From Phytophthora colocasiae (lineage: Eukaryota; Oomycota; Peronosporomycetes; Peronosporales; Peronosporaceae), in contig JAGKQI010000100.1 in assembly GCA_018806915.1 (NCBI GenBank), positions 2,170,001 to 2,234,000 of the forward strand: a stretch of 64,000 bases of DNA. The letters run 5' to 3'. The notes below the pieces were generated by a model. It made no database searches, had not been told where the DNA came from, and saw only the letters and a program-made list of their open reading frames with translations. Numbering within the stretch: position 1 is the stretch's first letter; each line of letters opens with the position of its first letter. Of the stretch, positions 1-64,000 are shown piece by piece. The position numbers and the translations under genes are program-made.

Positions 1-1962
1 GAAGCAAATGGAGAACCCTACTCAGCAGAAGGTCAACCACAACGAAGTGAGCAGAGTATTTCTGAGGAAGACTGGCTGGAAGAAGTGAAACGATATGAAA
101 GAGGAGTACCGGAGGAGCTGGTTGAAGAAGGTTCACTGGCAGACATCCGAGCAGCACGAAGAAGCGCCTTGAAGGCAGCAAAGAGGTTCCGATGGATGAA
201 ACGGGTGCGACGCCTGCAACAGCAAAAGCAAAAGCTGGATCCAGCGAGAGTGCGAGACGGGAAAGCTACCCAGGGCCATACTTTGCATCGGTCGAATCGA
301 CACAAGCAGCGGTACCAATACGAAAAGCAGGGGTGTTATGGAGACGTCAAATTACGTAGCGATGGCGCTGGACGAGAAGTTCGTGTTGCACAGCTACGAA
401 CAGTTGGGAGTGGAGCCCCAAGTTGCCTTCCAACCGCACTGCTAGAACTGACGAGACGACACACTCATGAGGTTCGTCTGGATAGTTGTGCACAGTATAG
501 CGTTGCCGGTGAGGACATGAAGAAGTACGGTCGATGTTTAACAAGGGATGCTCCGGTGGATGTTGTTGAAGGCTTTGGTGGTGGTACTAGTCGCGTTATC
601 GGAGTCTGGAGATTCGTGGGAACGACATTGTACCAACAGCGGATTATCGTGGATGCTCTACTGGTGGAAGGTCAAGGCGATGAATTGCTGATCGGTGAGG
701 ACTGGATGGTGGACAAGGGCGTGAAGATAGATTTTGCGTCCCGAGAGCTTAAATACTTCGACGAACATGGACAGAAGATCATACTGCCGTTTACTTGTCA
801 TGGCGTTTCGAGCCTACAGCAACCACAGCAGCGTCGGAAGATAATGGTACGCTTAGCCAGGACCAGGAAGCTGAATACGGGAACATGCAATGTTGTGACT
901 ATGAGAGTTGATGCTGAAGAAGGAACGACTGGAATATTCCTGCCGAAGCCGACAACCAAGAGACACTTGCTGATAGCACCGACAGTAGACGTAGTGAGGG
1001 ACGGTCAAGTGCGAGTCCAAGTGATGAACGTGGAAGGCAGACGAGAAAAACATCCTGCTCGTGAGGCGTTGGGCACCTGGATACCTGTGACCGATGATAT
1101 GAAACTATTGTCCCTAAATGGCGAGTTGGAGCGGAAACGAGTGGCTCAGTGGGTCTCTACTTTGCGTAAAGAGGATGCCGAGCCGCTAAAAGATGAAGAT
1201 AAGCTGGACATTGGTGAGATGGAACAGAAGGACCGTGATCTGGTCATTGCATTACTTCGGCAGTACTCTGAGATCGTTGAGAAGAAGCCTGGTTGCCCGC
1301 CGAAAGCTAAAATTGGAGTTGAGCACCACATCAACACTGGCGATGCAGCTCCTATCATGATGAGAAGGCGTAGACACGCCGTAGCGGAGAACGAATTAAT
1401 CGATAAGGAGGTGGACGACATGTTGGCACAAGGAGTAATCGAACCTGGAGAAGGAGCTTGGGGATTTCCCGTGGTCATTGTGCGGAAAAAAGACGGCAGC
1501 GTTCGTTTTTGTATTGATTATGGGGCATTGAATTCAGTGACGCTCAAGGACGTGTACCCGTTGCCACGAGTGGATAAAACTTTAGAAGAACTACACGGTT
1601 CCCAGCGTTTTTCGAGTTTGGATTTACACGCAGGATACTGGCAGCTTGGTGTTTTCGGGCCGGATAAGCCGAAGACTGCGTTCACCACAAGGCGTGGACT
1701 ATTCCAGTTCACTCGTATGCCTTTCGGCTTGTGCAATGCACCGAGTACTTTTCAAAGGCTCATGGACTGTGTATTGAGGGGTTTAACATGGGTCTGCTGT
1801 CTAGTGTATCTGGATGACGTGGTGATATTCACGAAGGGATCTGTAGCACAACACGTTGCGGAGTTAGCCGTGGGTTTTGGAGCGTCTGGCAGAAGCTGGG
1901 TTAAGCTTGAAAGTTTCGAAATGCTCATTCGCGACGACACGTATGGAGTACTTGGGGCATGA
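1..1962 (+). pseudogene. pol: Element A Pol part 1: protease and N-terminal two thirds of reverse transcriptase
   Basis: The frame is open from base 1, so the true start is upstream. A basic, Arg/Gln-rich stretch (about 85-300) precedes an aspartic protease whose active-site Asp (codon 481-483) sits in LDSCAQYS, a DSC variant of the usual DSG/DTG. The RT fingers and palm follow, with the RFCIDYGALN and LDLHAGYWQL motifs and the catalytic YLDD box at 1807-1818. The frame then drifts and stops at 1962. The next frame continues the thumb, and the shift maps to a run of three G near 1871, which looks like a one-base insertion. Domain identity is secure; whether the frameshift is biological or a sequencing error is open. 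Confidence 0.85.
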
Positions 1963-3064
1963 CTTGACGCCCGAGGGGATCCAGCCGACGCCGAGATTGA
2001 TTAAGGCGATTGTGGACTTCCCTACGCCAACCGATGACTCGCAAGTTAGGAGATTTGTGGCTCTTGCGGGGTACTACAGGAGATTCGTACCTGAATTTGG
2101 CACCAAGATGGCGCCGTTGACATGTCTGCTGCGAAGAAGTCAAGACTGGATATGGGGACCAGCTCAGGAAGAAGCGTTCGTGTGGGCTAAGGCGTGGCTA
2201 TCACAAAAACCTGTCTTGATCTACCCGGATTACAGCTTGCCGTTCAAACTAACGACGGATGCATCGAAGACGGGATTAGGTGCAGTGCTTTCGCAGTACC
2301 AAGGAAAAGGTGATCAACCGGTTGCCTACGCGTCGAAAGTCAACAGTACGACAGTGGCTAAGTACAGCATTTCCGAACTTGAGTGCTTGGCAGTGGTGTG
2401 GGCATTACGTCTTTTTAGGCCTCATCTCTATGGACGACACTTCACTATCGTTACGGACCATGTTGCCCTTAAATGGCTCATGACGACCAAAGAACCAGCA
2501 GGAAGATTACACAGGTGGGCTCTCACGTTACAAGAATACGACTTTGACATTGTTTACCGCCCTGGAAGAGAGAATTCAGTTGCAGATGCACTGTCCCGAG
2601 GACCACCAGAAGCGGAACAAAAAGAGGAAGAAGCCGCAGACGAGCTGGAGATAGCGGTGGATAGGGAAGCTGCGGAGTTGATTCGAGCCTCGATATTGCG
2701 AGTAGAAGCAGCTGAGCTAGGCGTGGTGCAGTTTACGGACGACGACATTAAGGAAGAGCAGCGGAAGTCAATCATGGTGCAGAAGTTGAGAGTCAAAGGC
2801 TTATATCAAGGGCAGCGTGTGTTTGTGGATGACGATGGTCTAGTGAGACTTGAAGTTGCAAACGGAGAGAGCAAAATTGTATTACCTACGGTGTACTGGG
2901 AGTTGGCATTTAAGGAAGCGCACGACAGTATCTGGGCAGGGCACCTACGAGGACGTCACACACTGGAACGACTACAAGAGCTGTACTGGTGGCCGCGGAT
3001 GCGTGACTCAGTGATGCAATGGGTCAAGATTGTAGATCAAAGAAAGCACGCCCGAAGACGGTGA
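1877..3064 (+). pseudogene. pol: Element A Pol part 2: RT thumb, RNase H and start of the integrase zinc domain
   Basis: This frame resumes RT where the first breaks off (KVSKCSF, then EYLGHDLTPEG). RNase H follows with its acidic residues: TTDAS (Asp codon 2258-2260), ELECL (Glu codon 2381-2383) and VTDH. Its tail reads NSVADALSRG. The integrase N-terminal zinc domain begins with the HH pair (HDSIWAGH), but the CC half is damaged. Only one Cys is recoverable, and it lies in the next frame, so the HHCC finger cannot form. The frame ends at 3064, overlapping the integrase core frame by 46 bases. Confidence 0.85.
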
Positions 3065-5034
3065 TTCCACCTTTGAGAAGCGTGAAGACTGGAGCTGTAG
3101 GTGATCGTTGGGCTATCGACGTAGCAGGACCGTTGCCCGAGACTGTACATGGAAATCGCTACGTAATTGCTGCCGTAGAATACAATACTCGCTACGCAGT
3201 GGCTACGGCAGTGAAGGACCATACAGCAAAGGACATTGCACGATTTCTCATGGACAAAGTGGTGTTAGTATTTGGTCCAATGAGAGAAGTGATGATGGAT
3301 GGATCTAGGGAGTTCGGGAGCAAGATGACGGCAGAATTGCTAGCGTTGATGCAGACTAAGCAGTCTACTCCCGTACCCTACCGACCGAATCTGCTAGGCC
3401 TCGTTGAACGCTTTCATAGAACTTGGAAATACATGATCAGCTTGTACGTCGATGAAACCCAAGACGACTGGGACGATTTCCTACCGTGCGCATTGTACGC
3501 GTACAATTCAGCGAAGCATGCGACCCACGGATATCAACCAAACGAGCTAATGATGGGCAGGAAGCTTAGGATGCCGTCAGAATTGTTGAGACGCAGTAGA
3601 TTGGAGTATCCGCATCAAACGCTGGACAAGTATCATGCAATCTTGGTGAAGGACCTGCAGCATGCACAGGAATTGGCTGAGGTAGCGCTACAGAAAGAAC
3701 AAGCCAGACAAGCAATCTACTACAACCAAAGGAACGTGCGGCAGAAGAGCGTCTTCCGACCTATGCAGCTTGTGTGGATTTATAGATCAGCTCGGGGACC
3801 GGGAATTACCAAATTTGGGCACCGATGGCGTGGTCCCGCGCAAGTGATCGAAGCGTCTGGATATGACAATTATCTAGTGCGAATGCTAGAGACTGGAGAG
3901 GAATTGGTGACACACTGCTCATTTATGATTAGTTACTATTACCCGACACATTTACTGGAAGCAATGGCGAAGGATATTGCAACGGACTTACGCGAAGAAG
4001 CGGTGGCAGCGGCAGACATTGACCCTGAAGACACCCAGGAAGAGCAATCAGAAATAGCGGCGCAAGCTGTAGATACTAGTGAGGCATCAGCCACTTCAGG
4101 ACCTGACAGTAAGCAGCCGGAGGGACGAGAGCTGAACCAGCAGCCGAGAACTAGCAACGCGAATGAGTGTAGCCACTCCACAACCGTCGCAGCAGAGTCT
4201 CAGTCGCCCCAGCAGAATACTCGGAAGGCAGCAGTCCGAAACCGCAGTGGCGATGAAGAAGCCGACGAATGGCAACCCTGCAGTAAACGTCTTCGTGACT
4301 CAGCAGCCACAGATACCAGAGACAGTGTAGCTGGACGCACAAGATCGAAAATCAGATCCGCACCCTATCCAATTACTGTTCGAGAAGATACCAGTGGTGG
4401 TGGCCAAATACGAACCAGAACTCGTAGATCAACACTCACTTCGACGACCGACAATGCTGAACCTCTCGAAGATGCTGCCACAGATGCGCGGGAGTCTAAT
4501 AACACTGAGAGACTTCAAACGGATGAGCCCGGAGCAGCACAGCAACGACGGCAGTCAGAACTCGAAGAGATGGAGCGAGAGCTTCGTCGAGTCGCTCATG
4601 AAGAAGACGAAGAACCTCACGGATACGTGTTTGTCGGACGAGGACGACGTGGTGTCGATAGTCTTGTATCGAGACAGCCAAGACTCACACGAATCCAGCC
4701 GCACGAAGCAGTAGTGGAGCGCCGCAGGCGGAGATACAGAACACGGACTGGGCGTTATGTTTTGGAATTTGAAGTTGAGCGTGTAGGAGATCGACCGGAC
4801 GGTGGACGGCCCGAGCGATTCTGGATCAACCAAAGTGACTACGAGCAGCTATGGCAACAAGGAAGAATACACACTGAGTTAGCAGACAACGACAGAAGAA
4901 CCAGAGGCAGCAGGCACGAACCTGAAGCAGCAGAACTGGACGGCCAAGGAGCAGAGGAAACACCAACAGATGTAGCAGAGATACCGATCGCCTCACGAAT
5001 CGGGGACGATTCGATGGCCAGGGGAAGAGAGTAA
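3019..5034 (+). pseudogene. pol: Element A Pol part 3: integrase core and long C-terminal tail
   Basis: The integrase core keeps all three catalytic acids: Asp in WAIDVAGP (3118-3120), Asp in MMDGSREF (3298-3300) and Glu in LVERFHR (3406-3408). The second Asp and the Glu are 35 residues apart, as expected for DD35E. A GPY/F-like module follows (HRWRGPAQVIEASGYDNYLV). The remaining 350 residues are acidic, Gln/Glu/Arg-rich and low in complexity, ending with a short conserved-looking stretch (TGRYVLEFEVERV, RFWINQ). I see no chromodomain. The frame is uninterrupted for 671 codons. Confidence 0.85.
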
Positions 5035-5432
5035 GCAGAGTGGTTTTTCGCTGGACTTGCAGATAGAAAGAGGACCAGGATGGCGATAACAGAGACCAAG
5101 TACAGATGACGAAGACGAGAAGGAAGACAAGATGACACCCGTGGGTCGGAGTAAGGGCCGGGTATGTGACCCATATCCAGACCTGTGACCGTTGACAGAA
5201 GATCGCGACCGTGAAGAGTCGCTGGGGGTTTCAATGGGTGATCCGGTGGAAAACGACGAAGAAGACCAGTAGCCGTGCATGCATAGGAGTTAGCAGTAGC
5301 TAGCGGTTCAGTTGAAGATTAGCCGTGTAGCCGCGAGGACGCACGGTCAAGAGTTATTACGCCGGTTCGGTGTAGTAACAGCAGTAAAAGAAGCCAACAA
5401 AGACTCTAGTACTAGCAGCAAAGGGAAGGTGG
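5035..5432. other. Element A 3' untranslated region
   Basis: No supported gene. The tract is purine-rich and lies between the pol stop and a possible polypurine tract at about 5417-5430, just before the LTR candidate. Short frames here on the minus strand look like shadows. Confidence 0.4.
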
Positions 5433-5929
5433 TGTACACTGGGTGTGACTGGAAACGGGTATCAGCAGCCCCGTAGGATTCGAGCGCTCGCGGTATTTGA
5501 AGCCCGCCGAGGTATCAGCAGCCCTCTGGAGCGTTAGAATTAGGCAAAGATCCCGGTGGAAGCCCACTACTGTAGCCAGACCGTAGATTTCGTACCTGGA
5601 GCCATTCATTTGTCGATATTAGTGCGTGTTAACAGGGCAAAGGGCACGTAGCTAAGTGGACACCGTCCTCTGATCAAGGACAGGACCATCGGTGGCACGG
5701 TCGTGACGGAACAGAGCTGCTAGTAAAAGAGATTTGCTTACTACTGCACTGATCGTAGCGCCATACTAACACAAATTAAACAGCCAAACACGTGCAATAC
5801 AAACTCCTAGCTGGTCGGTAGCGAGCCACAATATGCGAGATATATGCTACACACTTGAGCTCACTACAGCCCTGACCGACATTATACGTCGGCTGGTTGT
5901 CGGTAGCTCCTAAACCTACTCCTATTACA
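5433..5929 (+). repeat. Candidate 3' LTR of element A
   Basis: A purine-rich run (AAAGGGAAGG) is followed by TGTACACTGG at 5433, and a plausible CA end (CCTATTACA) lies at 5929, giving about 497 bp. The ends start TG and finish CA but are not perfect inverted repeats. No second copy exists in the window to confirm the boundaries, so this is inferred from position only. Confidence 0.3.
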
Positions 5930-6090
5930 GCTAATTGGTCAAAACAACGGGCTTACAGCCTCCTCATTCGCTAAAAGTAAATTGCGATGTGTGATTGGCC
6001 CAATGGCCGCATACTGAAATCAAGCCACAATATTCGTATGTCGGCAACTTGACGATATTCATCCTTAGCGCATTCAACGTTGACTAATCT
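5930..6090. other. Short spacer, nothing recognised
   Basis: AT-richer sequence between element A and the mariner-like element. It contains a GCATTCAACGTTGACT motif at 6070 that resembles the adjacent terminal inverted repeat, possibly a decayed second copy of the repeat end. Confidence 0.3.
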
Positions 6091-6700
6091 GCATTCAAAG
6101 TTGGCAGTTTTACGGCGCGTACGACATGTCTTCGAAGCGGATCGCGGCGTTCACGAAGTCTCGCGCGTGCAGCTCCATCATCACCCCAAGCTGCTGGGTA
6201 ATCTTCGGCATGAAGACATGGGCAGCGCGCTCTAGAAGCCGCATCCTCGCTTCGGTCATCGAAATTAAGCTGCCGGTTAACGTCCGCGCCGTCGGCGCCT
6301 GCGTCATCTCGGGGCGCATTAGCGCAAGATAGATAGTCTTTGATGCGCGATTTCAGCACACTGAAGCTGTTCTCGATGGGATTGCACATTGGACTGTATG
6401 GTAGACGTCGAGAGGGTCACATTGAAGTCCGTCCGGATGAGTTCCTGTAGCGTCCGCAACGTATACGAGCAGCACTCATCGAGATAGCCTTTCAAAGCTT
6501 CCTTGATCTCGGGTGTAACTTTGACGTTCCGTGCGCCACCACGATCCAAGTCCTTCAGACGACCATGGCTCACCAGGTACGCATCCGTAGAGCGCTTGAA
6601 CTCGTTTAGACGAGCGACTTCACGCCACTTTATGGTACGCCTCGAGGACACGGCGCCGTTCGTCGGGGGCCTTCTTCTTGAGAGTAGCTTGAGAGGGCAT
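6084..6700 (-). pseudogene. Tc1/mariner (IS630 superfamily) transposase, internally deleted and frameshifted
   Basis: A plausible ATG lies at 6700 on the minus strand, with a basic N terminus (LKKKAPDERRRVLEAYHKVA). A frameshift near 6625 follows, then a helix-turn-helix-like region (KWREVARLNEF, then VTPEIKEALKGYLDE and LRTLQELIRTDFNVTLSTSTI). The next recognisable motif, after a second frame change near 6400, is NPIENSFSVLKSRIKDYL. This is the NPIE(N)xxxLK block around the last acidic residue of the DDE domain. At least 150 residues, including the first two catalytic Asp, are missing between them. It cannot encode an active transposase. Confidence 0.75.
6091..6110 (+). repeat. Left terminal inverted repeat of mariner-like element
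   Basis: GCATTCAAAGTTGGCAGTTT matches the reverse complement of 6922-6941 at all but one base. Confidence 0.75.
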
Positions 6701-6921
6701 CTGCGTTGTTGGAGATAAATTGGGGAATGAAGACACTGCTCCACTGCGATTGAAGAGCGGCGCCTCCAACCAATTTTCGCGCGCGCGAAAATCTGAGTGC
6801 CGGGGAGGATGCATCAACACACGTCGGATTCTCGCCAACTTGGATGCAGATGAGTCCACTTTGAATGCGCTAAGGGAGTGGGCCACTCAATTTTGGGTAC
6901 ATTTTGGGTACCCCAAAATAA

Positions 6922-6941
6922 AAGCTGCCAACTTTGAATGC
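6922..6941 (-). repeat. Right terminal inverted repeat of mariner-like element
   Basis: AAGCTGCCAACTTTGAATGC; its reverse complement pairs with 6091-6110 with one mismatch. Confidence 0.75.
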
Positions 6942-7389
6942 CGTTTTACTTAAGATTGGACGGGCAAAGGTGAGTGTCACACACTATTATGTACCCACAT
7001 AAATGTATCCACGTGTGTCACACACCAACGAGAAACATTCGTGTAACATCCCCGTTACACTCTCCCCCACCAAGATTCCGGATACCGTATCCGGAAAGTG
7101 TAAACACACGACGCGATTATCGGCCGATGGCCACGGGACCTTGCCTTGCGCGGACGGCGCTGTCTCTCGTGCGTGTTACACGCCTCCGTACGCGATGCCA
7201 CTTGGTACACACTTGGGCCCAATGCTTACCAAGCATAGGAGCCTACTGGCACGAGTCAAGGGGCTCTACGGGCATGGAAAGAAGGCCACAGGTGGCGTAT
7301 CTATGATACTACTGGATCAGTGATCCACAGGGCAAGCCTTCCAAGCTACCAACGGTTCCACGAACCACACAGCAGTGGGGCCCACTCGC
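6942..7389 (-). repeat. Remnant of a family-C-like LTR and adjoining sequence
   Basis: CGTGTAACATCCCCGTTACA followed by CTCTCCCCCACCAAGATTC parallels the LTR end and PPT side of family C (CGTGTAACCCCGTTACA then CCATCCCCCCGTTAAGATTC near 34915-34950). It shares the family habit of dense short hairpins, for example GTGTAAC/GTTACAC and TCCGGATAC/GTATCCGGA near 7050-7100. No coding region can be supported; the two overlapping plus-strand frames of about 106-110 codons have no recognisable features. Confidence 0.45.
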
Positions 7390-7648
7390 GCTCGCAACTC
7401 TAGCCGTACGTTTCCCATGAAGTTCACATGTATTATCCAATAGATCCGTTCGCTTGTTGCTAACTCGATCCATGGTCTTCTTGTTCACATATGCATAGAT
7501 GTATGTACATTGAACGCTCGTCTCGTACCGGATTCAAACCCGGCGAGCGTTCTAGTTTAACATCTTCTCGGCAGCTTCTGGAAGCATGTGCTTACTTGGA
7601 TCGAACCACTGCCGGATGAGGTTGTAGAACTCCTCCATTTGGCACCTA
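7390..7648 (-). pseudogene. Element B gag/pol junction fragment (copy 1)
   Basis: About 260 bases nearly identical to the gag end and pol start seen at 8265-8520 and 27953-28205. It includes the Gag C terminus (EAAEKMLN then TAG) and the frameshift hairpin. It breaks off at both sides: at the left at GCTCGCAACTCTAG, the same point as copy 2, and at the right within the codons for the last zinc knuckle. It is a dispersed duplicate, not a gene. Confidence 0.8.
7512..7561 (-). promoter_or_regulatory. -1 ribosomal frameshift signal, copy 1
   Basis: On the minus strand: slippery heptamer G TTA AAC (7555-7561), the gag stop TAG (7552-7554), then a stem with arms 7544-7552 and 7512-7520 (GAACGCTCG/CGAGCGTTC) enclosing a second CCGGGT/ATCCGG stem. 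Confidence 0.65.
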
Positions 7649-8261
7649 CGGAGCGTTCCGAGAACCCGATCTCCCTTCACTACTGAAGCTCAGGTGTCCA
7701 CCATGGTGCCCACGGGAAGGCTGCATTTTCGAGAAGCCAAATAGTTGTCTGCATTTGTGACGTAAACCCCTGGCCTCATTGTAGCTTCCTAATCCCTTAA
7801 TCTCTCAATATCATTCCACGTAATCACACTTCTTCTCATCATCTCATTGTTCATAACCTCGTATCCTCCAGGTTACCGTTATCGAAGTTGAACTGTGGAG
7901 CATTACTTTACGAATTCAACCAGAGTGCACGAGCACGAGCCCGTTTTCAGGCGATGCAGGCTGGAGACGATCACCCCAGAGTCTAATAACTCTGAAAACA
8001 CATCTGGAAGTCTGATATCTGAAGGATTTCAGACATTGACTTTTAGAGTGTGGTATTCTGAGTGCGTGTTTTCAGAAGACCTATTTCTGAAATTCGTGCG
8101 TTTGGATATGTGATCGACCACGACTGTGTGAATGTGAATATGGAAGTGAGTTTGTGGAGAATTAAGGAGACGCAACTGGATGACTTGGACGCTATTGAGC
8201 CTGCTCGGATGCAATGGGCCACGGTGAATGTGGACGAAGAGTAGCTCCAGTACGTGATGCT
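7649..8261. other. Unidentified insert between two gag/pol junction copies
   Basis: About 610 bases without similarity to any other part of the window. A plus-strand frame of about 60 codons (8062-8244) ends ARMQWATVNVDEE, with no motif I recognise. The base composition is AT-richer than the neighbours. It could be a host gene scrap or part of an unrecognised element. Confidence 0.3.
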
Positions 8262-8424
8262 TTGCTCGCAACTCTAGCCGTACGTTTCCCATGAAGTTCA
8301 CATGTATTATCCAATAGATCCGTTCGCTTGTTGCTAACTCGATCCATGGCCTTCTTGTTCACATATGCATAGATGTATAACATTGAACGCTCGTCTCGTA
8401 CCGGATTCAAACCCGGCGAGCGTT
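8262..8424 (-). pseudogene. pol: Element B pol N terminus, truncated (copy 2)
   Basis: Downstream of the frameshift signal the pol frame reads NPVRDERS, then YIYAYVNKKAMD and LDNTCELHGKRTARVAS, as in the longer copy near 28094. It is cut at 8262, before the protease, and joins unrelated sequence. The break lies at the same base as in copy 1, which suggests the truncated form was itself duplicated. Confidence 0.75.
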
Positions 8425-8434
8425 CTAGTTTAAC
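8385..8434 (-). promoter_or_regulatory. -1 ribosomal frameshift signal, copy 2
   Basis: Slippery G TTA AAC at 8428-8434, TAG at 8425-8427, stem arms 8417-8425 and 8385-8393. The sequence of heptamer, stop and both stems is the same as in the other two copies. Confidence 0.7.
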
Positions 8435-9397
8435 ATCTTCTCGGCAGCTTCTGGAAGCATGTGCTTACTTGGATCGAACCACTGCCGGATGAGGTTGTAG
8501 AACTCCTCCATTTGGCACTTGCCGTGATCGTGAAGTTCTCCGCAGCCGCGACATACGATGAAGCAGCGATCCGACGGATGACCCTTCTTGCCGCATTTCT
8601 GGCAGGTGAGACGCTTCCAACAGCCAAGATCCGAATGTTTCCTGGATCCGCAGTGCGGGCGGCGCTGTCCTTCGTTGGAGAAGCGTGGTCGGCGATCCGG
8701 TGGCGTTGGATCCGGGCTGGCTTGGGTTGGATCCGGATCCTTCTTAGGATCAGAAGTTCCCGTCTTGTTCTCCGTTGATCCGGCTGTCGTCGAGGTAATC
8801 GGTCGCTCACTCGAGGCTGCTACGTATGCTCTGCGGAGCTCACCATCGGATCCGGAGTCCTCGGAGTCGGATCCCTCAGATTCTACCATTTGCATGGAAC
8901 GGATCGCACGCGTCGGACCGGTTGGCTGCGGGGCTGTCGTGGTCTTCGGCCGGAACTTGCTGGATCCTGACGACGGCTTCTTCTGTCTGGATCTCGCGCG
9001 ATCTCGGGCCCGCAGTACGTCTTCAAGTTGATCCGCGTCCGCAAGTCGGAGTAATGTCAGTTGGTCTGCCAGATCTGCATCCCCAAGCGTCTCGATAAAG
9101 TGTTCGACGTGCTCGCGGCGAGCTTTGGCATCTCCATCCTTGATCATTACTCTCGCACGAAGACCTGCTACGTTCAAACGGTACAAGTATTCCAGTGGCG
9201 ACTCATCGGATCTTTTACGAGCGTGGTAGTATTGCCACGCTACTGAGACTCCAAGGCCACAGTACTGCGTCTGGAAGGCTTTTAGCAGATCACTCCACTT
9301 CAGCCTTGTAGATCGACTGAGCTGTCTGTACCAGTTTCACGCTGGACCAGTGAGGAGATCTCCAAAGGTAAGGCACTTTTCTTCATCCAATGCTTGT
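8425..9397 (-). pseudogene. gag: Element B Gag, 5'-truncated (copy 2)
   Basis: An open frame at 8425-9186 extends the Gag capsid region (YRLNVAGLRARVMIKDGD, HFIETLGDADLADQLTLLR), then a Ser/Asp/Pro-rich linker and three zinc knuckles. These are HCGSRKHSDLGC (its first Cys replaced by Arg or Pro in this copy), CQKCGKKGHPSDRC (good CCHC) and CRGCGELHDHGKC (irregular). Upstream, to about 9397, the matching Gag sequence continues out of frame and then stops matching the longer copy at 29069. This nucleocapsid arrangement points to RNA binding and packaging. It ends KMLN-stop at the frameshift signal. Confidence 0.8.
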
Positions 9398-9717
9398 ACA
9401 ACACGCTTCTGACGCAACTCGAAACTGTTGTGGAACCTGGGGTAACACGATGACTTGATTTCGGGTGGTGTGGAAATTTCAACCTAGAGCCAATCTGGAA
9501 TCACGCTTTTACTTCGAGTGTGGAGAACGGGAAGCGTCCTCATTCCTGGATCCGCCAGCCAATGGAAATATGCAAGCTCATCAGTACGATTCTTGGCGTC
9601 ACAGGGCAACCATTTTGCTCACGACTACATGACAAGAGTAGGTCTTGTCATGTAGTCGTGAGCGCGTGACAGTAGCCACAGTACAACGGTGCCTCGTCAT
9701 ATTCTTGTAATCAATCT
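9398..9717. other. Unassigned flank, includes 5' flank of the F LTR
   Basis: No gene recognised. The last 28 bases (9690-9717, TGCCTCG plus 21 bases) recur next to every F LTR in the 43-64 kb array, so this stretch holds what seems to be the original neighbourhood of an F insertion. Confidence 0.4.
9617..9663. repeat. Perfect 21-bp inverted repeat (hairpin)
   Basis: Arms 9617-9637 and 9643-9663 are exact reverse complements (GCTCACGACTACATGACAAG then A), separated by GTAGG. It lies about 55 bases before the F LTR. It may be a tiny fold-back insertion or small-RNA source; function unknown. Confidence 0.8.
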
Positions 9718-11138
9718 TGTGGAGGAGCGGATCAGGCCAAAATCTTGTTGAGGCCGATCGCGATCGCCACTTGCGCACAGACACCGACTAACGGAGGGGT
9801 CCCCCGATGATCCGTGATCTTGCTGTGTGTAGTGTTCACCTTGTGTACCCGTCGGTAGGCGGGTTACGCTCTTCCAGGTGACTTCTGAAGATGTCTTGGG
9901 ACGAGAAGAATGTCTTGGGCGACGCAGGGGTGTGAGATAGCGTGGGAATACTTCACTCTACCTCGGAGGGTTTGATCCGGGTCACAGGCGAGTTCTCGAG
10001 CCTTGATCCGGTCGCCTGGTCTTTGATCCAGGTCTTCCAAAGGTCCAATGTTGGGGATCTATTCCCTTCCTTTACGATGCTTGCCGCTTCCTATAGCGGG
10101 GGTCTCGATGGGTTGAGAGTCGACGGGATCGTCCAGCCAAGCAGCCAATTCCTTCCGATCCGTAATAAGCACTTAAAGGATATATCACTAGATAGGGTAA
10201 AACTGGCCAATATATTATCCAGTTATAACCTCTATACTAGATCTCTTCTCCTTACCTTCTCGATGCCGATGGGCCAACCTGTTCCGGTCTTGAATGAAGG
10301 CACTTGTGGGGTCCAGAGCAAATTCGATTCTCCTTACGGTTATTCCTATGCCTACTAGTCCCATCCTCAGCTGCTATCCTACGATCGCCTGACATCTGGC
10401 TACACAGCTGCTCTTCCGATCTTCGATCTCGATCTCACCTAACCCTTGACCGCGATCCCGATCAGCGATCTCGATCAGCGATTCCAATCATGAGTCGCCT
10501 TGCTTGATCTCGCATCCCCGCGTCGTCGACATTCGAGATCATGATCTTCCTGAGCTTAAGCATCGCTTCTCCGTGCGACCGATGCTGCAAACACTGTCAG
10601 GGTCAGAAATCTCCTCTCGGGATGATCTCTGCAATGACCGCCTCCTTGAGTACTCTTTGAACCTCTTTCGGCTTAACACGGCGTGGGAACGTCACTGATC
10701 TTGCGAAGTCCCTGCTGATCCTTGGATATTGGCATCCTCCGCGGTCCTTCGTGGTCAGATCATTGTCGATCCAGGGCAGATCGCACCGGGCCCGATCCAT
10801 CGCCGCCTTGATCCCCTGATCTCCCCAGAACTCGGATATTTCTTGTACGATCTCAGGAAAGGCGTTCTCTTCTTTTCCGGTGCCGAGTCATCACGTGGGA
10901 ATGTACTGCAGAGCTCTTCGATCGCTTAGTCTCACTCGGTCGAGTCGTCATCCATCATCCACCTGCCAACTGGAGAGATTAAGACGATTACAAGCCTAGG
11001 TCCCTTCATCGGCTGTCGTTCGCGTAGTCTGGGGTCATCAATCGACATCTTGCTTTGCCAGGGACCCCTGTCGCTTGATCCGACTCTCTCTGGGCCCGAC
11101 GTTGCCTTTCTCGTATTTCTTATTCGCGCTTCACTACA
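9718..11138 (+). repeat. Family F LTR, plus orientation
   Basis: Starts TGTGGAGGAGCGGATC and ends TTCACTACA. It is homologous throughout to the solo LTR at 39595-40962 and, inverted, to the array LTRs (for example 45764-47082). It contains the shared block beginning CAGACACCGACTAACGGAGG and a long GATC-rich central part. The 3' end stops at the inner of two CACYACA motifs, so the last 40 bases seen in the array are absent. No gag follows, so this is a solo or truncated LTR. Most short frames inside are incidental. Confidence 0.75.
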
Positions 11139-11613
11139 ATCTCTTCTCACAGGCAGCGAGACATCAACCTCGGCTATTGGCTCTGCACCTTGTTGAAGCT
11201 TCTCTGCAACTCGGACTTAAGCGTAATCTGTTGTCGCAACAAGTCGTCACTTGTTGAGTTTTGGTAGCACTTGACAGAGGTTTAACTTGATGTACTCGGG
11301 CAGGATGCCGTCGACGTTCACGTTCAAGTCGGGTTGCTTGCAAGCAGGTAAATTGAGATCTGATTGTTAAACGGCTATCGACTTCACTAACTCGATCCTT
11401 GTCCTCGATCATATTCACCTTGCAGTTCACATGTAGTTCTCGCGGTTCTTCGCCAATGTCGTCTGTCACGTCGTCAGCCTGGAAATCATAATTCGCTATG
11501 GCAGCTGTGTTCAGCTGAATGTGCTTTGGCGGACCCTCAGCCCGCTGATGCGGCTGGGCTTCGTACTAGTCGTCAGTACGGGTTTGACGAAGATATTGCG
11601 ACATTCCCTCCCT
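11139..11613. other. Unassigned sequence between F LTR and element G
   Basis: A minus-strand frame of 101 codons (11164-11469) has no motif I recognise. It may be the degraded 3' region of element G or part of another gag. Confidence 0.25.
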
Positions 11614-12770
11614 CTAGCGACGACGCCCCGTGCGTTGGTGATAGCGCTGGATGAGGCCCTCAATAGAAGTCAGGTTGTTGGCCGGCTCCCAGGTTGTTGC
11701 TGGCTGTCCGAGCCACTTTACTTCGTAAAGTGTACGGCCCTTTGAGTGCTTATGGTTGATGATGTCCTCGACCAGCTCACCTTCACTACTATCTGCGAGT
11801 CGAACCTTGAAAAGACGTTGTCGTGGTCGTCGGTATTCCTTCTCAATGTACGGCTTCAGTAGACTCGTATGGAAGACAGGGTGTATCTTTACGTTGGGCG
11901 GTAGCTTGAGCTGGTAATACTCACGGCCAATACACTTTGTGACCGTGAAAGGTCCCACCCATCGTGCTCCCAACTTCTTCTTGGTTGTGCCGAGGTGTCG
12001 TGGAGATGGTGCTAACCCGAGAGCAAGACCTCGGTGCCCACCTTGAATTTCTGCTGGCGTCGGTTCCGGTTGTATTGCTTTGCCATTTGGTCCTGCGCTT
12101 CCGCAATTCCTCGCCTAGCCTTGGCGAGAATGTCTGCTTGGATGTCGATGAACTCGGCTATAGTCGCCTTCCGCATCGCACTTGGCAGGCTCGGTATGTT
12201 TAACGTCGCTGGCGTTCGCGGAATGTAGCCAATATCTGCTTCAAATGATGACAATTGGATCGCTGACTGGAATCGTGCGTTGTAGGCAAACTCCGTCAAG
12301 CACAAGTGGGTGTTTCAGTCGTCCGAGTCGGCGTTGGAGAAGGCTCGGAGATAGTTTTCCACTGTTTGATTGAGTCGTTCGGTGATACCGTCTCCTTGAG
12401 GGCCGAAATGCTGTCGTTAGCTTTTGTTCGACGCCGAGTAGTTCACATAGCTGTTTCCAAAAGGCCGACGTAAACTTGGAGTCACGGTCAGACAATATCA
12501 CATGTGGTAAGCCATGCAGTCTGAATACCTCTTGGCGAAATCGCTGGGCAACCGCAGCTGCGTTGTCGGTCACCTTCCCGGCCACCCTCTTCGTCAGTTG
12601 GTCAACGACGAGCATTACGACATCGTGCTGGCGAGGTGTCACAGGTAAATGCGTGATGAAATCCATGGCAACGTGACTCCACCGCTGCGTTGGAATCGCA
12701 TGGCTGTTAAGCCTACCAGGCGGCTTCTCGTTCCGAGCCTTGGTACGCGCACAGATTTCACCAACTTTGA
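11614..12770 (-). pseudogene. pol: Element G integrase core, GPY/F module and chromodomain
   Basis: Read on the minus strand: catalytic Asp in MDFITHLP, second Asp in LSDRDSKFTSAFW, then after a frame change near 12420 the Glu in GDGITERLNQTVENYL. A TGA interrupts at about 12310. The end of the core (CLTEFAYNARFQSAI), the GPY/F-type module (WVGPFTVTKCIGREYYQL, then HPVFHTSLLKPY) and a chromodomain (LVEDIINHK, YEVKWLGQPATTWEP) follow. Such chromodomains are thought to direct integration to chromatin marks. At least two frameshifts and one stop make it a pseudogene. Confidence 0.8.
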
Positions 12771-12811
12771 CCCTATTAGCGGTTTAACCCTACATAAACC
12801 CTAATTCGTAC
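12771..12811. other. Insert carrying two telomere-like TAGGGTT words
   Basis: On the minus strand this small stretch reads TTAGGGTTTATGTAGGGTT. It lies where the integrase zinc domain should continue, between the HH and CC halves. The resemblance to TTTAGGG telomere repeats is two units only and may be chance. Confidence 0.25.
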
Positions 12812-13246
12812 TTAGTCGGGTTCTCTCGGTACTCGTTTTTTTGCTCCGGTTTTACTCTCGACGAGCCGACTCTTGCGTTCGATGCCAGGGTGCCCGTAGA
12901 CAGCGCTGTCATGGAATTGCTCGACAACATGATCAATCAGCTCCTTCACTCGTGGTAGGACGAGACGCGGACTGGCATGATTGGCGCCTTGGTAGTACTG
13001 GTAGCCATCGTCTAGCGAGTATCGTTCAAAATGACGTGGGACAGTCGGCAGCTCCGAGTGTACGCCTGTGGTTGGCGGTGTATTGGCAAGGAGCTTGAGC
13101 AAGGGGGGTGTGGTCGGGTCTTCAGAGTATCGCTTAACCGCTTCCGAGACTGTTGCTGACAACGTGTCATTGACGCGGTCACGGATATTCTGGCGCGTAG
13201 CGACCGAAGCCAGTGTCACAGGATCAGTCTTAATCGATGAGTCGAA
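12812..13246 (-). pseudogene. pol: Element G RNase H/integrase linker and HH half of the zinc domain
   Basis: The minus-strand frame gives FDSSIKTDPVTLASVATRQN, a linker, and then YYQGANHASPRLVLP and HDSAVYGHPGIERK. The last of these supplies the two His of the HHCC domain. The frame then runs into unrelated sequence, so the Cys pair is lost. On its 5' side it joins a plus-strand segment at about 13246. Confidence 0.7.
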
Positions 13247-13613
13247 ATTACCTCTTCGACCGTCCGTTTGTTGTGGAAACCGATCACAAGAGCCTGGAGA
13301 CGGTGTTCCAGCAGAAATCAATTTTGAGGCGAATTGAGCGGTGGTACGATGAACTCGCCGATTACCGGTTTAGCATTCAGTACATCAAAGGAACGACCAA
13401 CGATCGAACTGTGCAAGTGTCGGCAGTGGCCACGCGTGCAGCCCGCGAGCGCGATCTGGTGCCGCTGTTCTGCGAGAAGAACTGATCCGAGAGATGCGGG
13501 TTGATCGGATCAGGCAAGCCCAGGACGAGAAGGTCTGGATCGCCGGGCTAAAGAAGTACTTGGCCGGGCAGATCGCATTTCACGTCGACCGGATACGCGC
13601 CACGTTCGAAGGC
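13247..13613 (+). pseudogene. pol: RNase H tail and linker on the wrong strand inside element G
   Basis: Plus-strand reading gives YLFDRPFVVETDHKSLE, then WYDELADYRFSIQYIKG, which is the C-terminal half of a Ty3/gypsy RNase H. It begins exactly where the minus-strand RNase H stops (LFGLRTWRV at 13614 and above), as if inverted in place. Its far end, however, reads VSAVATRAARERD and, in another frame, MRVDRIRQAQDEKVWIAGLKKYL. That linker resembles element E (31840-31970), not element G. This is a mosaic with strand switching. Confidence 0.7.
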
Positions 13614-14411
13614 CGAACAGGATAGCTAAGAGTTCCTTCTCTCGAATAGAGTAATTGACTTCAGCCGCCTTAGATTTGCTCGATCTCGTGCCCGTCGTGT
13701 AGCTCTTTCTGAAAGAGGACCCCACCCATCGCAAAATCGAAGGCCATGCGCAGGAAGAAATCCTTGCTGAAATCCGGAATTGCAAGCACTGGAGTGCGCG
13801 AGATACGATCCTTCAAAGCCTGAAAGTGATGCTGCAACTGTGGTGTTCATGTCAGTCTAGCTCCTTTTGCCTTTAACATCTTGAACAGTGGACCCGCAGC
13901 CCGAGCAGAATCGTTGTACGTAGACGGCGGTGCCCAAGAATGACTGCATGTCGTGCTTTGTCTTGGGCAACGACCATTCTCGGATGATGCGGACCTTCTC
14001 GGAGTTGATACGCACTCCATCACGTCCAACGATGTCACCCAGGCACGGAATTGATGAGGCCCCAAACACGCACTTGCTCAACTTCACATAAAATTTGTGC
14101 TTGTGAAGCCGTGCAAACACACGATCGAGTGCGGTGAGGTGCTCCTCCAGGTCGTGACTGCGCGTAAAAATGTAGATGTCATCGAAGTAGCTTTGGAAAA
14201 TATCACTAAGGTCGCTCATGATGCGCCAAATACCGTCGTTGAAAGTGGCTGGTGCATTGGAAAGACCCATCGGAACAATCAAGTACTCGTTGAGACCGTC
14301 AGGTGCCTGGATGTTGCAAAATATGATGGCACCCACTCCTGAAGAAGACGTTAGGATGACCACCAGATCCTTTAAGCTGAGGAAGCTACGTTGAATGCAG
14401 GAACGAAGCAA
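13614..14411 (-). pseudogene. pol: Element G reverse transcriptase (C-terminal part) and first half of RNase H
   Basis: The RT region shows IVPMGLSNAPATFN, the catalytic box SYFDDIYIFTRS (a YxDD with Phe at x) and the thumb (CVFGASSIPCLGDIVGRDGV). The region before APDGLNEY is scrambled, so fingers and the first catalytic Asp are missing. After a frame change near 13850, RNase H resumes with NYSIREKELLAILFGLRTW, where REKEL carries the catalytic Glu. It stops at the inverted segment. Confidence 0.75.
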
Positions 14412-14648
14412 GAACGAGGACAGTATTGCTCTGTTATCGTGTTTTTTCAGAGTGATGAAGAGGAGTCGTTTTGAAACTACTACCAGTGCCTGCTAGTTAT
14501 AGAACTATGTAGATATGCAAACTGTGATATCTCACAGATTTCACTTCTGGCGGACGTTTTCTCCTGTCAATTTCGGCTACTATGAAAGTATCTTGCCCAT
14601 ACTGATCAATGCAATTGGTAACACGACCTCCATTGGAAGAGACCTACG
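14412..14648. other. No gene recognised
   Basis: AT-rich junction between the 5'-truncated element G and the 3' end of element H. It contains short direct and inverted words but no supported feature. Confidence 0.3.
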
Positions 14649-15617
14649 TCATGTGGAAAGAACACTTAGATGAATTGTCATGGTGGATAATCCACCCGCC
14701 CACGAACCTGCTTGGTCGTCTTGAGAAACGAATAGTATGCCAGTACGTTTACCTCGCAATCGCTTGGAACCCCGCGGGTTCATTCCATTTAGTCGCTTTA
14801 GAAATCCCTTGATCAAACCAGGTACCGACTGTAAATTCGCCACTGGCTCCCAAAGAGTAATCATCGCTCGAACCCCACTTGCACTTGTATTCATCCAGCC
14901 TAGTCGATGCTCCACAATATCCTCGATCAAATGTCCTTCATTCCCGTCCTTCAATCGCACGGTAGGTACAACATTTCGTCGAGATGGAGAATCATATTTC
15001 CGCAAAGGCTTTAGATCCATCGTGTGAAATACCGGGTACAGCGTTACTTGCGATGGTAAATTCAACCGATATGAGACACCCCAATGTTGTTTTTCAACAA
15101 CTTCGTATGGTCCAATCCATTTGGGGTGCCAATTTCCGCTTGAGTGCACCAGCATTTTATACTCAAATTTCTTGTAGATACAAGTACCATATCTCCTAGC
15201 TGGAAGGTTTGATCACGCTTTCCTTTATCAAACTGTAACTTCATATTTCGCGCAACGTCGGATTTTTGCTTGAAGCTCACGCAGAATTTTCTCCAAATGC
15301 AAGATGAAAGTCGTGGATGCGTCCTTCGCCTTTTCTGAAGTTTGAATTTCATTGTGCACCGGCATCGGAGAATTGTATCCCAAGTCAGCGAAAAAACGGT
15401 GTCATTTGAATACTGGCTTAATAATGTCTGTTGTATGCGAACTCCCACCAATGCCAAGTAGTCTGCCCAATCGTTCTTGTATCCACTCGCGGTAGCTCCT
15501 AAGATATGAAGCCGAGATCGCGTTGGTACGCTCAACTTGTCCGTCCGTTCGCTGCTGATATGCAGCAGCCATCCTCAACTTGGTGCCGGTCAATCTGGCA
15601 CATTCTTGGCCATGCCG
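14649..15617 (-). pseudogene. pol: Element H integrase C-terminal half and chromodomain
   Basis: The minus strand carries QECARLTGTKLRMAAAY and RTDGQVERTN with the catalytic Glu. After frameshifts come the end of the core, the GPY/F-type module (WIGPYEVVEKQHWGVSYRL, HTMDLKPLRKY) and a chromodomain-like segment (HLIEDIVEHRLG, LWEPVANLQSVPGLI). The first two catalytic Asp and the zinc domain are not here. They lie on the opposite strand at 15618-16137, so the integrase gene is cut by an inversion. Confidence 0.75.
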
Positions 15618-16137
15618 AACGTTTTCGCTATTTACTACGACATGAATGGTGTCTCCCGCGTGTGGATACCAGCTGAGAGTATTGAAGTCCAAAATGCTAT
15701 TCTGTGGGAGCTGCATGCTAGTGCTCATTGTGATCACCCAGGGATTGAAAAACAAAACGATTCATGCCGTTCAAGAGAAATGTTATTGGCATAACATAGC
15801 GCGTAAGATTATACAATACGTCAAGACTTGTCAGGCCTGTCAGCGAAGTAAAGGGAGAACAGGAAAAGCACCTGGCTGTCTGTGTCCATTGGAAGTAGCA
15901 ACAGCAAGATGGGAATCTAGCGGAATGGATTTTGTTACTGGCTTCCGAAAAATAAGAAGGGAAATGATGCGGTTGTAGTGATTGCCGATCGTCTAACAAA
16001 ACGCATTTCATTGAAACAAACACGACAATCTCAGCAGAGGAATTCGCTTCACTGTTCCTAAACCACTACGTGCGATATCACGGGATTCCACGCGACATCA
16101 CCTCTGATAGAGATTCCAAGTTTACTTCGAAGTTCTA
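15618..16137 (+). pseudogene. pol: Element H integrase N-terminal half, inverted in place
   Basis: The plus strand reads YYDMNGVSRVWIPAE, HASAHCDHPGIEK (HH pair), VKTCQACQRSKGR (CC pair), GMDFVTGF (first Asp) and ITSDRDSKFTSKF (second Asp). These should precede the QECARLTG part on the minus strand. Both ends of this block fall exactly at the missing joints: KHKPNV on the minus strand (about 16150) should run into VFAIYYD, and FTSKF should run into QECARL. A nearly identical word, GCCGAACGT or GCCGAATGT, sits at the two breakpoints in opposite orientations. Confidence 0.8.
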
Positions 16138-16739
16138 GATACATTCGGCTTATGCTTGTTCTTCAAGCAGCGTAACACTTCCTTCTGAGTGTCTTGAGCT
16201 CTGCGAACTTGATCCATCAACGATAGCGGTGCTAAATGCTTCACTGCGTACAATTGCTTATTTTTCTGGTCCAGGAAATCAATTTCGAAATCGCTGCGTC
16301 TACTAAGGGCGCCTGCCACTGTTTGTCTCGCCCGGAATATAGCTGAATTTCAAAGTATAATCTGCAAGTTGATCGTACCAGCGGCAGATACGGCGACTTT
16401 TTTGCGTTAGGACTTTCTCTAATGAACGATGATCGGACTCCACAATGCACCCTCCATCAATAAGGTACACACGCCAAATATTCAAGCAGTGGATAATAGC
16501 TAACATCGCCTGTTCGTGAGTAGGAATTTAGTTCGGCCGATGTGTGTTTTTGTTTTCGTAAAAGCTATTGGGTGTTCGATGCCTGAACTTGTATTTCGTT
16601 GCTGCTGCTCGACCTCCTCTGAACAGGACGACATCTGAAAAAGCACACCTCCAATGGCAAATTGGGAAGCATCCGTTCGAATACGAAAGGGACGAGAAAA
16701 GTCAGGAAGTGCCAACACCGGCGTTTGAGATAAAGCCAT
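16138..16739 (-). pseudogene. pol: Element H RNase H and linker
   Basis: Minus-strand frames give RIRTDASQFAIGGVLFQ with the first RNase H Asp, IHCLNIWRVYLIDGG, VESDHRSLEKVL, ICRWYDQLADYTLKFSYI, and ALSRRSDFEIDFLD at the tail. At least two frameshifts separate the parts, and the conserved Glu motif region is degraded. The linker runs to KHKPNV and then meets the inverted block. Confidence 0.75.
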
Positions 16740-17734
16740 CTTGAGCTTGTCAAAAGCTGCCTGTGCCGCGGTCCAGACGACGACTTTTGCCTTTGATTTT
16801 TCACTAAATTGAATAATGGAGCACTGATCTCGGAGTAGTGACTGCGGAATCGCTGGACGTAAACCGTCGTACCCAAGAATGACTGTAAATCTTTAACACT
16901 GTGAGGAATAGGATCACTGCCACTTTATCGGGGTCGACCCTGACACCTCGAACGCCTAGACAAGGGATTTCATGGCTACATATAGTTGACGTAGCTAGTT
17001 TCAGGTACAGTTGTCGTTCTTGACAACGTCGAAAGACGCGTTCGACAGCTTCTAAATGCATTTTGACGTCTGTCCCGCGAGTAAACACGTAGATATCATC
17101 AAAGTATGTTGCCACTGTGTCTGCCAAATCCCTAAAAATCCCAGCTACAATACGATTAGAAGTTACAGGGGCATTACTTAAACCCATAGGTACAGCAATG
17201 TACTCGAAAAGACCGTCCGGAGTTTGAAACGCTGTTAACGGAATATCCTTTTCTCTCATGCGTATCTGGTAATAACCAGACAACAAGTCAAAGCAACTGA
17301 ACCAGCAGCATCCAGCCATCCGATCCAAAATGTTATCTTTCCTTGGCATAGGAGTGGATTGACGTATCGTGTGCTCATTCATCGCGCCGTAGTCATGCAC
17401 AATATGCCACCCCATCGGCTTTCTAATGCAAAAAGTCGGCGCACCATGAGGTGAAATGCTAGGGCGAATAAGTCCAGCAGCAAGCATCTCCTTTAACCAT
17501 TCACGTAAAGTATTAGTTTGTTCGGGGCTTAAGTGGACGGAAAATGGCACCGTGACTAGGGTTTAATTCCATTTCGTGTTCTCCGTGAACCGAGGGGCCT
17601 TTAGGTAGTTGTGTACGGAATATTTTTTCGTACTTTTTGATCAAGGGGTACGCCGGGTTCGATTTGAACGAGTCCTGATCCGTTGTTGCGTGACGCTTTG
17701 ACTTTTCCCATGTCTTGGTCTCGGCCGCATTCAT
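16740..17734 (-). pseudogene. pol: Element H reverse transcriptase
   Basis: Starting from HEMELNPSHGAIFRPLKPR, the minus strand shows LREWLKEMLAAGLIRPS, APTFCIRKPMGWHIVHDYG, the first catalytic Asp in FSCFDLLSGYYQIRM, and IAVPMGLSNAP. The catalytic box is TYFDDIYVFTRG and the thumb includes HEIPCLGVRGVRVD. A frame change near 16880 moves into TTVYVQRFRSHYSEI and ISAPLFNLV. The palm is otherwise complete. Confidence 0.8.
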
Positions 17735-18095
17735 GTGGTGATTGTGTGATTAAGTCTCATCAAGATACACCGGGAGAACTTCACTTCCAGTTTGCCACGC
17801 CGTATAACCGTTTTCTGAGGTAATACTACTAAAAATGCGAAAGCCTTCTTTTTGACAATTCGTTTTGCTTGTTTCATCGAGACGTATCTGGTCATTCCAT
17901 GCTTTTCGCAGAAGTGGAATTGCTTTTCCGTCAGACCCCGTAGTACATGCAGCTTGGTCGGCCGCTGTTGTCGTCGATTCTTGATTTTTAAGACAGGCGC
18001 TCGTAGTTCAATATCCTGTTGCCGCCGCACTGCCTTGTAAGGTGGTTTCTTACGATGTTTCACTACAAATGTGACAAAGTGATCGGTGTCGTACA
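17731..18095 (-). pseudogene. pol: Element H Pol linker upstream of RT, truncated by a D LTR
   Basis: A minus-strand frame of mostly basic residues (VVKHRKKPPYKAVRRQQ, TRYVSMKQAKRIVKKKAF) sits between the missing protease and the RT. It loses similarity to anything retroelement-like at 18096, where the D LTR starts, so the 5' part of element H, including gag, protease and LTR, is not in the window. Confidence 0.55.
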
Positions 18096-18100
18096 TGTGG

Positions 18101-19147
18101 TGTAGTGGATCCACTGGAATGAGCAGGGATCCAACGCTCACACACGGCGCCCAGACACTGACTAACGGAGGGGGTACTCCGATAACCGTGGGGGTTGCTG
18201 AGGCTCACCTTGTGTACCCGTCAGTGGGCGGGATCTGCTCTTTCAGGAACGGGAGAGTGTACACAGGCGTGAGGGCTTGAACGTACTTGGCGGGGACTTG
18301 GGAGGTTGGACTTGCGTGGGGGGGTTCCTGCACACAGGTCCTGGTTGGGGGATCTTGGTCTTGAACTCGAAGATCTTGTGGATCCTGGGATCCGGGGTTG
18401 CCTTGGTGGGTGTGGACTTCCTTTTCCTTTCCTTTACTGTCTTGCTTACCGCCTCCTGTAGCGGTTGATCTAGGGTGGTTGAGATATCGAAGGATCCTAC
18501 GTTTAAGCAATCAACGCCGTGGGATCCGGGGTCTTCACTGCGTAAGGTAAGCCGGCCAAAACGGGGATCCGATCTTAGCTGTAGCTAGGTATGCGAAGTA
18601 ACTTGCCGGAACACTAAGGGGAGGCCAATACACTATCCTCTTCCCTTGTCCTGGACCCTGAAGAAAACCACTTGCGCGCTAGAAGGTAAATTCGACTCTC
18701 TGATTTATGGTTATCCAGTTTCTCATCCTGTACCCTATTTTTCCCATCGTAAATCTCTATCTTGAATCATGCTGGCTCTCCTGCAACTGCTTTACTTCGT
18801 TGATGTGAGGATCCGAGCCTAGATCCGAGGATCCGGCATCTGGATCCGAAAGTCTTGGATCTTGAGGATCCGGCATCTGGATCCGGGGATGTTGGCTCTG
18901 GATCCGATGACCTTGGATCGCGGATCTTCTTCCATCGGGATCCGCACTTATGGCGGTGGGATCCGCCCTTAGGACGGTGGGATCCGAACTCAGGTCGGCC
19001 AGGCCAGCCCGATCCTAACTTAGGATCTGCCCTAGAGTAGTATCCAGTTTCAGGGATCTGTCCTTATCGTGGCACCATGCCGCACGTCACCCATCATCGT
19101 GGTCGTTCTGCATCATATCCGGCTTAATTTGAATCCACTTCACCACA
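18101..19147 (+). repeat. Family D LTR, full length
   Basis: Begins TGTAGTGGATCC and ends TTCACCACA; homologous to 30422-31358 and to fragments at 21449-21805 and 24619-24883. It shares a block with the F LTR (CAGACACTGACTAACGGAGG and the following 90 bases), so D and F LTRs are related. The middle is saturated with GGATCC words. D gag follows in the same orientation about 90 bases downstream, so this acts as a 5' LTR. Confidence 0.8.
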
Positions 19148-19236
19148 ATCACCCCTGGGACGAGGTTGTTGCCACACGACGGCATCACGTCGTTCCCAGT
19201 CCAGTTCGCCACTCTTCCAATCGCGACCTCAGCAAC

Positions 19237-19360
19237 ATGGATCGCTCTGCCGACGCAAGCTCCTCCACTTATACCACGGTGTTCTTCGGCCAGGACCGCC
19301 CTGCGGCTCCGCTCCCATGTCCCAAGCTCCCTCCGATCTCGCTGCAGCCGCTACTCCAAC
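19237..19360 (+). pseudogene. gag: Family D Gag N terminus, split by C LTR (copy 1)
   Basis: The ATG at 19237 opens MDRSADASSSTYTTVFFGQD and continues to the Leu-rich stretch before 19361. The uninterrupted relative at 24985 goes on with PTVPDLDPVYAAVASL where this one meets TGTAACGGGG, so a C element inserted here. Confidence 0.75.
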
Positions 19361-19797
19361 TGTAACGGGGTTACACGTACAAGTGGTAGTACCACTTGTA
19401 ACTCTAACAGTTAGGATAACTGTTAGAGGTTGGAAATGGGCCTCAGACCTTGGTGTGCTGTACACCAATGGCTACATGGGCGAACCACATTATTGGGTGG
19501 TTCGTGTGCATTTGTGCAAATTATTGGTAGAAAGTAACGGATTTCTACCAACCACTGAGCAGAGTTTCTGCCAACCACACGTTGTCAGACCCTTTAGAAA
19601 TAGATAACAAACAGTTTTAGGAGGTCCATAATTGGCTTATGCCAAATTTAATAACAGATCTCATTTTACGGTATAATTTAGTTATATTTGATTTAATTTT
19701 ACTTATTTAAATAAGCATACTTAAATTAAGTCTATTCTAATTACACGCTTCCTCATAACTTGTACGCCACCTAGTGGGTCTAAGTAGACCCATTACA
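19361..19797 (+). repeat. Family C LTR, plus orientation (5' LTR of a truncated C element)
   Basis: Starts TGTAACGGGG and ends CCCATTACA, 437 bp. Two bases on, TGGTAGCAC provides the primer binding site. It is shorter than the 454-459-bp copies, partly because a complete small hairpin (TACACGT/ACGTGTA, seen at 34510) is missing near 19758. Confidence 0.9.
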
Positions 19798-19846
19798 CCT
19801 GGTAGCACTTTGTAGTCCGTCCCACGACCGACTGCTGTTCGTTCGT

Positions 19847-20641
19847 TTGGAGTCATACGAACGCGGGGTAGATAACTCCCCAATGGATGAGGGATCTGCT
19901 GGGACCCCTCACATGTCCGTGACGCGCACGGACTGTGCCCACCTGTCAGATCCAGAGTGGGAAGCTCTCCAAAGACTTTCACAAAGTCATTGGGGAGGCA
20001 GCGGTAGCGACGATGCTTCGTACGCTATCGCCAACAGAGCAACACGGTGTTGCTCTGGGGTACATTGTTAAGGAGCAACGAGATGTTGCTGCCTCGGTGG
20101 CTTCCCCTAAGCCACGCGTGGAGTCGTTGAAACTCCACGTGAGTACCTACACGGGGAAGGAGGACGAGACCCTCCTTCGTTGGCTTGTCGAACTCGACAC
20201 AGCCATTGCGGCTCGACGTATCGTCGACCCGATGGCGCCGACTCTCGGATCCTACGTTCTTCAGCACGTATGAGGTGTTCAAGGAGGAACTCAAACTTGC
20301 GTTTGAGCCTCCGAAGAACGAGTTCAGATCGAGAACGGAGTTTCTCGATCTGCAGCAGGGCAAGGATAATGTTCACACCTTTGCCCAGCGTGCTCGATAC
20401 TTGGTATCGAACGTAGTGGCCAACCCGATCGACGAGGCGACCAAGGTCGTCACGTTCATGAAGGGACTAAGAGATGGTCCCGTCAAAACATACCTCTTCC
20501 GAGAGTATCCGATACTCTCGAGGAGGCGATCAGCCTTGCGATGCAAGAGGAGTTTAGCCGGCGTCAAGCTAGACTCCATCCGAACGCGCCGAAGCCGGCG
20601 CGTCCTGTTGTGAAGACGGAAGAACAAGTGTAGTAACATCG
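19847..20641 (+). pseudogene. gag: Family C Gag, frameshifted (copy 1)
   Basis: The start codon has become TTG at 19847 (ATG in the other copies). The frame gives ESYERGVDNSPMDEGS and TDCAHLSDPEWEALQRLSQ, then shifts at the CACAAAGTC run. The next frame gives VIGEAAVATMLRTLSPTEQ and HVSTYTGKEDETLLRWLVE. A second shift leads into the capsid core FFSTYEVFKEELKLAFEPP, SRTEFLDLQQGKDNVHTFAQ and ATKVVTFMKGLRDGPVKTYL. A half zinc knuckle (NIGHYARECM) ends it. Recognised as a retrotransposon Gag by this capsid pattern and its position. Confidence 0.7.
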
Positions 20642-20657
20642 GTCACTATGCACGCGA

Positions 20658-21448
20658 GTGCATGGCGGGCGGGCGTTCAAAAAACGCCAAGGACTAGTAG
20701 GCGCGGGGCGTCCTACTGGTGATGCAGTCTCGCGTGTCGAGCTTGGACACGCGACGATGAGGACTGCTGCCCCCAGCGAGAAGGTTTCTCGCTGTAAGCC
20801 GCAAGATGACAAGCCAAACCTTGTCATCCTGAACGTGGTGTCGAAGAGAGTTAACTCTCTTCGTGCCCTAGTGGACTCGGGCGCGTCGAACAACTTTGCT
20901 CGACAGGGAAGTCTTCGAAGACTTGACTTCGAAGAGGCCGACACGCCTCGCAGCGTGTTGGAGGTGCGGTTGGCAACGGGTGCCACCGTGAGGACTGAGA
21001 AGCGCGTAGTCCGTGTGCGTTTCTCTTACAAACGAAGGACGTTTGTAGAAGGTCTTATCGTCTTGGATCTAGACGATAAGTTCGACTTGGTATTAGGCAT
21101 GCCGTGGCTTGCACGGCATGACCCGGTGATCAACTGGGAGAAGCGTACGCTCGTACGCTTCAACAACACATGCGCGACAGAGAGCGATGGCCCTGTCAGT
21201 GCTGCACATGCACCGGCCGGTGCATGTGAATCCCCAGTTGAGGCAGCAGCGGCCACCGATGCCTCCGATCGCCGCCAGCGACCATCAACGACTCCGAGAG
21301 TTGTTGTGAGAAAATGTGTGTCGACTCAGAAATCTGGGCCGAAGGGTCCCGGTCACATGAGTGATGGTCAGGTGAATGTGAATCACCTGACGCGTAAACA
21401 TCTAAATGATGTTTGTCACATGAGTGATAGTCAGGTGAATGAATGCGA
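20658..21448 (+). pseudogene. pol: Family C protease region, truncated by the tandem duplication (copy 1)
   Basis: The aspartic protease motif ALVDSGASNNFARQ is followed by VLEVRLATGATVRTEKR, LIVLDLDDKFDLVLGMPWL and ARHDPVINWEKRTL, the usual order for a Ty3/gypsy protease. The following Ala/Pro/Asp-rich linker is cut at the duplication junction. Almost every 30-40 bases here can fold into a short hairpin, for example 21141-21160 and the 24-bp palindrome at 21205-21228. Confidence 0.8.
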
Positions 21449-21805
21449 TTTACTTCGTTGATGTGAGGATCCGAGCCTAGATCCGAGGATCCGGCATCTG
21501 GATCCGAAAGTCTTGGATCTTGAGGATCCGGCATCTGGATCCGGGGATGTTGGCTCTGGATCCGATGACCTTGGATCGCGGATCTTCTTCCATCGGGATC
21601 CGCACTTATGGCGGTGGGATCCGCCCTTAGGACGGTGGGATCCGAACTCAGGTCGGCCAGGCCAGCCCGATCCTAACTTAGGATCTGCCCTAGAGTAGTA
21701 TCCAGTTTCAGGGATCTGTCCTTATCGTGGCACCATGCCGCACGTCACCCATCATCGTGGTCGTTCTGCATCATATCCGGCTTAATTTGAATCCACTTCA
21801 CCACA
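21449..21805 (+). repeat. Family D LTR, 3' part (inside duplication copy 2)
   Basis: Equivalent to 18791-19147; the first 690 bases of the LTR are missing because the duplication starts inside it. Ends TTCACCACA. Confidence 0.85.
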
Positions 21806-21894
21806 ATCACCCCTGGGACGAGGTTGTTGCCACACGACGGCATCACGTCGTTCCCAGTCCAGTTCGCCACTCTTCCAATCGCGACCTCAGCAAC

Positions 21895-22018
21895 ATGGAT
21901 CGCTCTGCCGACGCAAGCTCCTCCACTTATACCACGGTGTTCTTCGGCCAGGACCGCCCTGCGGCTCCGCTCCCATGTCCCAAGCTCCCTCCGATCTCGC
22001 TGCAGCCGCTACTCCAAC
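21895..22018 (+). pseudogene. gag: Family D Gag N terminus, split by C LTR (copy 2)
   Basis: Identical in content to 19237-19360; ends at the C LTR insertion point after CTCCAAC. Confidence 0.75.
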
Positions 22019-22455
22019 TGTAACGGGGTTACACGTACAAGTGGTAGTACCACTTGTAACTCTAACAGTTAGGATAACTGTTAGAGGTTGGAAATGGGCC
22101 TCAGACCTTGGTGTGCTGTACACCAATGGCTACATGGGCGAACCACATTATTGGGTGGTTCGTGTGCATTTGTGCAAATTATTGGTAGAAAGTAACGGAT
22201 TTCTACCAACCACTGAGCAGAGTTTCTGCCAACCACACGTTGTCAGACCCTTTAGAAATAGATAACAAACAGTTTTAGGAGGTCCATAATTGGCTTATGC
22301 CAAATTTAATAACAGATCTCATTTTACGGTATAATTTAGTTATATTTGATTTAATTTTACTTATTTAAATAAGCATACTTAAATTAAGTCTATTCTAATT
22401 ACACGCTTCCTCATAACTTGTACGCCACCTAGTGGGTCTAAGTAGACCCATTACA
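22019..22455 (+). repeat. Family C LTR, plus orientation (copy 2)
   Basis: Same sequence and the same missing hairpin as 19361-19797; PBS-like TGGTAGCAC follows two bases later. Confidence 0.9.
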
Positions 22456-22504
22456 CCTGGTAGCACTTTGTAGTCCGTCCCACGACCGACTGCTGTTCGT
22501 TCGT

Positions 22505-23299
22505 ATGGAGTCATACGAACGCGGGGTAGAGAACTCCCCAATGGATGAGGGATCCGCTGGGACCCCTCAAATGTCCGTGACGCGCACGGACTGTGCCCAC
22601 CTGTCAGATCCAGAGTGGGAAGCTCTCCAAAGACTTTCACAAAGTCATTGGAGAGGCAGCGGTAGCGACGATGCTTCGTACGCTATCGCCAACAGAGCAA
22701 CACGGTGTTGCTCTGGGGTACATTGTTAAGGAGCAACGAGATGTTGCTGCCTCGGTGGCTTCCCCTAAGCCACGCGTGGAGTCGTTGAAACTCCACGTGA
22801 GTACCTACACGGGGAAGGAGGACGAGACCCTCCTTCGTTGGCTTGTCGAACTCGACACAGCCATTGCGGCTCGACGTATCGTCGACCCGATGGCGCCGAC
22901 TCTCGGATCCTACGTTCTTCAGCACGTATGAGGTGTTCAAGGAGGAACTCAAACTTGCGTTTGAGCCTCCGAAGAACGAGTTCAGATCGAGAACGGAGTT
23001 TCTCGATCTGCAGCAGGGCAAGGATAATGTTCACACCTTTGCCCAGCGTGCTCGATACTTGGTATCGAACGTAGTGGCCAACCCGATCGACGAGGCGACC
23101 AAGGTCGTCACGTTCATGAAGGGACTAAGAGATGGTCCCGTCAAAACATACCTCTTCCGAGAGTATCCGATACTCTCGAGGAGGCGATCAGCCTTGCGAT
23201 GCAAGAGGAGTTTAGCCGGTGTCAAGCTAGACTCCATCCGAACACGCCGAGGCCGGCGCGTCCTGTTGTGAAGACGGAAGGACAAGTGTAGTAACATCG
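22505..23299 (+). pseudogene. gag: Family C Gag, frameshifted (copy 2)
   Basis: The ATG is retained at 22505. The same two frame changes as in copy 1 separate the N-terminal, middle and capsid parts, so they predate the duplication. The last Cys-His motif is followed by a stop-rich tract before the protease frame. Confidence 0.7.
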
Positions 23300-23315
23300 G
23301 TCACTATGCACGCGA

Positions 23316-24618
23316 GTGCATGGCGGGCGGGCGTTCAAAAAACTCCAAGGACTAGTAGGCGCGGGGCGTCCTACTGGTGATGCAGTCTCGCGTGTCGAGC
23401 TTGGACACGCGACGATGAGGACTGCTGCCCCCAGCGAGAAGGTTTCTCGCTGTAAGCCGCAAGATGACAAGCCAAACCTTGTCATCCTGAACGTGGTGTC
23501 GAAGAGAGTTAACTCTCTTCGTGCCCTAGTGGACTCGGGCGCGTCGAACAACTTTGCTCGACAGGGAAGTCTTCGAAGACTTGACTTCGAAGAGGCCGAC
23601 ACGCCTCGCAGCGTGTTGGAGGTGCGGTTGGCAACGGGTGCCACCGTGAGGACTGAGAAGCGCGTAGTCCGTGTGCGTTTCTCTTACAAACGAAGGACGT
23701 TTGTAGAAGGTCTTATCGTCTTGGATCTAGACGATAAGTTCGACTTGGTATTAGGCATGCCGTGGCTTGCACGGCATGACCCGGTGATCAACTGGGAGAA
23801 GCGTACGCTCGTACGCTTCAACAACACATGCGCGACAGAGAGCGATGGCCCTGTCAGTGCTGCACATGCACCGGCCGGTGCATGTGAATCCCCAGTTGAG
23901 GCAGCAGCGGCCACCGATGCCTCCGATCGCCGTCGGCGACCATCAACGACTCCGAGAGTCGTTGTGAGAAAATGTGTGTCGACTCAGAAATCTGGGCCGA
24001 AGGGTCCCGGTCACATGAGTGATGGTCAGGTGAATGTGAATCACCTGACGCGTAAACATCTGAATGATGTTTGTCACATGAGTGATAGTCAGGTGAATGC
24101 GATTCACCTGAGAGAAGGTAAAATACCAGTATTACCGGTATCATTGGAGGTACTTCAAGCCCCCATGGGTCGCGCTGACGACGTCGCGTCCACTCTGGGA
24201 GTTGACGAAATAAAAAATTCGGGGAACCGAAAGGCATGGAGCTGGCGCCACTGGCGCTTCGCTGCTAGTTCCGGGAACTAGCGATCGTGCATCAGCTCTG
24301 GGAGCTGATAAAACGTGTACACTCGCTAGTGCTGAAAGCTAGCGAGAGCACGTTGACTCCGAGAGTCGACGATGCGGTTGCTTCATCCGTTGTAGCGGAT
24401 GAAGGCGCAGCGGTTCAGGGAACCGACTGCGCGGCAGGAGGTACTGGCGGTTGCAAACGTCCAGCACCCGAAGAACCTGCGTGCTCACGTGCAGCAGTGC
24501 TGCACGCGATGAGCGGCACACAAGCAGAGCTTGGATGTGCGAGTCAGCGGAAGGAATCCGCTGACGTTTGCGATAAAGTCCCGTCCAAGGTGAGATGTCT
24601 TTGACGTGGAGCACCTGA
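23316..24618 (+). pseudogene. pol: Family C protease and following linker (copy 2), truncated
   Basis: The same protease motifs as copy 1 continue 500 bases further into the Ala/Gly/Asp-rich linker that also exists at 40963-41900 on the other strand. A frame change near 24230 is present. The C sequence ends at GTGGAGCACCTG (24618), where it abuts a D LTR fragment, so RT and integrase are missing. Confidence 0.75.
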
Positions 24619-24883
24619 GGATCCGGCATCTGGATCCGAAGGTCTTGGATCTTGGAGATCCAGCATCTGGATCCGAGGATCTCGGATTTCAGGGATCCAC
24701 ACTTAGGACTGCGGAATCCAAACTTAGGTTAGCCAGGCCAAGTGGATCCTAACTTAGGGTCCGCCCTAGAGTAGGTACCCAGTTCTAGGGACCTGTCCTT
24801 ATCGTAGCACCATGTCGCACGTCACCCATCATCGTGGTCGTTCTGCGGTCATATCCGGCTTCATTTGAATTCACTTCACCACA
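24619..24883 (+). repeat. Family D LTR, 3' fragment
   Basis: From GGATCCGGCATCTGG to the CACCACA end at 24883. The 5' two thirds are absent, replaced by the C fragment, with only two or three bases of overlap at the joint. Confidence 0.8.
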
Positions 24884-24984
24884 ATCGCCCCAGGGACGAG
24901 GTTGTTACCGCACGACGGCATCACGTCGTTCCCATACAAAATTCCACTCCCGTCTGCCACTCTTCAACTCGCGATCTCAGCAAC

Positions 24985-25424
24985 ATGGATCGCTCTGCCG
25001 ACGTAAGTTCTTCCGCGTATGCTACGGTGTTCTTCGGCCAAGATCGCTCTGCGGCTCAGCCTCCATGTCCCCATTGTGACCGAGCTCCCTCTGATCTCGC
25101 AGCGGCGGCGACTCCAACGGTTCCGGATCTGGATCCTGTGTATGCTGCTGTTGCTTCTCTCCAGTCTCTCTCGGATGGATACGCTGAGATGCAGGCTAGC
25201 TACCAACAAGTGCTCCGGGATCTCACTGCAGCGCGGCGCCATAATGAAGAGCTCGTCTAAACCTCGCCCAAGCCTTCATCGACTTCGCGCAGCGTCGGTA
25301 TGATGTCTTCCTAGCTGCCCTTCGGCAGGCGAAACAGAAGGAAGCGGAAGCGGTGCAGGATCTGGATCGGCTCAAGGAGCATTTGCGTGACTTCGACACT
25401 CTCAAGCTCCAATACTTCGGAGAT
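24985..25424 (+). pseudogene. gag: Family D Gag, coiled-coil type, truncated
   Basis: The ATG at 24985 opens MDRSADVSSSAYATVFFGQD. A CxxC pair (PPCPHCDRAP) and a heptad-rich helix (YAEMQASYQQVLRDLTAARR) follow. After a one-base shift near 25255 the helix continues: FIDFAQRRYDVFLAALRQAK, EAVQDLDRLKEHLRDFDTL. It stops matching at about 25424, where sequence of element B in the opposite orientation begins. This shows what the gag at 19237 looked like before the C insertion. The role is inferred as capsid-like from its place right after the LTR. Confidence 0.65.
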
Positions 25425-28111
25425 CCTCGATCTGCACTTCGACCGTCGCCGTCACAACCTCTGGCAGCACCGCCATTTCCTTCTCGAGATCCTCCGCGTA
25501 GGATCCACCATTCTCGTGGACCATCGTCGACGTGATCTTCCGTGTTACTGGGGTCCGGCCGAGACTCAGCAACGGGATCCGCTCTTCTGACGACATGTTC
25601 GACTGGGCAGAGACTCCTGGATCCGGCTGGGCACCAACCTCGAGATCCGGCTGGGATTCAGCCACGAGATCCGGTCGGGATCCAACCACGAGATCCTTGT
25701 CTGAGACGTCCTTATGATCTCCATGTCCTGACGCTGAAAACGGATCCTCACTCATCTCCACTCCGGGAGGATCACTGGCTGTTAAATGGCTACCAGGATC
25801 CAGCTTTCTTGTGGCGGGATCCGGTCCACGAGCGGCACCTCCTTCGGCAGGTATACCAACTTCACTTCCAGCTCCCAAAACCATTCTCACGGCGGGATCC
25901 TCCTTCGACGCTCCACACCCAGCTCTCGGATCGTCCTCTGGGGTCTTCATCGCTTCCACGTACGTCGTCGTCCGTTGGTCCAGCTCTCCTTGTGCCGTCA
26001 CGCCTTGATCTGGCTTCCCTGGGTCTTCGATCTTGCCTTGGCACGCACCATCGTCTTCACTTTGTCGAGGCGCATCTGTAGAACCCTTGGTACACGCGTG
26101 GATCGCCCTGGGTGCCTCGCAATCGGCGGCGCCCTTCCTGCTGGCCGTCTCCGCCGCTCGCTCATATTTGTGTGAATATGATGAGCTCAGATCCCCACTA
26201 AGTGCGGAATCAGACGACTGTTCAGACCTGCCCCGTCCTTGACCCGTGTCGCATGTGCGACACTGATCTTCAAGCTGTGTCAGGTAAGGATCCGACTTTG
26301 CTTGTAGATGGCGTTGGGAGGCACCTCATTTTGATCAGGCGCGTAAAATGGTAGCTCTCCGAGCTCCTGGGCATTCCTGTGAGCTTCAGGGCACTCCGAA
26401 ACCTTGGATCCGACTGTGCCATCTGAGTGATGGTCACCTGTCCCATGATTATGGGGCGACCCTTCGGCATCATTGTTCCGGCTCTGTGCAGAGACAGGGC
26501 AGCCCTCCGGATCTTCAAGGAGGCGAGTCGACATGGGCCCTTCGGCTTCTAGAGCTCCGTTTGAGGCATGCGATGGCTCGTTAGACGCGCCTTGCCTCGC
26601 GCTGCACGCCCATACCAACCGTGGCAGTGGAGCACGAATATTCGCCCCAGGGCGCCCCAAAACGTCATCTCCGACTGATTTGTCGGAGTGATTGTCGTCG
26701 CCCGTCGCACGGACATGCTGCCGATCCTCAACGGTGGCGTCCAGTCTCTGGCCAGAGACAATACACGTTGCCGGATCTTCAATCAGACAAGCTGAAGAGG
26801 ATCCGGAGGATCCTTGAGCCTGTGGATCTCGGATCCGGGCGCGTGAGGACGCCTCTTGGTCCGATGAGGCTGGCGCAGCATCCTTTGCGGCCTCTGGTCC
26901 AAATTGGATACGGCGGTGCGCTTGTAGCTTAGACGTTGACGGATCGGATCCGTCGGACTGGATCCTGTCTCGCCAGTCGACCGTTCCTTCAAGGATCCGG
27001 TCCGACGTAGGTGGCGAGCCGGGGCAGCGTGACACGACAGCGGTGTGGACGGGGCGCTTCAGGATCCCTCTCGGCTCGGCGTACTTCGGCCGATCCACCG
27101 CCGGCTCAAGCTCCCAAGGCTCCTTCGGACGCGGTGGCGGCGGGATCTCCGTCGTGGCGCTCATAGCAAGGTTCTGCCACTCGTTGTAGCGCCGGGATCC
27201 GACGGAAATGAAACCCGGGGTGCGAGGAACGTGATCCCCGGCCAGCCACATGCCGATCTCCTCGTTGTGGTTGAGGGAGACCGATATCTCACCGACATTG
27301 GTAAGTTGTAGATAGCGGATCTTGCCTGGACCTTGTGCTAACGTTGGTACCCATTGCTTGCCTCTGCGTAGCCACAGCTTCTCGTACTCCTTGAGATGGA
27401 TCCGATCCGGATGCCGTATGCCTTCTTGGAGGAGTAGCGGGCGAGCCCGGCCGCTGAAGATCTGCCGTTGTCCATGGAGTCGCACACGGATCTCGTCATG
27501 CAAGCACACGGATCCGTCGCCCAAGTCGAGTCGGATCCCGGCCGGTACCATGAAGTCCATACCGAGGATCGCGTCGCAGTCGGGTGGAAGATCCTCGCCG
27601 ACCCAGACATCGCAGAAGTATACCAAGTACCCAGCCAAGGTAACTTTAATCCTTGTTTTGCCTGCTGCAATGTACAACTGCTCACCAATTCCGAGGCATT
27701 CTTGTGTTTGACTAGTGTCAATCTGGGATCCAACCTTACGAGCAAAGGCGGCATCGATTATCGACACCTCGGATCCCGAGTCAAGAAGCACGGTGGACTT
27801 GGCGTTGTTGATCTTGCACGTTGCCTTGGCCTGCTTGAAGTGTTTGCTGGGGGCATGGTACTTCCAGTACCCGCGTGACTCTCCAGGCATGAGATCCAAG
27901 GACATAGCGATCTCGGATCTCTGGTATTCATCGCCTGAAGAGCGGAAGCTTGCAACTCTAGCCGTACGTTTCCCATGAAGTTCACATGTATTATCCAATA
28001 GATCCGTTCGCTTGTTGCTAACTTGATCCATGGCCTTCTTGTTCACATATGCATAGATGTAAGACGTTGAACGCTCGTCTCGTACCGGATTCAAACCCGG
28101 CGAGCGTTCTA
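25425..28111 (-). pseudogene. pol: Element B Pol N-terminal part: protease and long linker, RT missing
   Basis: The minus-strand frame is open from inside the frameshift site through 26280. After VNKKAMDQVSNKRTDLLDNT comes the aspartic protease: VLLDSGSEVSIIDAAFARKV, CDAILGMDFMVPAGIRLDLG and VCLHDEIRVRLHGQ. A very long Ser/Pro/Asp-rich linker follows (about 26280-27200), then frame changes and a second low-complexity frame (25402-26001) ending VEVQIEDLRS. Such a block normally leads into RT, but the element is cut here by family D gag. No catalytic RT, RNase H or integrase motifs remain. Confidence 0.75.
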
Positions 28112-28118
28112 GTTTAAC
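28069..28118 (-). promoter_or_regulatory. -1 ribosomal frameshift signal between element B gag and pol (copy 3)
   Basis: G TTA AAC (28112-28118) precedes the gag TAG (28109-28111). Slipping back one base at AAC would join Gag to the pol frame, which stays open across this point and reads LERSPGLNPVRDER. Immediately after lies a 9-bp stem (arms 28101-28109 and 28069-28077) containing an inner 6-bp stem at 28085-28100. GUUAAAC is used as a shift site by equine arteritis virus. This copy has the longest pol behind it. Confidence 0.75.
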
Positions 28119-30280
28119 ATCTTCTCGGCAGCTTCTGGAAGCATGTGCTTACTTGGGTCGAACCACTGCCGGATGAGGTTGTAGAACTCCTCCATCTGGC
28201 ACTTGCCGTGATCATGAAGTTCTCCGCAGTCGCGACATACGAAGAAGCAGCGATCCGACGAATGACCCCTCTTGCCGCATTTCTGGCAGGTGAGACGCTT
28301 CCAACAGCCAAGATCCGAATGTTTCCTGGATCCGCAGTGCGAGCAGCGCTGCCCTTCGTTGGAAAAACGCGGTCGACGATCCTGTGGCACTGGATCCGAG
28401 CTGGCTTGGGTTGGATCCGGATCCTTCTTAGGATCCGAAGTTCCCGTCTTGGTCTCTGTTAATCCGGCTGTCGTCGAGGTAATCGGTCGCTCACTCGAGG
28501 CTGCTACGTATGCTCTGCGAAGCTCACCATCGGATCCGGAGTCCTCGGAGTCAGATCCCTCAGATTCTACAATTTGCATGGAATGGATCGCACGCGTCGG
28601 ACCTGTTGGCTGCGGGGCCGTCGTGGTCTTCGGCCGGAACTTGCTGGATCCTGACGACGGCTTCTTCTGTCTGGATCTCGCGTGATCTCAGGCCCGCAGT
28701 AGGTCTTCGAGTTGATCCGCGTCCGCAAGTCGGAGTAATGTCAGTTGGTCTGCCAGATCTGCATCCCCAAGCGTCTCGATGAAGTGCTCGACGTGCTCGC
28801 GGCGGGCTTTGGCATCTCCATCCTTGATCATCACCCTCGCACGGAGACCTGCTACGTTCAAACGATACAAGTATTCCAGTGGCGACTCATCGGATCTTTT
28901 ACGAGCGTGGTAGTATTGCCACGCCACCGAGACTCCAAGGCCACAGTACTGCGTCTGGAAGGCTTTTAGCAGATCACTCCACTTCAGCCTTGTAGATCGA
29001 CTGAGCTATCTGTACCAGTTTCGCGCTGGACTAGTGAGGAGATCTTCAAAGGTAAGGCACTTTTCTTCGTCCGATGCTTGATCTCTCGTGAAGGCTGACT
29101 TGACTTTACTAATCCATGATCTTGCTCGTTCCTCGTCGTGATCCTTGCCCGTGAACTCCTTCAGGTCAAATATTGCACAGATTCGGATCCGTTGAATCGT
29201 GCTAGATCCTGCCGTAACGGATGCAGTCGCCGTACGCCGGGGAGCCAATCCGTCAAGGTCGTCAGGGTCATACTCCCAGTTCTCAAAGTGTGACCCTACT
29301 GACTCCATCTCGACGTACCGATACACAGGATCTACAGCTCGCGTCGTGGCTCGTGGGACCGCAGTCATCTGCTGTTCCTTCAAGAATTTGTCCATGGCCG
29401 ATTGGAAGTAGGTTTTCAGCCTATTGGTGGATGCATGCGGCGGATCTATGGCACGGGGCTGATCACGCGAGGCGTTCAACGTTCGTGTCGGCTTGATCTC
29501 CGGGACATCCGTCGGCATACGGGCTGCCAGCATCGCAGCACCTGTAGGGCCGAGCGCCATCCGTCGAGGTTCGGACGAAATGTTGGATCCTGCTTCAGAT
29601 TCCGCCGAGGCGTATCGAGAGGATCCAGTCTGATACTCAGGGGACGTTAGCTTGGACATCGGATCTCGGATCGCTCGTCGTTCACCGACGAGGGGCTTCA
29701 GTCGGTTGAATAGCGAAGCCGCTGCGATACGGATCCTGTCGTGGTCCAATCGGAAGAGGAAGTTCCAATCGAAAGCTCCTGCCGCGAAACCAGCTTCCTT
29801 TAGAAAGCGGAGGAGGTCCAAGGCGCTGTCTAGACTGTTCGTAGACTGCGCCGGCGCCGTGATCGGGCCGGTGAGGGATCCAACAAACTGGGGTTGTAGG
29901 ATCCTCATCACAGGGTCTACCCGGAGGAAGTCTTTGAGCGCGATCCAGCGATACGAAGCCTCCAGCTGGGTCGACGACCACTCCGATTTCACCACCGGCT
30001 TCTCGTCGACATCAGATCCTGGTGCCCTCAGCTTCTTCCGCGCAGTCTTCGTCTTCTTCTACGACGTTTTACCACCTGAGATCTGCGCGGGGGTGGTGGT
30101 GGTGGATGAAGATCCAACAGCTTTCGCTGCTGAATCCCCACCCGGCGGATCAGAACTCGCGTTCCGATCCGCGGGGGTCCCAGAAGGGACCTGGAGAGGA
30201 GGGGGAGGTTTTTCTTCCGAGTCTGTTGCCAAACTCGCCTCCTTCCTGTCGACAGAGCTCCTCCTAGAGCTCCGCCGATC
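28109..30280 (-). pseudogene. gag: Element B Gag
   Basis: Reading the minus strand from about 30280: a Ser/Pro/Thr-rich N terminus with one in-frame TAG (near 30058). A 329-codon frame (29006-29995) follows, with a Gag capsid core SARNWYRQL. After frame changes the core continues as VAWQYYHARKRSDESPLEYL and YRLNVAGLRARV. An acidic linker (VESEGSDSEDSGSD) and three zinc knuckles end it: CSHCGSRKHSDLGC, CQKCGKRGHSSDRC and an irregular CRDCGELHDHGKC. The order capsid, nucleocapsid, stop, frameshift site is a standard retroelement Gag. Three or more frameshifts and a stop inactivate it. Confidence 0.8.
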
Positions 30281-30384
30281 TGTGGATCTAGCGTTTAGCG
30301 GTGCTGACGGCGATCAAACGACCGTCGGCACTTCTTCTGCCGGTTCTTCCTTCACTTGTACAGTCTCTTCGGACTCACGGTGAT

Positions 30385-30415
30385 ATCCTCGGTTCGAATC
30401 CGGGCACGCGCACCA
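30385..30415 (-). promoter_or_regulatory. Candidate primer binding site of element B, or tRNA 3' fragment
   Basis: The plus strand carries a complete tRNA T-arm: stem CTCGG (30388-30392), loop TTCGAAT, stem CCGGG (30400-30404), then CACGCGC, A and CCA (30413-30415). Read on the minus strand it starts TGGTGCGCG, as a PBS does, and pairs with at least 28 bases of a tRNA 3' end, beyond the 18 usually copied. It lies between element B gag and the D LTR, 6 bases from the LTR. No matching 5' acceptor arm exists upstream, so a complete tRNA gene is not supported. Confidence 0.5.
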
Positions 30416-30421
30416 TTAAAG

Positions 30422-31358
30422 TGTAGTGGATCCGCTGGAATGAGCAGGGATCCAACGTTCACACACGGCGCCCAGACACTGACTAACGGAGGGGGTACTC
30501 CGATAACCGTGGGGTTGCGGAGGCTCACCTTGTGTACCCGTCAGTGGGCGGGATCTGCTCTTTCAGGAACGGGAGAGTGTACACAGGCGTGAGGGCTTGA
30601 ACGTCCTTGGCGGGGACTTGGGAGGTTGGACTTGCGTGGGGGTTCTTGCACACAGGTCCTGGTTGGGGGGATCTTGGTCTTGGACTCGAAGATCGTGTGG
30701 ATCCTTGGATCCGGGGTTGCCTTGGTGGGTGTGGACTTCCTTTTCCTTTCCTTTACTGTCTTGCTTACCGCCTCCTGTAGCGGTTGGTGGTTGAGATATT
30801 GAAGGATCCTACGTTTAAGCAATCAACGCCGTGGGATTCGGGGTCTTCACTGCGTAAGGTAAGCCGGCCAAATCGGAGATCCGGTCTTAGCTGTAGCTAG
30901 TTATGCGAAGAAACTTGCAGGAAGACTAAGGGGAGGCCAATACACTATCCTCTTCCCTTGTCTTAGGTCCTGAAGAAAACCACTTGCGCACTAGAAGGTA
31001 AATTCGACTCTCAGATTTGTGGTTAGCCAGTTTCTCATCCTGTACCGTATCTTCCCATCGCAAATCCGAGGATCTGGTATCTGGATCTGAAGGTCTTGGA
31101 TCTTGAGTATCCGACGTCTGGATCCGAGGATCTTGCGTCTCAAGGATCCGCACTTAGGATCGCGGGATCCGCACTTAGTTAGGACTGTGGAATCCGAACT
31201 TAGGTCAGCCAGGCCAAGTGGATTCTGACTTAGGGTCCGCCCTGGAGTAGGTACCCAGTTCTAGGGACCTGTCCTTATCGTAGCGCCATGTCGCACGTAA
31301 ACCATCATCGTAGTAATTTTGCGTCATATTCGGCTTGATTTGAATCCACTTCACTACA
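30422..31358 (+). repeat. Family D LTR, plus orientation
   Basis: TGTAGTGGATCC to TTCACTACA, 937 bp; about 110 bases shorter than 18101-19147. Its orientation is opposite to element B on its left and the same as element E on its right. It cannot be the 5' LTR of B. It may be a solo LTR or the 5' LTR of E if E belongs to family D, but the sequence just after it does not match the D leader at 24884. Confidence 0.75.
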
Positions 31359-31730
31359 GATCTGCCCGGGTCAAACGAGGCTGGGCGCTTTTAGTGCGAT
31401 CGTGTGGAGTCTCCCTGGTTGGACGCCGAACGCCTTATGGTCAACGAGGCAGAATACAACGGGCTCCTCTTAGGCCTCGATATGCTCGCGGGTCGGGATC
31501 GTCATCGCCTTGTGATCGGTGGTGACTCAAATCTCGTGATCCGTCAAGTTCGTGGCGAGATCGATTGTAAGGCGCCAGGATTAACGATATTGAAACAGAG
31601 TACACTAGATCATCTGAAGTGATGGAGCGATCACGAGCTGGTTCATGTGAAGAGAGAGAGACTGGAACGGGAGTGCAGACAGCCTAGCAAGCGCCGCTCT
31701 ACAACGCCAAGGCGGGATCGAGGTTCGAGG
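31359..31730 (+). pseudogene. pol: Element E second (plant/archaeal-type) RNase H
   Basis: Plus-strand reading shows NEAEYNGLLLGLDML, LVIGGDSNLVIRQVRGEID and, after a stop and frame change, DHELVHVK and then ADSLASAALQ. The Glu in EAEYNGL, the Asp in GDSNLV and the Asp in ADSLA are the acidic positions of RNase HI of the RVT_3 type. Ty3/gypsy elements with this additional domain are known from plants and oomycetes. The N-terminal strand with the first Asp is missing. Confidence 0.65.
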
Positions 31731-32345
31731 CGAGGAAGATCAGCAGGATCTAGTCACCTTAAATCGACTAGACGAGATCCTGATCCCCAAAACCGAAGAT
31801 CAGGTGGTGCGAGTGGCGGCAGTGGCTACACGAGCTACTCGGACAAGATCGGATGCCGCCGTCCTACAAGAAGAGTTAGTCAGAGCAGTGAGGATCGATT
31901 GAATCATGCGGGCGCAGGACGAAGAAACTTAGATCGCCGAATTGAAGAAATACCTGATCAGGCCGATCATGGACATCACTTAGGCAGAATCGCGATCCTA
32001 TAGCAAGATCGCGTCCGACTACGAGGTGGACAGGCACGATCTACTTTTCTACTGTCCTCCACGCCGAGATCGGACGTCGATCAGGCCCGACTGATGAAGC
32101 TGGTGATCCCAGAGACGCTACAACTGGATGTCCTGCACCATTATCATACGACTCTCGAAAGCGGACACCAAGGAATCGGACGTACCTAACAACGGATCCG
32201 GAGTCACTTCCAATGAAAAGGACTTTATCGGAGTGTGCAGAGGATCGTGGGGGAATGTGTGGATTGCAAGACAGGAAAAGGTAGACCCACTATCCAAGGC
32301 TAATCCCCACGAAATTTGCAAGCAATTTACCCGTTTCAGATTATA
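31731..32345 (+). pseudogene. pol: Element E linker and integrase zinc domain
   Basis: Several frames give VRVAAVATRATRTRSD, LVRAVRIDRIMRAQDEE (then a stop), IAELKKYL, and then LLFYCPP. The HHCC domain reads LHHYHTTLESGHQGIGRTY and ECVDCKTGKGRPTIQG. The sequence continues YPFQIIA, the strand just before the first catalytic Asp, and there the integrase core breaks off. Confidence 0.7.
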
Positions 32346-33067
32346 GCGACGGGTAGGATCCGAGATCGACGTTGGAGGCTACGATACCAGTCGGGTCTAC
32401 AAGGCACCACGATCGTGATCCTCGACGATGGCAATATAGGATCCAAGGATATTACCAACGGTCACGGGAACAGGTCAATGCCCGATCGCGGCAAGCGATC
32501 GCTAAACGAGCTGATCAACATAATGAGGGGATTGATCCTCACCGGATCGAAGCCGGATCCCAAGTTTGGCTGTACTTGGATCAAGTGAGAGAAGGTTACG
32601 GGCGCAAGTTGGCACACCTGTGGCACGTCCCGTTCCGAGTAGCCGAGAAGATTAATGAGTTCACGATCAAGCTGGAGGTTGCGGGATCGGGATACCACAT
32701 ATTCCCGATAGTTTATGTCTCGAGGCTGAAGCTAGTGCGGAATTTCCTTGACCGACCCCGTGTCGAGCTGACGGTAGACGAGGCCGATCACCAGGATTTC
32801 GACGAGACCCTGCTGCCAGAAGATAGTTGGAGCCTGGATCTAGAGGCTGATGAGTATGAGGTCGAACGAATTTCCGATATGCGGTGCGGGAAAAGGACCC
32901 GCTATGGCAGAATCTACCGGGAGTTTCTGGTGCATTGGGTCGGCTACGACAAACCGACCTGGGTCGATGAAGCTAATCTCAACTGTGAAGCTATACTGGG
33001 TGCGTTCCTGCGGGATCACGTGAACCGAAACCGGTTTGGCGTGATGCAGTCGCACGAAGAGGTGTAG
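32346..33067 (+). pseudogene. pol: Element E integrase C terminus and chromodomain after a core deletion
   Basis: The frame resumes with DPRSTLEATIPV and continues REQVNARSRQAIAKRADQHN, IEAGSQVWLYLDQVREGYGR, FPIVYVSRLKLVRNF and a chromodomain (YEVERISDMRCGKRTRYGR, FLVHWVGYDKPTWVDEANL). It ends GVMQSHEEV at 33067. About 200 residues holding all three catalytic acids are missing at a single joint near 32356. The rest of the frame is clean, 231 codons. Confidence 0.8.
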
Positions 33068-33402
33068 GTGGGTTGCTTTACCGTGATCGAGGAAGCTGAT
33101 GTAGAGAAAAATCCAAATCAGGGCGAGAATTGTATATTTGTGTATATGCATGTGAGCAGGGAATTTGACGTTGGAGAAAGGTGATCCTGAATGTCAAGAT
33201 GGGGATGAAGGAGGATCAAGCTCTCAAAACGATTGAGTAGGATGGGAATGACTATGGGAATGGAGATTACGAGAATTACGAACGGATTTCGAGAATTACG
33301 AGTGGAAATGTGAAGTATGCAGAACAACCCTAGCTGGGGATTCTGGGTCCGGACCAGGGGAGAAACCTCGCGCCTTGTTGCAGGTGATCGCGGTTCCGGC
33401 AG
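33068..33402. other. Element E 3' region and junction with element F
   Basis: No gene. A loose GGGAATG/GAGAATTACGA repeat occurs at 33240-33306. The purine-rich run at 33355-33365 could be a PPT, but no LTR follows. The switch to minus-strand family F sequence lies at about 33330. Confidence 0.35.
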
Positions 33403-34467
33403 TTAGAAGTCCAAGCACGACTTACGGGGAGCAGGAGAAGGATCGAACTTACTGAGGAGGCGGGGGATCCTGGTAGCGGGGTGGTTGACTGGCTCATTCC
33501 GATACTGGTTACGCCACGGATCCGCCTCATCGTACTCCTCCAGAGCCTCGATCAGGTTCGCTGGCTCAGGAATGTTCGCGTTGGGATCCGCCCGGTTGGC
33601 ACGCCGAGAGACCACACCGGGATACCAACGAACAGCATCCACTGCGGGGATGGGGAGGTGGAGGAATAACGGATCCAGTAAGATGTCGAGGTCGAACCAC
33701 TGATTGCACATCATGGCGGGGAAGGAGGCGAGGAATCGGCGCCAAGCAGACCCAGCGCGACCCCGTCTGGACTTGCGAGCAGCATAATACTGCTGCAGCT
33801 CGAGATCCGCGGCTTGCATGGCAGAAGTGATGTCGAGATTGTGGGTGGCCTACCAAAACGCCTGACGATGCCGTTCTTCCAGGACGCGATAAGTGACAGC
33901 TAAGGCCGCGAGGGGCGTTCCCTCCCTCTCATGTAGGTCGAGGTTGAACGTGAGGGGCCCTGGGTTCGCGAAGTCGTTCCACGGTCCCGGGCCATCAGAT
34001 CAAGCTGATGGCCCACGCCCGTAATCAACTCGTTAAGATAGTCGGTGCCGGGAGTCGGTGCAGGTCCAACCTGTATCCGAGAAGGGAACAGCCAACCCGA
34101 GGAGATCAGCAACCGTTTGGCCAAAGAGTTGGCGATCAGGCCCACGATCGAATATTGCCGATCACCTGTGGGTCCCATGGTTCGATGTCTCCCGCCGTGA
34201 AGGTACGTTGCCGATCGTAACCCGGGATGAAAGAGGCGACAGGGAACAGAGGTGGTTGGAGCCCGAGAGGCGGAGAACCGCCGAGAGGAGGCGACGGAGG
34301 AGGTGGCGGTGAATCTGGGGAAGATCCTGAAGGCGACAGGTTCGACCGTCCGGAGATGGGCTTGATCCGTCCGGAGACCCCGATCCACGAGCGCCAGAAG
34401 ATCTGCCTTTCGGAACCTGGCCGAATTCTCGCCGAGCTGATGAGATAGACCGTTGCCGAGCCATGCG
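33403..34467 (-). pseudogene. gag: Family F Gag, C-terminal half
   Basis: Continues the F Gag that begins at 45660. Removing element C joins EDDDAL (43946 side) to RMARQRSISSARREFGQVPK (34467 side) across one TAGGG. Going down the minus strand, frame-shifted pieces give FIPGYDRQRTFTAGDIEPWD, LNELITGVGHQLDLMARDRG and AVTYRVLEERHRQAFW. A clean 138-codon frame (33403-33819) follows: DLELQQYYAARKSRRGRAGS, AMMCNQWFDLDILLDPLF, LIEALEEYDEADPWRNQ, ending KSCLDF. I do not recognise a named domain. The assignment as Gag rests on continuity with the coiled-coil part behind the F LTR. Confidence 0.6.
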
Positions 34468-34472
34468 TAGGG
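34468..34472. repeat. Target site duplication of element C, left (TAGGG)
   Basis: TAGGG directly before TGTAATGGG; repeated at 43941-43945 directly after CCCCGTTACA. Confidence 0.9.
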
Positions 34473-34931
34473 TGTAATGGGTCTACCTAGACCTATTAGG
34501 TGGCGTACACGTGCGCTTACGTGTATGAGGAAGCGTGCAATTAGAATAGACTTAATTTAAGTATACTTATTTAAATAAGTATATTAAATCAAATATATCT
34601 AAATTAAACTGCAAATTACCGTAAAATGAGAACTGTTATTGAATTTGGCATAAGCCAATTATGGACCTCCTAAAACTGTTTGTTATCTATTTCTAAAGGG
34701 TCTGCCAACGTGTGGTTGGCAGAAACTCTGCTCAGTGATTGGTAGAAATCCGTTACTTTCTACCAATAATATGCACAAATGCACACGAACCATCCAATAA
34801 TGTGGTTCGCCCATGTATCCATTGGTGTGTACAGCACACCAAGGTCTGAGGCCCATTTCCAACCTCTAACAGTTATCCTAACTGTTAGAGTTACAAGTGG
34901 TACAACCACTTGTACGTGTAACCCCGTTACA
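34473..34931 (-). repeat. Element C 3' LTR
   Basis: On the plus strand TGTAATGGG to CCCCGTTACA, 459 bp. It differs from the 5' LTR mainly by a short CCATGTAT insertion near 34812 and a missing A near 34582. Nearly the whole LTR consists of successive hairpins. Confidence 0.92.
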
Positions 34932-34944
34932 CCATCCCCCCGTT
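34932..34944 (-). promoter_or_regulatory. Element C polypurine tract
   Basis: Minus strand AACGGGGGGATGG ends immediately before the 3' LTR start TGTAACGGGG. It is the expected plus-strand DNA primer position and fixes the element orientation. Confidence 0.65.
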
Positions 34945-35032
34945 AAGATTCGACGTGTCGGTCTCGATACGTCAATCAACAGAACTTGACAAGACCGTCA
35001 AGTTCCCGAGAGAAATCCGAGTGCATTTCGCA

Positions 35033-36580
35033 ATGGACTCGCCAACGCCCACGTCTCCGTCCGCTACTGCGGACGCGCAAGCCTCACCTGCTGCCTCTGC
35101 AGCAGGAACAACGACCTCAGCAGTGCCCACTAGCACTGCTGCTTCCAGCGGTCCGACAGAGAAGCTCTCTGTCACAAAGTACCATGCTCTCCATAAGGAG
35201 AAGCATGAGAAGAAGAAGAAGTCTTCTTCTCTAGCAGAGATTAAGAATCCTGCTGTCCCTCTCAAAGAACTCTTTGGAGAGGACTACGAAGACATCCTCG
35301 ACTATGAGGAGGATGTCGAGGAGGGGGAGGTTGTTGTCAAGGCTCCCGCTCCCGTGTCTTCGTCTGAAGACACGTCAGACCCACCCGTGGGATCTCGACG
35401 ACCTCGTGATGAGGCCTCGGACGCTTCAAGCTCGAAGCGTCCGCGCAGTGATGATGAAGCGTCCCCCATGTCGAGGGCGCTCACTGCCCCGCGCACTGAT
35501 CCGCCAGTGCGCACACCATGGATGCCTACTGAGGCTGAGATCCATGACCGGTTCGGTGCAAGTTCACCACCGAACCCGATACTGTTGTACTCATGCAACA
35601 GTATCAACGACGACGACGTCGCCGCTAAGGTTGTCTTTGAGTCCGAGACTCAAGGACGCGACTACTATATCGGACTCTTCCACGAGCTCCGATACTATGC
35701 AGCGAAGAAGACTTCGCGCAAGAGCAAAGTGCCAGAGTGGCAGGCACTTTGTCAGTCGTGGAATGCCTTTGTTGATAACTTCAACAAAGACCCGAAGGCG
35801 TATCGCGAGCGCGTTGCTGCGGCTCGCGATCGCTACTACACTTACACTACGCGTGGTAAGTGTGAACGCCTCCATGATCAGTCCATGGAAGCGGGGATCC
35901 CATGTGCCGTTCCCTTTGGCACACCCTGTCCGTGTTGACAACCTTTGGCAACACGTCTCACCGAAAGTGATCTCCTGGGGTACACGGTCGTCCGTGTACC
36001 CGATCACATCAAGGAACTCCGTGGTCGTATTGTGCCACGCGAAGCTCCGAGTGCTGTGGCTGACCGCAGCACTCCTCGTGCAGGGTTTAACCCTGCAAGT
36101 TATGGTGGGCTTCGTACGCCCTCACCATTTCCGGAACGTCCTCCATCAGGACGTTCGGCGGCTTCCATGTATCTCGATGGGGAGGAAATCCTCTCCAACG
36201 AATACGAAAACGAACCCCTTGAGAGTTCGTTCTCTTATGAGCCACAATCCGCTCAACAATCCAGCGGATCGCTCCACGCGCGTCGCGCAACGGCGGCGGA
36301 GGGGGTGGGAACACTCCCTCCGCATGGTCAACACTATGACCATGACGATCGTGCCCTGCACGATCGAGTTGCTGCGCTGGAGCAGACACAGAGCGCTGAG
36401 ATAGCTGCTCTGAAGCAGGAGGTTTGTGTCCTCCGTGCTGAGGTCTGCGAGGCAGCTCAGACTGCCTCGAACCTCTCGTCCGGTCTTGAGACGAGAGTGA
36501 ACCGGTTGATCGACCGTGTCGACGGTCTCGAGAAGGCCTTTCAGGCCTCTCGCACTCCTCAGTCGGACTACCAACCCTAG
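35033..36580 (+). pseudogene. Antisense reading frame in the 3' part of element C, one stop
   Basis: On the strand opposite to gag-pol, an ATG at 35033 opens a frame that runs 516 codons to 36580, broken only by a TGA at 35936-35938. A GTG start 26 codons upstream is also in frame. Features in order: a Ser/Ala/Thr/Pro-rich N terminus (MDSPTPTSPSATADA), a Lys-rich patch (KEKHEKKKKSSS), an acidic run (EDYEDILDYEEDVEEGE), a basic nuclear-signal-like patch (SSKRPRSDDEA), a mixed region that looks folded (WMPTEAEIHDRFGASSPPN, LLYSCNSINDDDVAAKVVF, YYIGLFHELRYYAAKKTSRK), and a C-terminal coiled coil (DRVAALEQTQSAEIAALKQE, ETRVNRLIDRVDGLEKAF). The last 494 bases overlap the integrase chromodomain frame antisense. 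Function unknown. Extra antisense frames at this position are known in some plant Ty3/gypsy elements. Confidence 0.6.
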
Positions 36581-38084
36581 GTAGTCCGTGCTGCACGTAC
36601 GGCTTCAACCGCCCGACGTAGAAGGTCGGGTGGAGCCTCATGCTGGACGGTATGTCCAGCCGGTACGCGTTGCCGTGCCGTTCAAGTGCTTTGAACGGCC
36701 CAATGAATCTTGGAGCAAGCTTGCTTGCTCCAAAGTCAGACACTGCATGTCTAGGTAGGTTTTGTGTAGCTAACAAAACTAATGAACCCTTTTCGAATTC
36801 ATTTGTGTTGCCTCTACCAACAGTATCAGCGTTCAGCTTCTGTCGATCGACAGAAGCTGCGATAGCATCTTGGACAAACCGTATGACGGCTTGTCTTCGC
36901 TGGACAAAGTCTAGCGCACCCGAGCTGAATCCTTTCAGCTTGTCGCCCTTGTCAGCAGCAGGCCCTGCCTGCTCGCTATCATCTCTCATGTCTGTGCCCG
37001 GCACAGACATCGCGCTCTCGTTCCTGCTCGAACGAGACGTCGCACGCGTCACCGCAGCTGATAGTGTGCTGCTATCAGTTGCATTCTGCGGTTGTTCAGA
37101 CGCAACCGTAGATCCTCCCCCACTTAAGGAGGAAGCTACCCCGCCGAGCATGCTCGGCAATCGTGGATGCCTCATGGCGTTCACGTAGAATGGTGTATGC
37201 CCTGTCGAGGCATGCACCGAGTTGTTGATGGCAAACTCTGCCATCGGCAAGCACTCGCTCCAATGCGGGAACGAGTGAGCGTAGCTCTTCAACGTGTCAC
37301 CCAGTACACGGTTGACACGTTCGGTCTGCCCATCCGTCTGCGGATGATCCGCAGTCGACATTGATAACTGTGAACCAAGAAGTGTAAACACTTCTTGCCA
37401 GAACCGCGCTGTGAAGCGTGGATCACGGTCCGACACAATGTCGAGCGGCATGCCATGGTGTTTGAACACCATGTCAACAAACAGTCGCGCAGTCTGCGCG
37501 GCTGTAACAGTAGCCGGGACGGCAGCAAGATGAACCATCTTGCTGAATCGGTCCACAAAGACAACGATGCCCGTCCTCCGCTTGCTGTCAGGCGGAAGAC
37601 CGAAGACAAAGTCCATGGACATGGACTGCCAACACTCCGACGGAGTCGGTAGTGATTGAAGAGGAGCCTGCGAGAACTGCGCAGGCTTCACGCGTTGACA
37701 AACCTCGCAAGCACGTACGTACTTGCGCACCCACTTGTACTGGTGGTGCCAGTAGAAGTCACGCGTGAGAAGAGTGTATGTCTTCTCACGACCCGGATGC
37801 CCTGCCGTGGGGGCATCGTGATACTCGAACATGATCCTCAACCGGAGGTCATGATCATTCGGAACGACAATGCGATCCGCATTGTCGTCTACTGCACTGT
37901 ACAACAGTAGGCCGTCGTGTACACGATAGCGGTGTACACGAGCTCGAAGATGAGGGGTTAGCTTCCGACGTGCCACGTCGGAAGGTGCTGCGAGGGACTC
38001 CAGCAGCCCCTTCGCGTCTGCATCCCTTGCATACGCGTTCTTCACGTCGTCAATCAACGTTGACGACGGCACACTTGTCCTCAC
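36087..38084 (-). CDS. pol: Element C integrase with chromodomain
   Basis: A 665-codon uninterrupted frame. The zinc domain has H89, H95, C126 and C129. The core has D158 (SMDFVFGLP), D219 (VSDRDPRFTARFW) and E255 (TDGQTERVNR). The spacings of 60 and 35 residues are typical of DD35E integrases. The GPY/F module (FIGPFKALERHGNAYRL, HPTFYVGRLKPY) follows, then an Arg/Ser/Gln-rich spacer. A chromodomain (ERIVAHKRTN, FRIRWRGFPPHRDTWKPP) runs to residue 665. The frame starts with GTG overlapping the RNase H stop (TCGTGAGG, 38081-38084) in a different phase, so it was probably fused to RNase H before a one-base change. All catalytic residues are intact. Confidence 0.88.
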   Translation of the reverse strand: MRTSVPSSTLIDDVKNAYARDADAKGLLESLAAPSDVARRKLTPHLRARVHRYRVHDGLLLYSAVDDNADRIVVPNDHDLRLRIMFEYHDAPTAGHPGREKTYTLLTRDFYWHHQYKWVRKYVRACEVCQRVKPAQFSQAPLQSLPTPSECWQSMSMDFVFGLPPDSKRRTGIVVFVDRFSKMVHLAAVPATVTAAQTARLFVDMVFKHHGMPLDIVSDRDPRFTARFWQEVFTLLGSQLSMSTADHPQTDGQTERVNRVLGDTLKSYAHSFPHWSECLPMAEFAINNSVHASTGHTPFYVNAMRHPRLPSMLGGVASSLSGGGSTVASEQPQNATDSSTLSAAVTRATSRSSRNESAMSVPGTDMRDDSEQAGPAADKGDKLKGFSSGALDFVQRRQAVIRFVQDAIAASVDRQKLNADTVGRGNTNEFEKGSLVLLATQNLPRHAVSDFGASKLAPRFIGPFKALERHGNAYRLDIPSSMRLHPTFYVGRLKPYVQHGLPRVGSPTEECERPERPSRDRRHGRSTGSLSSQDRTRGSRQSELPRRPQHGGHKPPASEQLSQRSVSAPAQQLDRAGHDRHGHSVDHAEGVFPPPPPPLRDARGAIRWIVERIVAHKRTNSQGVRFRIRWRGFPPHRDTWKPPNVLMEDVPEMVRAYEAHHNLQG

Positions 38085-39594
38085 GACGCCAACAGCGTTG
38101 GCGTCGTCTCCGCATAGTCAGGTCGACGCGATAACGCGTCGGCCACTACATTGAGTCTTCCGGGTTTGTACTCCACCCGGAAGTTGTACTCCGCGAAGAA
38201 GGACAACCATCTCGCCATACGTTGCGAGATGTGCGGCGACTTAATCGCCGTACGCAATGATGCGTGGTCTGTATAGACCACGAACGGTCTACTCCCAAGT
38301 AGATACACTCGGAACTTTGCGAGTGCATACTTCATGGCAAGGAGCTCCTTGTCATGTACGGGATAGTTACGCTCAGCTGGCTTCAGCTGACGCGATTGAT
38401 AGTAGACTACACGATCACGCCCTTCGTGATCGTGTTGCATCAATGCACATCCGATTGCAAAGTCGGATGCATCGCACACTACGTGGAATGGACGATCTTG
38501 GTCCGCCACGGCCAAGATCGGCGCTTCAGTCAAGCCCTGCTTGACTGCACCGAATGCCCCCTCGCACTCGGTCGTCCAAATCCACTCAGCTTCTTTCTTA
38601 AGAAGCTGTGACAACGGGCGAATCTTGCCCGCATAGTTCTCCACGTACTTGCACAAGTACGTGGCAAGCCCAAGGAACTGCCTCAGTTCCTTCACATTGG
38701 ATGGCGTGGGCCATTCATTGATCACTCTGACCTTCTCTGGGTCAGGGCGCACGCCGTCTTTCCCCACGAGACACCCCAGCACGGGTATCTCGCTCGCCCC
38801 GAAGATACACTTCTTCAGGTTCGCATAGAGCTTATGTTTCCTCATAAGCTCCAGCAGCATACGGAGATGCACCTTGTGCATCTCAATGTCCGTCTTCCCG
38901 TTCACAGCCCGGCTGTGGACGAACACGTCGTCGAAGTAACTCGGTGCGAAGTCGCGCACCGAGCGCAATAGATGCGTCACACATCTATTGAACGTTGCAG
39001 GGGCGTTCTTAAGCCCCTGTGGCATTACGAGCCACTCCCAAAGCATACCGCTTGGAGTGCTTACCGCTGTGAGAGGGATGTCCCTCTCACGCATGAGGAT
39101 TTGATAGAATCCATCACGCAGATCAAGAGCACTGAAGATAGTGCTCAAGGCCATCGAATCGATGATAACATCTTTTCGCGGTATCGGCGTCTGCGCCGGT
39201 ATCGTCGCATCGTTCAACTTGTTGTACGCATGAACGATGCGCCAGCCGCCCTGTGGTTTCTTAACACAGAACGTTGGGGCACTGTGCGGGGACTTTGATT
39301 CCCGCACTTGACCTGCAAGGCGACGACTTTCAAAGAAGTCGTCGATCGCTTGAACTTGTTCACGCGGCAGTGGCCACTGCCGTGTAACACAGTACTTCGT
39401 GCCCGGCACGAGATCAATCTCGTGCTGTACGCCCTTGTCCTTCGGAAGCTCCGAAGGAATCTCGTCCGGGAGTACATCCTTGTACTCCCGCAGAATCTCG
39501 TAATAGGGACTCGACTTCAACGAGTCCCAACTCTACTCCTCGAAGCGTTGCTTCTTGGTCTTCGCACTGAGGGAGTCATCACCCTCAGTGATCC
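38081..39594 (-). pseudogene. pol: Element C reverse transcriptase and RNase H
   Basis: The open frame (479 codons, 38081-39520) contains the RT fingers (APTFCVKKPQGGWRIVHAYN), the first catalytic Asp (FSALDLRDGFYQ, residue 133), LVMPQGLKNAPATFN and the YFDD box (residues 195-198). The thumb (LGCLVGKDGVRPD) and RNase H follow, the latter with D350 (VVCDASDFAIG), E392 (HDKELLAM), D418 (YTDHASL) and D461 (VADALSRRPDY). Upstream the same frame continues across a TAG at 39533-39535 (FEE-stop-SWDSLK) to the solo LTR at 39595. Precise removal of that LTR would make protease and RT one frame apart from this stop. Confidence 0.88.
39591..39594. repeat. Target duplication of the solo F LTR (ATCC), left
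   Basis: ATCC precedes TGTGGTGG and recurs at 40963-40966 after CACCACA. Collapsing the two restores the codons ...VVDG, ITEGDD... of element C Pol. Confidence 0.8.
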
Positions 39595-40962
39595 TGTGGT
39601 GGAGCGGATCTGGCCAAAATCTGGTTGAGGCCGATCGCGATCGCCACTTGCGCCCAGACACCGACTAACGGAGGGGGTCCCCCGATGATCCGTGATCTTG
39701 TTGCGTGTAGTGTTCACCTTGTGTACCCGTCGGTAGGCGGGTTACGCTCTTCCAGGTAACTTCTGAAGATGTCTTGGGACGAGAAGAAGGTCTTGGGTGA
39801 CGCAGGGGTTTGAGGCGGCGTGGAAGTTCTTCACTCCACCTCGGGGTACTTGATCCCGGTCGTAGGCGAGTTCTCGAGCCTTGATCCGGGTGCCTGGTTC
39901 TTGATCCAGGTCTTCCAATAGTCCAATGTTCGGGATTCAGTCCCTTCCTTTCGTTGTTTTCCGCTTCCGATAGCGGGGGTCTTGAGGGGGCGAGATTCGA
40001 CGGGATCCTTAGGCTAAACAACCAATTCCTTCCGATCCGATGTATGCACTTAAAGGATAGTTCACTAGATAGGGCAAAGCTGGCCAATATATTATCCAGA
40101 CTTAACCGCTATACTAGGTCACGTATCCTTACCTTCCTGACGCTTGTAGGGCCAATGTAGTTCCCGGTTCCAGGCGTAGCGAAGACACTTGAGTGGTTCA
40201 GGGCAAATTCGAGTCTCTTTATGGTTATTCCTATGCCTACTAATCCCATCCTGATTTACTATCCTACGATCACACGACACTGGCTACAGAGCTGATACCT
40301 AGCTTGATTCCCCTAACCCTGATCTTGAGCCGATTCCGTACTTAACCGAAGCTTGATCTCGCACTTAACCGAAGCTTGATCTCGTACTTAACCGAAGCTT
40401 GATCTCGCACTTAACCGAAGCTTGATCTCGCACTTAACCGAAGCTTGATCTCGCACTTAACCGAAGCTTGATCGCTGCCTGATCCCGCTTGGTGATCCTT
40501 CAAAGAATCCGGATCAGGCCACAAGAAGAGTCTGCGTCGCGCCTGGGGTTGACCTTGACCCGGAGCTGATCTCGTACTTATACGGGAGAGGATCATTGCG
40601 CGATCTTGCGTGATCTCGCTTCGTCGCCGCCCGGGGAAGTTGGATCGTGCTGTTAGAGGTTTCGGGGCGCCAGGGTAAGCTGATCATGCTCGCTTGGGGC
40701 CCCGTCATCGTTGATCGCGCGAGAACATCCTTGATTTCCCCATTCTTCCTCCGGCAGGATTCGGATCACCCACGAACACCGCTCCACCTGCTTCTTCGCC
40801 GGTGTCTCCGTTGCCTGTTCCCGGCGGGACCCATCGTACCTTCGTCTGATTCGACCCAGATCTGGCGATCACAGGTCCCCCTTGTCGCTCGTTCCGACTC
40901 TATTCGGGTTCGTGGCTGACATCGCCTCTCCGGGAAAAATTTTTTTCGTCCGCTTCACCACA
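39595..40962 (+). repeat. Solo family F LTR inserted in element C pol
   Basis: 1,368 bp with perfect TGTGGTG/CACCACA ends, a 4-bp target duplication and no internal region. It sits between protease and RT coding sequence in the opposite orientation to element C. This is the cleanest definition of the F LTR ends in the window. It probably arose by LTR-LTR recombination after a full F insertion, so F was active after C had inserted. Confidence 0.9.
40340..40473 (+). repeat. 23-bp minisatellite inside the solo F LTR
   Basis: Six consecutive units of ACTTAACCGAAGCTTGATCT followed by CGC or CGT (starts 40340, 40363, 40386, 40409, 40432, 40455), the last one incomplete. The other F LTRs have no such expansion at this place. 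Confidence 0.9.
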
Positions 40963-42524
40963 ATCCCATCGACGACGAGCTGCTTCAGCTCTTCGGCCTC
41001 GCGCTCCACTCTCTCGATATCCGAGAGAATGCAAATTTGTTCGATGCGTCCATCGTACAAGTCTCGTGCGAAGCGCTTCCAACTCATCGTTGGAAGTGCG
41101 GTCAACGCCGACGCACTCGTCGGCGGATTCTCCAACCGCATCCTCTGGTACTGTAACCCAGTACCAGTACGTGTCAAGACGTTCAACGTCTCGACACTCG
41201 GTGTCTGCACTGCAGATACACCCGTCTCAGTCCCGGACTGAGACTCGCAAAGCTCCCTGAGCTTGCGCCGCGAAGATCTACCGTGGAGCCCGGCTCCAGG
41301 TGCTCCACGTCCAAGGCATCGCACCTTGGACGGGACGTTATCGCAATCGTCAGCGGACTCCTTCCACTGACTCGCACTGTCAAGCCCTGCTTGAGTGCCG
41401 CTCATCGCGTGCAGCGCTGCTGCACGTGAGCACGCAGGTTGTTCGGGTGCTGGGCGTTTGCAACCGCCAGCACCTCCTGCCGCGCAGTCGGTTCCCTCAA
41501 CCGCTGCGCCTCCATCCGCTCCCGGAGCGGATGAAGCAACCGCATCGTCGACTCCCGGAGTCGACGTGCTCTCGCTAGCTTCCTGCGCTAGCGAGTGTTT
41601 GCTTGTACACATATCGTCAGCTCCCAGAGCTGACGCACGATCGCTAGTTCCCGGAGCTAGCAGCGACGCGCCAGTGGCGTCAGCTCCCAGAGCTGACGCA
41701 CGCCTTTCGGTTCCCCGAATATTATTTGCTTCGTCAACTCCCAGAGTTGACGCGACGTCGTCGGCGCGACCCTTGGAGGCTTGAACTACCTCCAAGGATA
41801 CCGGTAATACCGGTATGTTACCTTCTCTCAGGTGAATCGCATTCACCTGACCATCACTCATGTGACAAACATCATTCAGATGTTTACGCGTCAGGTGATT
41901 CACATTCACCTGACCATCACTCATGTGACCGCGACCCTTCGGCTCAGATTTCTGAGTCGACACACATTTTCTCACACCGACTCCCGGAGTCGTTGATGGT
42001 CGCCGGCGGCGATCGGAGGCAGCAGCGGCCGCCGCTGCCTCAACTGGGGATCCACATGCACCGGCCGGTGCATGTGCAGCACTGACAGGGCCATCGCTCT
42101 CTGTCGCGCATGTGTTGTTGAAGCGTACGAGCGTACGCTTCTCCCAGTTGATCACCGGGTCATGCCGTGCAAGCCACGGCATGCCTAATACCAAGTCGAA
42201 CTTATCGTCTAGATCCAAGACGATAAGATCTTCTACAAACGTCCTTCGTTTGTAAGAGAAGCGCACACGGACTACGCGCTTCTCAGTCCTCACGGTGGCA
42301 CCCGTTGCCAACCGCACCTCCAACACGCTGCGAGGCGTGTCGGCCTCTTCGAAGTCAAGCCTTCGAAGACTTCCCTGTCGAACAAAGTTGTTCGACGCGC
42401 CCGAGTCCACTAGGGCACGAAGAGAGTTCACTCTCTTCGACATCACGTTCAGGATGACAAGGTTTGGCTTGTCATCTTGCAGCTTACAGCGAGAAACCTT
42501 CTCGCTGGGGGCAGCAGTCCTCAT
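40963..42524 (-). pseudogene. pol: Element C protease and linker
   Basis: The minus-strand frame starts at about 42524 (residues MRTAAPSEKVSRC) and holds the aspartic protease motif ALVDSGASNNFVRQ, then LATGATVRTEKRVVRVRFSY, DLDDKFDLVLGMPWLARHD and VINWEKRTLVRF. A 250-residue linker with imperfect repeats (ASALGADA, TPGVDDA, APGADGG) follows. Each of those repeats is itself a hairpin at DNA level. Just before the solo LTR come helix-rich residues DIERVEREAEELKQLVVDG. The frame is open for 520 codons and then runs into the LTR. Confidence 0.85.
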
Positions 42525-43435
42525 CGTCGCGTGTCCAAGCTCGACACGCGAGACTGCATCACCAGTAGGACGCCCCGCGCCTACTGGTCCTTAGCGTTTT
42601 TTGAACGCCCGCCCGCCATGCACTCGCGTGCATAGTGACCGATGTTAGTACACTTGTCCTTCCGTCTTCACAACAGGACGCGCCGGCTTCGGCGTGTTCG
42701 GATGGAGTCTAGCTTGACGCCGGCTAAACTCCTCTTGCATCGCAAGGCTGATCGCCTCCTCGAGAGTATTCGGATACTCTCGGAAGAGATACGTTTTGAC
42801 GGGACCATCTCTTAGTCCCTTCATGAACGTGACGACCTTGGTCGCCTCGTCGATCGGGTTGGCCACTATGTTCGATACCAAGTATCGAGCACGCTGGGCA
42901 AAGGTGTGAACATTATCCTTGCCCTGCTGCAGATCGAGAAACTCCGTTCTCGATCTGAACTCGTTCTTCGGAGGCTCGAACGCAAGTTTGAGTTCCTCCT
43001 TGAACACCGCATACGTGCTGAAGAACGTAGGATCCGAGAGTCGGCGCCATCGGGTCGACGATACGTCGAGCCGCAATGGCTGTGTCGAGTTCGACAAGCC
43101 AACGAAGGAGGGTCTCGTCCTCCTTCCCCGTGTAGGTACTCACGTGGAGTTTCAACGACTCCACGCGTGGCTTAGGGGAAGCCACCGAGGCAGCAACATC
43201 TCGTTGCTCCTTAACAATGTACCCCAGAGCAACACCGTGTTGCTCTGTCGGCGATAGCGTACGAAGCATCGTAGCTACCGCTGCCTCTCCAATGACTTTG
43301 TGAAAGTCTTTGGAGAGCTTCCCACTCTGGATCTGACAGGTGGGCACAGTCCGTGCGCGTCACGGACATTTGAGGGGTCCCAGCGGATCCCTCATCCATT
43401 GGGGAGTTCTCTACCCCGCGTTCGTATGACTCCAT
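42525..43435 (-). pseudogene. gag: Element C Gag, frameshifted
   Basis: The ATG at 43435 opens MESYERGVENSPMDEGSAGT. A one-base insertion in the CACAAAGTC run (about 43300) shifts the frame relative to VIGEAAVATMLRTLSPTEQ; the array units from 47104 onward lack that base. The frame changes again near 43020 to the capsid core (TYAVFKEELKLAFEPPKN, DLQQGKDNVHTFAQRARYLV, TLEEAISLAMQEEFSRRQAR). A degenerate zinc knuckle, KCTNIGHYAREC, keeps only one of the first two Cys. Function by analogy: capsid and RNA packaging. Confidence 0.75.
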
Positions 43436-43466
43436 ACGAACGAACAGCAGTCGGTCGTGGGACGGA

Positions 43467-43482
43467 CTACAAAGTGCTACCA
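43467..43482 (-). promoter_or_regulatory. Element C primer binding site
   Basis: Two bases inside the 5' LTR the minus strand reads TGGTAGCACTTTGTAG. The first eight bases fit the 3' end of initiator-Met-type tRNA (PBS TGGTAGCA); the rest does not, so the primer tRNA is uncertain. Confidence 0.6.
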
Positions 43483-43484
43483 GG

Positions 43485-43940
43485 TGTAATGGGTCTACCT
43501 AGACCTATTAGGTGGCGTACACGTGCGCTTACGTGTATGAGGAAGCGTGCAATTAGAATAGACTTAATTTAAGTATACTTATTTAAATAAGTATAATTAA
43601 ATCAAATATATCTAAATTAAACTGCAAATTACCGTAAAATGAGAACTGTTATTGAATTTGGCATAAGCCAATTATGGACCTCCTAAAACTGTTTGTTATC
43701 TATTTCTAAAGGGTCTGCCAACGTGTGGTTGGCAGAAACTCTGCTCAGTGATTGGTAGAAATCCGTTACTTTCTACCAATAATATGCACAAATGCACACG
43801 AACCATCCAATAATGTGGTTCGCTCAGCCATTGGTGTGTACAGCACACCAAGGTCTGAGGCCCATTTCCAACCTCTAACAGTTATCCTAACTGTTAGAGT
43901 TACAAGTGGTACAACCACTTGTACGTGTAACCCCGTTACA
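43485..43940 (-). repeat. Element C 5' LTR (also the C LTR of array unit 1)
   Basis: 456 bp, plus strand TGTAATGGG to CCCCGTTACA. It is followed by the TAGGG target duplication (43941-43945) and F gag. The copies in units 2-6 sit in the same F gag position. Confidence 0.92.
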
Positions 43941-43945
43941 TAGGG

Positions 43946-45660
43946 CATCGTCATCCTCTGATTCCTCTGCTTCACTGAAGTGCCCCGATCCAGATCCAGG
44001 ACTTGCTCCACTGCCGCGTTCAGGGCTCTCATCCTCTTCTGACGGCGACGAGAACGGGTGGTCGGGATCGTAGTCGGAATCGTCTTCTTCTTCGTCCTAA
44101 AGATCGCCGCTAGGTGAGCCCGATTCTGGCTGATCGGCTGGCACCGAGATCTGATCGGGGATCGAAATGTCAATTCCTTTCCCTCCGGTCTGCCCGGAAG
44201 CTTGATCCGCCAACAGATACAGGGGGCTCGCCGTTGACTCTGCAGGAGAATCGCGGGTAAGGCAGGCTTGGTCGACCCGGTGGTTCCGGTGGCAGCGGCG
44301 CCTGGAACACGGGGGACAGAGGAACTCCGAACTGGACGTTTGTGCGCGGAAGGGGGAACGGCGGGGGAAGCGGAGGCGCTCCGAGATCGTTTGGTAGCGC
44401 GGGCCACCCGTCGATCCGCGATCCACGAGGACAACCGAGCATCAGCATGATGCAGCTGCTGTTCCGCTTCTGCATAATCAGCGTCCAGCTCCTGATGGGC
44501 CTGTCGGAGCTCTGCGTTCTGCTGCTGGAGCTGGTTGAGCTTCTGTGTAGCCGTGTCCCGAACGAGCCACGCCACCGTCCGCGAGAGCTGATAAGCGATC
44601 TTGGGTGGCGGCGTCCAGATCGGCCTGGATCCGATCCCGATCCACCGTAACTCGATCGAGATCTTGCACCGCCTGATCCCGGTCGAGGCGGGCCTGGTCC
44701 AGGCCCGCGACAGCCTGATCTCGCTCGGCAACCGCGGCACGATGCTTGACGGAGAGTTGGTCCCGGTCGTGCTGGATTATTTCCAGATTCCCCAAGGCGT
44801 CCGCCAGATCTTGCTCCAGACTGGAAATGGTGGCGGCATCGGCAGCCGCATCCGAGGACGGAACGCGGGGACCCAATGCAGGTGCATCCTCCAGGGCGAG
44901 ATGTGCCCGAGCCAGGTCAGCCTTGCGATCTTCCGCCTCGCGTTCCAGATACGCGATCTCAGCTCGAGCGGTGAGCAATTCCGGTTGGGTCCGGGTCAGC
45001 TTCAACGTCAACTGGGCTTTTCATGTGGACGCGTGAGCCGGATTGGCAGGCGCGGTCGTGGCAGCTTGCTGACCTGTGAGGGACCACCCCTCAGCCGGTA
45101 CGCTGAGCGAGAGTCAAGTCGTAGCGCGCTGCGACGAGCTCCCGTTCGCGATCTTGGAGCTCATCCCGGAGTTCGATCTCGGCCTCCCCTGCTTCACGGA
45201 GTTCAGCCAATCGGGAGTCGAGATCCCTGAGCGTCGAGTCTAGCCGCGCCTGAATCCGAGCCATTCGCTTGTCAGAATCCCGACGCTCGGCGTTGTGCTG
45301 GGTTCGCTGATCTTGCAAGGCGGCGGCTGCGTCCCCACTGATGGCACCTCCGGTTCCCGACCGCAGACGAGCGATTTCGGTGTTCAGACGCAGGATCTCC
45401 TCCGCCTGGTCGTCCTGGAAGTGCTCCATATCTTCCATGTCGGACCGCAACCGGCGAACGGTGTCATCCAGGTGGTCCCAATCACGACCCAAGGTCTCGC
45501 GCATCCGTTGGCTGTGGGCCAGCCTCGCTCGTAAGGTGACCAGCTCAGGGTTTACACCGGGAGTGGAGAAGTGTGAGGCGGCGGACCGAGCTGATTGAAT
45601 CGAGCGCTCACTCGAGGGAGTCCTCGGCGTCGAGGGAGGCGAAGGAGGCGAATCGGACAT
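43946..45660 (-). pseudogene. gag: Family F Gag N-terminal coiled-coil part (unit 1)
   Basis: The minus-strand ATG at 45660 lies 104 bases inside the LTR (MSDSPPSPPSTPRTPSSERS). A long heptad-rich helix follows (LVTLRARLAHSQRMRETLGR, DDTVRRLRSDMEDMEHFQDD, RDSDKRMARIQARLDSTLRD). After a shift near 45090 it continues LTRTQPELLTARAEIAYLER, AERDQAVAGLDQARLDRDQA. After another shift near 44560 come ELRQAHQELDADYAEAEQQL and a Ser/Arg-rich then acidic tail (DYDPDHPFSSPSEEDESPER). It ends EDDDAL where element C is inserted. The family resembles D Gag in style. Confidence 0.65.
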
Positions 45661-45763
45661 CGTAGAGGGGTGATGGTGCTTGAGCGACTTGTGTTCCGGG
45701 TGACGAATGTGGAAATAAGCCCGAATTGAGCTGCGCCAGCCCAACTTACGTGCTGGGGGCAGA

Positions 45764-47082
45764 TGTGGTGAAGCGAACGAGAATCTTTCCCGGAAAGGCA
45801 ATATTGTGGTGAAGTACGAATAAGAAATCCAAGAAAGGCAATGTCAGGCCCAGAGAGAGTCGGATCAAGCGACAGGGGCCTCTGGCGAAGCAAGATGTCA
45901 GTTGATGACCCCAGATTGTGCGAACGACGGCTGACGAATGGATCCAGATCGATAATCGTCTTGATCTCTCCAGCGGGCAGGGGGATGATGGATGACGTCT
46001 TGGTCGAGTGAGACTAAGCGATCAGAGAACCCCGCCGTACGGTCCCACGTAGTGGCTCAGGACCGGGGGAGAAAGGGACGCCTTGCCTGAGATCGCATGA
46101 GAAGGAGATCAAGGCAGCGGCGGATCGGGACCGGCGCGATCTATTGTGGATCGGTGACGACATGACCATGAGGTGCTGCCGAGGGGGCATGGTGGCAGCA
46201 TTGGTCGCATGGGGAGCGATGTTCAAGTTCAAGAAGATCAAGACCTGGAATGTCGACGACACGGGGATACGAGATCAAGTGTGAAGGTTGCTGATCAAGA
46301 TCATTGTTCAAGATGGTTGACCGGGACTGCTGATCGAGATCGCGATCAAGGGTTAGGTGAGATCGAGATCGAAGATCGGAAGAGCAGCTGTGTAGCCGAA
46401 TGTCAGGTGATCGTAGGATAGCAGATGAGGATGGGACTAGTAGACATAGGAATAACCATAAACAGAATCGAATTTGCTCTGGACCTCACAAGTGCCTTCG
46501 TTCAAGACTGGAACCGGGAATTACATTGGCCCACCGGCATCAAGAAGGTAAGGAGAAGAGATCTAGCATAGAGGTTAATTCTGGATAATACATTGGCCAG
46601 TTTTACCCTATCTAGTGATCTACCCTTTAAGTGCTTATTACGGATCGGAAGGAATTAGCTGCTTGGCCTGACGATCCCGTCGACTCTCATCAAGACCCCC
46701 GCTATAGGAAGCGGCAAGCATCGTAAAGGAAGGGATCAGATCCCCAACATTGGACCTTTGGAAGACCTGGATCGAAGACCAGGCGACCGGATCAAGGCTC
46801 GAGAACTCGCCTGTGACCCGGATCAAACCCTCCGAGATAGAGTGAAGTATTCCCACGCTATCTCATCACCCCTGCGTCACCCAAGACATTCTTCTCGTCC
46901 CAAGACATCTTCAGAAGTCACCTGGAAGAGCGTAACCCGCCTACCGACGGGTACACAAGGTGAACACTACACGCAGCAAGATCACGGATCATCGGGGGAC
47001 CCCCTCCGTTAGTCGGTGTCTGGGCGCAAGTGACGATCGCGGTCGGCCTCAACCAGATTTTGGCCAGATCCGCTCCTCCACA
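45764..47082 (-). repeat. Family F LTR (unit 1), 5' LTR of element F
   Basis: 1,319 bp, TGTGGTGAAGCGAAC on the plus strand to TCCTCCACA. It is in the same orientation as F gag. A second, inner TGTGGTGAAG lies at 45805, but comparison with the solo LTR at 39595 favours the outer one as the true end. A 21-base flank follows, the same as at 9697-9717 reversed. Confidence 0.82.
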
Positions 47083-47352
47083 AGATTGATTACAAGAATA
47101 TGACGAGGCAGCAACATCTCGTTGCTCCTTCACAATGTACCCCAGAGCAACACCATGTTGCTCTGTTGGCGATAGCCTACGAAGCATCGTCGCTACCGCC
47201 GCCTCTCCAATGACTTGCGAAAGTCTTTGGAGAGCTTCCCACTCTGGATCAGACAGGTGGGCGCAGTCCGTGCGCGTCACGGACATTTGAGGGGTCCCAG
47301 TGGATCCCTCATCCATTGGGGAGTTCTCTACCCCGCGTTCGTATGACTCCAT
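46918..47352 (-). pseudogene. Chimeric frame: C Gag N terminus fused to F LTR (units 1/2 junction)
   Basis: The ATG at 47352 opens MESYERGVENSPMDEGSTGT. Unlike element C, the frame runs straight through LSQVIGEAAVATML. At the array junction (after EQRDVAAS) it continues into translated flank and F LTR for about 60 more codons, to 144. It is a by-product of the duplication junction but recurs with the same length in most units. Confidence 0.55.
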
Positions 47353-47401
47353 ACGAACGAACAGCAGTCGGTCGTGGGACGGACTACAAAGTGCTACCAG
47401 G

Positions 47402-47857
47402 TGTAATGGGTCTACCTAGACCTATTAGGTGGCGTACACGTGCGCTTACGTGTATGAGGAAGCGTGCAATTAGAATAGACTTAATTTAAGTATACTTATT
47501 TAAATAAGTATAATTAAATCAAATATATCTAAATTAAACTGCAAATTACCGTAAAATGAGAACTGTTATTGAATTTGGCATAAGCCAATTATGGACCTCC
47601 TAAAACTGTTTGTTATCTATTTCTAAAGGGTCTGCCAACGTGTGGTTGGCAGAAACTCTGCTCAGTGATTGGTAGAAATCCGTTACTTTCTACCAATAAT
47701 ATGCACAAATGCACACGAACCATCCAATAATGTGGTTCGCTCAGCCATTGGTGTGTACAGCACACCAAGGTCTGAGGCTCCATTTCAACCTCTAACAGTT
47801 ATCCTAACTGTTAGAGTTACAAGTGGTACAACCACTTGTACGTGTAACCCCGTTACA
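47402..47857 (-). repeat. Family C LTR, unit 2
   Basis: 456 bp; followed by TAGGG and F gag as in unit 1. One transposed base near 47780 (GGCTCCATTTCAACC). Confidence 0.9.
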
Positions 47858-47862
47858 TAGGG

Positions 47863-49572
47863 CATCGTCATCCTCTGATTCCTCCGCTTCACTGAAGTGC
47901 CCCGATCCAGATCCAGGACTTGCTCCACTGCCGCGTTCAGGGCTCTCATCCTCTTCTGACGGCGACGAGAACGGGTGGTCGGGATCGTAGTCGGAATCGT
48001 CTTCTTCTTCGTCCTAAAGATCGCCGCTAGGTGAGCCCGATTCTGGCTGATCGGCTGGCACCGAGATCTGATCGGGGATCGAAATGTCAATTCCTTTCCT
48101 CCGGTCTGCCCGGAAGCTTGATCCGCCAACAGATACAGGGGCTCGCCGTTGACTCTGCAGGAGAATCGCGAATAAGGCAGGCTTGGTCGACCCGGTGGTT
48201 CCGGTGGCAGCGGCGCCTGGAACACGGGGACAGAGGAACTCCGAACTGGACGTTTGTGCGCGGAAGGGGGAACGGCGGGAAGCGGAGGCGCTCCGAGATC
48301 GTTTGGTAGCGCGGGCCACCCGTCGATCCGCGATCCACGAGGACAACCGAGCATCAGCATGATGCAGCTGCTGTTCCGCTTCTGCATAATCAGCGTCCAG
48401 CTCCTGATGGGCCTGTCGGAGCTCTGCGTTCTGCTGCTGGAGCTGGTTGAGCTCCTGTGTAGCCGTGTCCCGAACGAGCCACGCCACCGTCCGCGAGAGC
48501 TGATAAGCGATCTTGGGTGGCGGCGTCCAGATCGGCCTGGATCCGATCCCGATCCACCGTAACTCGATCGAGATCTTGCACCGCCTGATCCCGGTCGAGG
48601 CGGGCCTGGTCCAGGCCCGCGACAGCCTGATCTCGCTCGGCAACCGCGGCACGATGCTTGACGGAGAGTTGGTCCCGGTCGTGCTGGATTATTTCCAGAT
48701 TCCCAAGGCGTCCGCCAGATCTTGCTCCAGACTGGAAATGGTGGCGGCATCGGCAGCCGCATCCGAGGACGGAACGCGGGGACCCAATGCAGGTGCATCC
48801 TCCAGGGCGAGATGTGCCCGAGCCAGGTCAGCCTTGCGATCTTCCGCCTCGCGTTCCAGATACGCGATCTCAGCTCGAGCGGTGAGCAATTCCGGTTGGG
48901 TCCGGGTCAGCTTCAACGTCAACTGGGCTTTTCATGTGGACGCGTGAGCCGGATTGGCAGGCGCGGTCGTGGCAGCTTGCTGACCTGTGAGGGGACCACC
49001 TCAGCCGGTACGCTGAGCGAGAGTCAAGTCGTAGCGCGCTGCGACGAGCTCCCGTTCGCGATCTTGGAGCTCATCCCGGAGTTCGATCTCGGCCTCCCCT
49101 GCTTCACGGAGTTCAGCCAATCGGGGAGTCGAGATCCCTGAGCGTCGAGTCTAGCCGCGCCTGAATCCGGAGCCATTCGCTTGTCAGAATCCCGACGCTC
49201 GGCGTTGTGCTGGGTTCGCTGATCTTGCAAGGCGGCGGCTGCGTCCCCACTGATGGCACCTCCGGTTCCCGACCGCAGACGAGCGATTTCGGTGTTCAGA
49301 CGCAGGATCTCCTCCGCCTGGTCGTCCTGGAAGTGCTCCATATCTTCCATGTCGGACCGCAACCGGCGAACGGTGTCATCCAGGTGGTCCCAATCACGAC
49401 CCAAGGTCTCGCGCATCCGTTGGCTGTGGGCCAGCCTCGCTCGTAAGGTGACCAGCTCAGGGTTTACACCGGGAGTGGAGAAGTGTGAGGCGGCGGACCG
49501 AGCTGATTGAATCGAGCGCTCACTCGAGGGAGTCCTCGGCGTCGAGGGAGGCGAAGGAGGCGAATCGGACAT
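47863..49572 (-). pseudogene. gag: Family F Gag N-terminal part, unit 2
   Basis: Start ATG at 49572. It has more frame changes than unit 1, for example near 49160 and 48700 (one G fewer in PKAS), so no long continuous frame remains. Confidence 0.6.
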
Positions 49573-49674
49573 CGTAGAGGGGTGATGGTGCTTGAGCGAC
49601 TTGTGTTCCGGGTGACGAATGTGGAAATAAGCCCGAATTGAGCTGCGCCAGCCCAACTTACGTGCTGGGGCAGA

Positions 49675-50989
49675 TGTGGTGAAGCGAACGAGAATCTTTC
49701 CCGGAAAGGCAATATTGTGGTGAAGTACGAATAAGAAATCCAAGAAAGGCAATGTCAGGCCCAGAGAGAGTCGGATCAAGCGACAGGGGCCTCTGGCGAA
49801 GCAAGATGTCAGTTGATGACCCCAGATTGTGCGAACGACGGCTGACGAATGGATCCAGATCGATAATCGTCTTGATCTCTCCAGCGGGCAGGGGGATGAT
49901 GGATGACGTCTTGGTCGAGTGAGACTAAGCGATCAGAGAACCCGCCGTACGGTCCCACGTAGTGGCTCAGGACCGGGGAGAAGGGACGCCTTGCCTGAGA
50001 TCGCATGAGAAGGAGATCAAGGCAGCGGCGGATCGGGACCGGCGCGATCTATTGTGGATCGGTGACGACATGACCATGAGGTGCTGCCGAGGGGGCATGG
50101 TGGCAGCATTGGTCGCATGGGGAGCGATGTTCAAGTTCAAGAAGATCAAGACCTGGAATGTCGACGACACGGGATACGAGATCAAGTGTGAAGGTTGCTG
50201 ATCAAGATCATTGTTCAAGATGGTTGACTGGGACTGCTGATCGAGATCGCGATCAAGGGTTAGGTGAGATCGAGATCGAAGATCGGAAGAGCAGCTGTGT
50301 AGCCGAATGTCAGGTGATCGTAGGATAGCAGATGAGGATGGGACTAGTAGACATAGGAATAACCATAAACAGAATCGAATTTGCTCTGGACCTCACAAGT
50401 GCCTTCGTTCAAGACTGGAACCGGGAATTACATTGGCCCACCGGCATCAAGAAGGTAAGGAGAAGAGATCTAGCATAGAGGTTAATTCTGGATAATACAT
50501 TGGCCAGTTTTACCCTATCTAGTGATCTACCCTTTAAGTGCTTATTACGGATCGGAAGGAATTAGCTGCTTGGCCTGACGATCCCGTCGACTCTCATCAA
50601 GACCCCCGCTATAGGAAGCGGCAAGCATCGTAAAGGAAGGGATCAGATCCCCAACATTGGACCTTTGGAAGACCTGGATCGAAGACCAGGCGACCGGATC
50701 AAGGCTCGAGAACTCGCCTGTGACCCGGATCAAACCCTCCGAGATAGAGTGAAGTATTCCCACGCTATCTCATCACCCCTGCGTCACCCAAGACATTCTT
50801 CTCGTCCCAAGACATCTTCAGAAGTCACCTGGAAGAGCGTAACCCGCCTACCGACGGGTACACAAGGTGAACACTACACGCAGCAAGATCACGGATCATC
50901 GGGGGACCCCCTCCGTTAGTCGGTGTCTGGGCGCAAGTGACGATCGCGGTCGGCCTCAACCAGATTTTGGCCAGATCCGCTCCTCCACA
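49675..50989 (-). repeat. Family F LTR, unit 2
   Basis: 1,315 bp; TGTGGTGAAGCGAAC to TCCTCCACA. Confidence 0.82.
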
Positions 50990-51259
50990 AGATTGATTAC
51001 AAGAATATGACGAGGCAGCAACATCTCGTTGCTCCTTCACAATGTACCCCAGAGCAACACCATGTTGCTCTGTTGGCGATAGCCTACGAAGCATCGTCGC
51101 TACCGCCGCCTCTCCAATGACTTGCGAAAGTCTTTGGAGAGCTTCCCACTCTGGATCAGACAGGTGGGCGCAGTCCGTGCGCGTCACGGACATTTGAGGG
51201 GTCCCAGTGGATCCCTCATCCATTGGGGAGGTCTCGACCCCGCGTTCGTATGACTCCAT
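50825..51259 (-). pseudogene. Chimeric C Gag/F LTR frame, units 2/3 junction
   Basis: 144 codons, the same fusion point as at 47104; one substitution changes ENS to ETS. Confidence 0.5.
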
Positions 51260-51308
51260 ACGAACGAACAGCAGTCGGTCGTGGGACGGACTACAAAGTG
51301 CTACCAGG

Positions 51309-51764
51309 TGTAATGGGTCTACCTAGACCTATTAGGTGGCGTACACGTGCGCTTACATGTATGAGGAAGCGTGCAATTAGAATAGACTTAATTTAAGTAT
51401 ACTTATTTAAATAAGTATAATTAAATCAAATATATCTAAATTAAACTGCAAATTACCGTAAAATGAGAACTGTTATTGAATTTGGCATAAGCCAATTATG
51501 GACCTCCTAAAACTGTTTGTTATCTATTTCTAAAGGGTCTGCCAACGTGTGGTTGGCAGAAACTCTGCTCAGTGATTGGTAGAAATCCGTTACTTTCTAC
51601 CAATAATATGCACAAATGCACACGAACCATATAATAATGTGGTTCGCTCAGCCATTGGTGTGTACAGCACACCAAGGTCTGAGGCCCATTTCCAACCTCT
51701 AACAGTTATCCTAACTGTTAGAGTTACAAGTGGTACAACCACTTGTACGTGTAACCCCGTTACA
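51309..51764 (-). repeat. Family C LTR, unit 3
   Basis: 456 bp. CACGAACCATATAATAATG replaces CCATCCAATAATG of units 1 and 2. Confidence 0.9.
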
Positions 51765-51769
51765 TAGGG

Positions 51770-53480
51770 CATCGTCATCCTCTGATTCCTCCGCTTCACT
51801 GAAGTGCCCCGATCCAGATCCAGGACTTGCTCCACTGCCGCGTTCAGGGCTCTCATCCTCTTCTGACGGCGACGAGAACGGGTGGTCGGGATCGTAGTCG
51901 GAATCGTCTTCTTCTTCGTCCTAAAGATCGCCGCTAGGTGAGCCCGATTCTGGCTGATCGGCTGGCACCGAGATCTGATCGGGGATCGAAATGTCAATTC
52001 CTTTCCCTCCGGTCTGCCCGGAAGCTTGATCCGCCAACAGATACAGGGGGCTCGCCGTTGACTCTGCAGGAGAATCGCGAATAAGGCAGGCTTGGTCGAC
52101 CCGGTGGTTCCGGTGGCAGCGGCGCCTGGAACACGGGGGACAGAGGAACTCCGAACTGGACGTTTGTGCGCGGAAGGGGGAACGGCGGGGGAAGCGGAGG
52201 CGCTCCGAGATCGTTTGGTAGCGCGGGCCACCCGTCGATCCGCGATCCACGAGGACAACCGAGCATCAGCATGATGCAGCTGCTGTTCCGCTTCTGCATA
52301 ATCAGCGTCCAGCTCCTGATGGGCCTGTCGGAGCTCTGCGTTCTGCTGCTGGAGCTGGTTGAGCTCCTGTGTAGCCGTGTCCCGAACGAGCCACGCCACC
52401 GTCCGCGAGAGCTGATAAGCGATCTTGGGTGGCGGCGTCCAGATCGGCCTGGATCCGATCCCGATCCACCGTAACTCGATCGAGATCTTGCACCGCCTGA
52501 TCCCGGTCGAGGCGGGCCTGGTCCAGGCCCGCGACAGCCTGATCTCGCTCGGCAACCGCGGCACGATGCTTGACGGAGAGTTGGTCCCGGTCGTGCTGGA
52601 TTATTTCCAGATTCCCCAAGGCGTCCGCCAGATCTTGCTCCAGACTGGAAATGGTGGCGGCATCGGCAGCCGCATCCGAGGACGGAACGCGGGGACCCAA
52701 TGCAGGTGCATCCTCCAGGGCGAGATGTGCCCGAGCCAGGTCAGCCTTGCGATCTTCCGCCTCGCGTTCCAGATACGCGATCTCAGCTCGAGCGGTGAGC
52801 AATTCCGGTTGGGTCCGGGTCAGCTTCAACGTCAACTGGGCTTTTCATGTGGACGCGTGAGCCGGATTGGCAGGCGCGGTCGTGGCAGCTTGCTGACCTG
52901 TGAGGGGACCACCTCAGCCGGTACGCTGAGCGAGAGTCAAGTCGTAGCGCGCTGCGACGAGCTCCCGTTCGCGATCTTGGAGCTCATCCTGAGTTCGATC
53001 TCGGCCTCCCTGCTTCACGGAGTTCAGCCAATCGGGAGTCGAGATCCCTGAGCGTCGAGTCTAGCCGCGCCTGAATCCGAGCCATTCGCTTGTCAGAATC
53101 CCGACGCTCGGCGTTGTGCTGGGTTCGCTGATCTTGCAAGGCGGCGGCTGCGTCCCCACTGATGGCACCTCCGGTTCCCGACCGCAGACGAGCGATTTCG
53201 GTGTTCAGACGCAGGATCTCCTCCGCCTGGTCGTCCTGGAAGTGCTCCATATCTTCCATGTCGGACCGCAACCGGCGAACGGTGTCATCCAGGTGGTCCC
53301 AATCACGACCCAAGGTCTCGCGCATCCGTTGGCTGTGGGCCAGCCTCGCTCGTAAGGTGACCAGCTCAGGGTTTACACCGGGAGTGGAGAAGTGTGAGGC
53401 GGCGGACCGAGCTGATTGAATCGAGCGCTCACTCGAGGAGTCCTCGGCGTCGAGGGAGGCGAAGGAGGCGAATCGGACAT
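51770..53480 (-). pseudogene. gag: Family F Gag N-terminal part, unit 3
   Basis: Start ATG at 53480. Short deletions near 52989 and 53009 and a missing G near 53438 break the frame at other places than in units 1 and 2. Confidence 0.6.
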
Positions 53481-53583
53481 CGTAGAGGGGTGATGGTGCT
53501 TGAGCGACTTGTGTTCCGGGTGACGAATGTGGAAATAAGCCCGAATTGAGCTGCGCCAGCCCAACTTACGTGCTGGGGGCGGA

Positions 53584-54900
53584 TGTGGTGAAGCGAACGA
53601 GAATCTTTCCCGGAAAGGCAATATTGTGGTGAAGTACGAATAAGAAATCCAAGAAAGGCAATGTCAGGCCCAGAGAGAGTCGGATCAAGCGACAGGGGCC
53701 TCTGGCGAAGCAAGATGTCAGTTGATGACCCCAGATTGTGCGAACGACGGCTGACGAATGGATCCAGATCGATAATCGTCTTGATCTCTCCAGCGGGCAG
53801 GGGGATGATGGATGACGTCTTGGTCGAGTGAGACTAAGCGATCAGAGAACCCCGCCGTACGGTCCCACGTAGTGGCTCAGGACCGGGGGAGAAAGGACGC
53901 CTTGCCTGAGATCGCATGAGAAGGAGATCAAGGCAGCGGCGGATCGGGACCGGCGCGATCTATTGTGGATCGGTGACGACATGACCATGAGGTGCTGCCG
54001 AGGGGGCATGGTGGCAGCATTGGTCGCATGGGGAGCGATGTTCAAGTTCAAGAAGATCAAGACCTGGAATGTCGACGACACGGGGATACGAGATCAAGTG
54101 TGAAGGTTGCTGATCAAGATCATTGTTCAAGATGGTTGACCGGGACTGCTGATCGAGATCGCGATCAAGGGTTAGGTGAGATCGAGATCGAAGATCGGAA
54201 GAGCAGCTGTGTAGCCGAATGTCAGGTGATCGTAGGATAGCAGATGAGGATGGGACTAGTAGACATAGGAATAACCATAAACAGAATCGAATTTGCTCTG
54301 GACCTCACAAGTGCCTTCGTTCAAGACTGGAACCGGGAATTACATTGGCCCACCGGCATCAAGAAGGTAAGGAGAAGAGATCTAGCATAGAGGTTAATTC
54401 TGGATAATACATTGGCCAGTTTTACCCTATCTAGTGATCTACCCTTTAAGTGCTTATTACGGATCGGAAGGAATTAGCTGCTTGGCCTGACGATCCCGTC
54501 GACTCTCATCAAGACCCCGCTATAGGAAGCGGCAAGCATCGTAAAGGAAGGGATCAGATCCCCAACATTGGACCTTTGGAAGACCTGGATCGAAGACCAG
54601 GCGACCGGATCAAGGCTCGAGAACTCGCCTGTGACCCGGATCAAACCCTCCGAGATAGAGTGAAGTATTCCCACGCTATCTCATCACCCCTGCGTCACCC
54701 AAGACATTCTTCTCGTCCCAAGACATCTTCAGAAGTCACCTGGAAGAGCGTAACCCGCCTACCGACGGGTACACAAGGTGAACACTACACGCAGCAAGAT
54801 CACGGATCATCGGGGGACCCCCTCCGTTAGTCGGTGTCTGGGCGCAAGTGGCGATCGCGGTCGGCCTCAACCAGATTTTGGCCAGATCCGCTCCTCCACA
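53584..54900 (-). repeat. Family F LTR, unit 3
   Basis: 1,317 bp, same ends as the other array copies. Confidence 0.82.
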
Positions 54901-55170
54901 AGATTGATTACAAGAATATGACGAGGCAGCAACATCTCGTTGCTCCTTCACAATGTACCCCAGAGCAACACCATGTTGCTCTGTTGGCGATAGCCTACGA
55001 AGCATCGTCGCTACCGCCGCCTCTCCAATGACTTGCGAAAGTCTTTGGAGAGCTTCCCACTCTGGATCAGACAGGTGGGCGCAGTCCGTGCGCGTCACGG
55101 ACATTTGAGGGGTCCCAGTGGATCCCTCATCCATTGGGGAGTTCTCTACCCCGCGTTCGTATGACTCCAT
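54736..55170 (-). pseudogene. Chimeric C Gag/F LTR frame, units 3/4 junction
   Basis: 144 codons, same fusion point; the LTR part has TAIATCAQ instead of TAIVTCAQ. Confidence 0.5.
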
Positions 55171-55219
55171 ACGAACGAACAGCAGTCGGTCGTGGGACGG
55201 ACTACAAAGTGCTACCAGG

Positions 55220-55676
55220 TGTAATGGGTCTACCTAGACCTATTAGGTGGCGTACACGTGCGCTTACATGTATGAGGAAGCGTGCAATTAGAATAGACTT
55301 AATTTAAGTATACTTATTTAAATAAGTATAATTAAATCAAATATATCTAAATTAAACTGCAAATTACCGTAAAATGAGAACTGTTATTGAATTTGGCATA
55401 AGCCAATTATGGACCTCCTAAAACTGTTTGTTATCTATTTCTAAAGGGTCTGCCAACGTGTGGTTGGCAGAAACTCTGCTCAGTGATTGGTAGAAACTCC
55501 GTTACTTTCTACCAATAATATGCACAAATGCACACGAACCATATAATAATGTGGTTCGCTCAGCCATTGGTGTGTACAGCACACCAAGGTCTGAGGCCCA
55601 TTTCCAACCTCTAACAGTTATCCTAACTGTTAGAGTTACAAGTGGTACAACCACTTGTACGTGTAACCCCGTTACA
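55220..55676 (-). repeat. Family C LTR, unit 4
   Basis: 457 bp; one extra base near 55497 (AAACTCCG). Confidence 0.9.
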
Positions 55677-55681
55677 TAGGG

Positions 55682-57393
55682 CATCGTCATCCTCTGATTC
55701 CTCCGCTTCACTGAAGTGCCCCGATCCAGATCCAGGACTTGCTCCACTGCCGCGTTCAGGGCTCTCATCCTCTTCTGACGGCGACGAGAACGGGTGGTCG
55801 GGATCGTAGTCGGAATCGTCTTCTTCTTCGTCCTAAAGATCGCCGCTAGGTGAGCCCGATTCTGGCTGATCGGCTGGCACCGAGATCTGATCGGGGATCG
55901 AAATGTCAATTCCTTTCCTCCGGTCTGCCCGGAAGCTTGATCCGCCAACAGATACAGGGGCTCGCCGTTGACTCTGCAGGAGAATCGCGAATAAGGCAGG
56001 CTTGGTCGACCCGGTGGTTCCGGTGGCAGCGGCGCCTGGAACACGGGGGACAGAGGAACTCCGAACTGGACGTTTGTGCGCGGAAGGGGAACGGCGGGGA
56101 AGCGGAGGCGCTCCGAGATCGTTTGGTAGCGCGGGCCACCCGTCGATCCGCGATCCACGAGGACAACCGAGCATCAGCATGATGCAGCTGCTGTTCCGCT
56201 TCTGCATAATCAGCGTCCAGCTCCTGATGGGCCTGTCGGAGCTCTGCGTTCTGCTGCTGGAGCTGGTTGAGCTCCTGTGTAGCCGTGTCCCGAACGAGCC
56301 ACGCCACCGTCCGCGAGAGCTGATAAGCGATCTTGGGTGGCGGCGTCCAGATCGGCCTGGATCCGATCCCGATCCACCGTAACTCGATCGAGATCTTGCA
56401 CCGCCTGATCCCGGTCGAGGCGGGCCTGGTCCAGGCCCGCGACAGCCTGATCTCGCTCGGCAACCGCGGCACGATGCTTGACGGAGAGTTGGTCCCGGTC
56501 GTGCTGGATTATTTCCAGATTCCCCAAGGCGTCCGCCAGATCTTGCTCCAGACTGGAAATGGTGGCGGCATCGGCAGCCGCATCCGAGGACGGAACGCGG
56601 GGACCCAATGCAGGTGCATCCTCCAGGGCGAGATGTGCCCGAGCCAGGTCAGCCTTGCGATCTTCCGCCTCGCGTTCCAGATACGCGATCTCAGCTCGAG
56701 CGGTGAGCAATTCCGGTTGGGTCCGGGTCAGCTTCAACGTCAACTGGGCTTGTCATGTGGACGCGTGAGCCGGATTGGCAGGCGCGGTCGTGGCAGCTTG
56801 CTGACCTGTGAGGGGACCACCCCTCAGCCGGTACGCTGAGCGAGAGTCAAGTCGTAGCGCGCTGCGACGAGCTCCCGTTCGCGATCTTGGAGCTCATCCC
56901 GGAGTTCGATCTCGGCCTCCCCTGCTTCACGGAGTTCAGCCAATCGGGAGTCGAGATCCCTGAGCGTCGAGTCTAGCCGCGCCTGAATCCGAGCCATTCG
57001 CTTGTCAGAATCCCGACGCTCGGCGTTGTGCTGGGTTCGCTGATCTTGCAAGGCGGCGGCTGCGTCCCCACTGATGGCACCTCCGGTTCCCGACCGCAGA
57101 CGAGCGATTTCGGTGTTCAGACGCAGGATCTCCTCCGCCTGGTCGTCCTGGAAGTGCTCCATATCTTCCATGTCGGACCGCAACCGGCGAACGGTGTCAT
57201 CCAGGTGGTCCCAATCACGACCCAAGGTCTCGCGCATCCGTTGGCTGTGGGCCAGCCTCGCTCGTAAGGTGACCAGCTCAGGGTTTACACCGGGAGTGGA
57301 GAAGTGTGAGGCGGCGGACCGAGCTGATTGAATCGAGCGCTCACTCGAGGGAGTCCTCGGCGTCGAGGGAGGCGAAGGAGGCGAATCGGACAT
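55682..57393 (-). pseudogene. gag: Family F Gag N-terminal part, unit 4
   Basis: Start ATG at 57393. The first coiled-coil frame (to 56824) and the second (56210-56743) are preserved as in unit 1. Confidence 0.62.
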
Positions 57394-57496
57394 CGTAGAG
57401 GGGTGATGGTGCTTGAGCGACTTGTGTTCCGGGTGACGAATGTGGAAATAAGCCCGAATTGAGCTGCGCCAGCCCAACTTACGTGCTGGGGGCGGA

Positions 57497-58814
57497 TGTG
57501 GTGAAGCGAACGAGAATCTTTCCCGGAAAGGCAATATTGTGGTGAAGTACGAATAAGAAATCCAAGAAAGGCAATGTCAGGCCCAGAGAGAGTCGGATCA
57601 AGCGACAGGGGCCTCTGGCGAAGCAAGATGTCAGTTGATGACCCCAGATTGTGCGAACGACGGCTGACGAATGGATCCAGATCGATAATCGTCTTGATCT
57701 CTCCAGCGGGCAGGGGGATGATGGATGACGTCTTGGTCGAGTGAGACTAAGCGATCAGAGAACCCCGCCGTACGGTCCCACGTAGTGGCTCAGGACCGGG
57801 GGAGAAAGGGACGCCTTGCCTGAGATCGCATGAGAAGGAGATCAAGGCAGCGGCGGATCGGGACCGGCGCGATCTATTGTGGATCGGTGACGACATGACC
57901 ATGAGGTGCTGCCGAGGGGGCATGGTGGCAGCATTGGTCGCATGGGGAGCGATGTTCAAGTTCAAGAAGATCAAGACCTGGAATGTCGACGACACGGGGA
58001 TACGAGATCAAGTGTGAAGGTTGCTGATCAAGATCATTGTTCAAGATGGTTGACCGGGACTGCTGATCGAGATCGCGATCAAGGGTTAGGTGAGATCGAG
58101 ATCGAAGATCGGAAGAGCAGCTGTGTAGCCGAATGTCAGGTGATCGTAGGATAGCAGATGAGGATGGGACTAGTAGACATAGGAATAACCATAAACAGAA
58201 TCGAATTTGCTCTGGACCTCACAAGTGCCTTCGTTCAAGACTGGAACCGGGAATTACATTGGCCCACCGGCATCAAGAAGGTAAGGAGAAGAGATCTAGC
58301 ATAGAGGTTAATTCTGGATAATACATTGGCCAGTTTTACCCTATCTAGTGATCTACCCTTTAAGTGCTTATTACGGATCGGAAGGAATTAGCTGCTTGGC
58401 CTGACGATCCCGTCGACTCTCATCAAGACCCCCGCTATAGGAAGCGGCAAGCATCGTAAAGGAAGGGATCAGATCCCCAACATTGGACCTTTGGAAGACC
58501 TGGATCGAAGACCAGGCGACCGGATCAAGGCTCGAGAACTCGCCTGTGACCCGGATCAAACCCTCCGAGATAGAGTGAAGTATTCCCACGCTATCTCATC
58601 ACCCCTGCGTCACCCAAGACATTCTTCTCGTCCCAAGACATCTTCAGAAGTCACCTGAAGAGCGTAACCCGCCTACCGACGGGTACACAAGGTGAACACT
58701 ACACGCAGCAAGATCACGGATCATCGGGGGACCCCCTCCGTTAGTCGGTGTCTGGGCGCAAGTGGCGATCGCGGTCGGCCTCAACCAGATTTTGGCCAGA
58801 TCCGCTCCTCCACA
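57497..58814 (-). repeat. Family F LTR, unit 4
   Basis: 1,318 bp; lacks one G near 58658 (CACCTGAAGAGCG). Confidence 0.82.
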
Positions 58815-59084
58815 AGATTGATTACAAGAATATGACGAGGCAGCAACATCTCGTTGCTCCTTCACAATGTACCCCAGAGCAACACCATGTTGCTCTGTTG
58901 GCGATAGCCTACGAAGCATCGTCGCTACCGCCGCCTCTCCAATGACTTGCGAAAGTCTTTGGAGAGCTTCCCACTCTGGATCAGACAGGTGGGCGCAGTC
59001 CGTGCGCGTCACGGACATTTGAGGGGTCCCAGTGGATCCCTCATCCATTGGGGAGTTCTCTACCCCGCGTTCGTATGACTCCAT
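58644..59084 (-). pseudogene. Chimeric C Gag/F LTR frame, units 4/5 junction
   Basis: 146 codons; the one-base loss at 58658 changes the last residues to SSGDF. Confidence 0.5.
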
Positions 59085-59133
59085 ACGAACGAACAGCAGT
59101 CGGTCGTGGGACGGACTACAAAGTGCTACCAGG

Positions 59134-59589
59134 TGTAATGGGTCTACCTAGACCTATTAGGTGGCGTACACGTGCGCTTACATGTATGAGGAAGCGTGCA
59201 ATTAGAATAGACTTAATTTAAGTATACTTATTTAAATAAGTATAATTAAATCAAATATATCTAAATTAAACTGCAAATTACCGTAAAATGAGAACTGTTA
59301 TTGAATTTGGCATAAGCCAATTATGGACCTCCTAAAACTGTTTGTTATCTATTTCTAAAGGGTCTGCCAACGTGTGGTTGGCAGAAACTCTGCTCAGTGA
59401 TTGGTAGAAATCCGTTACTTTCTACCAATAATATGCACAAATGCACACGAACCATATAATAATGTGGTTCGCTCAGCCATTGGTGTGTACAGCACACCAA
59501 GGTCTGAGGCCCATTTCCAACCTCTAACAGTTATCCTAACTGTTAGAGTTACAAGTGGTACAACCACTTGTACGTGTAACCCCGTTACA
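59134..59589 (-). repeat. Family C LTR, unit 5
   Basis: 456 bp; TAGGG and F gag follow. Confidence 0.9.
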
Positions 59590-59594
59590 TAGGG

Positions 59595-61306
59595 CATCGT
59601 CATCCTCTGATTCCTCCGCTTCACTGAAGTGCCCCGATCCAGATCCAGGACTTGCTCCACTGCCGCGTTCAGGGCTCTCATCCTCTTCTGACGGCGACGA
59701 GAACGGGTGGTCGGGATCGTAGTCGGAATCGTCTTCTTCTTCGTCCTAAAGATCGCCGCTAGGTGAGCCCGATTCTGGCTGATCGGCTGGCACCGAGATC
59801 TGATCGGGGATCGAAATGTCAATTCCTTTCCCTCCGGTCTGCCCGGAAGCTTGATCCGCCAACAGATACAGGGGGCTCGCCGTTGACTCTGCAGGAGAAT
59901 CGCGAATAAGGCAGGCTTGGTCGACCCGGTGGTTCCGGTGGCAGCGGCGCCTGGAACACGGGGGACAGAGGAACTCCGAACTGGACGTTTGTGCGCGGAA
60001 GGGGGAACGGCGGGGGAAGCGGAGGCGCTCCGAGATCGTTTGGTAGCGCGGGCCACCCGTCGATCCGCGATCCACGAGGACAACCGAGCATCAGCATGAT
60101 GCAGCTACTGTTCCGCTTCTGCATAATCAGCGTCCAGCTCCTGATGGGCCTGTCGGAGCTCTGCGTTCTGCTGCTGGAGCTGGTTGAGCTCCTGTGTAGC
60201 CGTGTCCCGAACGAGCCACGCCACCGTCCGCGAGCTGATAAGCGATCTTGGGTGGCGGCGTCCAGATCGGCCTGGATCTGATCCCGATCCACCGTAACTC
60301 GATCGAGATCTTGCACCGCCTGATCCCGGTCGAGGCGGGCCTGGTCCAGGCCCGCGACAGCCTGATCTCGCTCGGCAACCGCGGCACGATGCTTGACGGA
60401 GAGTTGGTCCCGGTCGTGCTGGATTATTTCCAGATTCCCCAAGGCGTCCGCCAGATCTTGCTCCAGACTGGAAATGGTGGCGGCATCGGCAGCCGCATCC
60501 GAGGACGGAACGCGGGGACCCAATGCAGGTGCATCCTCCAGGGCGAGATGTGCCCGAGCCAGGTCAGCCTTGCGATCTTCCGCCTCGCGTTCCAGATACG
60601 CGATCTCAGCTCGAGCGGTGAGCAATTCCGGTTGGGTCCGGGTCAGCTTCAACGTCAACTGGGCTTTTCATGTGGACGCGTGAGCCGGATTGGCAGGCGC
60701 GGTCGTGGCAGCTTGCTGACCTGTGAGGGGACCACCCCTCAGCCGGTACGCTGAGCGAGAGTCAAGTCGTAGCGCGCTGCGACGAGCTCCCGTTCGCGAT
60801 CTTGGAGCTCATCCCGGAGTTCGATCTCGGCCTCCCCTGCTTCACGGAGTTCAGCCAATCGGGAGTCGAGATCCCTGAGCGTCGAGTCTAGCCGCGCCTG
60901 AATCCGAGCCATTCGCTTGTCAGAATCCCGACGCTCGGCGTTGTGCTGGGTTCGCTGATCTTGCAAGGCGGCGGCTGCGTCCCCACTGATGGCACCTCCG
61001 GTTCCCGACCGCAGACGAGCGATTTCGGTGTTCAGACGCAGGATCTCCTCCGCCTGGTCGTCCTGGAAGTGCTCCATATCTTCCATGTCGGACCGCAACC
61101 GGCGAACGGTGTCATCCAGGTGGTCCCAATCACGACCCAAGGTCTCGCGCATCCGTTGGCTGTGGGCCAGCCTCGCTCGTAAGGTGACCAGCTCAGGGTT
61201 TACACCGGGAGTGGAGAAGTGAGGCGGCGGACCGAGCTGATTGAATCGAGCGCTCACTCGAGGGAGTCCTCGGCGTCGAGGGAGGCGAAGGAGGCGAATC
61301 GGACAT
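59595..61306 (-). pseudogene. gag: Family F Gag N-terminal part, unit 5
   Basis: Start ATG at 61306. The second coiled-coil frame runs on for 279 codons (59819-60658), because a 4-base loss near 60233 changes phase into the following region. Confidence 0.6.
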
Positions 61307-61409
61307 CGTAGAGGGGTGATGGTGCTTGAGCGACTTGTGTTCCGGGTGACGAATGTGGAAATAAGCCCGAATTGAGCTGCGCCAGCCCAACTTACGTGCT
61401 GGGGGCGGA

Positions 61410-62724
61410 TGTGGTGAAGCGAACGAGAATCTTTCCCGGAAAGGCAATATTGTGGTGAAGTACGAATAAGAAATCCAAGAAAGGCAAATGTCAGGCCCAG
61501 AGAGAGTCGGATCAAGCGACAGGGGCCTCTGGCGAAGCAAGATGTCAGTTGATGACCCCAGATTGTGCGAACGACGGCTGACGAATGGATCCAGATCGAT
61601 AATCGTCTTGATCTCTCCAGCGGGCAGGGGATGATGGATGACGTCTTGGTCGAGTGAGACTAAGCGATCAGAGAACCCCGCCGTACGGTCCCACGTAGTG
61701 GCTCAGGACCGGGGGAGAAAGGGACGCCTTGCCTGAGATCGCATGAGAAGGAGATCAAGGCAGCGGCGGATCGGGACCGGCGCGATCTATTGTGGATCGG
61801 TGACGACATGACCATGAGGTGCTGCCGAGGGGGCATGGTGGCAGCATTGGTCGCATGGGGAGCGATGTTCAAGTTCAAGAAGATCAAGACCTGGAATGTC
61901 GACGACACGGGGATACGAGATCAAGTGTGAAGGTTGCTGATCAAGATCATTGTTCAAGATGGTTGACCGGGACTGCTGATCGAGATCGCGATCAAGGGTT
62001 AGGTGAGATCGAGATCGAAGATCGGAAGAGCAGCTGTGTAGCCGAATGTCAGGTGATCGTAGGATAGCAGATGAGGATGGGACTAGTAGACATAGGAATA
62101 ACCATAAACAGAATCGAATTTGCTCTGGACCTCACAAGTGCCTTCGTTCAAGACTGGAACCGGGAATTACATTGGCCCACCGGCATCAAGAAGGTAAGGA
62201 GAAGAGATCTAGCATAGAGGTTAATTCTGGATAATACATTGGCCAGTTTTACCCTATCTAGTGATCTACCCTTTAAGTGCTTATTACGGATCGGAAGGAA
62301 TTAGCTGCTTGGCCTGACGATCCCGTCGACTCTCATCAAGACCCCCGCTATAGGAAGCGGCAAGCATCGTAAAGGAAGGGATCAGATCCCCAACATTGGA
62401 CCTTTGGAAGACCTGGATCGAAGACCAGGCGACCGGATCAAGGCTCGAGAACTCGCCTGTGACCCGGATCAAACCCTCCGAGATAGAGTGAAGTATTCCC
62501 ACGCTATCTCATCACCCCTGCGTCACCCAAGACATTCTTCTCGTCCCAAGACATCTTCAGAAGTCACCTGGAAGAGCGTAACCCGCCTACCGACGGGTAC
62601 ACAAGGTGAACACTACACGCAGCAAGATCACGGATCATCGGGGACCCTCCGTTAGTCGGTGTCTGGGCGCAGTGGCGATCGCGGTCGGCCTCAACCAGAT
62701 TTTGGCCAGATCCGCTCCTCCACA
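61410..62724 (-). repeat. Family F LTR, unit 5
   Basis: 1,315 bp; lacks several bases near 62641 and 62672 compared with unit 4. Confidence 0.82.
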
Positions 62725-62731
62725 AGATTGA

Positions 62732-62995
62732 TTACAAGAATATGACGAGGCAGCAACATCTCGTTGCTCCTTCATTAATGTACCCCAGAGCAACACCATG
62801 TTGCTCTGTTGGCGATAGCCTACGAAGCATCGTCGCTACCGCCGCCTCTCCAATGACTTGCGAAAGTCTTTGGAGAGCTTCCCACTCTGGATCAGACAGG
62901 TGGGCGCAGTCCGTGCGCGTCACGGACATTTGAGGGGTCCCAGCAGATCCCTCATCCATTGGGGAGTTCTCTACCCCGCGTTCGTATGACTCCAT
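62732..62995 (-). pseudogene. C Gag N terminus, unit 6, fusion frame lost
   Basis: The frame opens with MESYERGVENSPMDEGSAGT and stops after 87 codons because of an extra base pair near 62776 (TTCATTAATG for TTCACAATG). Confidence 0.5.
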
Positions 62996-63044
62996 ACGAA
63001 CGAACAGCAGTCGGTCGTGGGACGGACTACAAAGTGCTACCAGG

Positions 63045-63498
63045 TGTAATGGGTCTACCTAGACCTATTAGGTGGCGTACACGTGCGCTTACATGTATGA
63101 GGAAGCGTGCAATTAGAATAGACTTAATTTAAGTATACTTATTTAAATAAGTATAATTAAATCAAATATATCTAAATTAAACTGCAAATTACCGTAAAAT
63201 GAGAACTGTTATTGAATTTGGCATAAGCCAATTATGGACCTCCTAAAACTGTTTGTTATCTATTTCTAAAGGGTCTGCCAACGTGTGGTTGGCAGAAACT
63301 CTGCTCAGTGATTGGTAGAAATCCGTTACTTTCTACCAATAATATGCACAAATGCACACGAACCATATAATAATGTGGTTCGCTCAGCCATTGGTGTGTA
63401 CAGCACACCAAGGTCTGAGGCCCATTTCAACCTCTAACAGTTATCCTAACTGTTAGAGTTACAAGTGGTACAACCACTTGTACGTGTAACCCGTTACA
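63045..63498 (-). repeat. Family C LTR, unit 6
   Basis: 454 bp, two single-base losses in C runs (near 63427 and 63490). Confidence 0.9.
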
Positions 63499-63503
63499 TA
63501 GGG

Positions 63504-64000
63504 CATCGTCATCCTCTGATTCCTCCGCTTCACTGAAGTGCCCCGATCCAGATCCAGGACTTGCTCCACTGCCGCGTTCAGGGCTCTCATCCTCTTCTGA
63601 CGGCGACGAGAACGGGTGGTCGGGATCGTAGTCGGAATCGTCTTCTTCTTCGTCCTAAAGATCGCCGCTAGGTGAGCCCGATTCTGGCTGATCGGCTGGC
63701 ACCGAGATCTGATCGGGGATCGAAATGTCAATTCCTTTCCCTCCGGTCTGCCCGGAAGCTTGATCCGCCAACAGATACAGGGGGCTCGCCGTTGACTCTG
63801 CAGGAGAATCGCGAATAAGGCAGGCTTGGTCGACCCGGTGGTTCCGGTGGCAGCGGCGCCTGGAACACGGGGGACAGAGGAACTCCGAACTGGATGTTTG
63901 TGCGCGGAAGGGGGAACGGCGGGGGAAGCGGAGGCGCTCCGAGATCGTTTGGTAGCGCGGGCCACCCGTCGATCCGCGATCCACGAGGACAATTGAGCAT
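63504..64000 (-). pseudogene. gag: Family F Gag, C-proximal part of the N-terminal half, unit 6 (partial)
   Basis: The acidic and Ser/Arg-rich part only; the coiled coil lies outside the window. Confidence 0.55.

Follow-up and report, generated by a model that had tools for sequence, protein, structure and literature searches.

Palindromes are carried by the LTRs of Sireviruses. Genome-scale ordered structure (GORS) is described for RNA viruses in the available part of PMC7642675, where the folding-energy difference is 15% for SARS-CoV-2 and the record for a vertebrate virus is 23.4%. For maize, the available part of PMC10760457 reports a correlation between miRNA-like structure of transposable elements and higher numbers of small RNAs. 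In Phytophthora, 25/26-nt small RNAs arise from transposable elements, and per Mb the most active sources of small RNAs in P. infestans are long inverted repeats (PMC3804510, available part). Chronos is a Ty3/Gypsy element of an oomycete host with a C-terminal chromodomain and an extra archaeal-type RNase H; the available part of its description (PMC5348765) makes no mention of hairpins. In a search of titles and abstract openings in the open-licence literature, no description of a retrotransposon tiled end to end with hairpins was found.

The window analysed here is a 64,000-nt stretch of the Phytophthora colocasiae genome. It contains element C, identified from its sequence as a chromodomain-bearing Ty3/Gypsy LTR retrotransposon (Table 1). 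The reverse transcriptase was assigned to Ty3/Gypsy by similarity searches, and the order gag, protease, RT, RNase H, integrase was confirmed by Pfam in the frames of the window and of copies L017 and L009. Other Phytophthora genomes encode C-lineage proteins of 80–93% identity. The LTR ends are of the TG...CA type and both flanks carry the same 5-bp target duplication. Element C thus shares host group, superfamily and C-terminal chromodomain with Chronos, but no second RNase H was found in its pol between RNase H and integrase (Pfam; L009 pol, own RNase H models only). A foreign insert interrupts the window copy. It is missing at the corresponding site in 19 of the 20 fetched C copies, and in copy L019 insert-like sequence adjoins a C fragment. 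Opposite to the other genes lies an antisense gene, which is uninterrupted for 515 aa in L009 and L017 and is represented in the window by shorter frames (34955–35938, 327 aa; 35274–36404, 376 aa). It is conserved, as judged from the existence of related proteins and from constraint by codon position. Dozens of copies of family C are present in the genome. L041 (93% to L009), at first a candidate for a diverged lineage, has private differences distributed evenly among codon positions and so has the look of a decayed copy. A scan of viral contigs found no relative, and Rfam (gathering) and ARAGORN gave no matches over the window.

Table 1. Features of element C and of related copies in the window
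Feature	Position	Strand	Basis and remarks
Element C	34473..43940	-	Pfam domains, LTR self-match, hairpin density; hairpins everywhere except insert
3' LTR of element C, TGT...ACA	34473..34931	-	98.7% match to other LTR, end bases
5' LTR of element C	43485..43940	-	98.7% match to other LTR, end bases
Target-site duplication TAGGG, left	34468..34472	.	Flanking bases
Target-site duplication TAGGG, right	43941..43945	.	Flanking bases
Foreign insert, without hairpins	39593..40964	.	Boundaries +/- few bases; internal negative control
Aspartyl protease frame	40869..42524	-	ORF list, Pfam
Reverse transcriptase and RNase H frame	38081..39520	-	ORF list, Pfam
Integrase and chromodomain frame	36087..38084	-	ORF list, Pfam
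Antisense gene region	34955..36404	+	Window frames shorter; related proteins, codon-position constraint
Example hairpin, 11-bp stem	38641..38664	-	Sequence check
Example hairpin, 10-bp stem	39069..39090	-	Sequence check
Example hairpin, 10-bp stem	35418..35443	-	Sequence check
Truncated C copy	19361..21441	+	14.9 hairpins per kb
Truncated C copy	22019..24617	+	14.6 hairpins per kb

Hairpins were defined by a perfect stem of at least 7 bp and a loop of at most 10 nt, and their density was measured over coordinate bins and segments. Element C contains about 150 of them from LTR to LTR, genes included. Outside the insert the density is 17–18 per kb (94 in 5,120 bp of the left part and 52 in 2,975 bp of the right part), against 0.6 per kb in shuffles, and in the 1,372 bp of the insert it is 0. 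The insert-free 1-kb bins hold 10–21 perfect hairpins each versus 0.2–1.2 in 15 dinucleotide shuffles per bin. Other segments of the window gave 2 hairpins in the 4,950 bp of element A (85–5034), 9 in the 11,401 bp of 7390–18790 (0.8 per kb versus 0.6 expected), 13 in the 9,301 bp of 25100–34400 (1.4 versus 0.7 per kb) and 1 in the 3,101-bp non-LTR part of the tandem unit. The first-pass annotation had described hairpin tiling of the LTRs, gag, pol and antisense frame, and its six quoted example sequences were all found exactly where it had placed them. The tiling is borne out in every region of C: LTR, gag, middle frame, pol, antisense frame and 3' region have 17.5–23.7 hairpins per kb each and the chromodomain part has 12.7, all far in excess of the values from 100 codon-preserving and 100 dinucleotide shuffles. 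In pol, 57 hairpins were counted, against a mean of 3.4 and a maximum of 9 in 100 codon-preserving shuffles, so the excess survives the control that the annotation had proposed. All 20 aligned copies have 15–19 hairpins per kb. A remnant at 6942–7389 had been credited with the same habit; its 3 hairpins do exceed the 0.18 expected, but blastn gave no convincing match between it and C, and the case for the habit there is weak.

The most frequent stem length is 9 bp (48 observed versus 0.25 expected) and no stem in the window copy is longer than 13 bp. The excess spans loops of 0 to about 10 nt, mostly 1–8 nt. One hairpin with a stem of at least 7 bp occurs per 55–60 bases, or one per 42 bases when 6-bp and one-mismatch stems are added; bulged and one-mismatch stems are also in excess. 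The hairpins avoid each other, with 7 overlapping pairs versus 39.5 under random placement. Their spacing is otherwise random and without regularity (CV 0.96 versus 0.99). An apparent stability set-point was gone in C once the arms were re-dealt among hairpins (3.16 versus 3.17).

Variation among copies was analysed with a held-out defining copy (16 definers), and the variants were split into shared and private ones. Shared variants per site are 0.022 in stems, 0.041 outside and 0.071 in loops, so stems vary less than loops among copies, as had been proposed from inspection. For private variants the values are 0.096, 0.091 and 0.138. At third codon positions of pol, shared variants were found at 0 of 327 stem sites versus 61 of 691 others, and private variants numbered 32 and 63 at the same sites (Fisher 1.6e-8, with private variants). 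In LTR and leader the trend is the same, with 2 shared and 32 private variants in stems versus 14 shared and 58 private ones outside. Since stems are depleted in shared but not in private variants, the upkeep of the hairpins is better explained by selection than by a mutational habit, and a selected structure in element C is very probable. Second codon positions do not follow this pattern: stems show no depletion but rather an excess in pol (8/327 versus 9/698 at others) and again in gag (0.039 versus 0.016). Stems keep the residues conserved in 48 related proteins as well as other sites do: C departs from them at 7 of 118 full-stem codons and at 21 of the 353 others. Stem codons are not significantly better conserved across species than other codons (0.875 versus 0.806, p 0.096).

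On the sequence evidence, we propose that purifying selection during the active life of C would keep the sequence able to fold into short hairpins on either strand, the selected property being local self-pairing of its single strands. Self-paired strands would anneal poorly with the host's 21- and 25/26-nt small RNAs and with one another, which would blunt silencing. This explanation as a whole has about an even chance of being right, and shielding from RNA silencing, the preferred main function, may be somewhat less secure than that. Several observations count against this explanation. The random spacing leaves some 25-nt stretches of C uncovered, families with little structure are likewise high in copy number, and both the maize correlation and the inverted-repeat activity in P. 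infestans run the other way. Pairing also extends above chance into loops of 1 and 2 nt (20/46 and 19/35), which a folded strand cannot use. A more far-reaching version, in which selection would keep every single-stranded form (sense RNA, antisense transcript and minus-strand cDNA) folded by a whole-genome anti-annealing code of about 150 strand-symmetric hairpins, laid over two opposed protein codes and built separately, with stem lengths of their own, in related families, is a tentative and rather unlikely one.

The folding-energy difference of C is 35.8% for the sense and 43.3% for the antisense strand (23 fragments each), and 30.4% against codon shuffles (8 pol fragments). The absolute energies of the two strands are equal, and the antisense excess over shuffles may be an effect of the shuffle baseline. 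The hairpin signal is strand-symmetric, with any lean toward the antisense strand. The annotation had suggested selection for a structured RNA genome. Selection for structure is upheld by stems poor in shared variants but not in private ones, the retained conserved residues, the avoided overlap and the excess of bulged stems; the restriction to RNA is not, given the symmetry of the signal. A stem made of perfect Watson-Crick pairs folds as well in the complement as in the sense transcript, in keeping with the conserved convergent antisense gene that the element carries. Mismatches that are fixed across copies show a lean toward A.C when read in the sense strand, hence toward G.T when read in the minus strand; the ratios are 12:5, 24:12 and 30:14 at three cut-offs, with p 0.065 and 0.023 for the second and third. 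Together with the larger antisense energy excess and with structure that covers the whole element, LTRs included, as would be expected if a genome and not a single message were structured, this lean would suit hairpins that serve the element's own cycle, by RNA packaging or compaction or by folding of the single-stranded minus-strand cDNA during reverse transcription. That alternative is unlikely, although it is the strongest of those considered: base counts showed no loop motif evident by eye, the hairpin sets differ from family to family, and the antisense excess is open to the baseline reading just given.

Compensatory changes, for which the annotation had proposed testing the stems, proved rare. 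Only 3 of 1,296 stem pairs of C have two Watson-Crick states, versus 60 shared one-sided changes. Reverse-translation covariation in up to 49 C-lineage proteins showed no overall difference (0.9620 matched versus 0.9615 shuffled), being above shuffled in 4 of 30 hairpins and below in 4 of 30. The wobble example given by the annotation, GAGCAACAC, is correct in the sense strand of the element, but a preference for G.U is not seen over all stem variants. Shared stem variants comprise 22 G.T, 19 A.C and 29 others, and private ones 80, 78 and 116; G.U is tolerated no better than A.C or other mismatches, unlike what ordinary selection on sense RNA would give. These counts bear on template switching or fold-back copying in reverse transcription, which would perfect inverted repeats under the filter of protein selection and without benefit to C, and which the annotation had raised as quasi-palindrome correction. 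Such copying would account for strictly Watson-Crick, strand-symmetric stems and for pairing into loops of 0–2 nt, and a minority haplotype differing at five bases (L009 3052) and two blocks of clustered differences between subfamilies of the related family S1 (L029–L040) also point to it. It is disfavoured by the scarcity of double states, by 9 of 10 minority hairpins lying one base away from the commonest haplotype, by the persistence of mismatches fixed in most copies, by the excess of bulged stems and by arms without consistent donor/recipient asymmetry relative to relatives, and it is quite improbable as the source of the hairpins.

Related families have a weaker hairpin habit at other positions, and two of the four have shorter stems; the families respect or approach the habit with stem lengths of their own, and none of the hairpin sets is common to different families. 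Where C pairs are changed in the four related families, they remain Watson-Crick in 8–10% of cases. In S1, closure into impossible loops of less than 3 nt is at chance level, as real folding predicts, so a minimum loop of 3 nt is respected. S1 shows no stem depletion of shared variants, the shared/private ratio being alike in stems (0.70), loops (0.72) and outside (0.77); this constraint test is diluted by stems expected to arise by chance, 56 of the 137 at 5 bp. An apparent compensation of 49 of 77 shared stem variants in S1 was set aside, as it mostly reflects hairpins of few copies created by the variant itself, and true double changes between two S1 groups number 3 pairs. The minimum loop of S1 also argues against palindromes acting as double-stranded DNA, as protein sites or as cruciforms in chromatin. 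Strand symmetry and perfect palindromes with loops of 0–2 nt would agree with such a role, but the stem sequences are varied, their lengths are family-specific and no common site was noticed, which makes it very improbable. Hairpins diced to supply small RNAs for the element or the host, a role to which the maize correlation lends some colour, are hardly credible, since stems of 9–13 bp are too short for Dicer and those of C peak at 9 bp and do not exceed 13 bp in the window copy.

If the preferred reading of selected folding is true, retrotransposons join RNA viruses as carriers of whole-genome ordered structure. Mobile elements can then have frozen silent sites, and for such families dating or dN/dS may give misleading results. 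Because one genome contains dozens of C copies together with related families whose structure is graded in strength and an element that is almost unstructured, the purpose of the structure is directly testable.

Compared with plant transposable elements with palindromic or miRNA-like structure (PMC10760457, available part), C is alike in that self-complementarity is considered with regard to small RNAs. The plant structures are local pre-miRNA-like regions, or palindromes of the LTRs, that go with more small RNAs, whereas C has an end-to-end tiling of its coding sequence with short stems. C is read as an extreme case of GORS. With the viral cases in the available part of PMC7642675 it shares consecutive stem-loops across coding regions, a raised folding-energy difference lying well past shuffled controls, paired sites that are less variable (except at second codon positions in C) and pairings that are not homologous between relatives. 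Wobble tolerance of a sense-RNA structure is not found in C, where G.U equals A.C and fixed mismatches lean to A.C. C also differs from viral GORS in its carrier, an LTR retrotransposon, in the strength of its structure, which at 36–43% exceeds the quoted 15% and 23.4%, and in its stems, which are short, Watson-Crick and strand-symmetric, without wobble preference.

Element C, a chromodomain-bearing Ty3/Gypsy LTR retrotransposon, encodes aspartyl protease, RT, RNase H, integrase and a chromodomain in its frames. In the genomic copy L017 a single frame contains gag, a zinc knuckle and the protease. The closest relatives of the RT in a protein similarity search are Phytophthora proteins. The assembly holding the window comprises 92.5 Mb in 105 contigs. 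The foreign insert in the window copy is absent from that site in 19 of 20 fetched C copies. It is about 85–87% related to 9714-10410 and, inverted, to a segment found in the 3.9-kb tandem units. In copy L019 insert-like sequence in the opposite orientation adjoins a C fragment; the other fetched copies differ. The tandem units fill 43186-64000 (five steps of 3,907–3,917 bp), and each has a C LTR stretch, to which its hairpins are confined. At residues 347/348 of P0064, a gene model from P. cactorum for a relative of C leaves out about 123–126 nt, which sit between its two matches in P. colocasiae copies. This gap is perhaps a predicted intron within retrotransposon pol.

Element C and associated features (window positions unless a copy is named)
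Feature	Position	Strand	Remarks
Element C	34473-43940	minus	TGT...ACA ends
C LTRs			about 456–459 bp each, mutual identity 98.7% (self-match)
Target duplication	34468-34472 and 43941-43945		TAGGG, 5 bp (flanking bases)
Foreign insert splitting C	39593-40964
Truncated C copies	19361-21441 and 22019-24617
Convergent antisense gene, 515 aa	L017:6325-7872; L009:6377-7924; window region 34955-36404	minus in L017 and L009, plus in window

C is tiled with hairpins, coding sequence included, as the first-pass annotation had claimed. With a hairpin counted as a stem of at least 7 bp and a loop of at most 10 nt, the two parts of C on either side of the insert have 94 in 5,120 bp and 52 in 2,975 bp, against 0.6 expected per kb. 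The insert has none in its 1,372 bp, and element A (85-5034) has two in 4,950 bp. The density also far exceeds that of 100 codon-preserving shuffles for pol (57 versus a mean of 3.35, maximum 9), gag (28 versus 2.03, maximum 6) and the antisense frame (27 versus 2.26, maximum 6). Across 20 aligned rows (the window copy plus 19 fetched ones) it is 15.2–18.6 per kb. In the window copy the commonest stem length is 9 bp (48 versus 0.25 expected), the longest stem is at most 13 bp, and the excess covers loop sizes from 0 to about 10. Copy L009 has 118 perfect stems of 8 or more (2.1 expected). Overlapping hairpin pairs number 7 versus 28–54 under random placement, indicating mutual avoidance; otherwise spacing is random. 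Closure into loops is above chance for loops of 1 (20/46) and 2 (19/35), with 7/24 for loop 0, and folding does not explain the closure at 1 and 2. L017 has hairpin-free gaps at element positions 448-491, 222-332 and 3478-3596. One lies within the LTR; another comes after the end of the LTR, and its sequence TGGTAGCA... resembles a tRNA primer-binding site.

The hairpins of C are maintained during the active life of the element. Private variants (in a single copy) are probably mostly post-insertion mutations, and shared ones (in more than one copy) were probably transmitted via source elements. Sixteen rows with at least 7,000 aligned bases each defined the hairpins in turn and were excluded from their own count. 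Private variants per site were 0.096 in stems, 0.091 outside and 0.138 in loops; shared variants were 0.022, 0.041 and 0.071. Stems and outside sites are thus alike in private variants, and shared ones are halved in stems relative to outside; for shared variants the earlier impression that stems are more conserved than loops is confirmed. With L009 as definer, pol third codon positions carried 0 shared and 32 private variants in 327 stem sites, versus 61 and 63 in 691 non-stem sites (Fisher 1.6e-8). The direction was the same at gag third positions (shared 3/87 in stems, 31/231 elsewhere) and in the LTR and leader (stems 2 shared, 32 private; outside 14 and 58). It was opposite at second positions of pol (shared 8/327 versus 9/698, six of the eight each present in two copies) and gag (0.039 versus 0.016).

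Purifying selection on pairing is concluded to be the main keeper of the hairpin pattern, whose origin is less certain than its upkeep. Of the two alternatives offered earlier, structured-RNA selection and template-switch mutation, the depletion of shared stem variants supports selection. Arm-onto-arm correction, a copying mechanism that would keep stems perfect, is disfavoured. Under it, pairs with two Watson-Crick states should be numerous, but 3 of 1,296 were found, against 60 shared one-sided stem changes. Nine of ten minority hairpins shown differ by one base from the commonest haplotype (L009 3052 by five), arm divergence from relatives has no consistent direction, and stems carrying a mismatch that is fixed in most copies have persisted. 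Bulged (47 versus 8.3 expected) and one-mismatch stems (34 versus 4.3) are also in excess in L009. At sites conserved in 48 related proteins, departures by C number 7 among 118 full-stem codons and 21 among the 353 remaining ones. Pol stems of at least 9 bp are fewest in the codon phase with least silent choice (5 versus 14 and 11); this avoidance was not seen in gag (6, 6, 6) or the antisense frame (6, 8, 4; restrictive phase first).

The selected object is not simply the sense RNA. The minus strand, or the two strands together, would be a better fit, because G.T survives like A.C and fixed mismatches lean to A.C in the sense strand. Stem variants giving G.T, A.C or other mismatches survived equally rarely (chi-square p 0.93), and the retained G-U pairs pointed out earlier for some stems had no advantage overall. 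Mismatches fixed across copies favoured sense A.C (minus-strand G.T) by 12:5, 24:12 (p 0.065) and 30:14 (p 0.023) at three cut-offs. Absolute RNA folding energies were equal (sense −85.6, antisense −84.8 kcal/mol; forty 200-nt pieces). The folding-energy difference, from non-overlapping 350-nt fragments and 20 dinucleotide shuffles in approximate accordance with the scheme of the genome-scale ordered structure (GORS) paper, was for C 35.8% sense and 43.3% antisense; the antisense surplus may be partly due to the shuffle baseline. It was −3.5% for A and −0.9% for 11001-18000.

Transcripts of both C strands are likely, because C carries a convergent antisense gene with relatives and coding-like variation. 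This gene, open in L017 and L009, sits between the 3' LTR and pol and partly coincides with the chromodomain portion of the latter. The C-terminus of its protein is coiled-coil-like. There were 497 relatives at E ≤ 1e-5 among 7,990 scored, and among the 120 matches listed all are from Phytophthora except three unnamed ones; a Pfam scan gave no match above cut-off. Non-stem shared variants are highest at third positions (22/214 versus 7/231 and 10/234), the pattern of a coding gene.

The genome also contains four related families, each judged from a single copy. They share 61–69% identity with C over aligned pol, and the hairpin habit is graded among them. S1 (L029) has 137 5-bp stems (56 expected), 49 6-bp stems (14 expected) and no stem that reaches 9 bp, with a folding-energy difference of 10.2% sense and 15.4% antisense. 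S2 (L053) peaks at 6 bp (22 versus 5.2 expected; 29.3%). L051 and L052 have a moderate 7–9 bp excess (stems of at least 7 at 5.4 and 5.7 per kb, about 1 expected; about 5%). Element A is close to expectation (RT frame 0, integrase frame 3; loops up to 12). Hairpin positions are not common to the families: changed C pairs are still Watson-Crick in only 8–10%. S1 closure is at chance for loops below 3 nt (35/113, 16/82, 7/31) and well above it at 3 and 4 (67/108, 35/69), which points to real folding of S1 single strands. Separately, 26001-27000 has 6 hairpins against 0.66 expected, where a frame with an aspartyl protease (26283-28094, minus) ends; this may be a further family with a mild habit.

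As for function, the preferred proposal, given slightly less than an even chance, is that the hairpins would shield both C strands against small RNAs and against one another. Phytophthora transposable elements are described as sources of 25/26-nt small RNAs (PMC3804510). Against shielding, hairpin spacing is random, structure in maize is described as accompanying more small RNAs (PMC10760457), and related families with little structure are abundant nonetheless. The main rival, that the hairpins serve packaging or minus-strand cDNA folding, is favoured by the minus-strand lean.

The best-supported reading is that C is an extreme GORS. No comparable hairpin-tiled case turned up in searches of an open-access library, judged mainly by titles and abstract openings. 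Coronavirus GORS is described as genome-long consecutive stem-loops whose paired sites are less diverse and whose pairings are non-homologous among relatives, with folding-energy differences of 15% in SARS-CoV-2 and a vertebrate-virus record of 23.4% (PMC7642675). By analogy with this description, C would work like GORS. It differs in that sense-strand wobble tolerance, when tested, was not found. C is read as GORS-like, but its carrier, an LTR retrotransposon, and its geometry are new.
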